This document shows, one piece after another, positions 1-64,000 of a stretch of DNA of 64,000 nucleotides. This DNA comes from an uncultured Paracoccaceae bacterium. Lineage in GTDB: Bacteria > Pseudomonadota > Alphaproteobacteria > Rhodobacterales > Rhodobacteraceae. The translations under genes were made by a program, and so were the position numbers. Position 1 is the stretch's first letter, and each line of letters begins with the position of its first letter. Location: contig CANMIX010000002.1 of NCBI GenBank assembly GCA_947497985.1, positions 310,001-374,000 of the forward strand, written 5' to 3'. The notes beneath the pieces were generated by a model. That model had not been told where the DNA came from. It saw only the letters and a list, made by a program, of their open reading frames with translations, and did not search any database.

Positions 1-1
1 A

Positions 2-85
2 GACAGCGTTGATTTGCTCGCCTTGGTCAGCCAGGACGGCCAACGCTGGCGGTTTCGTCGCATCTTGCCGATCGCACCCCTGTGA
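2..85 (+). CDS. C-terminal tail of an unidentified protein (partial)
   Basis: An open frame enters from the left edge and ends at TGA 83-85, giving 27 codons ending SQDGQRWRFRRILPIAPL. The basic, tryptophan-containing end looks like real coding sequence, and the next gene converges on it. The fragment is too short to assign a family. It could be chance. Confidence 0.4.
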   Translation, partial: DSVDLLALVSQDGQRWRFRRILPIAPL

Positions 86-133
86 CATCGCGCCCCGGTT
101 ACAAGGGCGCCGCGGGTTGAACCTTGGATGGGA

Positions 134-511
134 TCAACGCTCTTCGGCGCGGCAAATCTCATCGTAGCGATCCATGACTTCGGCGGCGTGTGCCATAACA
201 TGGGGGCCGCTGACCTGGGTCGCGAGGGTCATCAACTCTGCCAGTTGATCCCGACTAAAACCGCAATAATGCAGGATTCGAAGCTGAGGCAAAAAATAAT
301 GACTTTGCCCAGTGGTCACCGCCAAAGACAGCAGCGCCAGCGCCTGCTCATACGGGCCGATCCCCTTGGTAGACGATGACTGAGCCTCCTCTGCCAAGAT
401 CGAGGTTGTCTGCGTCTTAGTTGACCCTGCATGCAAATCCAAGGTGGTGGTCGGCGCTGGGTCGACAAGGCGCAGATGGGGCCGGGATGTGGAGTGTTTC
501 TTGTGCTTCAC
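134..511 (-). CDS. Hypothetical protein, 125 aa
   Basis: The start is the GTG at 511-509, preceded by a strong AAGGAGAG ribosome site. A longer frame upstream would overlap the methyltransferase gene and has no such signal. The N-terminal third (residues 1-45) is basic and low in complexity. The C-terminal part from about residue 50 (GPYEQALALLSLAVTTGQ onward) looks helical and compact. I do not recognise the family. It follows the DUF938 methyltransferase on the same strand after 82 bases, so the two may be co-transcribed. Confidence 0.7.
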   Translation of the reverse strand: MKHKKHSTSRPHLRLVDPAPTTTLDLHAGSTKTQTTSILAEEAQSSSTKGIGPYEQALALLSLAVTTGQSHYFLPQLRILHYCGFSRDQLAELMTLATQVSGPHVMAHAAEVMDRYDEICRAEER

Positions 512-593
512 AGTGATCTCTCCTTGGGTCTTGCGACGCAGGTTCAGCGTGGGCAGAAAATGACAGGGTGGTCTTTGAGGGTGATCAGTCGGC

Positions 594-1262
594 TCATGAT
601 GACGTTGGGCGAATATTTTCGCCGACCAGAAGCAGATTGTTGGCGGGCATCTCGATGGGTTCCATGACGGCAAGGCCAAGCTGCTCAAAAAGAGCCCGGA
701 TCGCCAGATCATCCTTGTAGCCGATCTCACAATCATGGGAGCGCAGGCTTGCGTCAAATTGCTGGTCGCCTTGGCTGGTCAGGCGCCCGTGGCGACGGAA
801 AGGGCCATAAAGCAGAATGCGACCACCGGGAGCAAGGGCGCTGGCAGCTTCACGGATCAGGGTCTCGGCTTCCTGATCGCTGACCAGATGTAACAGGTTG
901 ACCAGCAGGATAAGATCCTGAGCCGGCAGAGCCTGAGCCCAGCCTGCGCTGGTGGCATCGATTTGCTTGGGCGGCAGGATATTGTCGGTGCCGTTGATGT
1001 CAGCATAAGCGCGGATGCTAGACAGGCGGGCTGGATCCACGTCGCTGGGTTGCCAGCTAAGGTGGGGCAGGGCTGCAGCAAAGGCGAGCATGTGCTGACC
1101 GGTGCCACTTGCAAGCTCAAGGGCGCGCCCGTCTTGTGGGGCAAGGCGCAGGATCTGGGTCAACAGCGCCTCTTGATTGCGGGCAGCGGAGGGCGCGAAC
1201 ATGCGGCCTGTTGCATCGGTGTCAGCAACAGAAGCGGAGCCAGGAACAGATCGTAAGGGCAT
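594..1262 (-). CDS. DUF938-type SAM-dependent methyltransferase
   Basis: A 222-residue protein with a Rossmann methyltransferase fold. The SAM-binding glycine motif is LELASGTGQH (about residues 48-57), with an acidic strand end near PSDVDP and a typical APGGRILLYGPF segment. The order and the NQEALLTQILR lead match the DUF938 family, whose substrate is not established. The ATG at 1262 is preceded by GGAGG. The gene reads leftward and is followed by the 125-aa unknown gene. Confidence 0.85.
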   Translation of the reverse strand: MPLRSVPGSASVADTDATGRMFAPSAARNQEALLTQILRLAPQDGRALELASGTGQHMLAFAAALPHLSWQPSDVDPARLSSIRAYADINGTDNILPPKQIDATSAGWAQALPAQDLILLVNLLHLVSDQEAETLIREAASALAPGGRILLYGPFRRHGRLTSQGDQQFDASLRSHDCEIGYKDDLAIRALFEQLGLAVMEPIEMPANNLLLVGENIRPTSS

Positions 1263-1550
1263 ATGTCAATATCCTCCGTTTGCATGTCAGGTGCGTGTCG
1301 TCCGCGGATCATCGGACAACAAGGGGCGGCCGGTTGGTGGGTTCGCGTTTCCCTTACCCGAATTCACTCCGCAAGACTTTGATCCCGCGCAAGCCCCGCA
1401 TCTTGTGAGAGGTTCACCCTGCCACGGCTTCGGCGGCGTTCAAAGGGAGATCCCATCACAGTCGCGTGCTCGGCAAGGGCTGGCCGAATGCCTGCCTGGA
1501 TCATGGGCAAATCCACGCAGTAAGGCGGCGAAGAGACTAATCGCAAGAGA
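1263..1550. other. Non-coding stretch upstream of the DUF938 gene
   Basis: No convincing gene is seen. Open frames here lack ribosome sites and recognisable protein motifs. It should hold the promoter for the leftward methyltransferase gene, but no clear -35/-10 pair could be picked. It runs into the structured repeat that follows. Confidence 0.5.
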
Positions 1551-1690
1551 AGCCCTCCCGCGCCCGCAGGTGCCTTGCCTGTGGCAAGACCCCTTTGCGG
1601 CCTTGGGCCAGGCTCGGCGCGGATGCGCCGAGCCTGGCCCAACGGAAGCGGATGCGCCTTTTGGCGGATCTGGCGACGGGCGGGAGGACC
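1551..1690. repeat. Structured multi-hairpin repeat, copy A
   Basis: A closing stem pairs CCTCCCG (1554-1560) plus CCCG (1563-1566) with CGGG (1677-1680) and CGGGAGG (1681-1687), leaving a CG bulge at 1561-1562. Inside are three hairpins: CTTGCC/GGCAAG (1574-1588), a perfect 18-bp stem (1603-1620 with 1625-1642, loop GGAT), and a weaker one at 1651-1670. A second copy at 44951-45090 keeps the outer stem, the CAGGTG segment and GCGGCCTTGGGC but has different hairpin sequences that still pair. Function unknown. Confidence 0.8.
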
Positions 1691-1730
1691 CCATTTGTCG
1701 TTGGGAAGAGCGCAGATGATGCTCGCTTGA

Positions 1731-1758
1731 AAAAGCCCGCCGGGTGGGGCGGGCTTTT
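1731..1758 (-). terminator. Rho-independent terminator of the purine operon
   Basis: An 11-bp GC-rich stem, AAAAGCCCGCC (1731-1741) with GGCGGGCTTTT (1748-1758), ends in a T-run on the minus strand. It lies 23 bases beyond the stop of the BMP binding-protein gene. The symmetric A/T flanks could let it work in both directions. Confidence 0.85.
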
Positions 1759-1780
1759 GGTGTTTCAATATCGGTGCCGC

Positions 1781-2854
1781 TTATTGCGGGATGTCGCCGG
1801 TCAGACCTTCAACAAAGAAGTTCATGCCCGCCAATGTGCCATCATCCGCAGTCTCACCTTCGGCCAGCCAGTCGCTGCCGTCCTGCTTCTTCAACGGACC
1901 GGTGAAGGGGAAATATTCGCCTGCCGCAATCGCATCTTTCAGCGCCAGCGCTTCGGCTCTTACCTCCGTTGGAACCGCATCTGTGATCTCACCAATGCCA
2001 ACCATGCCGGGTGCGATACCGTCCCATGTGTCAACGCTTTCCCATGTGCCGTCCATCACAGCCTTGGTGCGTGCCACGTAGTAGGGACCCCAGTTGTCGA
2101 TGATGGAGGACACGCGCGGGAAGGGGCCGTATTCCGCCATATCCGACGCCTGACCAAAGGTCACAACATTGCCCGCTGCCTGTGCCGCTGCCTGCGGCGC
2201 GGTGGAGTCGGTGTGCTGCAGGATCACATCCGCGCCCTGTTCGATCAGAACCTTGGCCGCGTCCGCCTCTTTCGCGGGATCAAACCAAGTGAAGGCCCAG
2301 ACGATTTTGAACTCCACATCTGGGTTTACCTTCTTGGCGTGGATAAAGGCCGAGTTGATGCCGCGGATCACTTCGGGGATCGGGAAAGACCCGATATAGC
2401 CCACAACATTGGATTTGGTCATATGGCCGGCAATGACGCCCTGAACCGCGCGTCCTTCATAGAAACGGGCGGAATAGGTCGAGACGTTGTCCGCGCGCTT
2501 ATAGCCGGTGGCGTGCTCGAATTTCACGTTGGGGAATTTCTTCGCCACGTTGATGGTTGGATCCATGTACCCAAAGGAGGTGGTAAAGATCAGGTCTGCG
2601 CCTTCCAGCGCCATCTGGGTCATGACGCGTTCGCTGTCTGGGCCTTCGGCCACGTTTTCCACATAGACCGTCTCGACCTTGTCACCAAAGGCGGCCTCAA
2701 CCGCCTTGCGGCCCTGATCGTGTTCATAGGTCCAGCCGCCATCGCCAACCGGGCCCACGTAAACAAAGCCAACCTTGGTCGGATCATCCGCCATGGCACC
2801 AGATGCCAGGCCCAAAGCCATCGCGGCGCTGGCCAGAAGTGTAGTCAATTTCAT
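1781..2854 (-). CDS. BMP-family substrate-binding protein of a nucleoside/purine ABC transporter
   Basis: A 357-residue periplasmic binding protein. The start is the ATG at 2854 with GGGGGA upstream; an in-frame codon five residues earlier would spoil the signal peptide. Residues 1-22 (MKLTTLLASAAMALGLASGA then MA) form a Sec signal peptide. The mature protein shows the Bmp/PnrA-like pattern: VGFVYVGPVGDGGWTYEHDQ, VIFTTSFGYMD-type and YIGSFPIPEVIRGINSF-type segments. Family members bind purine nucleosides or bases. It is the last gene of the leftward xdh-transporter operon, which supports a purine ligand; the exact ligand is inferred. Confidence 0.9.
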   Translation of the reverse strand: MKLTTLLASAAMALGLASGAMADDPTKVGFVYVGPVGDGGWTYEHDQGRKAVEAAFGDKVETVYVENVAEGPDSERVMTQMALEGADLIFTTSFGYMDPTINVAKKFPNVKFEHATGYKRADNVSTYSARFYEGRAVQGVIAGHMTKSNVVGYIGSFPIPEVIRGINSAFIHAKKVNPDVEFKIVWAFTWFDPAKEADAAKVLIEQGADVILQHTDSTAPQAAAQAAGNVVTFGQASDMAEYGPFPRVSSIIDNWGPYYVARTKAVMDGTWESVDTWDGIAPGMVGIGEITDAVPTEVRAEALALKDAIAAGEYFPFTGPLKKQDGSDWLAEGETADDGTLAGMNFFVEGLTGDIPQ

Positions 2855-2917
2855 CAAGGGTTCCCCCATATTTGTTGTCGTTTCCCCCTGTGTCGGGGGA
2901 TGAGAAATGCGCTCGGT

Positions 2918-3838
2918 TTACCGAGACGCATGGAAAACGCGGCCAAGCGCAGCGGGTGCGCTGCTTTTGTCCGCAGAAAGAATAACCAAAACCACGATGG
3001 TGATCAGATAGGGTGACATTGCCAGATACTCGACCGGGATGGCAACGCCAGCTGCCTGCAGGTTCAGCTGCACCACGGTAACACCGCCAAAAAGATAAGC
3101 ACCGAGCAAAGCGCGCCAGGGCTTCCAGCTGGCAAAAACCACCAGCGCCAGTGCAATCCAGCCAACGCCTGCGGTCATGCCTTCGGTCCATTGGGGGACC
3201 CGGATCAGGCTGATGTAAGCACCGCCAAGCCCCGCACAAGCGCCGCCAAACAGGATCGCAAGGATACGAATACGCACGACCTTATACCCCAACGCATGGG
3301 CCGCATCATGATTTTCCCCCACCGCACGCAGGATCAAACCGGTGCGGGTGAACTTCAGCACCGCCCAAGTGGCCGCCACCAGTGCGATCCCGAAATAGAC
3401 CATCAGATCATGGTTGAACAGGATCGGACCAACAACGGGCAGGTCGCTGAGCCCCGCGATCTCAACCTTGGGCGTAGTGGGCGGTTTGACCCCCACATAG
3501 GATTGCCCCAGTAATGCCGACAGCCCCAATCCAAAGAGCGTCAACGCAAGGCCAGATGCCACCTGATTGGCCAGCGCAAATTGCGTCAGCACCACAAAGA
3601 GGCACGAGAGCAGCGCCCCAGCCCCGGCGGCCGCCACAAAGCCCACCGCAGGCGATCCGGTCTCCACCGTCACCGCAAATCCGGCAATGGCCCCGGTGAT
3701 CATCATGCCTTCGACGCCAAGGTTCAAAACGCCCGATTTCTCAACAATCAGCTCGCCAATCGCCGCCAGCAACACAGGGGTCGCCGCGACCATCAGGAAT
3801 GCAATCAGCTGGACCGGGTTAATTGCAGACAGATCCAT
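2918..3838 (-). CDS. ABC transporter permease (nucleoside/purine type, second permease)
   Basis: A 306-residue integral membrane protein with about eight or nine hydrophobic segments. Its N-terminal EKSGVLNLGVEGMM motif is typical of the BPD_transp_2 permeases paired with BMP proteins (YufQ/NupC-like). The ATG at 3838 overlaps the stop of the preceding permease by one base (TGATG), indicating translational coupling. It should form a heterodimer with that permease and import the ligand delivered by the BMP protein. Confidence 0.9.
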   Translation of the reverse strand: MDLSAINPVQLIAFLMVAATPVLLAAIGELIVEKSGVLNLGVEGMMITGAIAGFAVTVETGSPAVGFVAAAGAGALLSCLFVVLTQFALANQVASGLALTLFGLGLSALLGQSYVGVKPPTTPKVEIAGLSDLPVVGPILFNHDLMVYFGIALVAATWAVLKFTRTGLILRAVGENHDAAHALGYKVVRIRILAILFGGACAGLGGAYISLIRVPQWTEGMTAGVGWIALALVVFASWKPWRALLGAYLFGGVTVVQLNLQAAGVAIPVEYLAMSPYLITIVVLVILSADKSSAPAALGRVFHASR

Positions 3839-4920
3839 CACGCCACCTCGCTGGCACCCAGACGGATGCGGAAATTGGTCAATACGTCAAAGGCAAGCAG
3901 GAAGAACAACAACATCCCCTGAAACACTTGGATAGCGGCTGAGGGCAGCCCCAGATTGGACTGGGCAATGTCGCCGCCAATGTAAGTCAGCGCCATCAAT
4001 GCACCGGCCAACAGGATGCCAACCGGATGCAGTCGGCCCAGAAAGGCCACGATAATCGCCGTGAACCCGTAGCCGACGTTGAAATCAATGCTGACCACTC
4101 CTGCAGGGCCAGAGACCTCGAACAGTCCCGCAAGCCCGGCCAAGGCACCTGATATGCCAAGGCAGAACAACACCAGCCGGGCAGGGGATACGCCCGCAAA
4201 CCGTGCGGCGCGTGGTGCATCGCCGGTTAGCCGGATGTGAAAGCCGGTCATATGCTTGTTCACCAGAACATAGGCAAAGATCACTGCAATCAGCGCCGCC
4301 GCCGCGCCCCAATGCAGGCCAGAGCCAGCAATCAGCTCTGCATTATGGGCGCTGTCGTACTGTTGCAGGTTGCGACTGCCCGGAAAGCCAAATCCTTCGG
4401 GGTTCTTCAACAATCCCAATGACATGGATGCCAGTAACTGCTCGGCCACATAGACCAGCATGAGGGAAACCAAAATCTCATTGGTGCCAAAGCGGGTCTT
4501 CAGGATCGCGGGGATCATTGCCCAGGCCCAACCGCCCAACGCGCCCGCCAAAACCATCAGCGGGAAGATAAAGACGCTTTCTGTAGGGTAAAACGCCAAA
4601 CCCACGCCGGCCCCGGTCAACGCGCCGATAATATATTGCCCCTCGGCACCAATGTTCCAGATGCCGGCCTTGAACCCCAGCGACAGGCCAATGGCGATCA
4701 AAACCAAGGGCGCGCCTTTCACCACCAGCTGCGGGCGATAATAAAAGGAAAACTCACCAAACAGCGGCTCCCAGAAAATCGTGCGGATTGCGACAATTGG
4801 ATCTTTGCCAAGGGCTGCAAACAACAAGCCCCCCGCCAGCATCGTCGCAAGAACCGCTACCACCGGCGTGGCCAGCGACCACCCGCGCGAGGGATCTGGC
4901 CGTTTTTCAAGTCGGATCAT
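3838..4920 (-). CDS. ABC transporter permease (nucleoside/purine type, first permease)
   Basis: A 360-residue membrane protein of the YufP-like branch, with the characteristic KAGIWNIGAEGQYIIGALTG segment. I chose the ATG at 4920, which has GGGGGA about eight bases upstream; a GTG at 4941 is possible and would add seven residues. Multiple hydrophobic helices run from about residue 15 to the end. It lies 93 bases after the ATPase gene, a gap that carries a short dispersed repeat, and is coupled to the next permease. Confidence 0.88.
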   Translation of the reverse strand: MIRLEKRPDPSRGWSLATPVVAVLATMLAGGLLFAALGKDPIVAIRTIFWEPLFGEFSFYYRPQLVVKGAPLVLIAIGLSLGFKAGIWNIGAEGQYIIGALTGAGVGLAFYPTESVFIFPLMVLAGALGGWAWAMIPAILKTRFGTNEILVSLMLVYVAEQLLASMSLGLLKNPEGFGFPGSRNLQQYDSAHNAELIAGSGLHWGAAAALIAVIFAYVLVNKHMTGFHIRLTGDAPRAARFAGVSPARLVLFCLGISGALAGLAGLFEVSGPAGVVSIDFNVGYGFTAIIVAFLGRLHPVGILLAGALMALTYIGGDIAQSNLGLPSAAIQVFQGMLLFFLLAFDVLTNFRIRLGASEVA

Positions 4921-4960
4921 CTCTGCATCCCCCACCGGCACATGTTCTGCAAAGGCCGTC

Positions 4961-4993
4961 TTTCATCTTTTCCAAAATACTTCCGCCGGAGGG
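4961..4993. repeat. Short dispersed repeat (CATCTTTTCCAAAATACTTC type)
   Basis: The sequence TTTCATCTTTTCCAAAATAC continuing TTCCGCCGGAGG sits between the ATPase and permease genes. Its reverse complement recurs with few changes at 10710-10741 inside xdhA. I recall similar sequences dispersed in other Rhodobacterales genomes, but cannot check this here. Confidence 0.7.
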
Positions 4994-5013
4994 AAACAGC
5001 ACACAAAGGGTTG

Positions 5014-6531
5014 TTACACATGCGCAACCTCCATCCCATGCGCCCCGCCCATCATCAGGCCAATCTCATCCACGCTCAGCCCCTGGGTGCTGCGCGGCGC
5101 GCTCAACCGTCCTTCGTTGAGGGCCGCAAAATTGTCCGAGATCTCCATCAACTCATCCAGATCCTGGCTGATGCAGATCACCGCCGCCCCCTTGGCGGCC
5201 AGATCCAACAAGGACTGACGGATGGCAGCTGCGGCCGCCGCATCCACACCCCATGTGGGTTGGTTCACCACAAGGACATCCGGGTCTTGCAGGACTTCGC
5301 GGCCAATCACAAATTTCTGCAAATTGCCCCCTGACAGCGCGCGCGCCGCATTGCCAGGACCCGGCGTGCGCACGTCAAATCCGGCAATCACCGCTTCGGC
5401 AAATTCTTTGGCGCGGGACCAGTGGATCATGCCGCGCGTCTCTAACCCCTGGCGCACCGATCCGGTCAGCAGCGCATTTTCCGTCAGGCTCATATCGGGA
5501 GCGGCGGCATGACCCAACCGTTCCTCGGGCGCGGCCAGCACGCCCAGTTTGCGTCGTTTGGTGGGGTTCATCTGACCGATGGCATCCCCATGCAACAAAA
5601 CCTCACCAGGTGCACAAAGAACCTCGCCCGACAGGACCGACAGCAGCTCATCTTGACCATTGCCCGCAACCCCGCCAATGCCGAGGATCTCTCCCTTGTG
5701 GACGGTCAGGGTCACATCCTTGAGCGCGGTGCCAAAGGCCGACGGAGCAGGCACCGACAGGCCACGGATCGACAGGGCCACAGGCCCCAGTTCCCGCCCT
5801 GCGCGTTCGGGTGTCTTAAGGGCAGTGCCCACCATCATCTCGGCCATATCCCGCGCCGAGGTGTCGCGTGGCACACAGGCCCCAACATTCTGACCCAGCC
5901 GCAGGATGGTGGCAAAATCACACAAGGATCGGATCTCTTCCAGTTTGTGAGAGATATAGAGGATCGAGGTGCCTTCCGCCTTCAACTTGCGCAAGGTCTG
6001 AAACAGGATCTCCACTTCTTGCGGGGTCAGCACGGATGTGGGCTCATCCATGATCAAAAGCTTCGGATCCTGCAAAAGACAACGAATGATTTCAACCCGT
6101 TGACGTTCGCCCGCCGAAAGATCACCGACGGTGCGAAACGGATCCAGCGGCAGGCCATAGTTCTCCGAGACCGATTTGATCCGACTGGCCAGATCGCGCA
6201 TTTTCGGCGGGTTTTCCATGCCTAACGCAATGTTTTCCGCCACATTCAACGCATCAAACAAGGAGAAATGCTGGAACACCATGGCGATCCCATCGGCACG
6301 CGCCGCGCGTGGCTCGGCCGGGGCAAAGGCGCGTCCATTCAGCTCCATCATCCCACTGTCGGGTTTCACCAGACCATAGATCATCTTGACCAGGGTCGAT
6401 TTCCCGGCGCCATTCTCCCCTAACAAGGCATGGACTTCGCCCACTCCGATATCAAAGGAGACCTGATCATTGGCCACCACGCCGGGATAGGCCTTGGTCA
6501 GGCCCTTCAGGCTCAGCAATACGTCACTCAC
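5014..6531 (-). CDS. Double-domain ABC transporter ATPase (nucleoside/purine type)
   Basis: A 505-residue cytoplasmic ATPase with two nucleotide-binding domains. Domain 1 is complete: Walker A GENGAGKST (about 36-44), signature LSAGERQRVEI and Walker B LLIMDEPTSVL. Domain 2 is degenerate, as is usual in sugar/nucleoside importers of this type: GVAGNGQDEL replaces Walker A, LSGGNLQKFVI is kept, and VVNQPTWGVD replaces Walker B. The start is the GTG at 6531, whose bases overlap the xdhC stop (GTGA), so xdhC and transporter are translationally coupled. Confidence 0.92.
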   Translation of the reverse strand: MSDVLLSLKGLTKAYPGVVANDQVSFDIGVGEVHALLGENGAGKSTLVKMIYGLVKPDSGMMELNGRAFAPAEPRAARADGIAMVFQHFSLFDALNVAENIALGMENPPKMRDLASRIKSVSENYGLPLDPFRTVGDLSAGERQRVEIIRCLLQDPKLLIMDEPTSVLTPQEVEILFQTLRKLKAEGTSILYISHKLEEIRSLCDFATILRLGQNVGACVPRDTSARDMAEMMVGTALKTPERAGRELGPVALSIRGLSVPAPSAFGTALKDVTLTVHKGEILGIGGVAGNGQDELLSVLSGEVLCAPGEVLLHGDAIGQMNPTKRRKLGVLAAPEERLGHAAAPDMSLTENALLTGSVRQGLETRGMIHWSRAKEFAEAVIAGFDVRTPGPGNAARALSGGNLQKFVIGREVLQDPDVLVVNQPTWGVDAAAAAAIRQSLLDLAAKGAAVICISQDLDELMEISDNFAALNEGRLSAPRSTQGLSVDEIGLMMGGAHGMEVAHV

Positions 6532-7514
6532 GCGCGTCTGTCCTCTCTGTGTCCCTGCCGGATGGGCTCCGGTCTGTTTGTCTTTTTGCCCTGCACTGTC
6601 TGCAGGATCTGTGTTGCCACACCAATGGCGATCATCTGCGGGTGTTTTCCAAGCTTCGGATCGCCAATCGGGCAGGTGATCCGTGCGACAGACTGCGCTG
6701 TGTGGCCCATCTGAGCAAGTCGTGATCGAAACCGCGCCCATTTGGTGTCAGATCCGATCAATCCGGCAAAGGAAAACCCGTGGCAAAGCAAGGCGTTGCA
6801 TAGCGCGAGATCCAAAGCATGGGAATAGGTCAGCACCAGATGATGGGCATTTTTCGGCACATGTTTGACCAGCACTGTGGGCTCAGCCGCAGGCAGCACC
6901 GTCACCTGGTCGGGAATGTCATCAGGAAAGCGTTCGGGGCCGGTGTCGACCCATGTGATTTCAAGATCGGGCAGCGGTGACAGAACATCCACCAGCGCCC
7001 GTCCCACGTGGCCCGCGCCCCAGATCCAAACCGAGGTTTCTGGGCGCAGCACGGGCTCCACCAGCCAGCCCTCAATCAGCTCGGGCGTTGGTCGCTGTCC
7101 TTGCGCGCGCGCGTCCGCCAGCATCCGTTTGACGCGCAGCGGCATCTGTGGAGCGGCGTCAGCCGAGACAGGACGCACGATCACGTCGCCTTCAATCGTG
7201 GCAAGCCGGGCTGCATCATAAACTTCGCTCACCATGGTCACCGCCCCGCCGCAGCATTGCCCCAGATCCGGCCCCAAGGCACGGCGGATCACGAGCGTCT
7301 GCCCCTGTTGCAGGCGGGCGTCTTCCGCCGCTTCATACTCTAACGCACCGCCCCCAATGGTGCCGGACTGGCCGGGTGTTTCTGCATTGCCCCAAATCAG
7401 CATCGCAGCCCCGACTTCGCGCGGCGAGGACCCTTTGATCGCGGCAATCACAACCCGCACCACCCGCCCATGGGTGGCGATTGCGCGGCGTAAGTCGTTC
7501 AGATCAAAGCTCAT
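6528..7514 (-). CDS. xdhC: Xanthine dehydrogenase accessory protein XdhC
   Basis: A 328-residue protein that matures xanthine dehydrogenase; in Rhodobacter capsulatus XdhC binds and sulfurates the molybdenum cofactor before insertion. The N-terminal part has VIAAIKGSSPREVGAAM and GTIGGGALE, and the middle has GQCCGGAV. A Rossmann-like C-terminal domain carries IWGAGHVGRAL and the GLIGSDTKWARFRSRL segment. It overlaps xdhB upstream by four bases (ATGA) and the ABC ATPase downstream by four (GTGA). Confidence 0.95.
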   Translation of the reverse strand: MSFDLNDLRRAIATHGRVVRVVIAAIKGSSPREVGAAMLIWGNAETPGQSGTIGGGALEYEAAEDARLQQGQTLVIRRALGPDLGQCCGGAVTMVSEVYDAARLATIEGDVIVRPVSADAAPQMPLRVKRMLADARAQGQRPTPELIEGWLVEPVLRPETSVWIWGAGHVGRALVDVLSPLPDLEITWVDTGPERFPDDIPDQVTVLPAAEPTVLVKHVPKNAHHLVLTYSHALDLALCNALLCHGFSFAGLIGSDTKWARFRSRLAQMGHTAQSVARITCPIGDPKLGKHPQMIAIGVATQILQTVQGKKTNRPEPIRQGHREDRRA

Positions 7515-9820
7515 GCCTCACCTCGTACCCGCTGAATGGCGCGCCAGACTTCCTCAGATGTGGCAGGCGCATCCAAGGCCGGAAAGCGCCCGTCGCCAAA
7601 AGCACCAACTGCATCGCTCAGCGCGAGATAGGCGGAAATCCCCAGCATAAAGGGCGGCTCACCCACGGCTTTGGAGCGATAGATGGTGTCTTCGCGATTC
7701 TGCCCATCCCAGAGCGCCACATTGAACACGTCCGGCGCGTCTGAACAGGCCGGGATCTTATAGGTCGAGGGCGCATGGGTGCGCAGCCCGCCCTTGTCAT
7801 CCCAAACCAGCTCTTCAGTCGTCAGCCAGCCGGCCCCCTGCACATAGGCGCCCTCGACCTGACCAATATCGAGCGCGGGATTGAGCGAGGCCCCCGCATC
7901 ATGCAACAGATCCGCGCGCAGGATCCGGTATTCACCGGTCAACCGATCCACCACAACTTCGGTCACTGCCGCACCATAAGCGAAATAGAAAAACGGCCGT
8001 CCGGTGCCCGTGATCCGGTCCCATTCCAAGCTGGGTGTCTTGTAAAACCCGGTCGCCGACAGGCTGACGCGGCCCAAATAACAGCGCGCGGCCGCCTCAG
8101 CAAAACTCAGCTCCTCACCCGCAACCTCCACCCGGCCATCGGCAAAGACCACATCCGTAGGCTTCACCTGATGCTCCAGCGCCAGGTGTTCGGCCATACG
8201 GTCACGGATGGTGTCACAGGCGGCCTTGACCGCCATGCCGTTCAGGTCTGATCCCGATGACGCTGCGGTGGCCGATGTATTGGGCACTTTTGCCGTGTCT
8301 GTTGCGGTGATTTTGACCGTGGCCATATCGACGCCAAAGCGGCTCGCCGCAACTTGCGCCACTTTTTGGAACAGACCTTGCCCCATCTCGGTGCCGCCAT
8401 GGTTCAGATGGATGGAGCCATCCTGATAGACATGCACCAATGCGCCGGCTTGGTTCAGATGGGTGAGGGTGAAGGAAATCCCAAATTTGACCGGCGAAAA
8501 GCCAATGCCACGCCGCAGAACATCCTGTTCCGCATTCCAATCGGCAATCTCAGCCTTACGTGCTGCGTAACCCGACGTCTCCAACAGCTGATCGGTGATC
8601 CCGCCCAGCTCAAAATCGCTGACTTCCATCCCATAGGGCGTGACCCGTCCCCCATCGCCCGCCTCACCCGGCGCATCCGGGGGGAGGTAGTAGTTCCGCC
8701 GCCGCAGCTCGACCGGATCAATCCCGAGATCATGGGCCACATGATCCATCACCCGTTCGATCCCCACCATGCCCTGCGGCCCGCCAAAGCCGCGATAGGC
8801 GGTGGCGCTTTGCAGGTTGGTCTTCAACCGGTGCGAGGTGACCCGGAAGTTTTCCAGCCAATAGGCATTGTCCGCATGCAGCATCGCCCGATCCGCCACC
8901 GGCAACGACAGATCCATCGCCCAGCCGCAATTCACAAGATGGGTGAAATCCACGCCAAGGATCTGGCCGTCCTCATCAAACCCAACCTCATATGACACAC
9001 GAAACGCATGGCGTTTGCCGGTGATCACCATGTCATCATCGCGATCATAGCGCATTTTGCAGGCTTTGCCGGTCCGGCGTGCCGCCACGGCACAGGCAAC
9101 GGCCAGCGCATTACCCTGGCTTTCCTTACCGCCAAAGCCACCGCCCATGCGCCGGGTTTCGACCCGGACGCTGTGCATCGGCTGGCCGATGGCATGGGCC
9201 ACCTTGTGCTGGATCTCGGTCGGGTGCTGGGTGGAGGATTGCACATGCATGCCGCCATCTTCCTGGGGCAGGGCCAATGCGGCCTGGCTTTCCAAGTAGA
9301 AATGCTCCTGCCCGCCGATCTCAAACGTGCCCGACAGTTTGCGCGGCGCGGATTGGATGGCGGCGGGCGCGTCGCCGCGCGCCCAGATCCGGGGTCCATC
9401 TTCGAACCGACTGTCTACTTCCAATGCAGCCTCTAGCGTCAATAACGCCGGTTTTTCTGCGTATGTGATCGCGCCTTTGCGGGCCGCGACGCGGGCTGCG
9501 CGGTGGGAGGTTGCCACCACCAGAAACACCGGCTGGCCCACATAATGGACGTGGCCCGTGGCGAGCAGTGGCTCATCATGGTTGGAGGGGGAGACATCGC
9601 AGTCAAAGGGCAGATCATCCGCCGTTAGAACCGCAACCACACCGGGGGCGCTGCGCACGGCCTCCAGATCGAGTGCAGTTACCTCACCATGGGCCACAGT
9701 CGACAGGCCAAAGGCCAGATGCAGGCAGTCGCGGGGCATCGGGATATCATCGATATAGCGCGCATCACCCGTCACATGCAGGCGCGCCGCGTCATGGGGG
9801 AGGGGGGTGGCAACACTCAT
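7511..9820 (-). CDS. xdhB: Xanthine dehydrogenase molybdopterin-binding subunit
   Basis: A 769-residue catalytic subunit oxidising hypoxanthine and xanthine to urate. It shows the substrate-channel motif RRMGGGFGGKE, the arginine-containing AYRGFGGPQGM, and the C-terminal VGEPPFMLG, whose glutamate corresponds to the catalytic base in the family. Length is as expected. It overlaps xdhA and xdhC by ATGA on both sides, so the three subunits are made together. With the downstream transporter it indicates purine salvage or catabolism. Confidence 0.96.
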   Translation of the reverse strand: MSVATPLPHDAARLHVTGDARYIDDIPMPRDCLHLAFGLSTVAHGEVTALDLEAVRSAPGVVAVLTADDLPFDCDVSPSNHDEPLLATGHVHYVGQPVFLVVATSHRAARVAARKGAITYAEKPALLTLEAALEVDSRFEDGPRIWARGDAPAAIQSAPRKLSGTFEIGGQEHFYLESQAALALPQEDGGMHVQSSTQHPTEIQHKVAHAIGQPMHSVRVETRRMGGGFGGKESQGNALAVACAVAARRTGKACKMRYDRDDDMVITGKRHAFRVSYEVGFDEDGQILGVDFTHLVNCGWAMDLSLPVADRAMLHADNAYWLENFRVTSHRLKTNLQSATAYRGFGGPQGMVGIERVMDHVAHDLGIDPVELRRRNYYLPPDAPGEAGDGGRVTPYGMEVSDFELGGITDQLLETSGYAARKAEIADWNAEQDVLRRGIGFSPVKFGISFTLTHLNQAGALVHVYQDGSIHLNHGGTEMGQGLFQKVAQVAASRFGVDMATVKITATDTAKVPNTSATAASSGSDLNGMAVKAACDTIRDRMAEHLALEHQVKPTDVVFADGRVEVAGEELSFAEAAARCYLGRVSLSATGFYKTPSLEWDRITGTGRPFFYFAYGAAVTEVVVDRLTGEYRILRADLLHDAGASLNPALDIGQVEGAYVQGAGWLTTEELVWDDKGGLRTHAPSTYKIPACSDAPDVFNVALWDGQNREDTIYRSKAVGEPPFMLGISAYLALSDAVGAFGDGRFPALDAPATSEEVWRAIQRVRGEA

Positions 9821-11229
9821 AGCCGCACCTCCAGAACCGATTGGACGTGACCCGCGAGATCCGCAAAGGCGCGTTCAAGCATGTTTTCTGCGGTGCCAAG
9901 GCGATAGTCGGCCGAGGCGCGCATGTCGGACATCGGCGTGAAATCTTGGGCAAAGGCTGCTTTGGCTGCTGCAATTGTCGTCTCTGACCAGGGCTTGCCA
10001 GTCAGCGCCTGTTCCACATGAATCGCGCGTTTCGGAGTTGCAGCCATGCCGCCAAAGGCGATGCGGGCCGCGGTCACTGTGCCGTCCTCAACCGTGATGT
10101 TGAAGGCTCCCAAAACGGCTGAGATGTCCTGATCAAAGCGTTTGGAGAGCTTATAGACCTGCAAGGGGCCGGCCTGTTTCGGGATATGGATGCGTTCGAC
10201 AAATTCACCCGGCGCGCGGTCCTGTTTGCCATAGGCAATAAAGTAGTCTTCCAGCGGAAGTTCGCGGCGGGTCTCTCCTTTGCGCAGGGTGAGCGTGGCC
10301 CCAAGGGCGATCAGCGGCGGCGGGCTGTCGCCGATGGGGGAGCCATTGGCGATATTGCCACCGAGCGTTGCGGCATTCCTGACTTGCTGGCTGGCAAAAC
10401 GGCGCAGCATTTCGGCGAATGAAGGGTAATGCGGCTGAAGCACGTCGCGCAAGCAGTTCATATCCACCATCGCGCCCACGTCAAAACCTGTCTCCGTCTC
10501 GGTCAGAGTTTTGAGATCTGCGCAGCCTTCCAAGAAAATCACCGGGTCGAGATCGCGCAGGGATTTGGTGACCCAAAGCCCCACATCGGTGGCCCCCGCG
10601 ACCAGAGTGGCGTCTGGCTGTGCGAGATAGGCGGCAGCAAGCGCGTCGCTCGAGGTGGGGTGCTGCGCCACTGCTTTACTTTGGGGGGGCTCTGCCCCCC
10701 GGTCTGCGACCTCCCCCCGAAGTATTTTTGAAAAGATGAAAGGTTCGGGTGTCAGATGTGGCGGCACGGGTTCGTCTTCGCAGGCTTTTGCGGCGCGCAG
10801 GATGGGGGCGTAGCCCGTGCAGCGACAGAGGTTGCCTGCGAGCTGGTCTGCGTGGTTGGTGTCGCCATTGGTGTGGGCGGTGGCCATCGACATCACAAAG
10901 CCCGGTGTGCAGAACCCGCATTGGCTGCCGTGATGGGTGATCATCGCGTCCTGCACCGGGTGGAGCGTGCCGTCTGGGGCGGCGAGCCCTTCGACGGTGG
11001 TGACGGATTTTCCCTGAAGCTGGGGCAGGAACAGGATGCAAGCGTTGAGGCTGCGCGCGCCGCGCCCATCCCGCACCATAACGGTGCAAGCGCCGCAATC
11101 GCCTTCGTTACAGCCTTCTTTGGTGCCAGTGAGGCCGCGGGTCTCCCGCAGAAAATCGAGTAAAGTTGTGGTGGGGGCGCTGCCCTCCACGCGGATCTCT
11201 TCACCGTTCAAGAGAAAGGTGAGTGTCAT
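9817..11229 (-). CDS. xdhA: Xanthine dehydrogenase small subunit (2Fe-2S and FAD domains)
   Basis: A 470-residue subunit. The first [2Fe-2S] cluster ligands lie in GCNEGDCGACTV (about 39-50) and the second set in CGFCTPG (104-110) and NLCRCTGY (133-140). The FAD domain follows with TLVAGATDVGLW and ATLGGNIANGSPIGDSPP. The start is the ATG at 11229 (MTLTFLLNGEE); upstream codons lack a ribosome site. Residues 163-185, in the linker between domains, are encoded by a dispersed DNA repeat and are probably extra. It is the first gene of the leftward operon. Confidence 0.93.
   Translation of the reverse strand: MTLTFLLNGEEIRVEGSAPTTTLLDFLRETRGLTGTKEGCNEGDCGACTVMVRDGRGARSLNACILFLPQLQGKSVTTVEGLAAPDGTLHPVQDAMITHHGSQCGFCTPGFVMSMATAHTNGDTNHADQLAGNLCRCTGYAPILRAAKACEDEPVPPHLTPEPFIFSKILRGEVADRGAEPPQSKAVAQHPTSSDALAAAYLAQPDATLVAGATDVGLWVTKSLRDLDPVIFLEGCADLKTLTETETGFDVGAMVDMNCLRDVLQPHYPSFAEMLRRFASQQVRNAATLGGNIANGSPIGDSPPPLIALGATLTLRKGETRRELPLEDYFIAYGKQDRAPGEFVERIHIPKQAGPLQVYKLSKRFDQDISAVLGAFNITVEDGTVTAARIAFGGMAATPKRAIHVEQALTGKPWSETTIAAAKAAFAQDFTPMSDMRASADYRLGTAENMLERAFADLAGHVQSVLEVRL
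10681..10741. repeat. Dispersed repeat inserted in frame within xdhA
   Basis: A 7-bp palindrome GGGGGGC TCT GCCCCCC (10684-10700) is followed by CTCCCCCCGAAGTATTTTTG continuing AAAAGATGAAA to 10741. The second part is the reverse complement of the repeat at 4961-4993. It is read through as PFIFSKILRGEVADRGAEPP in XdhA, between the iron-sulfur and FAD domains, without breaking the frame. Confidence 0.75.
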
Positions 11230-11619
11230 GTGGTCTACCCGTCGCGTTACCCTGTTTGCCCTAGCCGCGCCTGTGATTGGCGCTGTTGCCGTGCCGAGCC
11301 TTCGATGCGACATAGAAGGGGCGGCGGGCGATGTCTTTTTAAACTCTTGTCCCTAGCCTAGAAAGGGTTTGAGCCTTTTCGCAACAAAAACTTGGCGTCA
11401 CGGTGGGTCCTATCCACAAAAGTGCACGAACGGCGAAGTGTTTGAAAGCCAAAGGGGAATGCGTCCTGAAAAAGAGGCCGTTTCTGTGCGGTTTCAGGAC
11501 TTGGGCTAAGTAATTTCAAGGGAAATTTGATAATGTCGCCCGATCTTTCGGCATTTCCTGCCGTGCTGTGGGCAATATCGCCCTTGGTTGTTGCCCCTTG
11601 GGTGCGCTAGGTCTGAGGG
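11230..11619. other. Divergent intergenic region xdhA / dnaE
   Basis: These 390 bases lie between the leftward purine operon and rightward dnaE and must carry both promoters. No gene with a ribosome site is seen. No clear palindromic operator or -35/-10 pair could be identified by eye, so purine-dependent control is not supported from sequence. Confidence 0.5.
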
Positions 11620-14600
11620 ATGACAGCCCCTCGATTCATACACCTGCGCACCCATACCGAATATTCCCTGCTGGAAGGGGCCGTGCGGCTGAAGAAGCTG
11701 CCCGATCTGTGCAAGGCGCATAATATGCCCGCGATCGCGGTCACTGACACCAATGCGATGTTCTCGGCGTTGGAGTTTTCGGTCTCCCTGTCTGGCGCTG
11801 GGATCCAACCTATTGTGGGCTGTCAGGTCGATCTGACCTTTGAGGCCCCGGAACCTGGTGGCAAGCCCAAATTCCCCGCGCCTCTGGTGCTGCTGGCCCA
11901 GAATGAAGCGGGATATGAAGGGCTGATGCGCCTGTCGTCCTGTCTGTATGTGGACAACAAGGATCAGCTGCCGCAGGTCACATTGGAAGAGTTGGAGGCC
12001 AATGCCGAAGGTCTGATCTGTCTGACTGGTGGGCCGCTCGGACCGGTGGGGATGCTGCTGCAAGAGGGCAAACGCGCCGAGGCTGAGGCCTTGATGCAGC
12101 GTCTGAAGGCCCTGTTTCCGGATCGTCTGTACGTTGAATTGCAACGCCACCCCGGTGAGGACGGCCAGCCCGAAGCGGAGCGGTTGACGGAACGTCCGAT
12201 GATCGAGATGGCTTATGCGATGGAGCTGCCATTGGTGGCGACCAACGATGTCTATTTCCCGAAATCCGAGATGTATGAGGCCCATGACGCGCTGATCTGT
12301 ATTGCCGAAGGGGCCTATGTCGACCAAATGGAGGGGCGTCGTCGCCTGACGCCGCAGCATTACTTCAAGAGCCAGGAAGAAATGATCACGCTGTTTGCGG
12401 ATCTGCCCGAGGCGATTGAAAACACGGTGGAAATTGCGCAGCGTTGCGCGTTCAAGGCCTATTTGCGCGATCCCATCCTGCCGAAGTTTGCCGATGATGA
12501 GGTGGCCGAGCTGCGCCGGATCGCCAATGAAGGTTTGCAAAACCGACTGGCCGTGATCCCCCATGCGGTGACCGTTGAGGAATATCAGGAACGGCTGGAT
12601 TTCGAGCTGGGCATTATCGAGGGCATGGGGTTCCCCGGCTATTTCCTGATCGTTGCCGACTTTATCCAATGGGGCAAGGATCAAGGCATTCCGGTGGGGC
12701 CGGGGCGGGGCTCGGGTGCGGGCTCCTTGGTGGCCTATGCGTTGACGATCACCGATTTGGATCCGCTGCGCTATTCGCTGCTGTTTGAACGTTTCTTGAA
12801 CCCGGAACGGGTGTCGATGCCCGACTTTGACATCGATTTCTGCATGGATCGCCGCGAAGAGGTGATCCGATATGTGCAAGAGAAATACGGTCGCGACAAA
12901 GTCGGGCAGATCATCACCTTTGGTGCGCTGTTGTCAAAGGCGGCGGTGCGCGACATTGGGCGCGTTTTGCAGATGCCCTTTGGCCAGGTGGACCGCCTGT
13001 CCAAGATGATCCCTGTCGAAGGGGTCAAACCTGTCTCTATCGAGAAGGCGCTAAAGGATGAACCGCGACTAGCCGAAGAGGCGCGCAGTGAGCCAGTGGT
13101 GGACCGTCTGCTGACCTATGGCCAGCAGGTTGAGGGGCTTTTGCGCAACGCATCCACCCACGCCGCTGGCGTGGTGATTGGAGATCGGCCTTTGGATGCG
13201 CTGGTGCCCCTGTACCAAGATCCGCGATCCGACATGCCCGCGACCCAGTTCAATATGAAATGGGTGGAACAGGCCGGATTGGTCAAGTTTGACTTTTTGG
13301 GCCTAAAAACCCTGACCGTAATCCAGAACGCGGTGAATCTGATCTGCCAATCGGGGCGGTCCTTGCACCAAGCCGCCGACGGGACTGAGCTGTATGAGCC
13401 GCCCGAAGGCGCGGTGAATGAGATCAACGCCATCCCATTGGATGACAAAGTCACATATGATCTCTACTCGGCCGCCAAAACCGTTGCTGTGTTCCAGGTG
13501 GAATCCACCGGTATGATGGACGCGCTGAAGCGGATGAAGCCCACCTGTATCGAGGATATTGTGGCTCTTGTGGCGCTTTATCGTCCCGGTCCGATGGAGA
13601 ATATCCCGGTCTATTGTGAGGTCAAAAACGGCCTGCGCAAAATTGAATCCGTGCATCCGCTGATCGACCATATTCTGGAAGAGACGCAAGGTATCATCGT
13701 CTATCAGGAACAGGTGATGCAGATTGCCCAGGTGATGGCCGGCTATTCCCTTGGCGGGGCCGACCTATTGCGTCGCGCGATGGGTAAGAAGATCAAAGAG
13801 GCGATGGACGCCGAACGCCCGAAATTTGAAAAAGGCGCGGCTGAAAACGGGGTTCCGGCCAAGAAAGCATCCGAGGTCTTTGACCTTCTGGAGAAGTTCG
13901 CCAACTACGGCTTTAACAAATCCCACGCTGCGGCCTATGCGGTGGTGAGCTACCAGACCGGATGGCTCAAGGCGAACCACCCGGTGGAGTTTATGGCAGG
14001 CGTCATGAACTGCGATATCCATCTGACGGAAAAGCTGGCGATCTATTTTGAAGAGGTCAAAAAGGGTCTCAAACTGCCCTATGTGCCGCCCTGTGTGAAC
14101 CGCTCACTTGCGACGTTTAATGTGGTCGAAGGCGCGTTGGTCTATGCGCTGGGCGCGTTGAAAAACGTCGGTGTCGACGCGATGAACCTGATTGTGGAGG
14201 GGCGCGACGACCGGCCCTTTGCCACGCTTTACGATTTGGCGCGTCGGGTGGATTTGAAAAAGGTCGGCAAACGTCCCCTGGAGATGCTGGCGCGGGCCGG
14301 GGCGTTTGATCAACTGGATACAAACCGCCGCCGGGTGTTTGAGAGCTTGGAAGGCTTGGTCAATTATTCCGCGGCCATTCAGGAGCAGAAAAATTCCAAT
14401 CAGGTGTCGCTGTTTGGCGAGGCGGGTGATGACCTGCCAGAGCCACGCATGGCAGGCGTGCCCGATTGGCTGCCTGCGGAACGCCTGTCAGAAGAGTTCA
14501 AGGCGATCGGGTTCTATCTGTCGGGCCACCCGTTGGATGACTATATGCCTGCGCTGAAACGCAAGGATGTGCTGACGCTGGATGAGGTCACGGCCAAGGC

Positions 14601-15117
14601 TGAGCGTGGACCGTTTATGGCCAAGATGGCCGGTGTGGTTGCAGGGCGTCAGGAACGTAAATCGGCCCGTGGCAACCGCTTTGCTTTTGCGCAATTGTCG
14701 GATCCTTCTGGCGCGTTTGAGGTCACGCTGTTTTCAGAAGTGCTGGAGAAAAGTCGCGAGTACCTGGACACCGGATCAAAGGTTGTGATCACGGCCGAGG
14801 CCACGGTTGAAAGCGATCAGTTGAAACTGTTGGTGCGTTCAGTTGGGCCGGTGGACAGCGCGATTGCCGATGCCGGTCGGTCTTCGTTGCGGGTCTATGT
14901 GGATGACGCAAAGGTTGTGCGCACGGTAGCCACGGTTCTGGAAGACGCCAAGAAGGCGGCCCGCAATGCCAGCCCTGGTGAGATCTATGTCTATTTGCAG
15001 GACCCGACCTTACCGGGCGATGTGGAGATGGAGCTGGGCCAGATGTTTCCGATCAATCCCCAAATCAAAGGCGCGCTGAAATCGCTGGACGGTGTGATGG
15101 ATGTGGAAGAGATCTAG
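11620..15117 (+). CDS. dnaE: DNA polymerase III alpha subunit
   Basis: A 1165-residue replicative polymerase. Domain order is as in DnaE1: an N-terminal PHP domain (FIHLRTHTEYSLLEG), the polymerase palm with GPGRGSGAGSLVAYAL and the catalytic aspartates in MPDFDIDFCMDRR (about 400), the fingers region (ILEETQGIIVYQEQVMQ), a helix-hairpin-helix region, and an OB fold (FAFAQLSDPSGAFEVTLFSE, about 1020). Length fits the family. The ATG at 11620 gives MTAPRFIHLR. It converges with the Rrf2 gene after 30 bases. Confidence 0.97.
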   Translation: MTAPRFIHLRTHTEYSLLEGAVRLKKLPDLCKAHNMPAIAVTDTNAMFSALEFSVSLSGAGIQPIVGCQVDLTFEAPEPGGKPKFPAPLVLLAQNEAGYEGLMRLSSCLYVDNKDQLPQVTLEELEANAEGLICLTGGPLGPVGMLLQEGKRAEAEALMQRLKALFPDRLYVELQRHPGEDGQPEAERLTERPMIEMAYAMELPLVATNDVYFPKSEMYEAHDALICIAEGAYVDQMEGRRRLTPQHYFKSQEEMITLFADLPEAIENTVEIAQRCAFKAYLRDPILPKFADDEVAELRRIANEGLQNRLAVIPHAVTVEEYQERLDFELGIIEGMGFPGYFLIVADFIQWGKDQGIPVGPGRGSGAGSLVAYALTITDLDPLRYSLLFERFLNPERVSMPDFDIDFCMDRREEVIRYVQEKYGRDKVGQIITFGALLSKAAVRDIGRVLQMPFGQVDRLSKMIPVEGVKPVSIEKALKDEPRLAEEARSEPVVDRLLTYGQQVEGLLRNASTHAAGVVIGDRPLDALVPLYQDPRSDMPATQFNMKWVEQAGLVKFDFLGLKTLTVIQNAVNLICQSGRSLHQAADGTELYEPPEGAVNEINAIPLDDKVTYDLYSAAKTVAVFQVESTGMMDALKRMKPTCIEDIVALVALYRPGPMENIPVYCEVKNGLRKIESVHPLIDHILEETQGIIVYQEQVMQIAQVMAGYSLGGADLLRRAMGKKIKEAMDAERPKFEKGAAENGVPAKKASEVFDLLEKFANYGFNKSHAAAYAVVSYQTGWLKANHPVEFMAGVMNCDIHLTEKLAIYFEEVKKGLKLPYVPPCVNRSLATFNVVEGALVYALGALKNVGVDAMNLIVEGRDDRPFATLYDLARRVDLKKVGKRPLEMLARAGAFDQLDTNRRRVFESLEGLVNYSAAIQEQKNSNQVSLFGEAGDDLPEPRMAGVPDWLPAERLSEEFKAIGFYLSGHPLDDYMPALKRKDVLTLDEVTAKAERGPFMAKMAGVVAGRQERKSARGNRFAFAQLSDPSGAFEVTLFSEVLEKSREYLDTGSKVVITAEATVESDQLKLLVRSVGPVDSAIADAGRSSLRVYVDDAKVVRTVATVLEDAKKAARNASPGEIYVYLQDPTLPGDVEMELGQMFPINPQIKGALKSLDGVMDVEEI

Positions 15118-15147
15118 CCGCAGCGGCCCAACCAGTTCAGTGCGGGC

Positions 15148-15573
15148 CTATCCCTCAAGCGATGGAAAATGGCGAGGTTCCAACAGGATATCGGCCAGCG
15201 TATAGTCGTCCAATGTCGCCAGAAAGGCCTGTTGCGCAGCGCGCAGCGGGCTTTTTAATTTGCAGGGTGCCGTGATCGCACAGGTGTTGCCCTTGCGCAT
15301 ACATTCCACCAAACCAAAGTCCGGTTCCACCGTCCGGGTGACTTGGCCGAGATTTATCTCGGCCGGAGGGCGTGCCAGCAAAAGCCCACCTGAGCGTCCA
15401 CGCTGCGCTGTCAAAAAGCCCGATTGGGTCAGGCCGGTGACGACTTTCTTTACGGTTCCCCGTGGCAGGTCATAGACCGCAATGATTGTATCGATGCGCA
15501 GCAGTTGATCCGGCGTGGAGCCTGCCAGGATCAAAATGCGAAACGCAATGTCGGTCATATCTGCAAGACGCAT
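15148..15573 (-). CDS. Rrf2-family regulator, NsrR-like
   Basis: A 141-residue regulator with an N-terminal winged helix beginning MRLADMTDIAFRILILAG, so the ATG at 15573 is preferred over upstream codons. Three cysteines lie in ECMRKGNTCAITAPCKLK, spaced C-x6-C-x5-C, the usual place for a nitric-oxide-sensing [Fe-S] cluster in NsrR. The gene is divergent from hmp, the classic NsrR target, with inverted repeats between them. NsrR is therefore the likely identity, but the first cysteine spacing is one residue longer than the C-x5-C seen in several characterised Rrf2 proteins. Confidence 0.83.
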   Translation of the reverse strand: MRLADMTDIAFRILILAGSTPDQLLRIDTIIAVYDLPRGTVKKVVTGLTQSGFLTAQRGRSGGLLLARPPAEINLGQVTRTVEPDFGLVECMRKGNTCAITAPCKLKSPLRAAQQAFLATLDDYTLADILLEPRHFPSLEG

Positions 15574-15680
15574 AGGGCGGGGTTCCTTTGCACGGTGCGG
15601 GCGGGGATTTGCATAACGTCTTTGCGTGAACATGACCAGAACCTGCGGCAGATTGTCAATAATAAAAGAATCATATTGAG

Positions 15681-15721
15681 TATCCCTTAATTGATCTCTT
15701 AAAGGGATATTACATATATCC
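15681..15721. promoter_or_regulatory. Probable NsrR-type operator(s) upstream of hmp
   Basis: Two overlapping inverted repeats lie just before hmp: TATCCCTT (15681-15688) with AAGGGATA (15702-15709), and GGATAT TACAT ATATCC (15705-15721). The second ends 20 bases before the hmp start. AT-rich dyads at this place next to an Rrf2 gene suggest NO-responsive repression. Sequence evidence only. Confidence 0.55.
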
Positions 15722-15741
15722 ATTTAAGATTGGAGCATCAA

Positions 15742-16926
15742 ATGAGCCAAACTCTGTCCGAGACCACAATGCAAACCATAGAAGCCACAGTGCCGGCCCT
15801 GCGTGAGGCCGGAGGCATTGTGGTTGCCACCATGTACAAACATCTGCTGTCTGATCCCAAAGTGCGGATGCTGTTCAACATGTCAAACCAGACCGGTGAC
15901 AGCGCCCAGCATCAAGCCTTGGCCGGGGCTATTCTGGCTTATGCGGAAAACATCCGTCAGCCCGAGGTTCTGTTGGGGGCAATCGAACGGATTGCGCAGA
16001 AACATGTGGCGTTGCAAATCCTGCCCGAGCATTACAATGCAGTTGCGCAGGCGCTGTTGACGGCCATCAAGCAGGTCCTGGGAGACGCGGCCACCCCGGC
16101 AATCCTGGAAGCCTGGGGCGAGGCCTATTGGTTGCTGGCCAATATCTTGATCAGCCGTGAGGAACAGCTGTACAGAGGCGCGGCAACGGCTGCCGGCGGC
16201 TGGCGGGGTTGGCGCAGGTTTGAGGTGGCGGAAAAACGGCAAGAGGCGGTTGATATCACCTCTTTTGTTCTGCGCCCCTGCGATGGACAACCTGTAATGG
16301 CGCATCAGGCGGGGCAGTATCTGACGATTCTGGTGCCTTCGGATCCGGCAGCGCCTGTACGGCGCAATTATTCGATCTCATGCGCGCCTAATAACACGCA
16401 TTACCGGATTACAGTAAAGCGCGCGCCGCACGGTGTGGCCTCTGGTTGGCTACACGACAGCGCCAATGTTGGGACGGTGATCGAGGCCGGAGCACCGGCC
16501 GGGCATTTCTTTTTGGAAGCCAAGGATAAGACCGAGATCGTTTTGGTGTCCGGCGGTGTCGGGTTGACCCCAATGGTGTCCATGCTGGAGGCGCAGGCGG
16601 GCAAGGGCGTGCCGATCACATATGTGCACGCCACCCGCGACGGCGCGCATCATGCAATGGGCGAACATCACCGCAGCCTGTCGGATCGCTCCATCGTGTT
16701 CTTTGATGCACCGCGCACAGAGGATGAACCGGGACGCGACTTTGACCATCAGGGGCAGGTCAGCGCGGAGTGGCTGGCGACGCAGACCCGCACCGATGTC
16801 TCGGACTATTATGTCTGCGGACCGGTGCCGTTCATGCGGTCAATCGTGACCGGGCTCAAAGCCAATGGGGTTGCCGCAAGCCGGATCCACTATGAGTTTT
16901 TTGGCCCGGAAAGCGAAAGTTTCTGA
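15742..16926 (+). CDS. hmp: Flavohaemoglobin, nitric oxide dioxygenase
   Basis: A 394-residue protein that converts NO and O2 to nitrate. The N-terminal globin domain (about 1-140) has AQHQALAGAILAYAENI and an EAWGEAYWLLANILI C-terminal helix. The FAD domain follows with PVRRNYSISCAP, and the NAD domain has LVSGGVGLTPMVSML and YYVCGPVPFM. The ATG at 15742 has GGAG seven bases upstream; a TTG four codons earlier is unlikely. It is paired with the divergent NsrR-like gene and detoxifies NO, for example during denitrification. Confidence 0.95.
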   Translation: MSQTLSETTMQTIEATVPALREAGGIVVATMYKHLLSDPKVRMLFNMSNQTGDSAQHQALAGAILAYAENIRQPEVLLGAIERIAQKHVALQILPEHYNAVAQALLTAIKQVLGDAATPAILEAWGEAYWLLANILISREEQLYRGAATAAGGWRGWRRFEVAEKRQEAVDITSFVLRPCDGQPVMAHQAGQYLTILVPSDPAAPVRRNYSISCAPNNTHYRITVKRAPHGVASGWLHDSANVGTVIEAGAPAGHFFLEAKDKTEIVLVSGGVGLTPMVSMLEAQAGKGVPITYVHATRDGAHHAMGEHHRSLSDRSIVFFDAPRTEDEPGRDFDHQGQVSAEWLATQTRTDVSDYYVCGPVPFMRSIVTGLKANGVAASRIHYEFFGPESESF

Positions 16927-16941
16927 GCAAAACATGACATG

Positions 16942-16971
16942 TGGCTGCATCCCCTACGCGGGGGGCAGCCA
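16942..16971. terminator. Possible terminator hairpin between hmp and slyX
   Basis: An imperfect stem, TGGCTGC-AT-CCCC with GGGG-GG-CAGCCA, sits between the convergent hmp and slyX genes. There is no T-run, so it is only a plausible bidirectional stop. Confidence 0.35.
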
Positions 16972-17019
16972 TTGTGGGACACCGTTGGTGGTTAAGGGCG
17001 GGCCATCAAAATCGTATCA

Positions 17020-17214
17020 TCAATAGTGAGGTGGGCGCTCGTCACCAAACACGACACCGCCGCCGCCCTCTGCTTCGCGCCCGGCTTCACGCTCCATCAA
17101 CATGCGAACCCGAGTCTTCAAACGGTCGATATCCTGCTGTTGACGGGTCACGATGTCGCTCATTTCGTCCATACTGCGCATAAGGTGGGCGATTTTCTCT
17201 TCGAGGTGCTGCAT
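17020..17214 (-). CDS. slyX: SlyX family protein
   Basis: A 64-residue protein dominated by one coiled-coil helix (residues 1-45, LEEKIAHLMRSMDEMSDIV), followed by a short acidic/glycine stretch and the ending PPHY that is typical of SlyX. The function of SlyX is not established. It is convergent with hmp. The start is the ATG at 17214. Confidence 0.85.
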   Translation of the reverse strand: MQHLEEKIAHLMRSMDEMSDIVTRQQQDIDRLKTRVRMLMEREAGREAEGGGGVVFGDERPPHY

Positions 17215-17549
17215 TTTGTGGCTCTTTTACGCAAGTGCTGCGAAATTATGCGCCCAAACTTGACGTAGGGGAAGCTTTGCGTGTGTTTTCCCCTTGTTGT
17301 GACGGGGGAATAAAGCTCTAGTCCGCCGATGGGGGCGCATGAAATCAGAAATAGTTTGTGTCGCAAATAGGTACACCATAATATACCGCGCGACTATAGG
17401 CATTGCGCGGTTGTATCTGCGGCATGTCATGTCACCCAGAACGATGGATAGGCTTGCAGCATAAGTCTTGAGGGACATTATCCCTGAGACCTGAGCGACC
17501 GGGCTTATGTGTTGGCACCGTTACGAGAATAAACAAAGGGTACGATGGC
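17215..17549. other. Intergenic region slyX / GntR regulator
   Basis: 335 bases without a supported gene, somewhat AT-richer than the flanks. It lies between two divergent genes and should hold promoters for both. No clear operator was found; short GGGGAA/TTCCCC pairs near 17269-17310 are not convincing as a terminator. Confidence 0.45.
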
Positions 17550-18317
17550 ATGGGCGGACAAATGGCGGTTAAACAGATGGCGTCGCTGTCAAAACGCGAC
17601 ACTCGTCCGCAATACGTCCGAATGGCGGATACTCTGACCGATCGTATTCGCCAAGGATGTTATCCAGTAGACAGTTTATTGCCCACCGAGGCTGAGCTTT
17701 GTCTTGAGTTTGCAACCAGCCGCCACACGGTCCGCGAGGCCCTGCGCCTGTTGACCAATTCAGGTCTGATTTCGCGCCGTCAGGGATCTGGCAGCCGGGT
17801 TCTGTGCCGCTCGGAAGAGGCCTCATATGTGCATACGCTGGGCAATTTCACCGATGTTTTGCGCGAGGTGAGCGAGACGCGGTTCACCGCAAATATCATC
17901 GAAGAAGTGGACACGCAGATCTTTAGCTGCCCGTTCATGAAATTGCCGGAACGCCGGAAATGGTTGCGTATCACCGGTGTGCGCAATGAGGCCAGCACCA
18001 ACCGTGCATTGTGTTTTTCGATGATGTTTATCAACGCCAACTTGCGGGAGGTCGTCGAGGCCGCGCCGGATGGCACTGATCTGAGCCTCACCGTGAGCGA
18101 TGCGCTGGGCGACAGTATCAATGAAATTCAACAAGAGATTTCGGTCGTGCCGGTGCCACAAGAAGTTGCCACGTCGGTTGATCTTGAACCGGGTGATCTG
18201 ACCGTACAGTTCCTGCGGCGTTGCACTGACCTGGACGGCGAAATGCTGGTAGGGTCTGCTAATTTCTATCCTGTGGATCGCTTTTCTTATGGGATGAACG
18301 TCAAACGCGAAGTTTGA
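17550..18317 (+). CDS. GntR-family regulator with UTRA ligand domain
   Basis: A 255-residue regulator. The N-terminal winged helix (about 20-90) has LPTEAELCLEFATSRHTVRE and GLISRRQGSGSRV, typical of GntR. The C-terminal half fits the UTRA effector-binding domain of the HutC/PhnF branch (QEISVVPVPQEVATSVDLEP). Start sites at 17550 and 17577 are both possible. It converges on the PhoD-like gene with 12 bases between stops, so its target is not obvious; PhnF-like members respond to phosphonates or phosphate supply, but that is only an association. Confidence 0.85.
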   Translation: MGGQMAVKQMASLSKRDTRPQYVRMADTLTDRIRQGCYPVDSLLPTEAELCLEFATSRHTVREALRLLTNSGLISRRQGSGSRVLCRSEEASYVHTLGNFTDVLREVSETRFTANIIEEVDTQIFSCPFMKLPERRKWLRITGVRNEASTNRALCFSMMFINANLREVVEAAPDGTDLSLTVSDALGDSINEIQQEISVVPVPQEVATSVDLEPGDLTVQFLRRCTDLDGEMLVGSANFYPVDRFSYGMNVKREV

Positions 18318-18329
18318 CCGGGCGGTGGA

Positions 18330-19778
18330 TTACAGCGCCAACGCAGGTGAGCGGCCCGAGGGTTCAATTTCCCATGCTGCCGACCAGCTGTTGTTGTGAC
18401 GTTCAAGCACCAGATAATTGCGTTCGGCCACATAGCGGTATCGTTGCCCCGGAATGCGGCGGATGCGGACGGGGTGGTCTGGCAGGGGATCTTCGCCCAG
18501 CCAGGACAAAGCACCCAGAATGCGGGCCCAGGCTGCAGGCGGCGCGCGATGCGAAATGCCCGAGGCCACAAGTTGGTGCAGCACTTCATTGTCGGCGAGA
18601 TCGAGCGTTGCGCGCGTGGCCAGGTGGATTTCACCAGAGAGAACAGTCAGGGTCTGTGATGGGCTCTCTCCCATCTGCAGCACCAGTTTTAACATGCGCC
18701 GCCAGCTGTCCCGGTGGGCCCGGCTTTGCCATTGATCGCGCAGATCATCCTCGTACTTTTGCATTGATGGGATAGCGACCATCACGGCTTCCAGCAGGGA
18801 CAGGCGCGGGCCGAGCAATGGCACACTGGACATCAAAAAGGTCTGACCTTCGAACGGCGCGTTTGCGGCGGCCTCCATCATGGCCCAACCAGAAGGGCCC
18901 ATCACCTCGCGCCTTGTGCGCTGGCTGCGCAGGTCTGGCGCCAGGATGCGAAACCTGCCCGTTTGGATCTGCCAACCCAGATGATGGCCGCGGGGATCTG
19001 CAAACCGATTGGGCAATTCTCCTTCACGTGCGGCCGCCTGAAAGGTCAAAAATGCTTCGCGGGCGACCGTGAACAGGGTCTGACCCACCGGCGAATAGGT
19101 GCGCGAACGTTTCAGCGACCCCCAGCCATCGCAGATGTCATGATCATCCCACTGCATAAGTGACGGCACGCGCGCCGCGATCCAGGCGAATTCAGTGCCG
19201 GCATAAAGACGCACGTAGCGTTCAAAGAACCGTTGACGCAGGTGGGTATAGAGATCATCCAGATCGGCGCGCGAAGGATCCGATGGCAGATCATCGGGCC
19301 AGCCTTCGCTCAGGGGATGGTCGTGGGTGGCCTCATCTGCGTAAACTTGATCACCGCCGTGTAACAGCAACGAGAACGGCCGATCCCGGTGCTGATCCGC
19401 AAGGCGCGCCCACATCGCGTTACGCTCCGTCGGGCTGCGGCCCATGTCGCCGTGTTCCTCACCATTGCAGGAGACAAAGGCACAGTGCATATCCGCAGTC
19501 AACGGACCGGACACTGCATAATCGGTGCCGTTCCACGTGTAGGTACCGCTGCCATCACCTGGCAGCGCAAACCGTGCCACAAAGACGCGATGGTCCGGGT
19601 AGGTCGCGATTTCCGAGCAAAGGACGTTCTGTCCCGCCACAGTCACCGGCGGCAGGACGGTGCCGTTTTCGACGACAAACAATGCCGCCAATTGCAGGAC
19701 GGCGTTTTTAGGCCTCACCTCATCCAAAAAGAGGATTGGTCCAACGAGAGCGGGAAGGGGATGGATTTGATCAGTCAT
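18330..19778 (-). CDS. PhoD-like metallophosphatase
   Basis: A 482-residue protein of the alkaline phosphatase D superfamily. Metal-binding blocks are visible: FVSCNG, LLHGGDQVYAD (about 140-150), MQWDDHDICDGWG and LTVLSGEIHLA. The start is the ATG at 19778 (MTDQIHPLPALVGPILFLDE); the upstream frame is not protein-like. There is no Tat or Sec signal, unlike classical secreted PhoD, so it probably acts in the cytoplasm. It lies next to a GntR/UTRA regulator. Confidence 0.85.
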   Translation of the reverse strand: MTDQIHPLPALVGPILFLDEVRPKNAVLQLAALFVVENGTVLPPVTVAGQNVLCSEIATYPDHRVFVARFALPGDGSGTYTWNGTDYAVSGPLTADMHCAFVSCNGEEHGDMGRSPTERNAMWARLADQHRDRPFSLLLHGGDQVYADEATHDHPLSEGWPDDLPSDPSRADLDDLYTHLRQRFFERYVRLYAGTEFAWIAARVPSLMQWDDHDICDGWGSLKRSRTYSPVGQTLFTVAREAFLTFQAAAREGELPNRFADPRGHHLGWQIQTGRFRILAPDLRSQRTRREVMGPSGWAMMEAAANAPFEGQTFLMSSVPLLGPRLSLLEAVMVAIPSMQKYEDDLRDQWQSRAHRDSWRRMLKLVLQMGESPSQTLTVLSGEIHLATRATLDLADNEVLHQLVASGISHRAPPAAWARILGALSWLGEDPLPDHPVRIRRIPGQRYRYVAERNYLVLERHNNSWSAAWEIEPSGRSPALAL

Positions 19779-20350
19779 GTTATGGACATAGGTAGGATGC
19801 AGCCTGTCCCTTATACAAGGTCGTGTATTACAGTTTTTGAGGGGCCTGAGCCTGTGCGCAAGAAATAGGCGAATTTTCTGTTTAATTTGCGGGGCCTGTT
19901 TTCGCACTGCGCCTGAATTATTCATTTTTCGTAAAGGCTTGCTGCGAAACACGCGGCCTTCAGCCATGCGGGCGGCCGCCCCGTTAACCCTTTTCTACCT
20001 GAAAAATAGCGGTTTTCGCATTATAAGCGCTCCGGGGATGATTCGAGGGGTGCACCGACCTCCCGTGCGGCGGTTGTCGCAGGGTTAAAGAAGGCAGGGC
20101 AAACCGAAATTTAACGGCTGATAAGTAAGCTTACTGCGAGCGATTGAATTCGTCGCGCATGGTTTGCTGTGTCTTGGTGTCCGGTTTGGGCGTCGGGCAT
20201 CGGGTTTGGGGCCCGGTCGGTGTCACGATGGCGACGAAGACCCTTGTTGTGTTGGGTAATGAGTTGAGTTTGCGCGCTGTTGTTTTGGCGCTTTGGGGGA
20301 TCGCGTGCTGCGAAGGATGTGCTGTGTTTTGTGGGTAACGACGGGAGTCT
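19779..20350. other. Long intergenic region before the sensor-kinase-like gene
   Basis: 572 bases between divergent genes. A 64-codon frame near 20144-20338 exists but has no ribosome site or recognisable motif. The part from about 20170 is rich in GTT/TTG and may be an untranslated leader of the rightward gene, which has GGGAG just before its start. No riboswitch or palindrome could be assigned. Confidence 0.45.
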
Positions 20351-21961
20351 ATGATGGGCTACGCTGATGGTGAGGGTGACTGGTCAACCTCTGCGTCTCC
20401 GTCGGCCTCTCATTCTGTTGCGCAACGCGGTGCAACTGGGGGCTGGCTGCACGGGCAGACGGCGGGGCTGCGATCACGAATGTCTCGGTGGTTGCCCGAC
20501 AGGTTGAGCCTGCGGTTGGTGTTGGCGTCGCTTCTGATCAGTTCGTTTCTGTCCTTTTTTGCGACAGCGATCCAGATTTTCAGCAGCTATCACCGGCAAA
20601 AGACCGATACGCTGCGGGTGTTCCAGCAGGTTGAACAGGTCATGCAGCGCCAATTGGAACAGGCCCTGTGGGAGTTCGACTTTGATCAGGTGGAACTGAT
20701 CCTTGATGGATTGCTGGCCCAAAGTGAGATCTTTTACGTGGCGCTGGTCTCGCCTACCGGACACCAGTGGAGGCGTGGAGACCCCAAACCGGGGCCCATG
20801 ACCGGTGAATTCAAACTCTCAGTGTCAAATTCCAACGGTGAGGCCACCCATGTGGGTGATCTCAGCGTTCACTTGACCCTGGACGCGGTGAAAGACCGGG
20901 TCAAAGCGCAGTTTTGGACAACGCTGATTTCAAACATCGCCAAAGCCTATGTGGGGGCGACGCTTTTGATGATTGTTGTGCATCGGCTGATCATCCGACA
21001 TCTCAAAAAAGTGGCGGTGCATGTTTCGGGCGCGGAGCCGATAGAGCAGGGACGAAGGCTAACGTTGGACCGAAAACCGCCGCACGAACCGGATGCGTTG
21101 GAACAGATCGTCAGCGCGATTCATGGTTTCGAAACGCGGGTTGAAGGGCATGTGCAGCAGCTGGATCAGGAAATGTCAGATCGTGCCAAGGCCCAGAGGG
21201 AGGCTGAACTGGCTGCCCAGGCCCGCACCCAGTTTTTGGCCAATATGAGCCAAGATATTCGCACTCCAATGAATTCGATCCTGGGGCTGTTTCAATTGAT
21301 CCAAAACAGCGATGAAGTGCCAGAACGTCACCGCGCGCAGGCGCAATTCGGTCTTGGTGCAGCGCATCACTTGAGCGCGCAATTGATCAATATGTTGGAT
21401 CTGTCCCGTCTGGACAGTGGCGACATCACTCCGACGCCGATTGCGACGGATCTGCGTGTGCTGGCAGATGGCTGGCTGGCCCATGCCCGTGCCTTGGTGC
21501 GGCGCCAGGAGAGTAAAGCCATCGTTTTGCTGGATTGGCATTCGGAACTATCGCCCAACTACAGTTTGGACGGCAATCAGGTGACGCGCATTGTCGAATG
21601 CTTGTGCGACAACGCAGCCAAATTCTGCCGCAAGGGCCAGATATCTATCACGGTGCGCCCGCTGGTGGCCGCGTCAACGCGTGGTGGTCTGACGGAGGGT
21701 GCGGTGCCAGGCGGGTTGGAGATTTTGGTGCGCGATTGTGGTCCGGGCATTCGCTATGAGGATCGCGACAGGATCTTCGAACGGTTCACCAGCATCGAAG
21801 AACATCTGCAGATCAAGTCCGAAGGAGCGGGCCTGGGGCTCGCGCTTGCGCGGGAGATGGCGCAGTTGCTGGGCGGAAGCCTGGAGGTGTCCGAAAGCGA
21901 AGCCTCGCCCTTTACCAATGAGTTCCGTTTGATCCTGCCCAATGTGGCGCCAGTTTCCTGA
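20351..21961 (+). CDS. Membrane histidine-kinase-like protein lacking the phospho-acceptor histidine
   Basis: A 536-residue protein. One membrane helix lies at about 55-80 and another at about 195-215, flanking a roughly 115-residue periplasmic domain. The dimerisation helix carries FLANMSQDIRTPMNSILG: the normal MSHEIRTP histidine is glutamine (codon CAA at 21251-21253). The ATPase domain keeps the N box (CLCDNAAKFC), G1 (VRDCGPGI), F box (IFERFTS) and G2 (GAGLGLALAREMA). It may bind ATP but cannot autophosphorylate in the usual way. No response regulator is adjacent. It precedes the Ser/Thr kinase operon by about 380 bases on the same strand. Confidence 0.88.
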   Translation: MMGYADGEGDWSTSASPSASHSVAQRGATGGWLHGQTAGLRSRMSRWLPDRLSLRLVLASLLISSFLSFFATAIQIFSSYHRQKTDTLRVFQQVEQVMQRQLEQALWEFDFDQVELILDGLLAQSEIFYVALVSPTGHQWRRGDPKPGPMTGEFKLSVSNSNGEATHVGDLSVHLTLDAVKDRVKAQFWTTLISNIAKAYVGATLLMIVVHRLIIRHLKKVAVHVSGAEPIEQGRRLTLDRKPPHEPDALEQIVSAIHGFETRVEGHVQQLDQEMSDRAKAQREAELAAQARTQFLANMSQDIRTPMNSILGLFQLIQNSDEVPERHRAQAQFGLGAAHHLSAQLINMLDLSRLDSGDITPTPIATDLRVLADGWLAHARALVRRQESKAIVLLDWHSELSPNYSLDGNQVTRIVECLCDNAAKFCRKGQISITVRPLVAASTRGGLTEGAVPGGLEILVRDCGPGIRYEDRDRIFERFTSIEEHLQIKSEGAGLGLALAREMAQLLGGSLEVSESEASPFTNEFRLILPNVAPVS

Positions 21962-22340
21962 TCCAACGCCGCGCTGACGAGTGACCTTAGGCGGATATAT
22001 GGCCCTGGGAGATTCGCATGGCTTTTTGCCATGTGCGGCCCATTTGGGCCAAGGTCGTTAAAATGCGCACGAATTTTGGCTCTAAATCCCTGAATTCGCG
22101 CAATTTTACCAAAAACACCCGGATAAAGTTAAACCCGCGTAAAGGCCTTGTTTCCAACGCGTTTGTGCACGCTTGTGGCGAAAATCGGTCACAAATGCCG
22201 CAATTGCCCCGATGTTGCCGCATTTCGAACACAGGTCTTGCCGAGCCTTTGATGGACGAAAACACCGCATGAACCAGCGGTTGGCCGGGTACAAATCCCG
22301 CCTGTCCCATTGAGTGCCGAGCAAGGAAAGCGAACCCAAC
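21962..22340. other. Intergenic region before the Ser/Thr kinase operon
   Basis: 379 bases without a supported gene, AT-richer in the middle (22030-22140). It probably contains the promoter of the kinase-GTPase operon. No terminator hairpin with a T-run was seen after the sensor gene, so read-through is possible. Confidence 0.4.
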
Positions 22341-23762
22341 GTGTTGCCACAAACCTGTGTCCCTCCGTCTCAGCCAGAGACCATCCGCGCGAGCGATGAA
22401 GTGCTTGCGCTGCCGTTTGGGCACAGCCTTTTGCAGGGGCAATACCGGATCGAGCGGGAGCTGATGGCTGGCGGTTTTGGCATCACCTATCTGGCACGGG
22501 ACAGTCTGGACCGGCAGGTGGTGATCAAGGAATGTTTCCCGGCCGGTTTCTGCATTCGCGAAGGCGTCAAAGTCGCGACCCATTCGCCCTATCGCGCGAA
22601 GTCCTTCAAAAATGTGTTGCGCCACTTTCTGCGTGAGGCCCAGTGGTTGGCGCGCGCGCAACACGACAGCATTGTCACCGTGCATCAGGTTTTTAAGGAA
22701 AACGGCACCGCGTATATCGCGATGGAGTGTATCGAGGGCTGCGATCTGGTGACCTTGCGTTCCGAGGACGCGGCGCGGTTGGATCAGGAACTGCTGTCGC
22801 ATCTCCTGGCGCAAGCCTTGGAGGCGGTGTCGGTTTTGCACACGCAAGGCATCCTGCACCGAGATCTGTCGCCGGACAATTTTTTGATTGATGCCGCGAA
22901 CCACCTGACCTTGATCGATTTCGGCGCGGCCTGCGGAGTGCAGGGCGGCGCGGACACCGCTCTGGGCGCGATGTTGTCTGTCAAAGACGGCTATTCACCC
23001 CATGAGTTTTACCAACCCGACATGCCGCAACGCCTGTCTAGCGATCTCTATTCTCTGGGGGCGACGTTTTACTTCCTGATCACGGGAACGCCGCCGCCGG
23101 ATGCGCAGGCGCGCTTGAAAGCGGTCACTGCGGGCTATGATGATCCCTGTTCCCTGCTCGAAGTGGGGGACTGGCCTTTTGATGCGGCTTTCCTGCGCGC
23201 GATCGACAAAGCCATGTCGATCCTGCCTGGAATGCGGTTTCAGTCGGCTGAAGAATGGGCCGACAGTCTGGTGCTGCAGGCCCGGCCGGCACTGGATGCG
23301 CAACCGGCAACCAACACCGCCCAACCTCATATCGACGCCGTCGAAGAGGCTGGAACATCCCCGGTTCCAGCGGCGGTGATTTCTGACCTTGTGGCGGCAA
23401 CCAACAAACAGGTGACACCGGGACGCCCGGCGCGCACCGCATCCACTGCTGCCGCGATGCCTGCGCCCAAAAAGCCAGCCCAGATGGTTGACATGTTTGG
23501 TGAGCCGATCGGCGATGTGGATCAGTGGCTGGAGGCACAAGATCAGATGGCCCGCCGACAGATTGAACCGGTTGCGAAAAAAAGCACGCCGCCGCGCCGC
23601 CGTGAGCAAAGGCCGTCTCCGCAACCTGCTGGGGGCGCGTCGAAATTGGAAACAAAAGCCGAGAAACGCGCGTCTGAGACCGGATGGGCGGATCGTGTGG
23701 CGCGGATTTGGGGGGCGGGTGATCGCTCTGATGCCATGACAGTAAATGGGAAGACGACATGA
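22341..23762 (+). CDS. Hanks-type serine/threonine protein kinase
   Basis: A 473-residue soluble kinase. The GTG at 22341 is preceded by AAGGAAAG; a GTG at 22314 is also open. The catalytic core shows the P-loop LMAGGFGITYLARD, the ATP lysine in VVIKECFP, catalytic HRDLSPDN, metal-binding LIDFGAA, and an activation segment ending GYSPHEF where most kinases have APE. All catalytic residues are present. From about residue 300 a Pro/Ala/Gln-rich tail follows, with no membrane helix. It overlaps the FHA gene by four bases (ATGA) and a PP2C gene follows, making a reversible-phosphorylation set. Confidence 0.93.
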   Translation: MLPQTCVPPSQPETIRASDEVLALPFGHSLLQGQYRIERELMAGGFGITYLARDSLDRQVVIKECFPAGFCIREGVKVATHSPYRAKSFKNVLRHFLREAQWLARAQHDSIVTVHQVFKENGTAYIAMECIEGCDLVTLRSEDAARLDQELLSHLLAQALEAVSVLHTQGILHRDLSPDNFLIDAANHLTLIDFGAACGVQGGADTALGAMLSVKDGYSPHEFYQPDMPQRLSSDLYSLGATFYFLITGTPPPDAQARLKAVTAGYDDPCSLLEVGDWPFDAAFLRAIDKAMSILPGMRFQSAEEWADSLVLQARPALDAQPATNTAQPHIDAVEEAGTSPVPAAVISDLVAATNKQVTPGRPARTASTAAAMPAPKKPAQMVDMFGEPIGDVDQWLEAQDQMARRQIEPVAKKSTPPRRREQRPSPQPAGGASKLETKAEKRASETGWADRVARIWGAGDRSDAMTVNGKTT

Positions 23763-25306
23763 AGTTTATCAAGGACATCATCGGTGAGAAGCGAGATCAG
23801 ATCCCGATGAGCCCAGCGGATGGAGGACAGGTGCAGGGTACGGCGGCGCCGGAGCGGGACATGTTGACCTCCATTCTGGCGGAGACGCGCGCCAATGCAC
23901 AGGCCACTCCCCCCCTCAAGCTGGAGGCTGCGTCGCGGGTGGAAGAGGCTGCTGAACCTCGCAAAGAGGCAGTGGTCGCTGCGTCCGAGACACGTGTCGA
24001 CACACCCGCATCTGATGCAGTTGTGACCCCAGATAGCGCAGATGCGCTGACGGCTTTTCTGGCGGAACGCAATCGCGTCTTGCAGTCGGTTGTCCCCGCT
24101 GAGGCGGCCCCTGAACCGCTAGCGGAAGACGCGCGGGACGACGCCATTGTTGTGGATGATACGGACGCAGATGCAGCGCCTTTGGCGGATGACGGTGGTC
24201 TGGAGCGTCCTTACCGGATTTTCACCCGTCGCAATCGCACCAAGATGCTGCGTCTGGAGGCTGCAGTAGAAGCCGCGTCGCAGAGCGGTAGTGACAGCAG
24301 TTTGCCAGCAGAAGATGTGACCGAAGACGTCTATTTTGCAGATGAGGATTTTGCAGATGAGATTGATTTGGAGCAGGGCAGCTACGAAGGTACTCGCGTG
24401 GACCTTCTGGATCATGGGCCGGATGAGTTTATGCATATCCGTAACGCAGCGACGGCCACCGCTCCGCCACCCGCCGAGCTACAGCCCTTCTCTCACACTG
24501 ACGTCCCGTCGCAACCACTTGGGACCGGAGCTTCGGCACCTGGCGAAGAGTTAGGCGACACCAACGGGTCTCGGCCCGCGCGACGGGCAGTGACGCCGGA
24601 TCCGGTAAAGCTGGTCACGGATCCGGCGTTCACCGGGGGGGCAGAGCTGGCGGCAGACAGACCTGTCGAAGGCCAAGAATTGCCGGTGGATGAGCAGGCC
24701 AACCCTGCGCCAATGCGCGTGGTCGAAGCGTCATCCGCAAGCCCGAGGCCGGAATTGGGTGCGGCCTTTCCTGAACCTGCCTTTGCAGAGACTGCGGCGG
24801 CTGCGGGCGTGGATCTAGGCGAAGCGGATCTGGGATTGCCTATGGGGCGCGCCGGTCGAGTGAAGACGCGGCTCTTGGGATTTGATGCGGATATGGGCGT
24901 CGGTGATCCCTTTGCGCAGACAGACGTGTCGGACAATGGCGGGGTTACACAGTTTCCAGTTGGCTGGCTGGTTGTCGTGGACGGGCCGGGGCGCGGGGCC
25001 GGTTTTACCTTGTTCGCAGGCGTCAGCGTCATTGGCCGGGGCGAGGGCCAGACCGTGCGATTGGATTTCGGCGACAGCAGTATTTCGCGCGACCAGCATG
25101 CCGCCATTGCCTATGACCCTGAACAACAAGGGTTCTTTATTGGCCACGGTGGCAAAGCGAACTTGGTGCGCCGCAATGGGCGTCCCGTGCTCAGCACCGA
25201 AGCTTTGGCACCCGGCGATGTCATTCGCGTGGGCGAGACAACTTTGCGGTTTGTGCCGCTGTGCGGACCAGAGTTTTCGTGGCAGGACGGAGCGCATCTT
25301 GGTTGA
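23759..25306 (+). CDS. FHA-domain protein with long acidic N-terminal region
   Basis: A 515-residue protein. Residues 1 to about 390 are acidic, Ala/Glu/Asp/Pro-rich and probably disordered, with repeats such as FADEDFADEIDLE. The C-terminal about 110 residues form an FHA phosphothreonine-binding domain: VIGRGEGQ, SSISRDQHAAI (serine and histidine of the motif) and NLVRRNGRPV. It starts within the kinase stop codon (ATGA). It is likely an adaptor or substrate that recruits phosphorylated partners. Confidence 0.92.
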   Translation: MKFIKDIIGEKRDQIPMSPADGGQVQGTAAPERDMLTSILAETRANAQATPPLKLEAASRVEEAAEPRKEAVVAASETRVDTPASDAVVTPDSADALTAFLAERNRVLQSVVPAEAAPEPLAEDARDDAIVVDDTDADAAPLADDGGLERPYRIFTRRNRTKMLRLEAAVEAASQSGSDSSLPAEDVTEDVYFADEDFADEIDLEQGSYEGTRVDLLDHGPDEFMHIRNAATATAPPPAELQPFSHTDVPSQPLGTGASAPGEELGDTNGSRPARRAVTPDPVKLVTDPAFTGGAELAADRPVEGQELPVDEQANPAPMRVVEASSASPRPELGAAFPEPAFAETAAAAGVDLGEADLGLPMGRAGRVKTRLLGFDADMGVGDPFAQTDVSDNGGVTQFPVGWLVVVDGPGRGAGFTLFAGVSVIGRGEGQTVRLDFGDSSISRDQHAAIAYDPEQQGFFIGHGGKANLVRRNGRPVLSTEALAPGDVIRVGETTLRFVPLCGPEFSWQDGAHLG

Positions 25307-26231
25307 GCTGATCTATGATACGGCCACCGCGCTCAGTCAGGGGCGACGGGATCGGCAGGAAGACGCGGTGGTTGCCGATTTTCAGACCGGCACCGGACAG
25401 GGGTTTGCGGTTTTATCTGATGGCATGGGCGGTCACGCGGGCGGCGATGTCGCCAGCAAGATCGTGGTGACCGAGGTCTTTGCCGAATTGAAGCTGCGCA
25501 GTGGCGACACTCAGGCCCTGGAAACGGGTATGACGCCTATTCTGGTGGAGGCGGCCAAAGGGGCGAACGCTTGCCTGGCGCAATATGCCGAGGGCGACCC
25601 GACCCGCAAAGGCATGGGCGCCACCCTGTTGGCGCCGGTAATCCTGGGTCGCAAGCTCTATTGGGTGTCAGTCGGAGACTCGCCGTTGTTTCTGCTGCGC
25701 GAGGGGCGGTTGCGGCGGCTCAACGCCGATCACTCGATGGCGGCGCATCTGGATCAATTGGTGGCGGCGGGTAAGATCAATTCCGAAACTGCACGGCGTC
25801 ACCCGGACCGTGCCTGCGTCACCTCCGTTCTGGCGGGGCGTGCGATTGCGGAAATTGACTGTCCGGCGCAGCCTTTGACCTTGCGACCACGCGATATTGT
25901 GGTGGCGGCCAGTGACGGGCTGATGTCGATGGAGATCAAAGCCTTGGAGCGTTGCCTGTGCACCCATGCCGACAGCCCTGCTGCGCAGATCGCCCAGCAT
26001 CTGCTGGCCGAGGTCGCAGCCCTGGGGCAGGCGGAACAGGACAATTTGGCTTTCTGCGTGATCCGGGTTTTGCCGCCTTTGGTGCCGGTCGCGATGGAGC
26101 CGCCTGAAAATCTGCAAATGCAACACGCACCGCGCAAAAGCTTTCGCCGCCGCAAGACAACGATGGTGGCCGCCGCACAGCATCAAAACGGCCAGCTTCA
26201 TTTTCACAGCCTATCAAAGAGGTCACTGTGA
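25299..26231 (+). CDS. PP2C/PPM-type protein phosphatase
   Basis: A 310-residue phosphatase. The start is the TTG at 25299, with GGACGGAG just upstream, inside the end of the FHA gene (8-base overlap). PPM motifs in order are RRDRQEDAVV, LSDGMGGHAGGDVAS, GMGATLLAPV, WVSVGDSPLFLLR, LNADHS, AASDGLM and EQDNLAF, so the metal-binding aspartates are present. The C-terminal 50 residues are basic and look disordered. It is the natural opponent of the upstream Ser/Thr kinase. Confidence 0.92.
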   Translation: MVELIYDTATALSQGRRDRQEDAVVADFQTGTGQGFAVLSDGMGGHAGGDVASKIVVTEVFAELKLRSGDTQALETGMTPILVEAAKGANACLAQYAEGDPTRKGMGATLLAPVILGRKLYWVSVGDSPLFLLREGRLRRLNADHSMAAHLDQLVAAGKINSETARRHPDRACVTSVLAGRAIAEIDCPAQPLTLRPRDIVVAASDGLMSMEIKALERCLCTHADSPAAQIAQHLLAEVAALGQAEQDNLAFCVIRVLPPLVPVAMEPPENLQMQHAPRKSFRRRKTTMVAAAQHQNGQLHFHSLSKRSL

Positions 26232-27553
26232 TCAATACCGCCCCTCATTACCCCGATAGTGCCTCCGCCACGCCGCCCCAGTTCCCGCAAGATGACGCGC
26301 CCGGATTGGAGCAACAATTGCGTGTGGCTTTGGCGGCAACCGGACTTTCTCCGCAGTTGGCCGCGCGCGGGCAACGCCTTCTGGAGCGGCTGACCCGACC
26401 GGTGCAGGTGCTGGTTGTTGGCCCTGCGGGGTCCGGTAAATCGGCCGTGATCGATATGTTGCTGGGCACCCGCGCCACCGGAGCGTTGAACGGTGTCGCG
26501 ATGGTGGAGCTGTCTTATGGTCCGGCACCCTGCGCGGTGTTCGAAGACGCCAACGGCAACGGCGCGCCGCTGGACGGGGTGTTGGGGGATTTTGTCGTGC
26601 CCGAGGAGTGCGTCAGCGCGCGCCAGACCTACCCGCATGCGCTGCTGAAATTTCTGACCCTGACAGAGGTGACATTGGCCGGTGCCCAGGCACAACAACA
26701 GGCGATCCTGCGCCATGCAGTGGAATATGGCGATGTGATCCTGTGGTGCAGTCAGGACTTTGACACACAAGAGCAGGCGCTGTGGTCAGATGTGCCCGAA
26801 CGCAAACGAGACAGCGGGTTTCTGGTTTTGACCCAGGCGGATCAACAGATCATGCGGGGGACGTTGCATGATTGTGTCAGCCAGTTGGCTCCGCTTGTGG
26901 AGCAGAGTTTCCTAGGCCTGTATCCGGTTGCGGCGCGGCAGGGATTGCAAGCCAAAGGAGGCGGAGTCGGCGGAGACAAAGCGCTGTGGCGCGCCAGTGG
27001 TGGTCAACGGTTGGCCGAAGATCTGCGCCGCCGGGTCGCACAGGGGCGCGCCGCAACTCAGGATCAGGCTGAGGCGTTTTTGTGGCAACTCTCGATACAG
27101 GGCACGCCCGTGTCCGAGGCCGTGTCAGGTCCTGCGCCCGCTCCTCAGGCTGAGGCTATGGCAGAGCACAGACCAACGCCAACCCCAGCACCGACCATGT
27201 CCGATCCAAGTTCTGCGGTTCTGGAACAGGCCCTTGCGCAGCTGCAAGGCCAGGCAGAGGCGATGCTGGAAGAGGCCGGCGACACACCCAAAAGCGCGGC
27301 GGTCCTGGATCACTGTTTGCTCGCGGTGCGCGAGATGGCCGAAACCTTGTTGAGCACGCCACAGGGGAGTGTGCAGGACATGCCAGCCCTTCAAGCCGCG
27401 CGTGCGGCCAATGAAGACGGCGAAGAAATGTTGATGTTGTTGCAATTGGAACAGGATGAAGATGCGGCTGTGGATGCGGTCACCTTGTTGTTGCAGTTGA
27501 AAAAGGAGTTGAGCGACCCGGCGATGTCCCCATTTGGAGAAGGGCGGTCATGA
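26228..27553 (+). CDS. Divergent P-loop GTPase-like protein
   Basis: A 441-residue protein starting with GTG at 26228, overlapping the phosphatase stop (GTGA). A Walker A, VVGPAGSGKSAVIDMLLG (about 62-79), and a possible G4 remnant, LTQAD, suggest a dynamin- or Era-like G domain, but no clear DxPG (G3) is seen. After about residue 290 comes a Pro/Ala-rich linker, then acidic helices rich in Leu and Gln (MLMLLQLEQDEDAA). I cannot name the family. Its place directly before the dynamin-like gene (ATGA overlap) suggests a partner of that protein. Confidence 0.8.
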   Translation: MINTAPHYPDSASATPPQFPQDDAPGLEQQLRVALAATGLSPQLAARGQRLLERLTRPVQVLVVGPAGSGKSAVIDMLLGTRATGALNGVAMVELSYGPAPCAVFEDANGNGAPLDGVLGDFVVPEECVSARQTYPHALLKFLTLTEVTLAGAQAQQQAILRHAVEYGDVILWCSQDFDTQEQALWSDVPERKRDSGFLVLTQADQQIMRGTLHDCVSQLAPLVEQSFLGLYPVAARQGLQAKGGGVGGDKALWRASGGQRLAEDLRRRVAQGRAATQDQAEAFLWQLSIQGTPVSEAVSGPAPAPQAEAMAEHRPTPTPAPTMSDPSSAVLEQALAQLQGQAEAMLEEAGDTPKSAAVLDHCLLAVREMAETLLSTPQGSVQDMPALQAARAANEDGEEMLMLLQLEQDEDAAVDAVTLLLQLKKELSDPAMSPFGEGRS

Positions 27554-29682
27554 TACTTGCACATCCCATTTCTGACCAAGGCGCCGCCCCCTTAATGGTT
27601 GAGACAACCCCAAAGCCGCAGGCGTTGACAGATATTCGCGCAGCCTCGGCGCCGGGAAACCTGCAGGCCGGCTTGGAGCCGCTGGCGACATTGGCCCAGC
27701 GGCGCAGTCAGCTGCTGAAGGCGCTTGAAGGCTTGAGCGCTGTGTCAGGCGAGGCGGCGCAGCGCGCTTTGGGTCGGCTCAAAAGCGAGCTGGCGGCCTA
27801 TGAGCCAGCCGTGACTGTGCTGGGGCAGGTCAAATCCGGGAAAACCGCGCTGGTCAATGCCATGGCGGGCTGGTCGGACCTGTTACCCAGCGATGTGAAC
27901 CCCTGGACCTCGGTTGTGACCTCGCTGCACCTGTCGCCGGATACGGCCCGCGCCGAGACCAGCGCTCGATTTCAATTCATGACCGAAGGCGAGTGGGATC
28001 GTTTGCTGACCAAGGGCGGCCGCATCGGAGAGATGGCCGGGCGCGCCGGTGCCGAAAGTGAGCTGCAAAAGATCCGTGAACAGATCGAAGCCATGCGCGA
28101 CCGCTCCCGCAGACGTCTGGGGCGCAAGTTTGAGATGTTGATGGGCCAAAGCCATGACTACGGCTATTTCGATAAGAACCTGATTGAACGCTACATTTGT
28201 CTTGGTGATGATTTTGAAGACGAGGGCAGCGACAGCGAAGATCAGGGGCGATTTGCCGACATCACCCGCTCGGCGGATCTGTATCTGAACAGTGGCATCG
28301 TGCCCCATCCCTTGTGTCTGCGCGACACGCCGGGGGTGAATGACACCTTTATGATGCGCGAGCAGATCACCATTCAGGCGGTGCGGGACAGCCGCATGTG
28401 TGTGGTGGTGTTGTCCGCCAGCCAGGCGCTGACCTCGGTGGACCTGGGATTGATCCGGATGATCGCAAGTCTGGACAGTCGTGAGGTGGTGATCTTTGTC
28501 AATCGGATCGACGAGCTGGCAGATCCCGCAAACCAGATCCCTGAGATCGAAGCTGCCATCCGCGAGACCCTGCGTCTGCACCACGGGCCCCAAGAGGCCG
28601 AGATCCTGTTTGGCAGCGCCTTTTGGGCCAATGCAGCCCTGATGGGGCAGTTGGACGGGTTGCCAAAAGCCAGTTCGGATGCGCTGTTGAATTGGGCCGA
28701 GGCCTGTGTTGCCTCGGGGCAGGCACGGATCGCCAAAGGGCCAGCCCAAGATATGGTTTGGCAGCTCTCGGGCTTGCCTGCCCTGCACAGGGTTCTGGGT
28801 GGGCGGATCCTGCGCGGTGAGGGCGAGGCCACATTGGCGCGTATCGCAACCTCTGCCCTGACGGTGGCCAGTGGGCAGGAGGCAGCCCAAGCCATTCGCG
28901 TGCAGGCCAATCGCGTGAGCGCAGCTCAGGGAGAGGTCGCGGTTGCAGCGCTGACACCTGATGCGGTGCGGATGACATTTGAACGCCTGGCAGATCGTCA
29001 TGTGGAGGCGCTGGAGGTGGATCTGGACGGAGTTCTGGCCTCGTACCGGGAACGGGCGGATCGAGCGCATGCGACCTTTGTCGATCGGGCGACGCGGGCT
29101 TTGATCGAACATTTGGAACAATGGGGGGACGAAAGCGTCTGGGAATATGATCCGGCAGGGCTGCGCCTGTTGCTGCGCACCGCCTATTCGGTGATGTCCA
29201 CGCGGCTACAAGCCGCGGCTCAGTCCCGGTATGAGGCCGCGGTACGCGATGTCGCAGGGCTGCTGCATCAGGGGTTTGGCAGCGCAGTCGAAGGTGTTCA
29301 GCTGGCGGTGCCACAGGTGCCGGATGTGGCTGCGCCTGTGGCCTTGGGGCAGACGATTGCGCTGGATTTCAACGACGGATGGTGGGCCAGCTGGTGGCGG
29401 CGCACCCGCGGATACAGCGCCTTTGCCAGTCGATTTCGTGCGCTGATCCAAGGCGAAACCGAAGATTTCATGATTCAGTTAAAATCAGTTCAAGTTGCAG
29501 ACACTCGGGCCAAGTTTTTAGCGCGGCTTCAAGGGTTTTTTGACGAACAGCGCGATATCCTGTCGGAGATTACCGACGCGCAGGCAGCCGATTTGCGACT
29601 GCGGTTCAGCGACCAAGAGCTGGATGCGCAGCACAAGGCACGCCGTGCCGCGTTGGATGTGTTGAAGAGTTATGCCGCCTGA
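27550..29682 (+). CDS. Dynamin-like large GTPase
   Basis: A 710-residue protein. The G domain shows G1 GQVKSGKTALVNAM, a G2 threonine region NPWTSVVTSL, G3 DTPGVND and G4 VNRIDEL (asparagine and aspartate kept). A long helical part follows. Near residues 615-640 the segment FNDGWWASWWRRTRGYS is aromatic and basic, a candidate membrane-binding paddle. Length and order fit bacterial dynamin-like proteins, which remodel or protect membranes. It is coupled by overlap to both neighbours. Confidence 0.9.
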   Translation: MILAHPISDQGAAPLMVETTPKPQALTDIRAASAPGNLQAGLEPLATLAQRRSQLLKALEGLSAVSGEAAQRALGRLKSELAAYEPAVTVLGQVKSGKTALVNAMAGWSDLLPSDVNPWTSVVTSLHLSPDTARAETSARFQFMTEGEWDRLLTKGGRIGEMAGRAGAESELQKIREQIEAMRDRSRRRLGRKFEMLMGQSHDYGYFDKNLIERYICLGDDFEDEGSDSEDQGRFADITRSADLYLNSGIVPHPLCLRDTPGVNDTFMMREQITIQAVRDSRMCVVVLSASQALTSVDLGLIRMIASLDSREVVIFVNRIDELADPANQIPEIEAAIRETLRLHHGPQEAEILFGSAFWANAALMGQLDGLPKASSDALLNWAEACVASGQARIAKGPAQDMVWQLSGLPALHRVLGGRILRGEGEATLARIATSALTVASGQEAAQAIRVQANRVSAAQGEVAVAALTPDAVRMTFERLADRHVEALEVDLDGVLASYRERADRAHATFVDRATRALIEHLEQWGDESVWEYDPAGLRLLLRTAYSVMSTRLQAAAQSRYEAAVRDVAGLLHQGFGSAVEGVQLAVPQVPDVAAPVALGQTIALDFNDGWWASWWRRTRGYSAFASRFRALIQGETEDFMIQLKSVQVADTRAKFLARLQGFFDEQRDILSEITDAQAADLRLRFSDQELDAQHKARRAALDVLKSYAA

Positions 29683-29714
29683 TGTTTTCCAAGGCGCAAG
29701 AAATTGGAGCTGAT

Positions 29715-30614
29715 ATGCCTGTGACCCAACCAACAGGACGAAAGCCACGTTTGGCGTTAATGGGCGAATTCAGCGCCGGCAAAAGCACGTTGACCCATTT
29801 GCTGGTCGGGCTTGAACCGCTGCCCGTGCAGGTTACCGCGACACGGCTGCCCCCGGTGTGGATCAGCCATGGCCCGGCCGCTGCCACCGTTGTTGGACTC
29901 GACGGTAGCGAAGAACAGATTGCGGTAGAACAGATCATTGATGTGCCATTGGACAGCACCGCTTTGATCCGCCTGTCCCTGCCTGCCGAGGCACTGGAGC
30001 TGTGCGATCTGATTGACATGCCCGGTATTTCCGACCCAAACATGCCAACCGAGGTCTGGCGCGCCTTGATGCCCGAAGTGGACGCCGTGATCTGGTGTAC
30101 CCATGCGACCCAGGCCTGGCGCCAGTCCGAAGCTGCGGCCTGGGACAGTATTCGTGATGGTCTGTCGGGGCCTTCGACTTTGTTGGTCACGCATTTTGAT
30201 AAGCTGCAAAATGATCGTGATCAGGCACGGGTTTTAAAACGCGTGGTGCGTGAAGCGGGTGAGAAATTTCAATCAGTCTTTCCCATCGCGCTCAACCAGG
30301 CGTTGGCGGCGGGCGATGATGCAGAGATCTGGCAGGCCAGCGGCGCGGACGCCTTTGTTGAAAGCCTGATCGAATTGTTGGTGCGTTGGAGTGACCCAAA
30401 ATCGCATGCACCGCAGGGCGAGTCCGCGCCCAGCAAGGCGGAAGCCCTTGCGCGTGAAGCCGCGCGAGATCGCGGTAAGACACAAACCCCACAGCCGGAA
30501 TCCTTGGTCGAAGGGCGGGTGGTGCCGCGTCGAGTCAAACGGGAACGTCGCAGCGAACGCCCGGATCGCAGCGCCGCGACAGCCGCGCGCCGTGCTCCAA
30601 TGGTTCCACGTTGA
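29715..30614 (+). CDS. Small dynamin-type GTPase with basic tail
   Basis: A 299-residue protein. I prefer the ATG at 29715, which has GGAG seven bases upstream; the ATG at 29682, touching the preceding stop (TGATG), would add 11 residues. G motifs are G1 MGEFSAGKSTLTHLL, G3 IDMPGISD and a G4-like THFDKL. After residue about 235 the protein is very basic (RRVKRERRSERPDR), suiting binding to acidic lipids, nucleic acid or the acidic FHA protein. Third GTPase-like gene in a row. Confidence 0.87.
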   Translation: MPVTQPTGRKPRLALMGEFSAGKSTLTHLLVGLEPLPVQVTATRLPPVWISHGPAAATVVGLDGSEEQIAVEQIIDVPLDSTALIRLSLPAEALELCDLIDMPGISDPNMPTEVWRALMPEVDAVIWCTHATQAWRQSEAAAWDSIRDGLSGPSTLLVTHFDKLQNDRDQARVLKRVVREAGEKFQSVFPIALNQALAAGDDAEIWQASGADAFVESLIELLVRWSDPKSHAPQGESAPSKAEALAREAARDRGKTQTPQPESLVEGRVVPRRVKRERRSERPDRSAATAARRAPMVPR

Positions 30615-30621
30615 GGCGTGT

Positions 30622-31104
30622 ATGAAACCACAGGCACATGCTCCTGAAGAATACCTCGCAAAGGCGCGTGGTCGTGCCGCAAACGGTCCGCTGTCGCTGG
30701 TGGAATTGTCGGCTGTTCTAACGGCGCTTCACGCGCAGGAACCGGGTTGCATTTTGACCGCCTTTGGCGATCTGAACGCACGGCTTGTGCTGCGTGCTGA
30801 ACCTGCGGGCGCTTGGCCGCAGGAGGCGCTGGATGATCTCTGCGCCCAGGCGTGTGAGGCCTTTGATTTGGCCAGAGGCGCTTCAGAGGAGCCGGTGGTT
30901 GCGCCCATCATCGCACTTGCGCCCGGTCAAACGCGATTGTTTGTCCCATTCGGCGCGGCTCAACCCGGCGACAGTGCAGAGGCCTTTTTGATCGTATGTG
31001 ATACGCTCCCTACGGTGCGACGTGTGGAACTTAAGCTGGGCGAAAAACTGCATGCGCTTGGGTTGGGAACGATAAAGCCAAAAGGTGGTCCATGCGCGCG
31101 CTGA
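30622..31104 (+). CDS. Small protein, possibly Roadblock/LC7-like
   Basis: A 160-residue protein with ATG at 30622 preceded by GAGG, seven bases after the small GTPase. The apparent secondary-structure order is helix, two strands (CILTAFGDLNARLVLRAEP), helix, three strands (QTRLFVPFGAA, AEAFLIVCD), helix, which is the order of Roadblock/LC7 domains. Such proteins (for example MglB) partner small GTPases. No sequence motif proves this, so the call is an inference from pattern and neighbours. Confidence 0.7.
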   Translation: MKPQAHAPEEYLAKARGRAANGPLSLVELSAVLTALHAQEPGCILTAFGDLNARLVLRAEPAGAWPQEALDDLCAQACEAFDLARGASEEPVVAPIIALAPGQTRLFVPFGAAQPGDSAEAFLIVCDTLPTVRRVELKLGEKLHALGLGTIKPKGGPCAR

Positions 31105-31841
31105 GCGATCTTGGTCACCAGTCGAGCGTGGCGCAGGATGGTGCGACGCAGGGCGAGTTGCGCGCGCGCTTAGACGAGCTTGTCACCAGGGGCGACGTAG
31201 AGGGCGTAACGGATGCGACGCCAGGCGCTGATTTGGATCAGATCCTGGCTGAGATCGACAGTATTATGCTGCCGAGAGAAGTAACAGTCTTCTGCGGATC
31301 GATGGCCGTGGCACGTTTGGTGATTTCTCAGCGGCGATTGGTTGGGCTGGCGCTTGTAGACGGAGGGAGCGGCGATCTGATTGATGGGGTCCGGCGGCTG
31401 TTGCAGACGTGCGATGGGCAGAGCTTGCGATTTCAACGGCATGTGGCCCATGCTCCGATTGGGGCTGAGAGCCTGTCCGCAGAGATGATCCGGTCGCGGC
31501 TTTGCACAATGGCGGCAAGCGATCCCACGCAATGGCAAAGGTTTGGGGTCGAGATCGCGCCGCATGTGTTGGCGTGGCGTGAAGTCAGCGATGACGGTCA
31601 GACGCGTCAGATTGGGGCAGAACAAGACCTGATGGTCCTAGAGGGCGTGTCGCGGAATATGCAGGGTACGCATGCGATCGGAGCCAAGGCACAGGCACTT
31701 TTTTTACCGTTGCCGGAGCAGTATCCAGATCACGTTCTGCTGGTGGCGCGGGCGGAACGGCAGCATTTTCTCGCCCTGGTGCGTGCGCCCGCGGTAACAG
31801 AGGTTGTCACGCTGTGGCAGCGGGTGTTCGACCGGGTGTGA
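31092..31841 (+). CDS. Hypothetical protein, last gene of the kinase-GTPase operon
   Basis: A 249-residue protein. The ATG at 31092 overlaps the previous gene by 13 bases and has AAAGGTGG upstream. The first about 60 residues are polar and acidic. A core with EVTVFCGSMAVARLVISQRR and a second strand-rich part (HVLLVARAERQHFLALVRA) suggest alpha/beta folding. There is no signal peptide or membrane helix. I do not recognise the family. Tight packing makes it part of the same module. Confidence 0.75.
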   Translation: MRALSDLGHQSSVAQDGATQGELRARLDELVTRGDVEGVTDATPGADLDQILAEIDSIMLPREVTVFCGSMAVARLVISQRRLVGLALVDGGSGDLIDGVRRLLQTCDGQSLRFQRHVAHAPIGAESLSAEMIRSRLCTMAASDPTQWQRFGVEIAPHVLAWREVSDDGQTRQIGAEQDLMVLEGVSRNMQGTHAIGAKAQALFLPLPEQYPDHVLLVARAERQHFLALVRAPAVTEVVTLWQRVFDRV

Positions 31842-31957
31842 TCCCTTCCCCGGGGGGCGGGATTGTGGACATGGAAGGGCGCTTACCTTGACCCGGCGGG
31901 TTAGATACGGCACAGGGGCGGCCAACCATATGATTTGCAAGCCCAGGACCCAAGTTG

Positions 31958-32695
31958 ATGTCGGATGATCAAAAGCCTTCTGCCGCGGATAAACATGCCA
32001 GCGGGGCGCCTTGGCGGAACTTTTACGGCCGGATCAAAGGCAAACAGTTGAAACCGGCACAAGAGCGCTATCTTGCGGAGGATCTTGAGAGCCTCAGCCC
32101 GGGTCCGGTTGGCTGGGACGAGAACCCGGATCGCCTGCCATTGGATCTTGAGGCGTTGTTTGGTGGACGAGATGTCTGGCTGGAAGTGGGTTTCGGCGGT
32201 GGCGAGCATTTGGTGCATCAAGCGAAATCCAACCCGGATGTGGGCATTATTGGTGCGGAGCCTTATGTAAACGGTGTTGCAATGCTGCTGGGAAAGATCC
32301 GGGCCGCGAAGACAAACAATATTGCAGTGCACCCCGGTGATGCGCGTGATCTGATGGATGTGTTGCCACCGCAGTCCATTTCCCGTGCCTTTTTGCTGTA
32401 TCCGGATCCCTGGCCCAAAGCACGCCATCATCGCCGCCGTTTTGTGACGCAGGAACATTTGCAACCGTTGGCTCGCGTGCTCAAACCAGGTGCAATTTTT
32501 CGCGTCGCGACGGACATTCCTGATTACGTGCGTCAAACGCTGGAAGAGGTGCCGCAGGCCGGGTTTGAATGGCTGGCAGAGGGGGCAGAAGATTGGCGTG
32601 CCTCCTGGGGGGATTGGATTTCCACCCGGTACGAACAAAAAGCTCTACGTGAAGGGCGCACGCCGCATTACCTGACCTTCCGCCGATTGGGGTGA
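31958..32695 (+). CDS. trmB: tRNA (guanine-N7-)-methyltransferase
   Basis: A 245-residue enzyme methylating G46 of tRNA. It shows WRNFYGRIKGK near the N-terminus, the SAM motif LEVGFGGGEHL, IGAEPYVNGV, and the signature FLLYPDPWPKARHHRRRFV. The start is the ATG at 31958; a TTG one codon earlier is unlikely. It stands alone between the GTPase operon and aroA. Confidence 0.95.
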   Translation: MSDDQKPSAADKHASGAPWRNFYGRIKGKQLKPAQERYLAEDLESLSPGPVGWDENPDRLPLDLEALFGGRDVWLEVGFGGGEHLVHQAKSNPDVGIIGAEPYVNGVAMLLGKIRAAKTNNIAVHPGDARDLMDVLPPQSISRAFLLYPDPWPKARHHRRRFVTQEHLQPLARVLKPGAIFRVATDIPDYVRQTLEEVPQAGFEWLAEGAEDWRASWGDWISTRYEQKALREGRTPHYLTFRRLG

Positions 32696-32810
32696 ATTGA
32701 AACGCTTGTGCTTGACGTGACAAGTGCGGGATCTCCTGACTTATAGCATACGGTGACATTATGCAGAGTGTGCTCCCGTGCGTTTGGTCTGCTTTGAAAA
32801 GCAACCCATC

Positions 32811-32898
32811 CCCTTGGGCCGGGCAGCGCCGCGCCGGAGGCGCGGCGCTGCCCGGCATTGCGACGTGCGAAGCACGGCGCAATACCTCGGCGCATAAC
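32811..32898. repeat. Double-hairpin repeat, copy C
   Basis: CCCTTGGGCC leads into a perfect 18-bp stem (32818-32835 with 32839-32856, loop GGA). A 12-bp stem with one mismatch follows (32857-32868 with 32872-32883, loop GAA), then the single-stranded tail ACCTCGGCGCATAAC. A copy at 42621-42706 has the same order with other stem sequences. A third hairpin, GACACGCGG with CCGCGTGTC near 32914-32943, follows. It lies just upstream of aroA. Confidence 0.75.
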
Positions 32899-32985
32899 GC
32901 GACGTCCAACAGCGACACGCGGGGCGTGGACGCGCCGCGTGTCATGCGGTAACAGCATGGCAACACAGATCACGAGGAAAATCTC

Positions 32986-34338
32986 ATGTCCGGACACGGC
33001 ACTCCTATTCCGATGACCTCTCGCCGCTCAGGCCCGCTCAAAGGTGTGGCCGAAGTGCCCGGCGATAAATCGATTTCGCACCGCTCTTTGATCTTGGGGG
33101 CTTTGGCCATCGGTGAAACGCAAATCACTGGTTTGCTCGAGGGCGAGGACGTGATCGACACGGCCAAGGCCATGCGCGCCTTTGGTGCCGAAGTCACCGA
33201 CCATGGCGGGGGCGAATGGTCCGTGCGTGGTGTCGGTGTTGGCGGTTTTCAGGAACCGGACAATGTGATCGACTGCGGCAACTCTGGCACTGGTGTGCGC
33301 CTGATCATGGGCGTCATGGCAACACAGCCGATCACCGCGACCTTTACCGGCGATGCCTCCCTAAACAAACGCCCAATGGCGCGCGTGACTGATCCGCTTG
33401 AGCTGTTTGGCACCCAGGCCGTCGGGCGTGAAGGTGGCCGCCTGCCGATGACGCTGGTGGGCGCAGCTGATCCTGTGCCCGTGCGTTATGAGGTGCCAGT
33501 GCCGTCGGCGCAGGTGAAATCTGCCGTGCTGCTGGCGGGTCTGAATGCGCCGGGCAAAACCGTGGTGATCGAGAAAGAAGCCACCCGTGACCATTCCGAG
33601 CGTATGCTTGCAGGCTTTGGCGCTGAAATCACCGTTGAGGATACCGATGAGGGTCGCGTCATCACCCTGACAGGCCAGCCCGAGCTGAAACCACAGATCA
33701 TCGCCGTGCCACGGGATCCATCCTCGGCCGCTTTCCCGGTCTGTGCGGCACTGGTCACACCCGGTTCTGACGTCCTCGTGCCAGGTATCGGTCTGAACCC
33801 GACCCGGGCCGGTCTGTTCACTACTTTGCGTGATATGGGCGCGGATCTGACGTATGAGAATGAGCGCGAAGAGGGCGGCGAGCCGGTTGCGGATCTGCGC
33901 GCCAAATTCTCTCCCAACATGAAGGGGATTGAGGTGCCGCCGGAACGCGCAGCCTCGATGATCGATGAATATCCGGTTTTGTCCGTGGTCGCGGCTTTTG
34001 CCACTGGAACCACCATGATGGCCGGTGTCAAAGAGCTGCGTGTCAAGGAAAGCGATCGGATCGATGCCATGGCGCGTGGTTTGCGGGCCAATGGCGTGAC
34101 CGTGGAAGAGGGGGCCGATTGGTGGAGCGTAGAGGGCCTTGGCCCGGATGGCGTCCCCGGTGGTGCGACCTGTGAAAGCTTTCTGGATCACCGCATCGCG
34201 ATGTCCTTTATGGTCATGGGGATGGGGGCACAAGAACCAGTCTCGGTGGACGATGGCAGCCCGATTGCAACGTCTTTTCCGATCTTTGAACCCTTGATGA
34301 GCAGCCTGGGCGCGCAGATTGTACGCAGCAATACATAA
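32986..34338 (+). CDS. aroA: 3-phosphoshikimate 1-carboxyvinyltransferase (EPSP synthase)
   Basis: A 450-residue shikimate-pathway enzyme joining shikimate-3-phosphate and PEP. Visible motifs are [44 protein letters not shown] and [14 protein letters not shown]. The overall wording ([15 protein letters not shown]) resembles class II enzymes, but the loop reads N-S-G-T, keeping the glycine at the position that is alanine in the glyphosate-tolerant CP4 enzyme. First gene of the aroA-cmk-rpsA block. Confidence 0.95.
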
Positions 34339-34371
34339 CCGTCCTCGACCGGACGTTGCTATTAGCATCAT

Positions 34372-34397
34372 AAAGGCTCCCTGACTGGGGAGCCTTT
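34372..34397 (+). terminator. Rho-independent terminator after aroA
   Basis: The stem AAAGGCTCCC (34372-34381) pairs with GGGAGCCTTT across loop TGACT, followed by TTTCTTTG. It ends aroA transcription before cmk. Confidence 0.85.
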
Positions 34398-34896
34398 CTT
34401 TGATATGGAATGGACGTGTGGGGCGGTATAGGGCGCCGCAAGGCCTAACAGATAGGCACGGCGTGTTGCCTTAAGGGCATAGCTTCGCAGAAGCTCTACC
34501 TAGGTGTGACATTCAGGCTTTAGGGATCAATTGGAAGTGATACGTGTAATTGCGTAACTCGGGTATTTGGATCGAGCCTGCATGGTTTTTCCTGAATACA
34601 CGTGACAACCCGATTTCACTCACCCAACCGGGTGTCACGTGTATTCTGTCTGCGTATGAGTGGGTACAGACACTTGGGAAAACGACAGGTAAAACCCGTC
34701 TTACATCCTGTATTTCACGCTGGTGTCTGTGTGGTTAGCTAGGGAAATCCCTAGTTTCTTGTTGGGGCTTTAGGATTTTTTGGGAATTGGTTCCTGTATT
34801 GGCTGAATTTTGGGATGAAATTTCCAGGTATTAACGTTTGTACACGCAGTGGTGGAAATTAAGAAATTTGGTTCTTCGATAGCGAAGAATCGCGGG
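34398..34896. other. AT-richer gene-poor stretch with a long hairpin
   Basis: About 500 bases downstream of the aroA terminator and downstream (3') of the leftward luxR-type gene. A 62-codon TTG-started frame (34550-34738) lacks support. The notable object is a 14-bp inverted repeat, GAATACACGTGACA (34594-34607) with TGTCACGTGTATTC (34633-34646). Possible foreign or fast-evolving DNA. Confidence 0.5.
34594..34646. repeat. 14-bp inverted repeat (CACGTG core)
   Basis: GAATACACGTGACA (34594-34607) is exactly complementary to TGTCACGTGTATTC (34633-34646). Adjacent CCCG/CGGG bases can extend the stem past a bulge. There is no T-run. It could be a small RNA, an attenuator or a protein-binding dyad. 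Confidence 0.65.
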
Positions 34897-35673
34897 TCAT
34901 ACCGAAATCAGGCCATAAACAAGTGCGCGAGCGACAGCATGTGTCCTGTTGCGCGCATTCAAACGTTTGGTCGCATTGCGCAGGTGAAACTCTACGGTCT
35001 TGTCAGAAAGCGACAACCGGAAAGCAATCTCTTTGGTTAACAGACCCACTGAGGCCCATTTCAGACATTCTATTTCACGCGATGACAGGCTGATCACATC
35101 CTGGGGGCTCAGTTCATTATGAAAGCGGGCGTGAAACAACATCGCGGCCAGTTCAATGTCGCGGCCGTGGGCGCGCAACGCGTCGTCTGCCTCACGCTCA
35201 CTTGTCAGATCAAGGGCAACGCCGATACCGCCAACTGAGGCGCCGGAACCATCCCGCAAAGGCACGCTAATCCCGTATTGCAGGCCAAAATCGGCGGCCA
35301 AAGACAGCACGTCACGTGAGCGTTCCGTTGCGTATTGGGCCGCGCGTGGATCGTGCCAGCCCATCGCGCCGCCCTCGGCTGTTGCACAGAAGCGGGCAAA
35401 AGGGTCGTGATCGATCAGCTCTTCGACCATATAAGCGCCGGCGTATTCTGTCGGATAGCTGAAAAAAGCATGAGCTTGGGCGAGATTATTGGCGGTGGTT
35501 TCAATCGCCGACGGTGCGGGGTCATTGCCCGGCAACATCGCGTAAACGGCGCTTTTTGCACCAAAGGATTTGAGCTCGGTGTCCAACAACGTAAAGGCCG
35601 CCTCGGGGGCGGTCATCGTGCTTTGTGACTCCGCGAAATCGAGAAGCCTGTTGTTGAAAAACCTACTCGCCAC
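34897..35673 (-). CDS. LuxR-type regulator with autoinducer-binding domain (solo)
   Basis: A 258-residue protein. The GTG at 35673 has AAAGGAAC upstream. The N-terminal domain (about 20-175) matches the autoinducer-binding fold: FSYPTEYAGAYMVEEL, HDPFARF and the later GW. The Asp-Pro pair and the second tyrosine of AHL receptors are kept, while the tryptophan at TraR position 57 appears to be tyrosine. The C-terminal helix-turn-helix is LSSREIECLKWASVGLLTKE followed by KTVEFHLRNATKRL. No luxI synthase is nearby, so it is a solo receptor. Confidence 0.9.
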   Translation of the reverse strand: MASRFFNNRLLDFAESQSTMTAPEAAFTLLDTELKSFGAKSAVYAMLPGNDPAPSAIETTANNLAQAHAFFSYPTEYAGAYMVEELIDHDPFARFCATAEGGAMGWHDPRAAQYATERSRDVLSLAADFGLQYGISVPLRDGSGASVGGIGVALDLTSEREADDALRAHGRDIELAAMLFHARFHNELSPQDVISLSSREIECLKWASVGLLTKEIAFRLSLSDKTVEFHLRNATKRLNARNRTHAVARALVYGLISV

Positions 35674-36116
35674 CTCTGTTCCTTTGAACTTTTCAAGTTG
35701 AGCATATTATGAGCGAACTTACTAAGCATGTGCAACAAGGTTATCTTTTCCGGTTCTTGCGATTCCCCGTACGCCGTTGCGCTGCAATTGTGGCATTTTA
35801 ACTTTGAAAGTACCTCTTAAATTCACACTTTCATCTGACCGCGATGCTTTGGGCAAGGTAGAGTCTGAGTTATGTTACATTTTAAGCGACGAATGTGATT
35901 TTTTGATCATGAAATTCTCGCCGCCCGCTGGAGCGTTTGTATCGGGGAAGATCTGTGCAGGTACGGATGTGGTTTTCCCGCGATCCGCAGCGCGCCAGTC
36001 AATTCGGCCTGGGCAACCCTGTTCGGCCTGGGTAACCCTGTGAGTTGTAATTTCCGAACAAACCTATTAGCCCAAATAGTCACCAAGAACTGACGCGAAA
36101 TTTGGGGACGGATTGA
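35674..36116. other. Divergent region luxR-type gene / cmk
   Basis: 443 AT-richer bases between leftward luxR and rightward cmk; promoters for both are expected. It contains a tandem pair of 19-base repeats at 36003-36040. No gene with a ribosome site was found. Confidence 0.5.
36003..36040. repeat. Tandem 19-bp direct repeat upstream of cmk
   Basis: TTCGGCCTGGGCAACCCTG (36003-36021) is followed at once by TTCGGCCTGGGTAACCCTG (36022-36040), differing at one base. It ends 76 bases before the cmk start and may be a duplicated binding site or slippage. Confidence 0.75.
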
Positions 36117-36725
36117 ATGTTTTGTGTGGCAATTGATGGGCCGGCCGCTGCGGGCAAGGGAACCATTTCGCGCGCAGTTGCGCAGCACTTTGGCTTTGCC
36201 CATTTGGACACAGGTCTTCTGTATCGCGCGGTTGGTGCCAAGACGATGGCGGGCGTTCCGGCGATCAAGGCGGCACTGGCGCTGATGCCTGGTGATCTGG
36301 ACAATCCGGATCTGCGTGGGCCCGAAGTTGCACAAGCAGCCTCCAAAGTTGCGGTCATTCCCGAAGTGCGCGCGGCCTTGGTTGATTTTCAACGGGCTTT
36401 TGCGCGCCGGTCCGGCGGAGCCGTTATGGACGGGCGTGACATCGGTACTGTGATTTGCCCCCGCGCCGAGGCCAAGCTGTTTGTCACCGCCAGCGCCGAA
36501 GTTCGGGCCAAACGTCGATTTCAGGAATTAGCGGCCAAAGGGTTGGCGAACTCGCTGGACGAGGTCCTAGTGGATGTAAAAGCGCGCGATGATCGTGATA
36601 TGAACCGCGCCGAGGCTCCGTTGCGTCCGGCGGATGATGCGGTTTTGATCGACACCAGTGAGCTGAACATCCAAGAGGCCGTGGACATGGCAATACATGT
36701 TGTTACCGAACGCGGCGCGGGCTGA
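36117..36725 (+). CDS. cmk: Cytidylate kinase
   Basis: A 202-residue nucleoside monophosphate kinase phosphorylating CMP/dCMP. The P-loop is [17 protein letters not shown], with [21 protein letters not shown] and RRFQEL (lid). Slightly shorter than some homologues but complete. GGGGAC lies before the ATG at 36117. In related genomes cmk sits directly between aroA and rpsA; here both joints carry extra genes. Confidence 0.95.
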
Positions 36726-36877
36726 GGCGGCGCCTGCTTCGAAATTAGGCACAGCGCGGTTTTGACGGGGCGTTCGCCCATATGCCAAGTTGCGTTACAG
36801 CGCCTTCACCAATCCGTGCATCGCAAATGGGGCAGGGGCGTCCTACCTTTGAAGGATTGCCATCATAGGAGAGCTTC

Positions 36878-37483
36878 ATGTCCGCACGCGCTGTTATACC
36901 TTATGTAGTGTCCCGTCTTGCCTTGCCTGCGGTGTTGTCCTTGGTCGCAAACCTGGCGGTTGCACAAGACGCGCCGGATGTATCAACGCCAGAGGTCGAG
37001 CCGCCCGTAGCTGCTGCCCCCGTTGTTGAACCTGCAATGAATTATGAGCGGCTGGGGCGGATCCTTGCGGCGCTGGATCCCGAAATGCAGCCAAGCGGCC
37101 CGGCCTTTCAACTGCAGATCCAGGAGGTGCCGGTTTTTGTGATTACCGATGAAAGCGCCGACCGGATGCGGGCAATGGTGCCGATCCGAGAGGCAAAAGA
37201 CCTGTCAGCCGAGGACATGATGCGGATGATGCAGGCCAATTTCGACAGTGCGCTGGATGCGCGTTATGCGGTGGCCAATGGCACATTGTGGGCGACCTTT
37301 ATTCACCCGCTGTCCCCGCTGAAGAAGGATCAGCTGATTTCGGGCCTTGGGCAGACCGTGAACGCGGCGCGCACCTATGGGACGCTCTATTCCGGCGGTG
37401 CGATGCAGTTTGGCGGTGGCGACAGCAATTCATTGCAGCAACAGCTGTTGCAAGAGCTGCTGAAAAAAGGCGAAGAGATTTGA
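36878..37483 (+). CDS. Secreted protein with a YbjN-like domain
   Basis: A 201-residue protein with a signal peptide (cleavage likely after LVANLAVA, about residue 29), then a Pro/Val-rich linker and a globular domain from about 55 (NYERLGRILAALDPEM). The alternating strands and helices (FQLQIQEVPVFVITDESADR, NGTLWATFIHPLSPL) resemble the YbjN/type III chaperone-like fold. No function is assigned. It ends four bases before the convergent acetyltransferase stop. Confidence 0.78.
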   Translation: MSARAVIPYVVSRLALPAVLSLVANLAVAQDAPDVSTPEVEPPVAAAPVVEPAMNYERLGRILAALDPEMQPSGPAFQLQIQEVPVFVITDESADRMRAMVPIREAKDLSAEDMMRMMQANFDSALDARYAVANGTLWATFIHPLSPLKKDQLISGLGQTVNAARTYGTLYSGGAMQFGGGDSNSLQQQLLQELLKKGEEI

Positions 37484-37487
37484 CCCG

Positions 37488-37898
37488 TCAAAGGTCTCTT
37501 TCCATCCTGAAGTAGGGCATGTCACGTTTGAAAAAACGATCTCCTCGCGGTGTGAACCCGTGGCGCTGGTAGAACGGCAGGGCCGCTTCGCGTGCGTCAA
37601 ACCAAAACCGCTTGTGACCCTGCGCGCGGGCTAATCCCATCATATGGCGCAACATCGCACTGCCCGCGCCTTGGCCTTGGTGATCTGGGTGGGTGGCAAA
37701 TTTGCGCAGACGCACCGAACCTGCGCCGCCTTCTACGAAAAGCGAGGCGACGGTCACAAGCTGTTTCGATTTGAAACCGCCCAAATGCAAGGCTTTGGCG
37801 TCGCCCGGCACCTGGCTTGCGGACATCGGATGATCTGGCCACAAAACCAATTGGCGCAAGGGCAGCGTATCGGCGGCGGTAATCTTGCGGATCTGCAT
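37488..37898 (-). CDS. GNAT family N-acetyltransferase
   Basis: A 136-residue protein with the acetyl-CoA motif RKFATHPDHQGQGAGSAMLR and the C-terminal FYQRHGFTPRGDRFFKR typical of GNAT enzymes. I start at the ATG at 37898 (MQIRKITAADTLPLRQL). Upstream in-frame codons to 37958 (ATG and TTG) are open but have weak ribosome sites; they would place it close behind the RTX gene. The substrate is unknown. Confidence 0.82.
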   Translation of the reverse strand: MQIRKITAADTLPLRQLVLWPDHPMSASQVPGDAKALHLGGFKSKQLVTVASLFVEGGAGSVRLRKFATHPDHQGQGAGSAMLRHMMGLARAQGHKRFWFDAREAALPFYQRHGFTPRGDRFFKRDMPYFRMERDL

Positions 37899-37963
37899 CG
37901 GGAGTCCATTTGGCACGCGGTTGCGCATGACATAGGCGGCCGACGGGTGCGCGATCAAGGCGG

Positions 37964-38821
37964 TTAGAGGATCAACGCGTCGATAACATCCTGGGGCGTG
38001 ATATCTGTACCGCCAAAGTATGATGTGTCGTTGATAATGACCTTACTGTCAGCGCCAAAGTTGAGAAGGATCCGATTTTCCTGCTCGTGCCCATACATGG
38101 CAAAGACTTCTTCGGCGGAGATCTCAAATTCATAGGCCGTGAGGTCGATGCGATCTAGGCCCCATACACCGGTGCCAAAGTTATGGATGACGTCGCGACC
38201 ATCGCCGGGCCGGAATACAAAAGTGTCAGCATTGGCGCTGTAACCGAACAGGCGGTCATTGCCTGTTCCACCATCCAAGGTTACCCGCGCGCCCGGTCCG
38301 TATTGATCAAAATCGTCCAAATCGAGCTCTTCGTTGACCCGGCCGCGCGCTTCGGACAACAGCACATCCCGGCCGCTTCCGCCATGTGCATCGCCGCCGC
38401 CAAAGGACGACATGACCAAAGTGTCGTTGCCGTTCCCCCCATAAAGGTGGGACGTCCCGCCGAAGCCACCGATCAGCACGTCATCCCCTGTTTCACCAAA
38501 CATCCACCAGTCCGTTGATTTGGGGAAGGGACCCACGGCGCCACCGGAGATAGCTTTGATGGTATCATTGCCGCTGCCGCCATACAGGTTTTCGGTGCCG
38601 CCATCGGTGAAATCGTCGATGATTAGATCATTGCCTGCTCCGCCGTAGGCCAGATCCGGGCCGGCGCCTGTGACAATCCTGTCGTCGCCGTCACCGCCCA
38701 GCAAAGTATCACGATGTTCTCGCCCATATAGGGTGTCGTTGCCGTCTCCCCCGTCAATCAGGTCAAGACCAAAACCTCCGGTTAGGACATCGTCCCCGGA
38801 ACTTCCTAAAAGCGTACGCAC
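37964..38821 (-). CDS. RTX calcium-binding repeat protein
   Basis: A 285-residue protein. The GTG at 38821 has AAGGA upstream. Six or more glycine-aspartate nonapeptides are seen (GGDGNDTLYG, LLGGDGDDRIV, YGGAGNDLI, YGGSGNDTIK, YGGNGNDTL, LDGGTGNDRLFG), which bind calcium as a beta-roll. There is no N-terminal signal, as expected for type I secretion with a C-terminal signal (ending PQDVIDALIL). No enzyme domain is visible, and no secretion genes lie in the window. Confidence 0.88.
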   Translation of the reverse strand: MRTLLGSSGDDVLTGGFGLDLIDGGDGNDTLYGREHRDTLLGGDGDDRIVTGAGPDLAYGGAGNDLIIDDFTDGGTENLYGGSGNDTIKAISGGAVGPFPKSTDWWMFGETGDDVLIGGFGGTSHLYGGNGNDTLVMSSFGGGDAHGGSGRDVLLSEARGRVNEELDLDDFDQYGPGARVTLDGGTGNDRLFGYSANADTFVFRPGDGRDVIHNFGTGVWGLDRIDLTAYEFEISAEEVFAMYGHEQENRILLNFGADSKVIINDTSYFGGTDITPQDVIDALIL

Positions 38822-39213
38822 AAGAAGGCATCCTTCACGCAAAACAAAAAACTGGTTACGAGAGAATCATAACTTATGCCGCGATTTCGGTAAAATTGTT
38901 TCTCCGTCTGCGGGTTGCCAAAATTCGGTGTAATTTGGGCAATGTTGCCTATGTCACCGGGGCTAATGCCCCTTGCGAGAAATGCAGTTTGCGCCTATAA
39001 GGCGGCTGTCTATAAAGATGCGGGAAACGCACAGACATCGGTTTGAGCAGGGTCGGGGCAACCTCCGGCCCTTTGTGTTATGTGTGTGTTTGGCATGTTT
39101 GAACCTTTGATCTGAGCTGCACCGGTCGGTGCCTTGCAACGAAAACGACCAACCCCAAGACCGGCGGAGACAACCGCGCGGCCAGAAAACGTTTTAAAGG
39201 AAAACACTGCCAC
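38822..39213. other. rpsA upstream region
   Basis: 392 bases between divergent RTX and rpsA genes. It holds the rpsA promoter and leader; AAAGGAAAAC lies 8-17 bases before the rpsA ATG. No protein-coding signal was found, and no known leader motif could be matched by eye. Confidence 0.5.
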
Positions 39214-40887
39214 ATGGCTGATACATCCATGGAGGAATTCGAAGCCCTCCTGCAAGAAAGCTTCGAAATGGACACACCGGACGAGGGTTCGGTTGTCAAA
39301 GGTAAGGTTCTGGCGATTGAAGCCGGCCAAGCCATCATCGACGTCGGCTACAAAATGGAAGGCCGCGTTGATCTGAAAGAATTCGCAAATCCTGGCGAAG
39401 CACCTGAAATCGCTGTTGGCGATGAGGTCGAAGTCTACCTGCGCGCGGCTGAAAACGCCCGTGGCGAAGCTGTTATCTCTCGTGAGATGGCGCGCCGCGA
39501 AGAAGCATGGGACCGCCTGGAAAAAGCATACGCAGACGACGCACGTGTCGAAGGCGCGATCTTTGGCCGTGTCAAAGGCGGCTTCACTGTCGACCTCGGC
39601 GGCGCAGTTGCATTCCTGCCCGGTTCGCAAGTTGACGTACGTCCCGTACGTGACGCTGGCCCTCTGATGGGTCTGAAGCAACCGTTCCAGATCCTGAAAA
39701 TGGACCGTCGTCGTGGCAACATCGTTGTTTCGCGTCGCGCAATCCTGGAAGAGTCCCGCGCCGAGCAGCGTGCAGAAGTCATCGGCAAGTTGGCCGAAGG
39801 CGATGCAGTTGACGGTGTGGTCAAGAACATCACCGAATACGGTGCGTTCGTTGACCTGGGCGGCGTTGACGGCCTGTTGCACGTCACCGACATGGCATGG
39901 CGCCGTGTGAACCACCCGAACGAGATCCTGAACATCGGCGAAACCGTCAAAGTTCAAGTGATCAAGATCAACAAAGAAACCCACCGTATCTCCCTCGGCA
40001 TGAAGCAGCTGCAGGACGATCCATGGGATGTTGTTGCGGTTAAATACCCACTCGAGTCGGTCCACAAAGGCCGCGTTACAAACATCACCGATTACGGTGC
40101 GTTTGTTGAGCTGGAAGCCGGTGTTGAAGGTCTGGTCCACGTCTCCGAGATGTCCTGGACCAAGAAGAACGTACACCCGGGCAAAATCGTCTCCACTTCG
40201 CAAGAAGTCGACGTCATGGTTCTGGAAATCGACGGCGCCAAGCGTCGCGTGTCTCTGGGCCTGAAACAGACTCAGCGCAACCCATGGGAAGTGTTTGCAG
40301 AAACGCACCCCGAGGGCACCCCAGTCGAAGGCGAAGTCAAGAACATCACCGAATTCGGTCTGTTCATCGGCCTCGAAGGCGACATCGATGGCATGGTTCA
40401 CCTGTCCGACCTGTCTTGGGACGAGCGTGGCGAAGAAGCGATCCAGAACTACCGCAAAGGCGACATGGTTTCGGCCGTTGTTTCCGAAGTGGACGTCGAG
40501 AAAGAGCGTATCTCCCTCTCGATCAAAGCTCTGGGTGGCGACAAATTCGCAGATGCGGTTGGCGGCGTGAAGCGCGGCTCTATCGTAACTGTTGAAGTGA
40601 CCGCGATCGAAGAAGGCGGCGTTGAAGTGGAATATGAAGGCATGAAGTCCTTCATCCGCCGCTCTGACCTGTCCCGTGACCGTGCAGACCAGCGCCCTGA
40701 GCGTTTCAACGTGGGCGACAAGGTCGACGTACGCGTCACCAACATCGACGCCAAAACACGTCGTCTGGGTCTGTCGATCAAAGCACGCGAGATTGCAGAA
40801 GAGAAAGAGGCCGTCGAACAGTATGGCTCCTCCGACTCCGGTGCATCGCTGGGTGATATCCTTGGCGCAGCTCTGAACAACGACTAA
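39214..40887 (+). CDS. rpsA: 30S ribosomal protein S1
   Basis: A 557-residue protein with six S1 RNA-binding repeats; clear ones read GVVKNITEYGAFVDLGGVDG, GRVTNITDYGAFVELEAGVE and GEVKNITEFGLFIGLEGDID. It bridges mRNA and the 30S subunit. Codon use is strongly biased to C-ending codons, as for highly expressed genes. A strong terminator follows and ihfB comes next, the usual alphaproteobacterial order. Confidence 0.97.
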   Translation: MADTSMEEFEALLQESFEMDTPDEGSVVKGKVLAIEAGQAIIDVGYKMEGRVDLKEFANPGEAPEIAVGDEVEVYLRAAENARGEAVISREMARREEAWDRLEKAYADDARVEGAIFGRVKGGFTVDLGGAVAFLPGSQVDVRPVRDAGPLMGLKQPFQILKMDRRRGNIVVSRRAILEESRAEQRAEVIGKLAEGDAVDGVVKNITEYGAFVDLGGVDGLLHVTDMAWRRVNHPNEILNIGETVKVQVIKINKETHRISLGMKQLQDDPWDVVAVKYPLESVHKGRVTNITDYGAFVELEAGVEGLVHVSEMSWTKKNVHPGKIVSTSQEVDVMVLEIDGAKRRVSLGLKQTQRNPWEVFAETHPEGTPVEGEVKNITEFGLFIGLEGDIDGMVHLSDLSWDERGEEAIQNYRKGDMVSAVVSEVDVEKERISLSIKALGGDKFADAVGGVKRGSIVTVEVTAIEEGGVEVEYEGMKSFIRRSDLSRDRADQRPERFNVGDKVDVRVTNIDAKTRRLGLSIKAREIAEEKEAVEQYGSSDSGASLGDILGAALNND

Positions 40888-40915
40888 GTCACTCGATTTA
40901 GCGTTTTAAAATTTG

Positions 40916-40950
40916 AAAGCCCCGCAGGTCTCATCCTGCGGGGCTTTTTT
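40916..40950 (+). terminator. Rho-independent terminator after rpsA
   Basis: A 13-bp stem, AAAGCCCCGCAGG with CCTGCGGGGCTTT, loop TCTCAT, followed by a six-base T-run. Confidence 0.93.
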
Positions 40951-41239
40951 GTACCGCGGTTTTGGGGGGCTTTTGACAGCGAAACAGCATCAACCAGCGC
41001 CCGGTATCTGGTTGAATAACGTTACGAATCAATGGCGCTGTAATATGCGACACATCGGAGAATTGTGATGCTTGAGCGGAAATTAACCCGTTGAGTGTGC
41101 CTCAGGTTGCCTATTCTTGCCGAAACTGTGCGATTTTACCCTTTGGCACTGCGCGTAACTGTTCCCGGATAAAGGTTTTTTTCCTATAGTCATGAAAAGA
41201 ATAACGATTGAAAACCGGCTTGGGAGGAGTGAGGCGCAC

Positions 41240-41524
41240 ATGATCCGCTCAGAATTGATTCAGAAGATTGCAGACGAAAACCCGCATCTGTATCAGCGTG
41301 ATGTAGAGCGGATCGTGAACACCGTGTTTGACGAAGTGACCGAAGCCATGGCCCGGGGCGACCGGGTAGAATTGCGTGGCTTTGGTGCGTTTTCGGTTAA
41401 ACAGCGGGATGCGCGGGTTGGTCGCAATCCACGTACCGGTGAAACGGTCCATGTTGAAGAAAAACATGTTCCCTTTTTCAAGACTGGCAAGCTCTTGCGG
41501 GATCGTCTGAACGGAAAAGAATAG
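41240..41524 (+). CDS. ihfB: Integration host factor subunit beta
   Basis: 94 residues, the usual IHF-beta length, from ATG 41240 ([20 protein letters not shown]) with GGGAGGAG upstream. The DNA-binding beta-arm segment [20 protein letters not shown] is intact. It bends DNA as a heterodimer with IhfA. The next gene starts immediately after the stop. Confidence 0.96.
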
Positions 41525-41875
41525 ATGCGCTATATTCGCTATGCAGTTTTGGGCTCATTGGCCCTGGTGTTGGCTTCGATTGCTTTGGCCAACCGAGCCT
41601 TTGTTGATCTGCAATTGATGCCTGATGCCTTGGCCGAACTAGTCGGGTTTAACCTGGGTATTTCACTGCCGCTTTTTGCGGTGGTTCTGGCCGGTGTTGG
41701 CGCTGGTATGCTGGTGGGGTTCTTTGCGGAATACCTGCGCGAAGGCAAACACCGCCGCGAAGCCGGGGCGCAGAAACGCGAAGTGCGTAAGCTCTCGCGT
41801 GAGGTCAACAAGCTGAAAAAGCAAAAGAACGAAGGTAAGGACGAAGTTCTGGCCCTTCTGGAGGATGCAGGCTGA
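41525..41875 (+). CDS. LapA-domain (DUF1049) membrane protein
   Basis: 116 residues with two membrane helices (about 5-23 and 47-70) separated by a short loop, then a charged coiled-coil tail ([18 protein letters not shown]). This is the LapA/YciS layout linked to envelope/LPS assembly in enterobacteria. The ATG directly follows the ihfB stop, so the two are co-translated. Confidence 0.88.
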
Positions 41876-41906
41876 CCCCTTCACAGAGGGGCAGGCCGGA
41901 TCTGAC

Positions 41907-42554
41907 ATGGTTGAAATAAGAAGTAAGATTTGCGGGCTAAAAACCTCGCAGGATATTCAGGCGGCGGCTGATGCAGGCGCCGCCTATATTGGTTTCAATT
42001 TCTTCCCCAAATCCCCGCGTTCAGTGACCATTGAAGAAGCCGTGGCATTGGCAATCGACACGCCGGTGGGGATCTGCAAGGTCGCGCTGGTTGTAGACAT
42101 GGAAGACACGGCGCTGGACGCCATTGTCGCTGCGGTGCCGCTGGATATGTTGCAACTGCACGGGTCAGAGAGCCCGGAACGCGTCGCCGCGCTGAAAGCG
42201 CGCCATGGTCTGCCGGTGATGAAAGTTTTGGGTGTTTCCGGTCCTGAGGATCTGGAACGAATTGCGGCCTATGAACAGGTGGCCGACCAGATTCTGGTCG
42301 ATGCCAAAGCGCCGAAAGACGCGGTACTGCCAGGCGGCAATGGCGTGACTTTTGACTGGTCGATCCTTGCGCAAAAGAAATACTGGCAATGTCCCTGGAT
42401 GCTTGCAGGGGGGCTGACACCGGAAAACGTGGGCGACGCAATCCGCCGCACCGGCGCGCGACAAGTTGATGTGGCTTCGGGCGTCGAAAGCGGGCCGGGC
42501 GTGAAAGACGCAGACCTGATCCGAGCTTTTGTCGAAGCTGCGGCTGGCAAGTAA
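41907..42554 (+). CDS. trpF: Phosphoribosylanthranilate isomerase
   Basis: A 215-residue TIM-barrel enzyme of tryptophan synthesis. Motifs are [12 protein letters not shown] (catalytic cysteine), [22 protein letters not shown] and [11 protein letters not shown]. The start is the ATG at 41907; an upstream in-frame ATG would overlap the LapA gene. Alphaproteobacterial trpF-trpB order is kept, but a YdcF-like gene and a repeat are placed between them. Confidence 0.95.
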
Positions 42555-42620
42555 CCTCTCAAACCGAATTGCAAGGTGGATCTCCCGTCCGCCCTTGTGG
42601 CTTAATAGCCCCATCGGTCA

Positions 42621-42706
42621 GTTGGGCCGAGCGCCGCGCAGCCAGAGGCTGCGCGGCGCTGGTCGCTTCGGGCGTGGCCCGAAGCGAAACACCTCGGAGC
42701 GTTAGA
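42621..42706. repeat. Double-hairpin repeat, copy D
   Basis: GTTGGGCCG is followed by a 14-bp stem (42630-42643 with 42647-42660, loop AGA), a 10-bp stem CGCTTCGGGC / GCCCGAAGCG (42664-42686, loop GTG), and the tail ACACCTCGGAGCGTTAG. It has the same architecture as copy C at 32811-32898 with unrelated stem sequences. It lies between trpF and the YdcF-like gene. Confidence 0.78.
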
Positions 42707-42802
42707 TTTCAGGACTTGGTGTTGCGCAAAGGTTTGTTCACTGTTGCTGTGCCTGTCAGTTCGACACTAGCGTTGGGCAGCACGCTGGAGGTGATGTAGG
42801 GG

Positions 42803-43489
42803 ATGCGCGAAATGTCGGCCGATGGTGAGACGAGCGATGAAATACTGAAGGCTGCCTTGTGTCTATGGCAGTTCCACTCGGTAGGAGATCCTGTTCTGGC
42901 GGCCGATGTGATCGTCGGGTTGGGGTCATACGATTTGCGTGTAGCAGATCGCTGTGCTGCTCTTTTTACAGAAGGCGTCGCGCCACATGTCCTATTCACC
43001 GGAGCTTCTGGAAACTGGACTGGGGCGATGTTTGCAGCCTCTGAGGCGGAAACGTTCGCCGCGCGCGCGATCGCGGCAGGCGTGCCGCCGGATGCGATTA
43101 CGTTGGAGACAAAGGCGCGAAATATTGGCGAGAACTTGCGATTTTCTGCACGGCTTCTCACAGATGCGCAAAGCGTCCTCATCGTGACAAAACCGCAGAC
43201 GCAGCTTCGATGTCGCGCTGCGGCTGCACTGCAGTGGCCAGATGTCGACATACGGGTCACGGCCCCTCTGCAAAATTTTGACACGCAGCCTTTACCGCAC
43301 CACGACATGCAGGCCCTGCTGTGTGAGATGGTTGGAGATCTTGAGAGGATCAGGATTTACCCTGCTCTCGGTTTCCAGGCGCATGTAGACATCCCGGCTG
43401 AGGTCGTGGACGCGAGCAATGTCCTCATTGAGGCCGGGTATACGGATCATTTGCCAGATCGCGCTGCGGATGGTTCACGTGAGCGTTGA
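42803..43489 (+). CDS. YdcF/DUF218-family protein
   Basis: A 228-residue protein with the DUF218 alpha/beta pattern: ADVIVGLGSYDLRVADRCA, PHVLFTGASGNWTG, ITLETKARNIGENLRFS (the conserved E-x-x-S/A-x-N-T/I-x-E-N element) and SVLIVTKPQTQLR. There is no membrane anchor, so it is closer to the soluble YdcF than to SanA/ElyC. GGAGG lies 11 bases before the ATG at 42803. The substrate is unknown. Confidence 0.85.
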   Translation: MREMSADGETSDEILKAALCLWQFHSVGDPVLAADVIVGLGSYDLRVADRCAALFTEGVAPHVLFTGASGNWTGAMFAASEAETFAARAIAAGVPPDAITLETKARNIGENLRFSARLLTDAQSVLIVTKPQTQLRCRAAAALQWPDVDIRVTAPLQNFDTQPLPHHDMQALLCEMVGDLERIRIYPALGFQAHVDIPAEVVDASNVLIEAGYTDHLPDRAADGSRER

Positions 43490-43606
43490 TTGCGCGGGCA
43501 GCGCTTTGGTGGAATGTGATCCCTAGGCGCAATTTTCTTGTAAATACAGGTTTCCCCGCCCAGTGATGCGCACTAGAACCACATGGGTACGACGATGGAG
43601 AGACCA

Positions 43607-44863
43607 ATGGCCGACGATCTATTCAACAGCTTCATGAACGGTCCCGATGAAAAGGGCCGGTTTGGGATCTTTGGTGGGCGTTTCGTGAGCGAGACCCTGA
43701 TGCCGCTGATCCTGAGCCTGGAAGAGGAATACAACAAGGCCAAGGACGATCCTGAGTTTTGGGCACAGATGGATGATTTGTGGAAGCACTATGTCGGCCG
43801 TCCCAGCCCGCTGTATTTTGCAGAGCGTCTGACCTCCGATCTGGGCGGTGCCAAGGTTTACATGAAGCGCGACGAGCTGAATCACACCGGCGCGCATAAG
43901 GTGAACAATGTGCTGGGCCAGATCCTTTTGGCACGGCGTATGGGGAAGACACGGATCATTGCGGAAACCGGTGCCGGGCAGCACGGGGTGGCGACGGCCA
44001 CAGTGTGTGCCAAGTTCGGCCTAAAGTGCGTGGTTTATATGGGCGCGCATGATGTTCAGCGCCAGGCTCCGAACGTGTTCCGCATGCGCCTTCTGGGCGC
44101 TGAAGTGATCCCGGTGACCTCCGGTCGCGGTACGCTGAAGGATGCGATGAACGACGCGCTGCGCGACTGGGTAACCAATGTGCGCGATACGTTTTATTGC
44201 ATCGGCACAGCTGCGGGTCCGCATCCCTATCCGGCGATGGTGCGTGATTTCCAATCCATCATCGGCAAAGAAGTGCGCTGGCAGTTGCCTGAGCAGGAAG
44301 GCGAGGGCCGTCTGCCCGATACCGTGATTGCCGCAATTGGTGGTGGCTCTAATGCGATGGGCCTGTTCTATCCTTTCCTGGATGATCCATCTGTCAATAT
44401 CATCGGTGTCGAAGCTGGCGGTAAAGGCGTGGATGAGAAAATGCAGCACTGCGCCTCGCTGACCGGTGGTCGCCCAGGGGTCCTGCATGGCAACCGTACC
44501 TATCTGTTGCAGGATGAGGACGGGCAGATCCAAGATGGGTTCTCGATCTCGGCTGGGCTTGATTACCCTGGTATCGGGCCGGAGCACGCTTGGCTGCATG
44601 AAGCAGGGCGTGCAAAATATGTATCGGTTACCGACAAAGAAGCACTTGAAGCCTTCCAGGTGTGCTGCGCAGCCGAAGGTATTATCCCGGCACTGGAACC
44701 CAGCCACGCGCTGGCGCATGTGATGAAATTGGCGCCGACCTTGCCCAAAGACCACATCATCGTGATGAACATGTGTGGTCGCGGCGACAAGGATATCTTC
44801 ACCGTTGCCCGCCACTTGGGTTTTGATATGTCCGACACTGAAGGACGCGATCTAGACGAATAA
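43607..44863 (+). CDS. trpB: Tryptophan synthase beta chain
   Basis: A 418-residue PLP enzyme condensing indole and serine. The PLP lysine is in HTGAHKVNN, the phosphate-binding loop in IGGGSNAMG, and [14 protein letters not shown] is intact. The start is the ATG at 43607 with GGAGAG upstream; an ATG eight codons earlier lacks a site. No trpA follows in the window. Confidence 0.96.
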
Positions 44864-44894
44864 TCCGCGGACGAACATGGCGTAACTTATGGAG

Positions 44895-44923
44895 ACGGTC
44901 CCAATTGGGGCCGTTTCTTGTTT
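44895..44923 (+). terminator. Terminator after trpB
   Basis: ACGGTCCC pairs with GGGGCCGT (one wobble) around loop AATT, followed by TTCTTGTTT, 31 bases beyond the trpB stop. Confidence 0.75.
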
Positions 44924-44950
44924 CAGACACTGCTGTTATTTTCCTGAACG

Positions 44951-45090
44951 GAGGAGCTCCCGCGCCCACAGGTGTTCTGGCCTGAGGCTCAGAACACCTT
45001 GGCGGCCTTGGGCGTAGCGCCGGGCTTTGCCCGGCGCTACGCCCAAGGGGCGAGGGTCACGTTTCACGTGACCCCGAGACGGGCGGGAGT
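44951..45090. repeat. Structured multi-hairpin repeat, copy B
   Basis: The outer stem CTCCCG-(CG)-CCC (44957-44967) pairs with GGGCGGGAG (45081-45089). Inner hairpins are a 9-bp stem (44971-44979 with 44990-44998), a 19-bp perfect stem (45007-45025 with 45029-45047, loop TTT) and a 9-bp stem (45054-45062 with 45066-45074). It shares the frame, bulge and linkers of copy A (1551-1690) but not the stem sequences. Confidence 0.82.
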
Positions 45091-45151
45091 GCCTTGTTTT
45101 GACTTGGTGGCCGTCATGCGTGGTACGGTGGCAGTGCCGGTATGACCAAGG

Positions 45152-45529
45152 TCAGGCCTCAGAGATCTTGTGGCGATCCAGTAATTCAAACGGCACAATT
45201 TCCAGCGCGCGTTCATGGGTGGCTTCCAAATGGACCTTGGGCGCGCAGCCTTCGTCAGCGGCCTGAAGGAACCGAGATGCGCACAGGCACCAGCTGTCGC
45301 CAGGTTTCAGCCCAACAAACCCAAACTCAGGCCTTGGCGTTGACAGATCATTGCCGACATATTTGGAATAGGCGAGAAACTCCGCTGTCATCACAGCACA
45401 GACCGTATGGCTGCCCTGATCCTCAGCGCAGGTGTTGCAATGTCCGTCGCGAAAGAAACCTGTAACCGGTTGGGTGGAACACATTGCCAATGCGCCGCCC
45501 AGAACGTTGATGCTGTTGTCCTTTTTCAT
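45152..45529 (-). CDS. DUF2237 family protein
   Basis: 125 residues matching the DUF2237 pattern: NVLGGALAMCSTQPVTGFFR, DGHCNTCAEDQGSHTVCAVM, LSTPRPEFGFVGLKPGDSWC and PKVHLEATHERAL. Several conserved cysteines suggest metal binding. No function is established. It is transcribed leftward from 45529, downstream of pth. Confidence 0.9.
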   Translation of the reverse strand: MKKDNSINVLGGALAMCSTQPVTGFFRDGHCNTCAEDQGSHTVCAVMTAEFLAYSKYVGNDLSTPRPEFGFVGLKPGDSWCLCASRFLQAADEGCAPKVHLEATHERALEIVPFELLDRHKISEA

Positions 45530-45601
45530 GGAACAGAACCTAACCAGAGGTTAGTCAAAAGGCAAAACGCAAAAGGAGCTTTTCTGCTATCTCCTACAGG
45601 C

Positions 45602-46297
45602 TCAGCGGAATTTGCCCATCAGGCGTTCCATTTTGGATCGCATATCGTTTGCTGGTGCCTCTTCGGGATCGGCTTCTTTTGCAAGGGGTTGCTTCTTTGC
45701 CTTGCTCTTGTCCCCGGTTGAGCTGCGCGGTGGCGCGACGCGCAAGGCGACAGCGTTCATAAATTTGCCGCCGTCCCCTTTGGCCAGTTCTGCAGCCCCA
45801 TCCGAGATCCCGCGCATCAGATCGTCCAGCCAGGCTTCATCGGCCTTGGGGAAGTCACGCAGCACGTAGCCCGCGACAGCATCCTTATGGCCGGGATGGC
45901 CGATGCCCAGACGCACGCGGGCGTAATCCGCGCCAACATGAGCGTGGATCGAGCGCAGGCCGTTGTGACCCGCGTGACCGCCACCCTGTTTCATACGGCA
46001 TTTGCCTGGCGCCAGATCCAATTCATCATGCAGCACAACCACATCCGCAGGCGTGAGCTTATAAAACCGCATGGCTTCGCCCACGGATTGGCCAGAATTG
46101 TTCATGAACGTTTGAGGCTTTAGCAGCATCACTTTTTCGGTGCCAAGCTTGCCTTCGCTCAACTCAGCCTGAAACTTGCCCTTCCAGGGGGAAAACCCGT
46201 GGTCATCGGCGATCTGATCCAGCGCCATAAAGCCGATATTGTGGCGGTTGCGGGCATATTTTCCACCAGGATTTCCAAGCCCGACAATGAGTTTCAT
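45602..46297 (-). CDS. pth: Peptidyl-tRNA hydrolase
   Basis: A 231-residue enzyme releasing tRNA from peptidyl-tRNA. The catalytic histidine is in NRHNIGFMALD, with LLKPQTFMNNSG, HDELDL and GGGHAGHNGLRS present. The C-terminal 40 residues are a Lys/Ala-rich extension beyond the about 190-residue core, common in this group. In many bacteria pth adjoins rplY; here rplY lies 2.5 kb away on the same strand with other genes between. Confidence 0.96.
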   Translation of the reverse strand: MKLIVGLGNPGGKYARNRHNIGFMALDQIADDHGFSPWKGKFQAELSEGKLGTEKVMLLKPQTFMNNSGQSVGEAMRFYKLTPADVVVLHDELDLAPGKCRMKQGGGHAGHNGLRSIHAHVGADYARVRLGIGHPGHKDAVAGYVLRDFPKADEAWLDDLMRGISDGAAELAKGDGGKFMNAVALRVAPPRSSTGDKSKAKKQPLAKEADPEEAPANDMRSKMERLMGKFR

Positions 46298-46418
46298 ATC
46301 TGTTCAATCCCCGTTGCACCGCTGCATTTGTTCTGACTGGAGTGATGCCTTTTTTTGCGTGCGAAATCCAGAGGCAGATCATCGCCGTCCCAACGCAAAA
46401 GCCCAAAGCAGAAACCAA

Positions 46419-46448
46419 AAAGAAGCCCCCTGGGGAGGGGACTTCTTT
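46419..46448 (-). terminator. Terminator downstream of the CMD protein gene
   Basis: AAAGAAG plus CCCC pairs with GGGG plus CTTCTTT through one mismatch. On the minus strand it ends in TTTTTGG, 77 bases past the gene's stop. Confidence 0.75.
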
Positions 46449-46524
46449 CCTTTTGCAGCTGGTTTGTTCGCTTGGGGGCAAAACTGTGCTGCAATATGGC
46501 GTGTGGGTTTTCGCCAATCTTCGC

Positions 46525-47094
46525 TTATTCAGCCGCGGCTTTTGCCTTTGGCTCCCATGCGAATTGTTGCAGAGGCTCGTCCAGATCGGTCTCAGCAATA
46601 TGGTTGGTGTAGTTGCTCATGACTTTTTGCGCGAGGCCGACAATGATTTCCAGAACCTGCTGTTCGCCGTAGCCAGCCGCAAAGAAGGCCGCGAGCTCGT
46701 CTTTGGAAACTTTGCCGCGCTTGATGACCATCGCGGTCACAAAGGTGCGCAGGGATTCCAGCTTGTCATCCGGCAGCGGGGTTTCGTTGCGCAGGGCTTC
46801 GGTGATTGCCGGGTCAACTTCCATCATATGGGCAATCGCGGTGTGCGCTGGAACGCAGAACGTGCATTCGTGCAGAACGTTGATGGTTTGCCAAACAACG
46901 GTCAGCTCTTCTTTGTTCAGGCTGGTTTCGGTGAAGGCCTGGTGAATGTTTTGGTATTGCTCAAGCATCTGCGGAGACGCTGCCATGACCTGGATCAGGC
47001 TGGGCAGAAAGCCCATGCCATCAAGCGCTGCCTGAACGCGCGGCTTTGAAGCTTCGGGCGCGGTTTCGACGGTGTAGGTGGTGAAAGAGGTCAT
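46525..47094 (-). CDS. Carboxymuconolactone decarboxylase/AhpD-like protein
   Basis: A 189-residue all-helical protein with the redox motif ECTFCVPAH (CxxC followed by histidine, about residues 76-84), as in AhpD-type alkylhydroperoxidases. It is probably a peroxide- or thiol-linked enzyme. The gene is divergent from a TetR regulator with a twin palindrome between them, so its expression is probably repressed by that regulator. Confidence 0.88.
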   Translation of the reverse strand: MTSFTTYTVETAPEASKPRVQAALDGMGFLPSLIQVMAASPQMLEQYQNIHQAFTETSLNKEELTVVWQTINVLHECTFCVPAHTAIAHMMEVDPAITEALRNETPLPDDKLESLRTFVTAMVIKRGKVSKDELAAFFAAGYGEQQVLEIIVGLAQKVMSNYTNHIAETDLDEPLQQFAWEPKAKAAAE

Positions 47095-47151
47095 TCGTGT
47101 TTCCTTTTCGAAGGGGCAAAAGGCAGTTCGTTCATGAGGGGTAAATTACGG

Positions 47152-47189
47152 TGAGTGATCGCTCAAGGTGATATTTGAGCGATCACTCA
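47152..47189. promoter_or_regulatory. Twin palindromic operator between the CMD and tetR genes
   Basis: TGAGTGATCGCTCA (47152-47165) and TGAGCGATCACTCA (47176-47189) are exact reverse complements of each other, and each is itself a near-palindrome centred on GATC. They lie 58 bases from each flanking start region, ideal for a TetR repressor controlling both genes. Confidence 0.8.
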
Positions 47190-47246
47190 AGCGTTACAAC
47201 CGTGAAACCTTGGTGTGTCGAGGATTTTCGCGTTATAGATGGTTAC

Positions 47247-47861
47247 ATGGCACAGAGACACGACCGCGCCGAGGCATTGCACAAGGCGCTCATTCTATTC
47301 TGGGAAAAAGGGTTCCACGGGACCTCGATCAAGGATCTGGAGCATCACTTGTCGATGCATCCGGGCTCGATCTATGCGGCTTTTGGCTCGAAGGCGGGGT
47401 TATATTGCCGAGCACTGGAGCTTTATGCAGATGAATTGATTGCGGCGCAGGCGGAGTACTTACAGCAGGCAAATCCGGTACTGTCGGGCCTTGCGGAGGC
47501 GTTGAGCAATTGTCACCCAGCGGCGCAGAACACCGGGTCACTTGCGGCTTGTTTCATCAGTAAATCCTTGATGGAAACGGGTATCGACGATCCTGAAGTG
47601 CAAGCCACCCAGACCCGACTGGCACTGGCCTTTGAAAACCAGTTTACCGAGGTTTTTGACAGTGCAAAATCGGCTGGCGAATTGCCTGACGATGCTGACT
47701 GCAGAACCCTGGCGCAAGGGTTGCAAGTGGCTTTGTCGGGGATCTCTGCCTTTGCGCTGCGCCCTGATCGCGCCGATGTCGTAAAGCGCATGATGTTTGA
47801 CCTGGCCTCAGATATCAAAAACTTGCAGGGTCGTGGGAATCTATCGCGGCTTTCCTTGTAA
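47247..47861 (+). CDS. TetR-family transcriptional regulator
   Basis: A 204-residue regulator. The N-terminal helix-turn-helix is ALILFWEKGFHGTSIKDLEH then GSIYAAFGSKAGLYCRAL, typical of TetR. The start is the ATG at 47247 (MAQRHDRAEALHKA); the longer frame would run through the operator. Its 3' end overlaps the convergent hydrolase gene by 47 bases. Probably controls itself and the CMD/AhpD gene. Confidence 0.92.
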   Translation: MAQRHDRAEALHKALILFWEKGFHGTSIKDLEHHLSMHPGSIYAAFGSKAGLYCRALELYADELIAAQAEYLQQANPVLSGLAEALSNCHPAAQNTGSLAACFISKSLMETGIDDPEVQATQTRLALAFENQFTEVFDSAKSAGELPDDADCRTLAQGLQVALSGISAFALRPDRADVVKRMMFDLASDIKNLQGRGNLSRLSL

Positions 47862-48645
47862 CGGTGTCCTTGGGCATGATCCGCTCAAGAAGGGATAGGA
47901 AGCTCGCTTTGGCATGCATCTCTTGCCATGGTTTATGTCCGCATCGTTCCAAAAGATAAAACGCAGCATCAGGTTGAGCGCGCATCAAAGGCAGTCTGAC
48001 GCCTTTGGCAGGATGTGGGTCATGGTCGCCGTGGATGGCCGTTACAGGGCAACACAACTGTTCCAAGGCTTCCGTTAAAGCGCCGTTTGCGCGCAGTTGC
48101 GCAGCTTCTGCCCAGACGTTTGTGTGAATTGCGCGATCAAAGGTGACATGCGGTTGCGGGGTGTCGTCGCGGTCATAAGTGTCGCATTTGTCCAAGATCG
48201 CCAGTGCTTGGGTGAGATGTTCCAGATTTTCCATCGTCGCAAATAACTGCGGGAGCCGCGCGCGATCTTTGGCGGACAGACGTGCGGTGCGGGTGCTTTG
48301 GATCGTTTTGGCGTATTGCTCTTCGAACGGCCCGCTGCCGACTAAAACAAGCCCGCAGACATTGGTGGGATGGCGAGCAGCAACCATCAGCGCCAGCCAA
48401 GCTCCCCACGACCAACCCAACAAATAGACCGGAGCCGGAAGCTTCATGAGCATCGCATGCAGCTCTGCGATTTGACCTTCCACGGTGGCGGCAGTCTGCC
48501 AGGGTTCCAACACACCATAACCTTGTTGAGCAAGGCATGCGGCCAAGGGCGCGAGTTCTCCGGCAGCACCGGGACCGCCATGTACCAGAACGACATTAGG
48601 GTTCGTGATACCGTAGCGTTGGCAGGTGTCAGGAAGGTCATCCAT
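47815..48645 (-). CDS. Alpha/beta hydrolase
   Basis: A 276-residue serine hydrolase. The oxyanion motif is VLVHGGPGAAGE, the nucleophile elbow LLGWSWGAWLAL (G-W-S-W-G), the acid in HGDHDPHP, and the histidine in ERCGHKPW. The HGGPG start resembles the proline iminopeptidase-like branch. The start is the ATG at 48645; a TTG five codons earlier is less likely. Its 3' end overlaps tetR tail to tail. Confidence 0.9.
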   Translation of the reverse strand: MDDLPDTCQRYGITNPNVVLVHGGPGAAGELAPLAACLAQQGYGVLEPWQTAATVEGQIAELHAMLMKLPAPVYLLGWSWGAWLALMVAARHPTNVCGLVLVGSGPFEEQYAKTIQSTRTARLSAKDRARLPQLFATMENLEHLTQALAILDKCDTYDRDDTPQPHVTFDRAIHTNVWAEAAQLRANGALTEALEQLCCPVTAIHGDHDPHPAKGVRLPLMRAQPDAAFYLLERCGHKPWQEMHAKASFLSLLERIMPKDTVTRKAAIDSHDPASF

Positions 48646-48738
48646 ATTGCCACTGTCCAAGCTACGTGTCGGGTTTGCAAGACAGTTTTCCGCTCCCGGC
48701 GGCGGGTCGCGGCAGGTGCGATATTATCCGAGCCACGA

Positions 48739-48764
48739 AAAAAGGGACCCGGCTGGGTCCCTTT
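48739..48764 (-). terminator. Terminator after rplY
   Basis: A 10-bp stem, AAAGGGACCC / GGGTCCCTTT with loop GGCT; the minus-strand transcript ends in a T-run, 29 bases beyond the rplY stop. Confidence 0.9.
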
Positions 48765-48792
48765 CTCGATACTGCAAAGCAGGATGCGAAGA

Positions 48793-49422
48793 TTACTCTT
48801 CTGCAGCGGCCGCTTCTTCGCCTTCGGCTTCGTCGTCGGCTGCTGCCGCCAGACCGGAAGGTGCGGCGAGGTTTGCAACAACAAAATCACGGTCGATGGT
48901 CGGCTTGGCGCCGGCAGGCAGATCAATGTCAGAAATGTGGATCACATCGCCGATGTCTTTGCCTGTCAGATCGACAACCAGTTTCTCAGGAATGTCACCT
49001 GCAGTTACGATCAGCTCCACGTCGGAACGAACAACAGTCACAACGCCGCCTTTTTTGACGCCTGGTGCTGCTTCTTCGTTGATGAATTCAACGGGGATAT
49101 ACAGGTTGATTTTCGACGTGCGGCGCAGGCGCATCAGGTCGAAGTGGGTCGGCAGGTCTTTTACAACGTCACGCTGAACGTCGCGGCAGATGACGCGAAC
49201 GTCTTCTTGACCTTCAACTTTCAGGTTCCACAGGGTGGATTTGAACTGACCAGCTTTCAGCTTTTTCAGCAGCTGGTTGAACGGGATCTGGATCGCCAGC
49301 GGATCAACATCACCACCGTAAACCACACCCGGAACCATGCCAGCACGACGTGCTGCGCGAGCGGCGCCCTTGCCTGTCCCCGCACGTGCCTGGGCGACGA
49401 GATCTGGAATCTCTTTTGCCAT
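48793..49422 (-). CDS. rplY: 50S ribosomal protein L25 (CTC/TL5 form)
   Basis: A 209-residue 5S rRNA-binding protein with an N-terminal L25 domain ([20 protein letters not shown]) and the C-terminal CTC beta domain ([20 protein letters not shown]). It ends in an acidic Ala/Glu tail. The start is the ATG at 49422 with GGAGAATTAAG upstream; codons further upstream are not protein-like. Confidence 0.95.
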
Positions 49423-49628
49423 CTTAATTCTCCATACATAAGGGCAGGGTGCCTCCAAGGCTGTCACCCCGCGTGAGGCCCGCCCGATACACCAGATTCT
49501 GTGTTTTGGAAAGGGGCATCGGCGGAAAAGTCGCGGACGACGGAAAGGCTCTGTTAAATTCACTGTTTTAGTGTGGCGTGCAACGCCTGAACGGTGTTTT
49601 TCTTGAACTGTGATCCAAAGGATTGCCC

Positions 49629-50066
49629 GTGCTGACTTCCTTATTGCGCGTGATTTCGTTGCTGCTGCCGGCTTTGATTCCATCCTGGCGGTTTTTCAAA
49701 ACCGTGGCTCCGTCGCCACGGGTCGAATACCGGGTGATCGGGGGTGCTGGTGCGCGGGACTGGCAGGAGGACCGACCACGTCCGCGCGACATTTCGGTTG
49801 CTGCACTCTTGTGGCGGATGGTGTGGAATCCGGATTGGAATGAACAGCTGTTTCTGGTGTCTTGCGCCGAACGGATGATCGAAGAGCCCAGCCAGCACAG
49901 TCTGGACGAAATCCTGACCCGCGTTGCGCGCCTGTTGCCGGTGGGGCAGGGGCTGTTGCAGATCCGGCTGGTGTTTATTTCCCGTGAGGGTGACGCCCTG
50001 GTCAAAACCGTCGAATACGAATGCGAGCCGGTGCCCTTGTCCCGTATCAAAGGGGGCGTGGCATGA
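49629..50066 (+). CDS. Hypothetical protein paired with an HTTM membrane protein
   Basis: A 145-residue protein starting at GTG 49629 with AAAGGA upstream. One N-terminal hydrophobic helix (about 3-18) may anchor it. The rest is soluble ([40 protein letters not shown]). I do not recognise the family. Its stop overlaps the next gene (ATGA), so the two products probably act together. Confidence 0.78.
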
Positions 50067-50752
50067 GTTTTGAGGCGACCCTGCGTTTGATGGAGGTCTT
50101 GCTGGGGCTGGCCATTGCCCAACAAAGCCTTGAACATTTGAAGCCGGGGCAGTTGGCGGTCAATCATCGGGTGATTTTTGCCATTCGCCTGGCCCTCGCC
50201 CTTTCAATGGTGTTGGGCTACAGCGCTCCTTATGGGATGTATGGCCTGTGGGTGGTGGCCCTATGGATGTTGCATCGCTTTCAGGGGCCGTACAATGGCG
50301 GCAGTGACAAGATGACATTGCTGATCCTGACCTGCCTATGTCTGGTTGAGGTCGCGCCGGATCAATACTGGCAGGAAGTGGCGCTGTCCTATCTCGCGGT
50401 GCAATTGGTGCTGTCGTATTTTGTTTCAGGCTGGGTCAAAGTGATGAACCCGATCTGGCGCGATGGCAACGCTTTGCGGGATGTGTTTCGCTACTCTGCC
50501 TATCCCGTCAGCGAGGGGTTTCGCCAATGGGCAGACCGCCCCGGCGTCCTGTGGGTCATGGGATGGGGCGTTATGCTGTTGGAACTGGCGTTCCCACTGG
50601 CGCTGATGAACCCGATTGCACTGAAATTTGCGCTTTTGTGCACCGCGGCCTTTCATTTTGCCAACGCGTGTTTCTTTGGTCTCAACCGGTTCTTCTGGAT
50701 CTGGCTGTGTGCCTATCCGGCTCTGATCTGGTTTCAGGATCGGATTTTCTGA
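50063..50752 (+). CDS. HTTM-like multi-spanning membrane protein
   Basis: A 229-residue protein with five or six hydrophobic helices. The segment SGWVKVMNPIWRDGNALRDV is typical of the HTTM domain (relatives of vitamin K-dependent gamma-carboxylase). It is too short to include the carboxylase catalytic part. The ATG at 50063 overlaps the stop of its partner (ATGA). Function unknown. Confidence 0.8.
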   Translation: MSFEATLRLMEVLLGLAIAQQSLEHLKPGQLAVNHRVIFAIRLALALSMVLGYSAPYGMYGLWVVALWMLHRFQGPYNGGSDKMTLLILTCLCLVEVAPDQYWQEVALSYLAVQLVLSYFVSGWVKVMNPIWRDGNALRDVFRYSAYPVSEGFRQWADRPGVLWVMGWGVMLLELAFPLALMNPIALKFALLCTAAFHFANACFFGLNRFFWIWLCAYPALIWFQDRIF

Positions 50753-50828
50753 ACCTCTGCGCAGCGTGCGTTTGCCCCCGCGAATGATTTTGATTGCTTG
50801 ACCTGCCAAAGCCGTGCCAGCTGCGCCT

Positions 50829-52007
50829 ATGAGTTTACGCGCCGATATCAGTGCCAGCCGCATCCCTTTGCGTGCCTTTGTTGCCGAAGGCCTGTTTTGG
50901 GGCGCATTTGCGGCCTATGTGCCTTCGATCAAAGCCGCCGTGGGGTTAAGCGATGCGGATTTTGGTCTGGCCTTGTTGTTTGGTGCTTTGGGTGCCGTGA
51001 GCGCCATGTGGGTCGCCCCGTTTGCGGACCGCCGGTTCGGCCCCTGGGCGATGTCTGTGGGGGCGGTTTTAATGGCGGCTGCTTTTTTACTGCCTGGCCT
51101 GATGAGCAGCTGGCTGTGCCTGTCCCTGGCGTTGTTTCTCGCGATGAGCACATCTGGCATGCTCGACGTCATCATGAACGCGCGCCTCAGCGGGATTGAG
51201 GTGGCGACGGGGCGATCGTTGATGAACCTGAACCACGCGATCTTTTCCTTTGTCTATGCGGGGTCGGCGCTGATGGCGGGGGTGCTCCGTGAATTTAACG
51301 TCAGCGCTTTCACCTGTTTTGCGGCCCTTGGGCTGGTAACGCTTTGGCTTGCGGCGGGGTTGCGGCATGAAACGCAGCACCCCCCGGATGCAGAAGGGGC
51401 TGCGCCGACACCCCAGCTGCCAAAGGTGATGGTTGCCTTGGCGGGGCTGGTGACCCTGATCGGCTTTATGGCCGAGCAAGCAACCGAGGGCTGGTCTGCC
51501 TTGCATCTGGAACGCGCCATGAATGCCGGTGCTGCCGAAGGCGCCATGGGGCCCGCAATTCTGGGGCTGACAATGGGGATTGGACGTCTGTCGGGGCAGT
51601 TTATTCTGAGGGTGATGTCCGAGGGCACAGTGTTGCGGATCGCAGCCCTTCTTGCGGCCAGCGGCGCGGTTCTGGCGGCTTGGGCACCGACGCAGGTGCT
51701 GGTCTATGCGGGATTTGCTATCTTGGGGGCAGGCGTATCTGTCACCGCGCCCACAACCTTTGCCTGGATCGGAAAGACGGTGGCACCACAGCAGCGCACC
51801 GTGGCGATTTCGCGGGTGGTGGTCATCGGCTACACGGGGTTCTTTATGGGGCCGCCGCTGATGGGATTTCTGGCGCAGGCTTTTGGCCTGCCGGTGGCTT
51901 TCACCGTTTTGGGGGTATTGTTGAGCGTTATTGCGCTGGTCCTGGTGCCCATCTTGCGCCATCTCGCCTACAGAAAACAGGACGGGCAAAAGGCCGCCGC
52001 TGTTTGA
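50829..52007 (+). CDS. MFS transporter
   Basis: A 392-residue carrier with about twelve hydrophobic helices. It has VAPFADRRFGPW between helices 2 and 3, where MFS proteins keep the G-x-x-x-D-R loop, and a central polar loop (HETQHPPDAEGAAPTPQLPK). The opening LFWGAFAAYVPSIKAAVGLS resembles the YbjJ-like branch. The start is the ATG at 50829. The substrate cannot be told from sequence. It converges with lldD. Confidence 0.87.
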   Translation: MSLRADISASRIPLRAFVAEGLFWGAFAAYVPSIKAAVGLSDADFGLALLFGALGAVSAMWVAPFADRRFGPWAMSVGAVLMAAAFLLPGLMSSWLCLSLALFLAMSTSGMLDVIMNARLSGIEVATGRSLMNLNHAIFSFVYAGSALMAGVLREFNVSAFTCFAALGLVTLWLAAGLRHETQHPPDAEGAAPTPQLPKVMVALAGLVTLIGFMAEQATEGWSALHLERAMNAGAAEGAMGPAILGLTMGIGRLSGQFILRVMSEGTVLRIAALLAASGAVLAAWAPTQVLVYAGFAILGAGVSVTAPTTFAWIGKTVAPQQRTVAISRVVVIGYTGFFMGPPLMGFLAQAFGLPVAFTVLGVLLSVIALVLVPILRHLAYRKQDGQKAAAV

Positions 52008-52025
52008 AAACCCAACCCATACGCG

Positions 52026-53195
52026 TTATCGCCCCTGCCAAAGACCGCCAAAATCCTGTGGCACCAGCAGGTTTTGCCGCCCCAGATCTGCAACGTTTTT
52101 CTCACCACACAGGGCCATGGTGGTGTCCAATTCCTTGTGGATGATCTCCAGCGCGCGGGTGACGCCGGTCTGGCCCATTGCACCCAGACCATAAACAAAG
52201 GCACGGCCGATCATGGTGCCTGTCGCCCCTAGCGCCAGCGCCTTCAACACGTCTTGTCCTGAGCGGATACCGCTGTCCAGATGGACTTCGACCTGGTCGC
52301 CCACCGCGTCCATAATCTCGGGCAACATGCGGATTGACGACAGCGCGCCGTCCAGCTGGCGCCCCCCGTGGTTCGACACTACAATCGCATCTGCACCGAC
52401 TTTTGCAGCCATTTTGGCGTCTTCGGCGTCCAAGATCCCTTTTAGGATCACCTTGCCGCCCCATTGCTCCATCAGGCGTTCGATCTTGGACCAATCCAAC
52501 GTTGGATCGAACTGTTCCGCGGTCCACGCGCCAAGGGAAGACGTGTCCGAGATCCCTTCTACGTGGCCGACGATATTGCCGAATTCGCGTCGTTTCGCGC
52601 CCAGCATCTCAATCCCCCAACGCCATTTGGTCATCAGGTTGGCAATGGTCTTGGGCGTCAGTTGCGGCGGGGCGGAGAGGCCGTTTTTTAGATCCTTGTG
52701 CCGTTGACCCAGGATTTGCAGATCCAAGGTGATCACCAGTGCCGAACATCCTGCATCCTTGGCCCGTTGGATCAGCCGCTGAGTATAGTCCATGTCCTTC
52801 ATCGTATAGAGCTGGAACCAGAAGGGGGTGTCGGTTGCCTCGGCCACGTCCTCGATCGAGTTGATGGACATGGTGGACAGGGTAAAGGGGACGCCAAACG
52901 CGGCCGCGGCCTTTGCCGCCTTGATCTCTCCATCGGCGTGCTGCATGCCGGTTAGCCCAACAGGGGCCAGTGCCACCGGCATTGCCACATCCTGACCAAT
53001 CATCTGACTGGCTGTTGTGCGCCCGTCCATATCCACCGCCACGCGCTGTCGCAGGCGGATCTGGTCAAAGTCAGATGTGTTTTCGCGAAAGGTCTGCTCG
53101 CTCCAGCTGCCGCTTTCCGCATAGTCATAGAACATCCGCGGCACGCGGCGTTCATAGATGCGTTTAAGGTCCTGGATATTGGTGATCACCGGCAT
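52026..53195 (-). CDS. lldD: FMN-dependent L-lactate dehydrogenase family protein
   Basis: A 389-residue TIM-barrel flavoprotein. Visible are ERRVPRMFYDYAESGSW, APVGLTGMQHADGE, FWFQLYTMKD, VITLDLQILGQR and VVSNHGGRQLDG (catalytic histidine). The start is the ATG at 53195 with AAGAGATG upstream. The family includes L-lactate, glycolate and mandelate oxidising enzymes; the sequence wording favours LldD. It oxidises a 2-hydroxyacid, feeding electrons to the quinone pool. Confidence 0.87.
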   Translation of the reverse strand: MPVITNIQDLKRIYERRVPRMFYDYAESGSWSEQTFRENTSDFDQIRLRQRVAVDMDGRTTASQMIGQDVAMPVALAPVGLTGMQHADGEIKAAKAAAAFGVPFTLSTMSINSIEDVAEATDTPFWFQLYTMKDMDYTQRLIQRAKDAGCSALVITLDLQILGQRHKDLKNGLSAPPQLTPKTIANLMTKWRWGIEMLGAKRREFGNIVGHVEGISDTSSLGAWTAEQFDPTLDWSKIERLMEQWGGKVILKGILDAEDAKMAAKVGADAIVVSNHGGRQLDGALSSIRMLPEIMDAVGDQVEVHLDSGIRSGQDVLKALALGATGTMIGRAFVYGLGAMGQTGVTRALEIIHKELDTTMALCGEKNVADLGRQNLLVPQDFGGLWQGR

Positions 53196-53306
53196 GTGGC
53201 ATCTCTTTTTGGAATTGGTAAAATTTTCGTACCAATTCATTTCGATGCATGCAATGCGGGACTGTCAATTTCTGCCTGCGCCACGTGCGAGCGCATAAAA
53301 ACAAAA

Positions 53307-53328
53307 CAGCCCACCAAAAGGCGGGCTG
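53307..53328 (-). terminator. Terminator after the cold-shock gene
   Basis: CAGCCCACC pairs with GGCGGGCTG (one mismatch) around AAAA; the minus-strand transcript continues TTTTGTTTTT. Confidence 0.85.
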
Positions 53329-53354
53329 CTTCTCAATCTGGATCCGAGAAAGGC

Positions 53355-53561
53355 TTAGGCCAGTTCGATCTGATCCGCGCTTTCGCGACCGTCACGGCCG
53401 GCGCGCAGTTCGTAGGTTACTTTCTGGTTGTCAGCCAGACCGGTCAGGCCTGCGCGCTCAACTGCAGAAATGTGAACGAAGATGTCTTTGCCGCCATCGT
53501 CAGGTGCGATGAAGCCAAAGCCTTTGGTGGTGTTGAACCATTTTACGGTGCCTGAAGGCAT
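53355..53561 (-). CDS. Cold-shock domain protein (CspA family)
   Basis: A 68-residue single cold-shock domain: SGTVKWFNTTKGFGFIAPDD with RNP1 KGFGFI, and RNP2 DIFVHIS. The start is the ATG at 53561 with GGAGAG upstream. It is a nucleic-acid chaperone. The transcript appears to have a long leader, as in other csp genes. Confidence 0.95.
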   Translation of the reverse strand: MPSGTVKWFNTTKGFGFIAPDDGGKDIFVHISAVERAGLTGLADNQKVTYELRAGRDGRESADQIELA

Positions 53562-53979
53562 CGGGTCTCTCCAATTTAATTGTTGCTGTCCGCTTGGGTG
53601 CGACAGCCCGGCATTCAAGTCTTGATCGAAAGACTGAACGCCGCCCAGCGGGGACAACAGCAGGTCGATAAAGAAGCAGTAGCATCTATAGATATGGCAG
53701 CGGATAGGGCTTCGGGCAAGAGTTTGTGGAGGGGAGTTTTCTGAATTCTTGGCCCCTTAGGTGATATTTCGTAAAGGTTTTACGGTTTGCGGCATAGGAT
53801 TGCCGATAATTAAAACCTTCGGTCTCTATTCGATAGACCTGCAAGATATCCACAGGATAATGTTGTCTGCGCGGCACCGGCAGCTCTGATTTCACTCGGG
53901 CCGTTGCGTCGATCTGGGGCTGTTGCACGTGCCGTTTGTGTCAAAATCTCGCGCAGCATATCCCGGACTATCTGCCCGT
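53562..53979. other. Long leader/intergenic region upstream of the cold-shock gene
   Basis: 418 bases without a supported gene, AT-rich around 53680-53830. It must contain the csp promoter and its leader, which in this family often carries temperature-responsive structure. No specific hairpin could be proven by eye. The sixA stop borders it on the other side. Confidence 0.45.
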
Positions 53980-54477
53980 CTATTCGCCCAGCAGTTCCCG
54001 TGGAACAACAAAATCCACCGTGCGGCCGCTGTTCCAACTTAGGCTGGACCAGTTATCGATGGGAAATTCGGCGATCAGTGTGGCGCCAGTGGGATAGTCC
54101 TCGAACCGGGAATGGGCCGGAGCGTGGTGTAGAATGGCGTGGGCAAAGGCCGCAATGCCGGGGTTATGGCCGAGCAACATCAACCGTTTGCTCTCTGCCT
54201 CGCGCAAGACCTGAAACATCACCTCAGAGCTGGCGTGATAAAGGCGTTCGATAAAACTGGCAGATGCCCCCAATTCCATCAGCTCATAGGTTTCGCGGGT
54301 CCGTTGCGAGGAAGAGGACAGCACATGTTCAGGCACAAAATCGCTGTCTCTAAGCCAAGCCCCAAGCGCGATTGACGACCGCACCCCGCGTGTATTCAGC
54401 GGCCGCGCGTGGTCGCTGGGGGCGTCCGTTTCCCAAGAAGATTTGGCGTGACGGGTCAGGATCAGAGTGCAAGTCAT
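53980..54477 (-). CDS. sixA: SixA-type phosphohistidine phosphatase
   Basis: A 165-residue histidine phosphatase. The catalytic RHA motif is in LILTRHAKSSWETDAPSDHA, with LSSSSQRTRETYEL and LLGHNPGIAAFAH (second histidine). SixA-like enzymes remove phosphate from histidine in phosphotransfer proteins. The ATG at 54477 overlaps the stop of the upstream ferredoxin-like gene (ATGA). Confidence 0.92.
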   Translation of the reverse strand: MTCTLILTRHAKSSWETDAPSDHARPLNTRGVRSSIALGAWLRDSDFVPEHVLSSSSQRTRETYELMELGASASFIERLYHASSEVMFQVLREAESKRLMLLGHNPGIAAFAHAILHHAPAHSRFEDYPTGATLIAEFPIDNWSSLSWNSGRTVDFVVPRELLGE

Positions 54478-55133
54478 AATGCGTGAAAGTACCTCATATG
54501 ATGTGCCGATTGAGAAGGGTCCCGTTGCGCACCCTGCGATACAGGACAGGCGCGCCGAGCCAGACAACCTTGGTCCAGGCAGATACGTCCTTCGTTTGTT
54601 TCCAGATGCTTATGGCAGGCTGCCACTTGATAGGGGGCGTCGTCAACCATTGCCTGCACCGGGCAGGTTTTAATGCATGCAAAAGTGGTGCAGCTAAGGC
54701 AAGGCGAGCAATCCAGAGGCGGCCGGGGAATGTCAATTTCATCAGCAAAGTGAAGCGCTCCGCGATAGGATATCATCAGACCAACTTTATCATGCACCAA
54801 AAACTGCGACGGAGATGTGAAAGCGCGACCCGATGCCAGTGCCCAATCGACAAAAGGCGTGTGAGGGGGGCCGCCAAAGGGATAATACGCGGTAGCGTGA
54901 AAGCCGCTGGCCAGCGCATCCACCACACGACGCGACCATCGATCAACGGGATCGGCGGCGCCGTCATGCCATTCGTCGCTTTGTGTGACGTGCGCCCAGA
55001 ACTCTGCGTCCGTACCGAACAGAACCAACGTGCCACCGGTCACAGGCCCGCGTTGAGGATGGAGGGCCCCGTAAACAGACAGGCCGACAGCCTGGGCTGC
55101 GGCGTCAATCTGGCTGTAGAGCTTGCGCGTCAT
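54474..55133 (-). CDS. Ferredoxin-like protein with 4Fe-4S motifs
   Basis: A 219-residue protein. The C-terminal third holds CSPCLSCTTFACIKTCPVQA and a later CLARRACPVSQG, enough cysteines for one or two [4Fe-4S] clusters, in an arrangement reminiscent of the ferredoxin part of epoxyqueuosine-reductase-like proteins. The N-terminal part (WSRRVVDALASGFHATAYYP) is unassigned. It is translationally coupled to sixA. The function is unknown, possibly an electron carrier or small reductase. Confidence 0.82.
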   Translation of the reverse strand: MTRKLYSQIDAAAQAVGLSVYGALHPQRGPVTGGTLVLFGTDAEFWAHVTQSDEWHDGAADPVDRWSRRVVDALASGFHATAYYPFGGPPHTPFVDWALASGRAFTSPSQFLVHDKVGLMISYRGALHFADEIDIPRPPLDCSPCLSCTTFACIKTCPVQAMVDDAPYQVAACHKHLETNEGRICLDQGCLARRACPVSQGAQRDPSQSAHHMRYFHAL

Positions 55134-55221
55134 AATGTGTCCTGTCGATGGGATTTCGACAGGATAGCAGGCTCGGCACCGAGGCCAAAACCAAATCGGA
55201 GTGTGATACCTATCCGTGCGG

Positions 55222-56082
55222 TTAGGCGCGGATCATGGACCCTGCGCCGTGGTCGGTGAACAGTTCCAGCAGGACAGAATTCTTCACCCGCCCATCTACG
55301 ATGGTGCAGGCCCGTACGCCGCCACGCACGGCTTGCAGCGCTGTTTCCGTCTTTGGGATCATACCGCCGGCGATTACGCCGTCTGTGGTCATGGCTTCGA
55401 CATCTGCGGCTTTCAGCTCAGTCATGACATCGCCCGCAGCGTTCTTGACGCCCGCCACATCGGTTAACAACAACAGGCGGTCCGCTTTGAGGCATTGCGC
55501 GATAGCACCAGCCGCCGTGTCACCATTGATGTTGAGCGTCTGCCCATCGCGGCCCACACCAATGGGCGCGATTACCGGCACCATGTCCTTGTCGAACAGG
55601 TTTTTGAGAACAGTGGGATCCATTTCTGCGGGCTGACCCACCAGACCCAGTTCCGGTTTAGCGACGTCGCAGGTGATCAGATTGGCGTCCTTGCCCGACA
55701 GACCAACCGCGCGCCCGCCCTGACGGTTAAGCGCATGTACGATACGTTTGTTCACAACGCCTGAAAGCACCATTTCGACCACTTCCATGGTCGCAGTGTC
55801 GGTGACCCGTTTGCCGTTTACAAATGTGCTTTCGATTTTCAGCTTTTCAAGCATGGCGTTGATCATCGGACCGCCGCCATGAACGATGACCGGGTTCACG
55901 CCAACTTGGCGCAACAGGACGATATCTCGGGCAAAGCTGTCCATCGCTTCGTCGCTGCCCATGGCGTGACCGCCCAGTTTGACAACAACAATAGCATCGT
56001 CATAGCGCTGCAAATACGGCAGTGCGCTTGACAGTGTTTCAGCGGTGGCAATCCAATCCCGGTTCATATCCTGTTTCTTCAT
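55222..56082 (-). CDS. argB: Acetylglutamate kinase
   Basis: A 286-residue amino-acid kinase for the second step of arginine synthesis. Motifs are [48 protein letters not shown] and [11 protein letters not shown]. Length fits. The ATG at 56082 has AAAGGGATGA upstream. It reads leftward; an SDR gene diverges upstream. Confidence 0.96.
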
Positions 56083-56212
56083 CGCTCTATCATCCCTTTG
56101 ACCGGTGGGTTTAGGGGCAATTCATCGCGCTGCCAAGGGCTGGGCGCGTTATTCCGTTGCAGTGCCTTGGGCAATTGATAGATTTCCGCATATTCCAGAC
56201 AGGAGAGACGAC

Positions 56213-56941
56213 ATGCGGCAAAAGACTCTACTGCTGACAGGGGCCAGCCGGGGAATCGGTCATGCCACTGTGCTCCGGTTCCACAACGAAGGCTGGCGGG
56301 TGATCACCTGTTCGCGCCAACCCCATCCGGCGGAATGCCCCTGGGGCGGCGGCGCAGAGGATCACGTGCAATTGGATCTGGGCGATCCCGCGGATACGAT
56401 CAACGCGGTGGGCCTTATCCAGGAACGCATCGACGGCAAATTGGATGCTTTGGTGAACAATGCAGGCATTTCCCCCAAGGCCGAAGACGGCGGGCGGCTC
56501 AACACGCTGAATACCGACCTCGCGGATTGGGGACGCGTGTTCCACGTGAACTTCTTTGCCCCGGTTGTTCTGGCACGCGGGCTCAAGGATGAGCTGGCCG
56601 CCGCCAAAGGGAGCGTGGTCAATGTTACATCGATCGCGGGCAGCCGGGTACACCCGTTTGCAGGCGCGGCCTATGCCACGTCCAAGGCGGCTCTGGCGGC
56701 GCTCACACGTGAGATGGCGCATGACTTTGGTCCGTTGGGCGTGCGGGTAAACGCGATCGCTCCGGGAGAGGTCGAAACCGCAATCCTAAGCCCCGGCACG
56801 GACAAGATTGTCGAGAAACTGCCCATGCAACGTTTGGGGCAACCTTCGGAAGTTGCGGATGCGATCTATTACCTGTGTTCGGATCAAAGCTCGTATATTT
56901 CCGGCGCCGAGATCGAGGTGAATGGCGCACAGCACGTTTGA
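56213..56941 (+). CDS. Short-chain dehydrogenase/reductase
   Basis: A 242-residue SDR. The NAD(P) motif is LLTGASRGIGHATVLRF, the NNAG motif is in ALVNNAGISPKA, and the catalytic serine/tyrosine/lysine lie in VVNVTSIAGS and AAYATSKAALAAL (Y-x-x-x-K). The start is the ATG at 56213 with CAGGAGAG upstream. The arginine after the first strand hints at NADPH use. The substrate is unknown. Confidence 0.92.
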   Translation: MRQKTLLLTGASRGIGHATVLRFHNEGWRVITCSRQPHPAECPWGGGAEDHVQLDLGDPADTINAVGLIQERIDGKLDALVNNAGISPKAEDGGRLNTLNTDLADWGRVFHVNFFAPVVLARGLKDELAAAKGSVVNVTSIAGSRVHPFAGAAYATSKAALAALTREMAHDFGPLGVRVNAIAPGEVETAILSPGTDKIVEKLPMQRLGQPSEVADAIYYLCSDQSSYISGAEIEVNGAQHV

Positions 56942-56965
56942 CGCGATCGCTCGTTCAGAAAAGAA

Positions 56966-56994
56966 GGCCCGCAAGCCGGAGGAGGCTGCGGGCC
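56966..56994 (-). terminator. Terminator downstream of the PepSY gene
   Basis: GGCCCGC-(AA)-GCC pairs with GGC-T-GCGGGCC. The minus-strand transcript runs into TTCTTTTCTG. It lies 160 bases past the PepSY stop and also between convergent genes. Confidence 0.65.
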
Positions 56995-57155
56995 AGTTAC
57001 AGCGCATCAAACAGGGAACATGCGTTGCGGATCGGAGGTTCGTCCGCGAGGGTCTGGTGGGAAGGACGCATGCTGTCGCTGATGCACCGTCCCAGCCCCG
57101 CGATGCGATCTCAATAGGGGTTGGGAGCTCGCGTTGTTGCGCTAAGGAAGGCGCG

Positions 57156-58583
57156 TTAGTTGAGCGCGCGTTTCAGAACCGGCAGATTGCTCAACAAGAT
57201 CACATCCAAGGCTAGGACCGCTAGCAACGTCAGCCCAACCAGAGGGAAGGCCAAGGCACAGAATAGCCCAACTAACAGCGCGCCTTTCCAGAACGGCATA
57301 TCCGCAGGCACAGGCGGGGCGGCCAGACGCGAGGTGCCGACCGGCCGACGTTTGATCCACATGACCACACCAGAGACACAGATAAAGATCACTGACAGGC
57401 AGAAGACCATATTCACAGCGAAATTCCAGGTGCCCATCAACCCCATATGCAACGGGATGCCGACGGCCATGGATTTTCCAGCCCAAGAATAGTCATCAAA
57501 GCTCACGTCTGCCAGGATCTTGCCAGTGTATTGATCCACGTGAATCGTTCGGTCGATGAACGGGTCGTTGCTATCAGAGGACATGCTGTCCCGGTTGATC
57601 GTCCAGACACCTGTTGCGCTGCCAGGGTAGGCAAGGCGAAAGCGCCCCTCCATTCCTAAATCACGCCCCAGCGCAATCAGCGCGGCAGGGGTCACAGGCT
57701 GGCCCTCGGCGGTGCCGGTGATGCCGACATCCGACCCCGAAGCAGGCATTGGGGTCTGCTCCAACGCCCAAGGAACATCATTGGTGGCCCCGTGGTTCAT
57801 ATGGTCTGCATGAGTGCTATCGGACAGGGGCACCGCATCCCATTTCTGGGCAGGAAATGTCGACCAGGCCTGCACAAATTTACCGCCCCAAATCCCGGCC
57901 CAAGACATGCCGGAAATCAGGAAAACAACCAACAAGGCCGAGATCCAAAAGCCTATAACCCCGTGCAGGTTTTTCCAAAGCGCCCGACGCCGCGCGGAGA
58001 AATTGGGGATCAAAGCCGCGCGCCAGTTGCCGCGCGGCCACCAGATATAAAGCCCGGTCAGCACCAGCAAGAGCCCAAGACCGGCAGCAATTTCGATCAT
58101 CCGGTCACCGGTATCGCCGATCAGCAAGGATGAATGCACGTTGTCAGCCCAGTCGTACCAGCCCTGGCGTCGATCCCATACTTTGATCACGTCACCGGTG
58201 TATTGGTTTAGAGCCACCAGACGTTGCCCGCCTTCGACTTTGACCCGAAAAACAGCAGCCAACGTTTCTGACTTTGGGCCGATCCATTCGGCAATCTCGC
58301 CCGGTTGTGCCGCCAAAACAGCCTCTGCCTGTGTGGCGTAGGGTAGGGCGGTTTCAGTGGTTTGCGTGAGGTGGATCTTTTCCCCATCACGGCCATCGAA
58401 TTGGGTCAAAAGCATCATCATCATGCCGGTCACCGCGAGGATGACCAAAAAGGGCACGACGTAGAGCGCGGCGTAAAAGTGCCAGCGCCAAGCTGCAAAG
58501 TAAAATTTCTGGGACAGTTTGGATTGGTCGTGCGAATTTTCGCCCGCGTTCTGCGGGTGGCGGGGTGCCGATTGGGGTTCCAT
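57156..58583 (-). CDS. PepSY-associated membrane protein
   Basis: A 475-residue protein with about four main membrane helices, starting with FYFAAWRWHFYAALYVVPFL and including LLLVLTGLYIWWPRG, typical of the PepSY_TM family found with siderophore and metal uptake systems. The periplasmic part has PepSY-like stretches (VALNQYTGDVIKVWDRRQGW, IHVDQYTGKILADVSF) and a His-rich insert, THADHMNHGA. The start is the ATG at 58583 with GGAGAGAC upstream. It follows a DUF2946 gene, suggesting a metal- or haem-linked pair. Confidence 0.88.
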   Translation of the reverse strand: MEPQSAPRHPQNAGENSHDQSKLSQKFYFAAWRWHFYAALYVVPFLVILAVTGMMMMLLTQFDGRDGEKIHLTQTTETALPYATQAEAVLAAQPGEIAEWIGPKSETLAAVFRVKVEGGQRLVALNQYTGDVIKVWDRRQGWYDWADNVHSSLLIGDTGDRMIEIAAGLGLLLVLTGLYIWWPRGNWRAALIPNFSARRRALWKNLHGVIGFWISALLVVFLISGMSWAGIWGGKFVQAWSTFPAQKWDAVPLSDSTHADHMNHGATNDVPWALEQTPMPASGSDVGITGTAEGQPVTPAALIALGRDLGMEGRFRLAYPGSATGVWTINRDSMSSDSNDPFIDRTIHVDQYTGKILADVSFDDYSWAGKSMAVGIPLHMGLMGTWNFAVNMVFCLSVIFICVSGVVMWIKRRPVGTSRLAAPPVPADMPFWKGALLVGLFCALAFPLVGLTLLAVLALDVILLSNLPVLKRALN

Positions 58584-58659
58584 GCGGAAGTCTCTCCATA
58601 CCAATTATGGTTCCGGCCTCAAAACAGGCCGGTGAAATCAAAACGAATGTGTTTGGAAA

Positions 58660-59025
58660 TCAGGAGAGTGCGGGTGGTCCGCGGGCATCATAACGCCAGT
58701 GAAAACCGGCGCTTGCATGGGTGAAAACCTCATGCGCCCAAGGGGAGCGTTTGGGGGCGAGGTCCAATGGTATCGTTGGGGTGTCTTCTAGGGCTGCGAC
58801 ATGGGTGAGCGCCGCAAAAGGACAGACCCGATCGCCGTCGTGGCCGTCTGGCTCGTGGCTGGGGGTGTCGTCGCCCAGATCAACCCACTGTTCAATGGCC
58901 CCGTCTGCGGTACAGATGACCATCAACACCTTACCGTCCTCGCCCACCGTTGGCATCCAGCCGGTGGGGATCATCCCGGCCACGGCCAGTGCAATCAAAA
59001 CAAGATATGAGGACAGTTGGTTCAT
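58660..59025 (-). CDS. DUF2946-like small membrane/periplasmic protein
   Basis: 121 residues. An N-terminal hydrophobic helix (about 5-20) is followed by GMIPTGWMPTVGEDGKVLMV, a cysteine in VICTADG, and a VCPFAA segment, ending in YDARGPPALS. This matches the DUF2946 layout, often near copper- or metal-linked genes; function unproven. It starts two bases after the engB stop and precedes the PepSY gene. Confidence 0.8.
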   Translation of the reverse strand: MNQLSSYLVLIALAVAGMIPTGWMPTVGEDGKVLMVICTADGAIEQWVDLGDDTPSHEPDGHDGDRVCPFAALTHVAALEDTPTIPLDLAPKRSPWAHEVFTHASAGFHWRYDARGPPALS

Positions 59026-59027
59026 CT

Positions 59028-59678
59028 TCAGGGGAGATTGCAGATAATTGACCGCAATGTCGAGATGCCATCCCCTTTTTCTGAGGAGGTGAGAACGATT
59101 TCTGGATAGGCAGCAGGATGTTTGGCCAGCGCCCCTTTCACCTGTTCAATGATCGCAGCGCGGTCTTTTTCTTTGACCTTGTCCGCCTTGGTCATCACGC
59201 ATTGGAAGGTCACCGCAGAGCTGTCCAACAGCTTCATGATCTCTTCATCGACTTTCTTCACACCGTGGCGGCTGTCGATCAAAACAAACGCACGACGCAG
59301 GTTCTGACGGCCAGACAGATATCTCTTGAGCAGTTTCTGCCATTTCTCCACCACATCCAGCGGTGCATTGGCATAGCCATAGCCTGGCAAGTCGACCAGA
59401 TAATGTTCGGGTCCTTGCATGAAAAAGTTGATCTCTTGCGTACGGCCCGGCGTGTTGGACGCACGCGCCAACCCTTTGGTACCGGTCAACGCATTGATCA
59501 GCGAGGACTTCCCAACGTTTGAGCGCCCGGCAAAGCAAACCTCGGTCCGATCCGCCTCTGGCAGGCCGTTCATGGCGACGACGCCCTTCAGGAATTCAGA
59601 TTCGCGCGCAAACAGTTTGCGGCCCTTCTCGGCTGAGATATCGTCCGGCGCTTCCGCCAGGGTAAATTGCATCTGCAT
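59028..59678 (-). CDS. engB: Ribosome biogenesis GTP-binding protein EngB (YsxC/YihA)
   Basis: A 216-residue GTPase needed for 50S assembly. G motifs are FAGRSNVGKSSLINALTG, the switch threonine in ASNTPGRTQEINFF, VDLPGYGYA and MTKADKVKEKD. The ATG at 59678 shares a base with the MOSC stop (TGATG), so they are co-translated. Confidence 0.96.
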   Translation of the reverse strand: MQMQFTLAEAPDDISAEKGRKLFARESEFLKGVVAMNGLPEADRTEVCFAGRSNVGKSSLINALTGTKGLARASNTPGRTQEINFFMQGPEHYLVDLPGYGYANAPLDVVEKWQKLLKRYLSGRQNLRRAFVLIDSRHGVKKVDEEIMKLLDSSAVTFQCVMTKADKVKEKDRAAIIEQVKGALAKHPAAYPEIVLTSSEKGDGISTLRSIICNLP

Positions 59679-60424
59679 CACAGGACCTTCACAGTGTCAT
59701 CCAAGCGGATCTCGCCCGGGCGGATTACTTCGGCACCAACAGAGAAATGCTGGTGACCAAAGCTGTCTTTTAGGATTTTCAGCGTCTGAGCGTCGCGTTC
59801 CCCGGTTTCGGGGTTCGCCGTGGTGGCCATGCAGCGTTCCATCCGTTCGCGGACCGCAAAAACGGCGGTGCCAATCTGCACTTCGCGGCCGACCCAATCT
59901 TCTTCGGCCCAGGCGTCACCCAGATCAAACCAGATATTGCTGCGCCAGCGGTGACGCGACAGGGGCGTGCCAATTGCGGCTTCGACAGCGCGGTGTGACG
60001 CGAGGTTGGCCAATGTTACCGACGGGTATGGCGTGTCGGTCATCGCCTGAGACTGCGCGCGCACGATACGGGCCGGCATGGCGCGGGCCTCGGGCATCAA
60101 GGGGCGTACCCACTCGAGAAAGGCTGCTGAATTGCCGTCCGGCAGGAACGTAATCTGGCCTGCCGTAGGGTGCGTCAGCGTAACTTCGCCTGTTTTGTCG
60201 TCATAGCGTGACGCAATGGCCATCAGCTGCGGTGCGCCTGCGGCTCGGGTGAAATTACGGCAGCGCGCCCATTCCGAGCCATCCGCATCGGAGGCCTCAT
60301 GAGCAACTGCCCAAAGACGATCGCCGGGCATTGCATGCCCGGCGGTCAGGGTTACCTGTTCCAACGCCTCACGACCGTGTGCTTTGATCGGGTGACGCCA
60401 GAGTTCTGTAACGGTGTGGCTCAT
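59678..60424 (-). CDS. MOSC-domain protein
   Basis: A 248-residue protein with an N-terminal MOSC beta-barrel part (VTELWRHPIKAHGREALEQV) and the core MOSC domain with the conserved cysteine in RMERCMATTANPETGERD. MOSC proteins handle molybdenum-cofactor-bound sulfur or act in mARC-like reductases. The ATG overlaps the yidC stop (ATGA). The yidC-MOSC-engB order is common in this bacterial group. Confidence 0.93.
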   Translation of the reverse strand: MSHTVTELWRHPIKAHGREALEQVTLTAGHAMPGDRLWAVAHEASDADGSEWARCRNFTRAAGAPQLMAIASRYDDKTGEVTLTHPTAGQITFLPDGNSAAFLEWVRPLMPEARAMPARIVRAQSQAMTDTPYPSVTLANLASHRAVEAAIGTPLSRHRWRSNIWFDLGDAWAEEDWVGREVQIGTAVFAVRERMERCMATTANPETGERDAQTLKILKDSFGHQHFSVGAEVIRPGEIRLDDTVKVL

Positions 60425-62241
60425 TCGGCCTCCGATTTTTCCTTACGCTTGAAGCTCTTCTTGATGTTGCCAAACACATCGGGCGTATACCCGTGGCTGC
60501 GCATGATCAGATACTGCTGCGTAAAGGTGATGGTGTTGTTCGCGATCCAGTAAACCACCAGACCAGATGCAAAACCACCCAGCATGAACATGAATACCCA
60601 TGGCATCCAGGCAAAGATCATCTGCTGGGTCGGATCAGCGGGGGCTGGGTTCAGTTTTTGCTGCAGCCACATGGACACACCCAGGAAGATCGGCAGTACA
60701 CCGATAAAGACCAGTGCCATGATGCTGTCCGGTGCAGGCGCATCCCAGGGGAAGGCACCAAACAGGTTGAACAGCGAGGTTGGATCCGGCGCGGACAAAT
60801 CCTGGAAGGGGCCAAAGAAAGGTGCGTGGCGCAGCTCAAGGGTGACAAAAATCACCTTGTAGAGCGAGAAGAAGATCGGGATCTGAATGATCAGTGGCAG
60901 ACAGCCTGCTGCGGGGTTGACCTTTTCCTTCTTGTACAGCGCCATCATCTCTTGCTGCATCTTCTGGCGGTCGTCGCCTGCACGCTCTTTCAGCTTTTCA
61001 AGCTCAGGCTGCAGCTCTTTCATGCGCGCCATAGAGGTGTAGGATTTGTAGGCCAGTGGCAGCACCAGGATCTTGATCAAGACTGTCAGGCCGATAATGG
61101 CGACACCCATGTTGCCAATGATCTGGTTCAACCAGTGCAGAACCGCAAAGATCGGCTTGGTCAGGAAGTAGAACCAGCCCCAGTCGATGCTATCAAGGAA
61201 GCCTGCGATGCCGCCTTTTTCATAGGCTTTGATTGTTGCCCATTCCTTGGCACCGGCAAACAGTTGGCTGGATGTGGAAGACGTCGCGCCGTCCGCGAGG
61301 GTAATGGTCGGCATGACCACATCGGCTTGATAGATATCACGGCTTGGGTCGTATTTGGTGATTGCGCGGAACCCTTGACCGTTTTCTGGGATAAGGGTTG
61401 CCATCCAATAGTGATCGGTGAAGCCGATCCAGCCATTGTCTTCGACCGCAACGGCTTCCGTCGCAGCACCATCGCGGGGATCAACGTCGAAATCCTGGAT
61501 GTTGTCGTATTTGACTTCTGACAGCTCACCGTCCGCTTCACGTATCAGACCTTCGTGCAGGATGAAGAAGTTCTTCAGGTCTTCAGGCAGACTGTGACGG
61601 GCCAGGGTGCCATAGGGCGCCAGGGCAACAGTTGCACCAGAGGTATTCGTGACGGACTGGTCTACCAGGAACATAAAATCCGTATCAACCGAGATGGTGC
61701 GCGCAAATGTCAGGCCCTTGCCGTTGTCCCAGGTCAATGTGACAGGGGTGTCGGGCGTCAGGGTCGCATCTTCCGGTGCAGACCAGATGGTGTTGGCGGT
61801 TGGAACGTCGTCGATGCCCAGACCAGAGCCAGGTGCCCAGCCATAAAGTGCGTAATACGCGCTGGGGCCGCCAACCGGCGTCAACAGTTTGACGATATCG
61901 GATTCGGGATCGTTGGTGACGCGGTAGTCCTTGAGGGCAAGGTCGTCGATACGTCCGCCTTTAAGCGAGATCGAGCCTTTGAGACGCGGGCTGTCGATCG
62001 TCACGCGAGGCGCATCGGCTTGCGTGGCAGTGGTGTTTGCCACTGCTGCTGCCTCAGCGGTTTGTGCCGCAATTGCTGAGGGTGCCGAAACTGGGCCATC
62101 CGCCGGGGGCGTCAACTCAGATTGAGACAACTCCGTCGGCGCAGGCTCGACAGCCGGCTGCGGGAAAAGGAGATACCAACCGAGCAGCACCACGGCGCTG
62201 AGTGCGGTTGCAAGTAAAAGGTTCTTATTCTGATCGTCCAT
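60421..62241 (-). CDS. yidC: Membrane protein insertase YidC
   Basis: A 606-residue insertase. TM1 is NLLLATALSAVVLLGWYLLF (about 6-25), then a large periplasmic domain (to about 350) and the five-helix core with PIFAVLHWLNQIIGN, KEKVNPAAGCLPLIIQIPIF and the C-terminal YWIANNTITFTQQYLIMR. The start is the ATG at 62241 (MDDQNKNLLLA). It inserts inner-membrane proteins with or without SecYEG. Confidence 0.96.
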   Translation of the reverse strand: MDDQNKNLLLATALSAVVLLGWYLLFPQPAVEPAPTELSQSELTPPADGPVSAPSAIAAQTAEAAAVANTTATQADAPRVTIDSPRLKGSISLKGGRIDDLALKDYRVTNDPESDIVKLLTPVGGPSAYYALYGWAPGSGLGIDDVPTANTIWSAPEDATLTPDTPVTLTWDNGKGLTFARTISVDTDFMFLVDQSVTNTSGATVALAPYGTLARHSLPEDLKNFFILHEGLIREADGELSEVKYDNIQDFDVDPRDGAATEAVAVEDNGWIGFTDHYWMATLIPENGQGFRAITKYDPSRDIYQADVVMPTITLADGATSSTSSQLFAGAKEWATIKAYEKGGIAGFLDSIDWGWFYFLTKPIFAVLHWLNQIIGNMGVAIIGLTVLIKILVLPLAYKSYTSMARMKELQPELEKLKERAGDDRQKMQQEMMALYKKEKVNPAAGCLPLIIQIPIFFSLYKVIFVTLELRHAPFFGPFQDLSAPDPTSLFNLFGAFPWDAPAPDSIMALVFIGVLPIFLGVSMWLQQKLNPAPADPTQQMIFAWMPWVFMFMLGGFASGLVVYWIANNTITFTQQYLIMRSHGYTPDVFGNIKKSFKRKEKSEAE

Positions 62242-62385
62242 GTGGGACCGCCACCTCGTGCATGCCAAAGACAGGGTGGTTCAACAGACATGGGTCACAA
62301 AGGTCAAGCAGAATCCGGACCTCTGCGTCCATCCAATGCGCATCCGCGCCGCTTTGGGCGGTGCAAATCGCCAATCTGCGGGGTT

Positions 62386-63921
62386 TTAGGAGCTGCCGCC
62401 GATCGCAGGTGGCTCTTTCAGTTTGGATTGATGGGTCGCAATCCAATCCAGCGTCTGGTCAAAGGGCATGGGGCGTCCGATACCATAACCCTGGACGTGA
62501 TCACAGCCTAGTTGCGCCAGCAACGCGTGTTCACCGACGGTTTCCACACCTTCAGCCAATGTCTCCAGCTCAAGCCGTTCAGACATGGTCAAAATCGCGG
62601 CGACCATTTTCTGCTGCTCGGGATCGCGGTCAGATTTGGTGACAAACGAGCGGTCAATTTTGATCCGGCGCACGTTAAAGCGGCGCACAGCCCCAATCGA
62701 CGCGTGGCCTGTGCCAAAGTCATCCAGATCAATGCCGCAGCCGAGTTCACCCAAAGAAGCGATGTTGCGTACGATCATATCTTCGGGACTGTCGCTTACG
62801 ACGGTTTCTAGCACTTCGATGCACAGGCGCTGTGGCTCAAGGCCAAAACGTTCCAGATCCCATTTGATCCGTTCAACCAAACCGGGGTTGCGCAGCTCGT
62901 CTGCGGCAAAGTTCACGCCAACTTGTGGGACATCCACGCCCGCTGCGTCCCAGGCCTTGATCGCGGACAGGGACTGGTAAACCATCACCTCGCTCAAACG
63001 TTCCATGAGACCGGCATCTTCCAACGCGGGCAGGAATGTCGTTGGCGGGATCATCCCATGTACGGGATGCACCCAACGCGCCAAAGCTTCAAAACCTGAG
63101 ATTTGACCGGTGTCGGTGCTGATCTGTGGTTGGAACCACGCCTGAACCTGACCGCTTTCGAGCGCCTGCACCACTTCACCATGCAGATTGCGGCGTCGTT
63201 TTGTCCGGTGATGCAGTTCAGCGGAATAGGCACGCATGCCAGAAGGTCCGTTGTGTTTGGCCTCTTCCAATGCGGCAAAGGCGGCGGCTGTCCAGCTTTC
63301 GGCGTCTTCTTCAGGGGTATGACGACGGCTGCAGAACCCAATGGAGCAGGTCATATAAATCGACGTCCCATCCAGTGAAATCGGCAGTTCCAGCTTGGTC
63401 TGATACCGGCTTGCAAGCTGGATGCAGAGTTCAAGATCAAGATGCGGCAGCGCACCAAGGCAAATCGCAAATTTATTCTCTGATATACGTGCAATGCAAT
63501 CACGACCACGAGTCACTTCCCGCAGGCGTTGACCCAGCTGGCGCAGCACATATTCAACCGATTGTCCGCCATATTCACCTTCAAGGTCCGCATATTGGTC
63601 AATCTCGATCACAAAAACAGCCGAGTTCTGGCCCTTTTTGCCGGACGATTCAAAGACGTCGTGCACGTACATCTCGAACCCGTCGCGCAGGACAAGGCCC
63701 GTTGTCAGATCTTGTGGGACATTGCCCCCACGCGAGAACATGCCAATACCCGCAAAAAACAGCGGCAACCCGAGCGCGGCGCCAAGCAGTGCGAATTCGC
63801 CACCCATCCAATATGTGCCCAAAGTAAGCGCTGGCAAGAAGGCCAACACCGGGGGACCCATCAGGACAGGTGCCAGCGATTTACGCAGCCGTGCCAGCAG
63901 ACCTGAGTTAGACATATTCAT
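62386..63921 (-). CDS. Membrane-anchored cyclic-di-GMP phosphodiesterase (EAL, degenerate GGDEF)
   Basis: A 511-residue protein. Two hydrophobic segments lie near residues 20-65. The GGDEF domain (about 85-235) has ENKFAICLG where GGDEF should be, so it is probably not a cyclase. The EAL domain is complete: FEALARW, NFAADELRN, EVLETVV, DDFGTGHASI, KIDRSFV and AEGVET, indicating active hydrolysis of c-di-GMP. The start is the ATG at 63921 with AAAGG seven bases upstream. Confidence 0.92.
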   Translation of the reverse strand: MNMSNSGLLARLRKSLAPVLMGPPVLAFLPALTLGTYWMGGEFALLGAALGLPLFFAGIGMFSRGGNVPQDLTTGLVLRDGFEMYVHDVFESSGKKGQNSAVFVIEIDQYADLEGEYGGQSVEYVLRQLGQRLREVTRGRDCIARISENKFAICLGALPHLDLELCIQLASRYQTKLELPISLDGTSIYMTCSIGFCSRRHTPEEDAESWTAAAFAALEEAKHNGPSGMRAYSAELHHRTKRRRNLHGEVVQALESGQVQAWFQPQISTDTGQISGFEALARWVHPVHGMIPPTTFLPALEDAGLMERLSEVMVYQSLSAIKAWDAAGVDVPQVGVNFAADELRNPGLVERIKWDLERFGLEPQRLCIEVLETVVSDSPEDMIVRNIASLGELGCGIDLDDFGTGHASIGAVRRFNVRRIKIDRSFVTKSDRDPEQQKMVAAILTMSERLELETLAEGVETVGEHALLAQLGCDHVQGYGIGRPMPFDQTLDWIATHQSKLKEPPAIGGSS

Positions 63922-64000
63922 TTGCGGACCTTTCACCATTTACGCGGCTTGGGTCCACAGTAGGGGGGCTGTTCTGACTGAACCTTTAACGCAGGGTCGG

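Follow-up and report, generated by a model that had tools for sequence, protein, structure and literature searches.

The 64-kb stretch of DNA analysed here (hereafter the window) carries an operon of eight genes, K-F-P-G1-D-G2-R-U, that joins a Ser/Thr kinase, an FHA protein and a PP2C-type phosphatase to dynamin-type GTPases and a predicted Roadblock-fold protein, and across many marine Rhodobacterales these genes recur in one fixed order. Reading the function of the operon from its anatomy, we infer that the unit may be a dynamin machine for membrane remodelling that is gated by Ser/Thr phosphorylation and equipped with a Roadblock regulator module, an interpretation to which we give an even chance. 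Our literature search, which had many subscription papers outside its reach, found no description of the eight-gene set. One report that pairs a dynamin with FHA (PMC7016017) was considered as an earlier description and set aside; in the portion of that paper available to us, the operon with the FHA gene is archaeal and unrelated to this set.

A compact and conserved operon

The eight open reading frames (22314-31841) are all open and all lie on the plus strand, with spacings from K to U of -4, -5, -4, -4, -1, +7 and -13 bases. The first-pass annotation had described the genes as overlapping or nearly touching, and with every neighbouring pair on a single strand either overlapping or no more than 7 bases apart, this description holds. 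We place the start of K at the GTG at 22314, for which an in-frame GTG at 22341 is an alternative, and the ORF-finder starts of P (24882) and R (30391) look too early. An Rfam scan of the window gave no match, and a promoter and terminator scan gave counts at the level of shuffled sequence.

Of 80 named relatives (the best 80 of 490 matching stretches), 69 carry all eight genes with their order unchanged. This collection leans to close relatives and shares organisms with our second set, which was drawn from a genome sample. There, 67 of 76 type I loci, the window included, keep all eight genes in order (the type names I-IV were coined in this analysis): 63 are plain, one has D split by a stop, and in three the G2 profile gives the best score for the G1 product; in one of the last three, K and F are also set apart by three additional genes. 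Order kept in this many loci indicates that the neighbourhood is not due to chance. The co-occurrence of the eight families in Rhodobacterales, suggested earlier as a check, is thereby confirmed; the homologues are not scattered but stand in a fixed order in most loci. The pairwise identities of the eight proteins correlate as well (r 0.69-0.91 over 62 loci, linked genes only; L051, L055, L069 and any locus lacking at least one of the eight families were left out), and mean identity is low for R (0.30) and U (0.20).

Of 292 genomes sampled from the order Rhodobacterales, 98 contain D, which in two wider samples is almost confined to its family. Within the genus, 11 of 18 genomes carry it, at chromosomal sites that differ even there, and plasmid copies occur in 18 records. 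Loci were taken from 85 of the 98 genomes, with the window as the 86th; the 12 genomes left out all belong to one genus, g22, whose four included members are type II, and our counts of that type are therefore too low. Type II relatives retain a second dynamin, D2, and its partner. In types III and IV, D-G2 occurs without K, F and P in the stretches examined, and phosphorylation is therefore not required for every D. No K was recognised in three loci of one genus (L073, L075 and L076), where ≈4.2 kb upstream of F was covered. The same modules are rearranged in Ruegeria conchae and Ruegeria sp. AD91A, and in Leisingera S132 a K-F-P-G1 block faces D-G2-R-U.

Signalling genes and type VI secretion

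K (22314-23762; 482 aa, GTG start) is a Hanks-type Ser/Thr kinase that matches Pkinase above the Pfam cut-off (1.2e-29, 104 bits). Across the two locus sets, to which paired counts refer throughout, the K-first loci conserve the motifs HRDxxPxN (64/65 and 72/73) and DFG (65/65 and 73/73); our pattern for the kinase lysine, found in 57/65 and 53/73, is too narrow to judge by. F (23759-25306; 515 aa) carries an FHA domain at its C-terminal end (residues 424-492; 6e-6, 27 bits, above the Pfam cut-off), preceded by a long N-terminal part without a Pfam domain match, and a phosphothreonine-site-like motif is present in 59/65 and 70/73 loci. P (25302-26231; 309 aa, GTG start) is a PP2C-type phosphatase that exceeds the Pfam cut-off for PP2C_2 (1.4e-10, 41.6 bits, scored on the longer ORF); it matches an Stp1-family model at 2.9e-39, but with 134.9 bits falls below the cut-off of 230 for that model. 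The motif R..[NQ][ED]D occurs in 69/69 and 76/76 loci, counts that stand in place of those from a first PP2C pattern (20/65 and 43/73), which was too narrow. Matches above cut-off and signature motifs thus support the initial assignment of these genes as a Hanks-type kinase, an FHA protein and a PP2C phosphatase.

The composition of K, F and P would also suit a regulatory module for the genome's own type VI secretion system (T6SS), akin to the PpkA, Fha and PppA threonine phosphorylation pathway, and VipB is indeed encoded in this genome, 222 kb away. VipB co-occurs weakly with D, being found in 34/98 genomes with D and in 46/194 without D (odds ratio 1.7, Fisher p 0.052), and one VgrG-like ORF (by eye, L033:1979-3877) is present among 120 ORFs flanking 35 loci. 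These 120 were taken from 152 ORFs picked greedily by length, and some are antisense frames that are not genes. However, 64 of the 98 genomes with D lack VipB, and the closest VipB-to-D distance on one contig is 63 kb among the places compared (the best D place in each genome with both genes and three second places, against most listed VipB places; the remaining second D places were inspected by eye). The FHA domain is also C-terminal here, whereas in T6SS Fha proteins it is N-terminal. We regard this regulatory reading as very improbable, and we reject a T6SS origin on the VipB distances and the occurrence of D in genomes without a T6SS. The first-pass annotation had found no T6SS structural gene in the set and had tied the kinase, FHA and PP2C genes to dynamin-type GTPases instead, a view that the conserved unit upholds; nor were tss genes seen to flank the set in relatives, where VipB stays at least 63 kb away in the places compared and the 120 flanking ORFs hold the one VgrG-like frame.

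Dynamin-type genes and phage defence

D (27550-29682; 710 aa) is a dynamin-like GTPase with a Dynamin_N domain (1.1e-12, 48.8 bits against a Pfam cut-off of 27), and its profile matches the Nostoc-type bacterial dynamin 2j68 (3.7e-8) and 5owv (1.3e-7). The P-loop is present in 69/69 and 76/76 loci, DTPG in 65/65 and 73/73, and G4 in 63/65 and 73/73. Near its C-terminus is a WWxxWWRR stretch, of which WWxxWW is kept in 64/69 and 76/76 loci; judged by sequence, this segment (residues 611-616) is only a candidate lipid-binding tip. G2 (29682-30614; 310 aa), which overlaps D, is a small dynamin-type GTPase (Dynamin_N, 9.2e-9, 36.0 bits, likewise above the cut-off of 27) that conserves the P-loop (65/65 and 73/73) and DxPG (64/65 and 72/73). 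The dynamin-type identity proposed at the outset for D and G2 is well founded in these matches and GTPase motifs.

The window copy of G1 (26228-27553; 441 aa) has no Dynamin_N match and weak Pfam P-loop matches, all below cut-off. By profile, alignment and tree, G1 is a divergent homologue of small dynamin-type GTPases; the P-loop is found in 49/65 and 73/75 loci and a DxPG-type G3 motif in just 3/65 and 2/73. The description of the operon as a triple-GTPase system therefore needs qualifying with regard to G1, in which 62 of 65 loci lack such a G3 motif. In our trees (FastTree, midpoint-rooted), G1 groups with the partners of the second dynamin D2 of type II with a support of 1.0, and G1 probably once served as the partner of a second dynamin that has since been lost. 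The type III D2 partners group with G2, not G1, so this origin is simple only relative to type II.

Dynamins that act on the membrane upon infection, as in Eleos/LeoBC, with the kinase as the sensor, would make the operon a phage-defence system, as had been suggested. The patchy spread of D (98/292 genomes, 11/18 in the genus), its varying sites within the genus, its plasmid-borne copies in 18 records and the divergence of R and U are in keeping with defence, as are weak PADLOC matches of G2 to LeoA (5.4e-4 over 27 residues) and LeoBC (1.2e-3 over 118 residues). D itself, however, matched no PADLOC model at 0.1 and is absent from 50,697 phage records, and known dynamin defence systems are small, unlike this eight-gene set with a phospho-switch. 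The PADLOC matches of K were to generic kinase models, and G1 gave two matches at 0.04-0.06. Around the loci, just 4 of the 120 flanking ORFs (35 loci) matched PADLOC at 1e-20, all of them mad3, a raw count without a control set, and no defence-island setting was seen. Four ABC-transporter ATPases (Pfam), which may be the four mad3 matches, are found among the same 120 ORFs. With D unmatched, G2 and G1 matching weakly and no defence island seen, phage defence is not borne out, and we consider it unlikely.

Roadblock-fold genes and cell polarity

R (30622-31104; 160 aa) is a divergent protein whose predicted structure, by fold comparison, has a Roadblock/LC7 fold, with MglB among the closest folds; the ORF containing the window copy of R matched no Pfam family. 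The earlier label of Roadblock-like is thus sustained by predicted fold, without a sequence-profile match. U (31092-31841; 249 aa) probably has two domains. In its predicted structure, the C-terminal half gives a borderline fold match to Roadblock and may be a second Roadblock/longin-like domain, and the N-terminal part falls outside the fold matches listed. The window copy of U has no Pfam family either, and the R and U profiles gave no meaningful match to PDB chain sequences. The predicted Roadblock fold of R, and the possible one in U, is new here.

The likeness of R to MglB also invites a reading in which Roadblock protein, GTPases and kinase place some process at a site in the cell, as MglA-MglB does, the dynamin then marking the membrane rather than remodelling it. 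D and G2 are dynamin-type rather than Ras-type, though, and the patchy spread of D (98/292) speaks against a core cell-cycle role, so that such a polarity module seems to us rather improbable.

A possible membrane-remodelling machine

The envelope had been named as a possible site of action, and the claim is in part supported, because in some relatives K is probably transmembrane or the neighbours include LysM/solute-binding, OmpA or PilJ genes. Of 152 K proteins, 35 have a hydrophobic segment beyond the kinase domain, a clear one in 27 cases. LysM/solute-binding, PBP-OmpA and PilJ-type genes accompany 2, 7 and 5, respectively, of 180 loci scanned, a tally that excludes the plasmid loci of R. 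conchae, Ruegeria sp. AD91A and Leisingera S132. In L051, otherwise a type I operon, K and F are separated by three genes of LysM/solute-binding type; PBP-OmpA genes lie 3' of U in six loci and upstream of K in a seventh, and PilJ-type genes occur in four loci and in that same seventh. The window does not share these features: its K has no membrane segment (hydropathy maximum 1.15), and no LysM/solute-binding, OmpA or PilJ neighbour of its operon was found.

In the phosphorylation-gated machine that we favour, K would phosphorylate one component, with G1, the tail of F and the D/G2 pair as the likeliest targets; F would bind the phosphothreonine and recruit or hold the GTPases, and P would reset the switch. 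R and U could form a scaffold or GTPase-activating module for D/G2, comparable to MglB for MglA, and D would insert a tryptophan-rich segment at its tip into the inner membrane, which it would then remodel, tether or seal. The trigger would probably be envelope damage or stress, because K resembles a transmembrane receptor in some relatives and a minority have LysM/solute-binding, OmpA or PilJ genes; in the branch of the window, with its cytosolic K, the input would have to come from a signal in the cytosol or from another sensor. According to the part of one study available to us, most bacterial dynamin-like proteins (DLPs) are encoded as pairs within operons, and Cj-DLP1/2 have been speculated to act in membrane repair (PMC6104087).

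D and G2 might instead drive the formation of membrane vesicles on a phosphorylation signal, another of the roles raised initially. Published abstracts associate IniA with membrane fission and suggest that LeoA might function in vesicle secretion, but no known vesicle or secretion gene was noticed as a conserved partner in the parts of the flanks viewed, and we find a vesicle device doubtful. We put forward more broadly, and with slightly less than even confidence, that the phosphorylation-gated operon represents an undescribed class of signalling machine, in which FHA-read, eukaryote-like Ser/Thr phosphorylation gates a dynamin, a Roadblock pair runs the GTPase cycle, and envelope or cytosolic signals lead to membrane remodelling. 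Type I would descend from an ancestor that had a receptor kinase and two dynamins; when one dynamin was lost, its partner GTPase would have stayed on as a pseudo-GTPase adaptor. Because this conserved operon equips a dynamin pair with a dedicated kinase, reader, phosphatase and Roadblock-fold protein, the regulation and role of bacterial dynamins become testable in cultured marine bacteria, where the known components of the switch can be deleted individually.

Comparison with known systems

The operon is reminiscent of several characterized systems. With the bacterial DLP pairs (Cj-DLP1/2, LeoABC, Nostoc BDLP1 and IniA) it shares a Dynamin_N GTPase of ≈700 aa, overlapped by a second dynamin gene, and the D profile matches to 2j68 and 5owv. 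Unlike these pairs, G2 has just 310 aa, with little room for a full trunk, and the kinase, FHA, PP2C and Roadblock partners go unmentioned in the parts of the DLP reports available to us (PMC6104087 and PMC4159319). The Dynamins/Eleos defence systems likewise have dynamin-type GTPases, often in couples, as far as the accessible text describes them (PMC11811056), whereas here there are eight genes, with D unmatched in PADLOC and no defence-island setting seen. The T6SS pathway, in the part of its description available (PMC3953482), uses a kinase and an FHA protein as a switch and also resembles the operon in its PP2C phosphatase, but the set described here contains no tss gene, and its conserved partners are dynamin GTPases and predicted Roadblock-fold proteins. 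MglA-MglB and the actinobacterial conservons, from what could be seen of the source (PMC13343842), similarly encode a Roadblock-fold protein with GTPases and a kinase. Their GTPases are Ras-type and their kinase partner is a histidine-kinase-like protein, in contrast to the dynamin-type GTPases and the Ser/Thr kinase, FHA and PP2C proteins of this operon. If our reading is true, the operon would provide a bacterial case of Roadblock-fold proteins that serve dynamin-type rather than Ras-type GTPases.

Conservation of the Eight-Gene Operon

The operon comprises eight + strand genes (window 22314–31841) in the order K-F-P-G1-D-G2-R-U, separated by gaps of −4, −5, −4, −4, −1, +7, and −13 bases in a genome of 4.19 Mb. 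Pfam identifies K as a Hanks-type kinase, F as an FHA protein with the FHA domain at its C terminus, P as a PP2C phosphatase, D as a dynamin-like GTPase of 710 residues, and G2 as a small dynamin GTPase; the window copies of G1 (a divergent small GTPase), R, and U (a two-domain candidate) gave no Pfam match over the cut-off. R has a Roadblock fold, as its early description as Roadblock-like had anticipated, and we count this among the established features together with composition, gene order, correlated divergence, and signature motifs.

A CHASE5 histidine kinase gene (20351–21961) lies directly upstream of K, and a trmB-like gene (Methyltransf_4; 31955 onwards) flanks the operon downstream, followed at 32986 by a gene that is aroA-like by eye. 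Because G923, G912, and G920, all of the genus, likewise have a relative of the CHASE5 kinase (45–79% identity) ahead of the operon, this kinase may be the input of the operon or just a fixed neighbor. Elsewhere in the window, a reading frame at 37964–38842 on the − strand has glycine- and aspartate-rich repeats that look RTX-protein-like by eye, and 50001–52000 has a strong AT skew of −0.278, with the remaining 2-kb steps at −0.092 to 0.156.

A search with D matched 98 of the 292 genomes sampled from the order, in 40 of 112 genera, at 1e-10. From 85 of the 98 we retrieved 99 stretches, and profiles were built for all eight proteins. Excluding other architectures left a set with the architecture of the window, which we term type I, of 76 loci (window included) from 71 genomes. 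All eight genes occur in the same order in 67 of the 76: 63 plainly, three with a G1 that scores as G2, and one in which a stop splits D. The nine incomplete loci comprise three that reach a contig end (L059, L070, and L102), three from one genus without a recognized K (L073, L075, and L076), one without a recognized R (L005), and the decayed L023 and L054. Among loci from named relatives, a set that shares organisms with the sampled genomes, 69 of 80 (the best 80 of 490 matching stretches) are complete and in order; nine others are cut by contig ends, one lacks a recognized R, and one is decayed. The conserved co-occurrence in Rhodobacterales by which the first-pass annotation was to be checked is borne out.

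Across 62 loci, pairwise identities of the eight proteins correlate at 0.69–0.91, as joint descent would give. Mean identities are 0.49 for D and P, 0.47 for G2, 0.45 for K, and 0.43 for F; G1 and R (0.30 each) and U (0.20) are the least conserved. Judged by sequence, the eight genes are one conserved unit. In L112 (Tritonibacter aquimaris) and L005 (genome G248), U is present with no recognized R between it and G2.

Signature Motifs

Motif names for K, F, P, and D follow the usage for each family. In K-first loci of the two sets, K retains HRDxxPxN in 64/65 and 72/73 and DFG in 65/65 and 73/73, and F carries a phosphothreonine-site-like FHA motif in 59/65 and 70/73. The PP2C motif of P and the P-loop of D are each present in 69/69 and 76/76 loci, and WWxxWW of D in 64/69 and 76/76. 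BDLP-type dynamins have a lipid-binding tip located towards the C terminus; our guess is that WWxxWWRR, at residues 611–617 towards the C terminus of D, is the membrane tip.

Distribution

At 1e-15, D matched in two of 337 genomes of a class sample, both from the family of the window, and in nine of 348 of a phylum sample, eight of them from that family; the ninth, G882, belongs to another family of the class, and only D- and G2-like genes were recognized in its stretch. The dynamin operon is an accessory system of the window's family. Within the genus, 11 of 18 genomes have D, which adjoins trmB in six and lies on another contig or ≈200 kb off in five; the closest named relative for the window's D is Epibacterium ulvae (94% identity). 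Five of the sampled genomes carry type I twice, one of these loci being a contig-edge fragment in G123. D or a relative occurs in 18 plasmid records (12 Leisingera, five Ruegeria, and one Rhodobacter).

Other Architectures and a Possible Origin of G1

We distinguish three further architectures. Type II, exemplified by Ruegeria conchae and Ruegeria sp. AD91A, has the order small protein, D, G2, R, U, D2 (a second dynamin), G1, K, F, P, and two annotated transporter substrate-binding proteins, in which R and U, annotated as hypothetical proteins, were assigned from order and from profiles on type II loci. By eye, a signal peptide and a LysM-like repeat stand at the N terminus of both substrate-binding proteins, and a homolog from Leisingera S132 matches the LysM domain at 2.7e-7. 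That strain has the set in two facing halves: D-G2-R-U reads forward, and K, two LysM/substrate-binding-type proteins, F, P, and a protein at the position of G1 read backward. Type III consists of D-G2-D2-partner, and type IV has one pair, either D-G2 or D2-partner; K, F, and P are absent from the stretches covered in both. Eleven loci with dynamin pairs and no kinase set (L079, L087, L089–L092, and L094–L098) share a conserved small protein that is Roadblock-like by eye and has no Pfam match.

The 74 type I D proteins form one clade in the D tree, and D2 is a separate deep clade (support 1.0). Since the tree of small GTPases joins all 74 G1 proteins of type I to the D2 partners of type II (support 1.0), it appears that D2 was lost in type I and that its partner, of the kind found in type II, was retained as G1. 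This would fit the loss of the G3 motif DxPG (present in 3/65 and 2/73 loci) and the partial loss of the P-loop (49/65 and 73/75) in G1, which may act as an adaptor. Type III D2 partners fall with G2 proteins, however, which argues against a fully simple origin of type I.

Secretion and Defense Setting

VipB, our type VI secretion (T6SS) marker, occurs in 80 of 292 genomes: 34 of 98 with D versus 46 of 194 without (odds ratio 1.7, Fisher p 0.052). The smallest distance between VipB and a D gene on one contig, among the places compared, is 63 kb, in keeping with the initial remark that no T6SS structural gene accompanies the set. From two VipB matches on the operon's contig (G000:C2:102165-116285), which stand at least 222 kb ahead of D, we infer a T6SS in the window's genome that is not linked to the operon. 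A flanking Phage_GPD (VgrG-type) protein was assigned by eye to L033:1979-3877, ≈2.5 kb from U; VipB of that genome is ≈300 kb off on the same contig.

Phage defense is a main rival reading of the operon. PADLOC returned four matches, all mad3, among 120 flanking ORFs from 35 loci, and none of the phage records searched carries D or a relative. The flanking ORFs matched 93 Pfam families, of which the 25 listed first cover transporters, histidine kinases, autoinducer synthases, metabolic enzymes, PilJ, and the one Phage_GPD.

Possible Envelope Link and Proposed Function

Of 152 K proteins, 35 carry a hydrophobic stretch C-terminal to the kinase domain. It is clear (mean hydropathy at least 2.1) in 27, with ORFs of 572–985 residues, and K is therefore a probable receptor kinase in those loci. 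Downstream of U, six loci (L027, L030, L033, L043, L059, and L063) have PBP-like and OmpA proteins, which in L064 are found upstream of K; PilJ-type proteins stand beside them in L027, L030, L059, L063, and L064. LysM/solute-binding genes occur in two of 180 loci scanned (L051 and L103) and in plasmid loci; in L051, otherwise type I, three of them (L051:1499-5020) stand between K and F. Such companions suggest that the cell wall or periplasm is being sensed. Most loci, the window's included, have no envelope-type companion within the stretch covered.

In the mechanism that we propose, K would phosphorylate one component of the set, F would bind it, and P would take the phosphate off again; this switch would assemble D with G2 on the inner membrane or release the pair there, with R and U as a GTPase-regulating scaffold. 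The outcome would be membrane tethering, sealing, or remodeling, perhaps under envelope stress. We give this reading as a whole an even chance, its other main rivals being that the operon drives vesicle formation or has a role in polarity. According to PMC6104087, most bacterial dynamin-like proteins occur as pairs within operons, and Cj-DLP1/2 are speculated to act in repair.

The searched open-access literature yielded no description of the eight-gene combination, which is to that extent new. Its parts are of known kinds, and we assign the operon to the bacterial dynamin pairs, and it has a fair chance of being a system class of its own.
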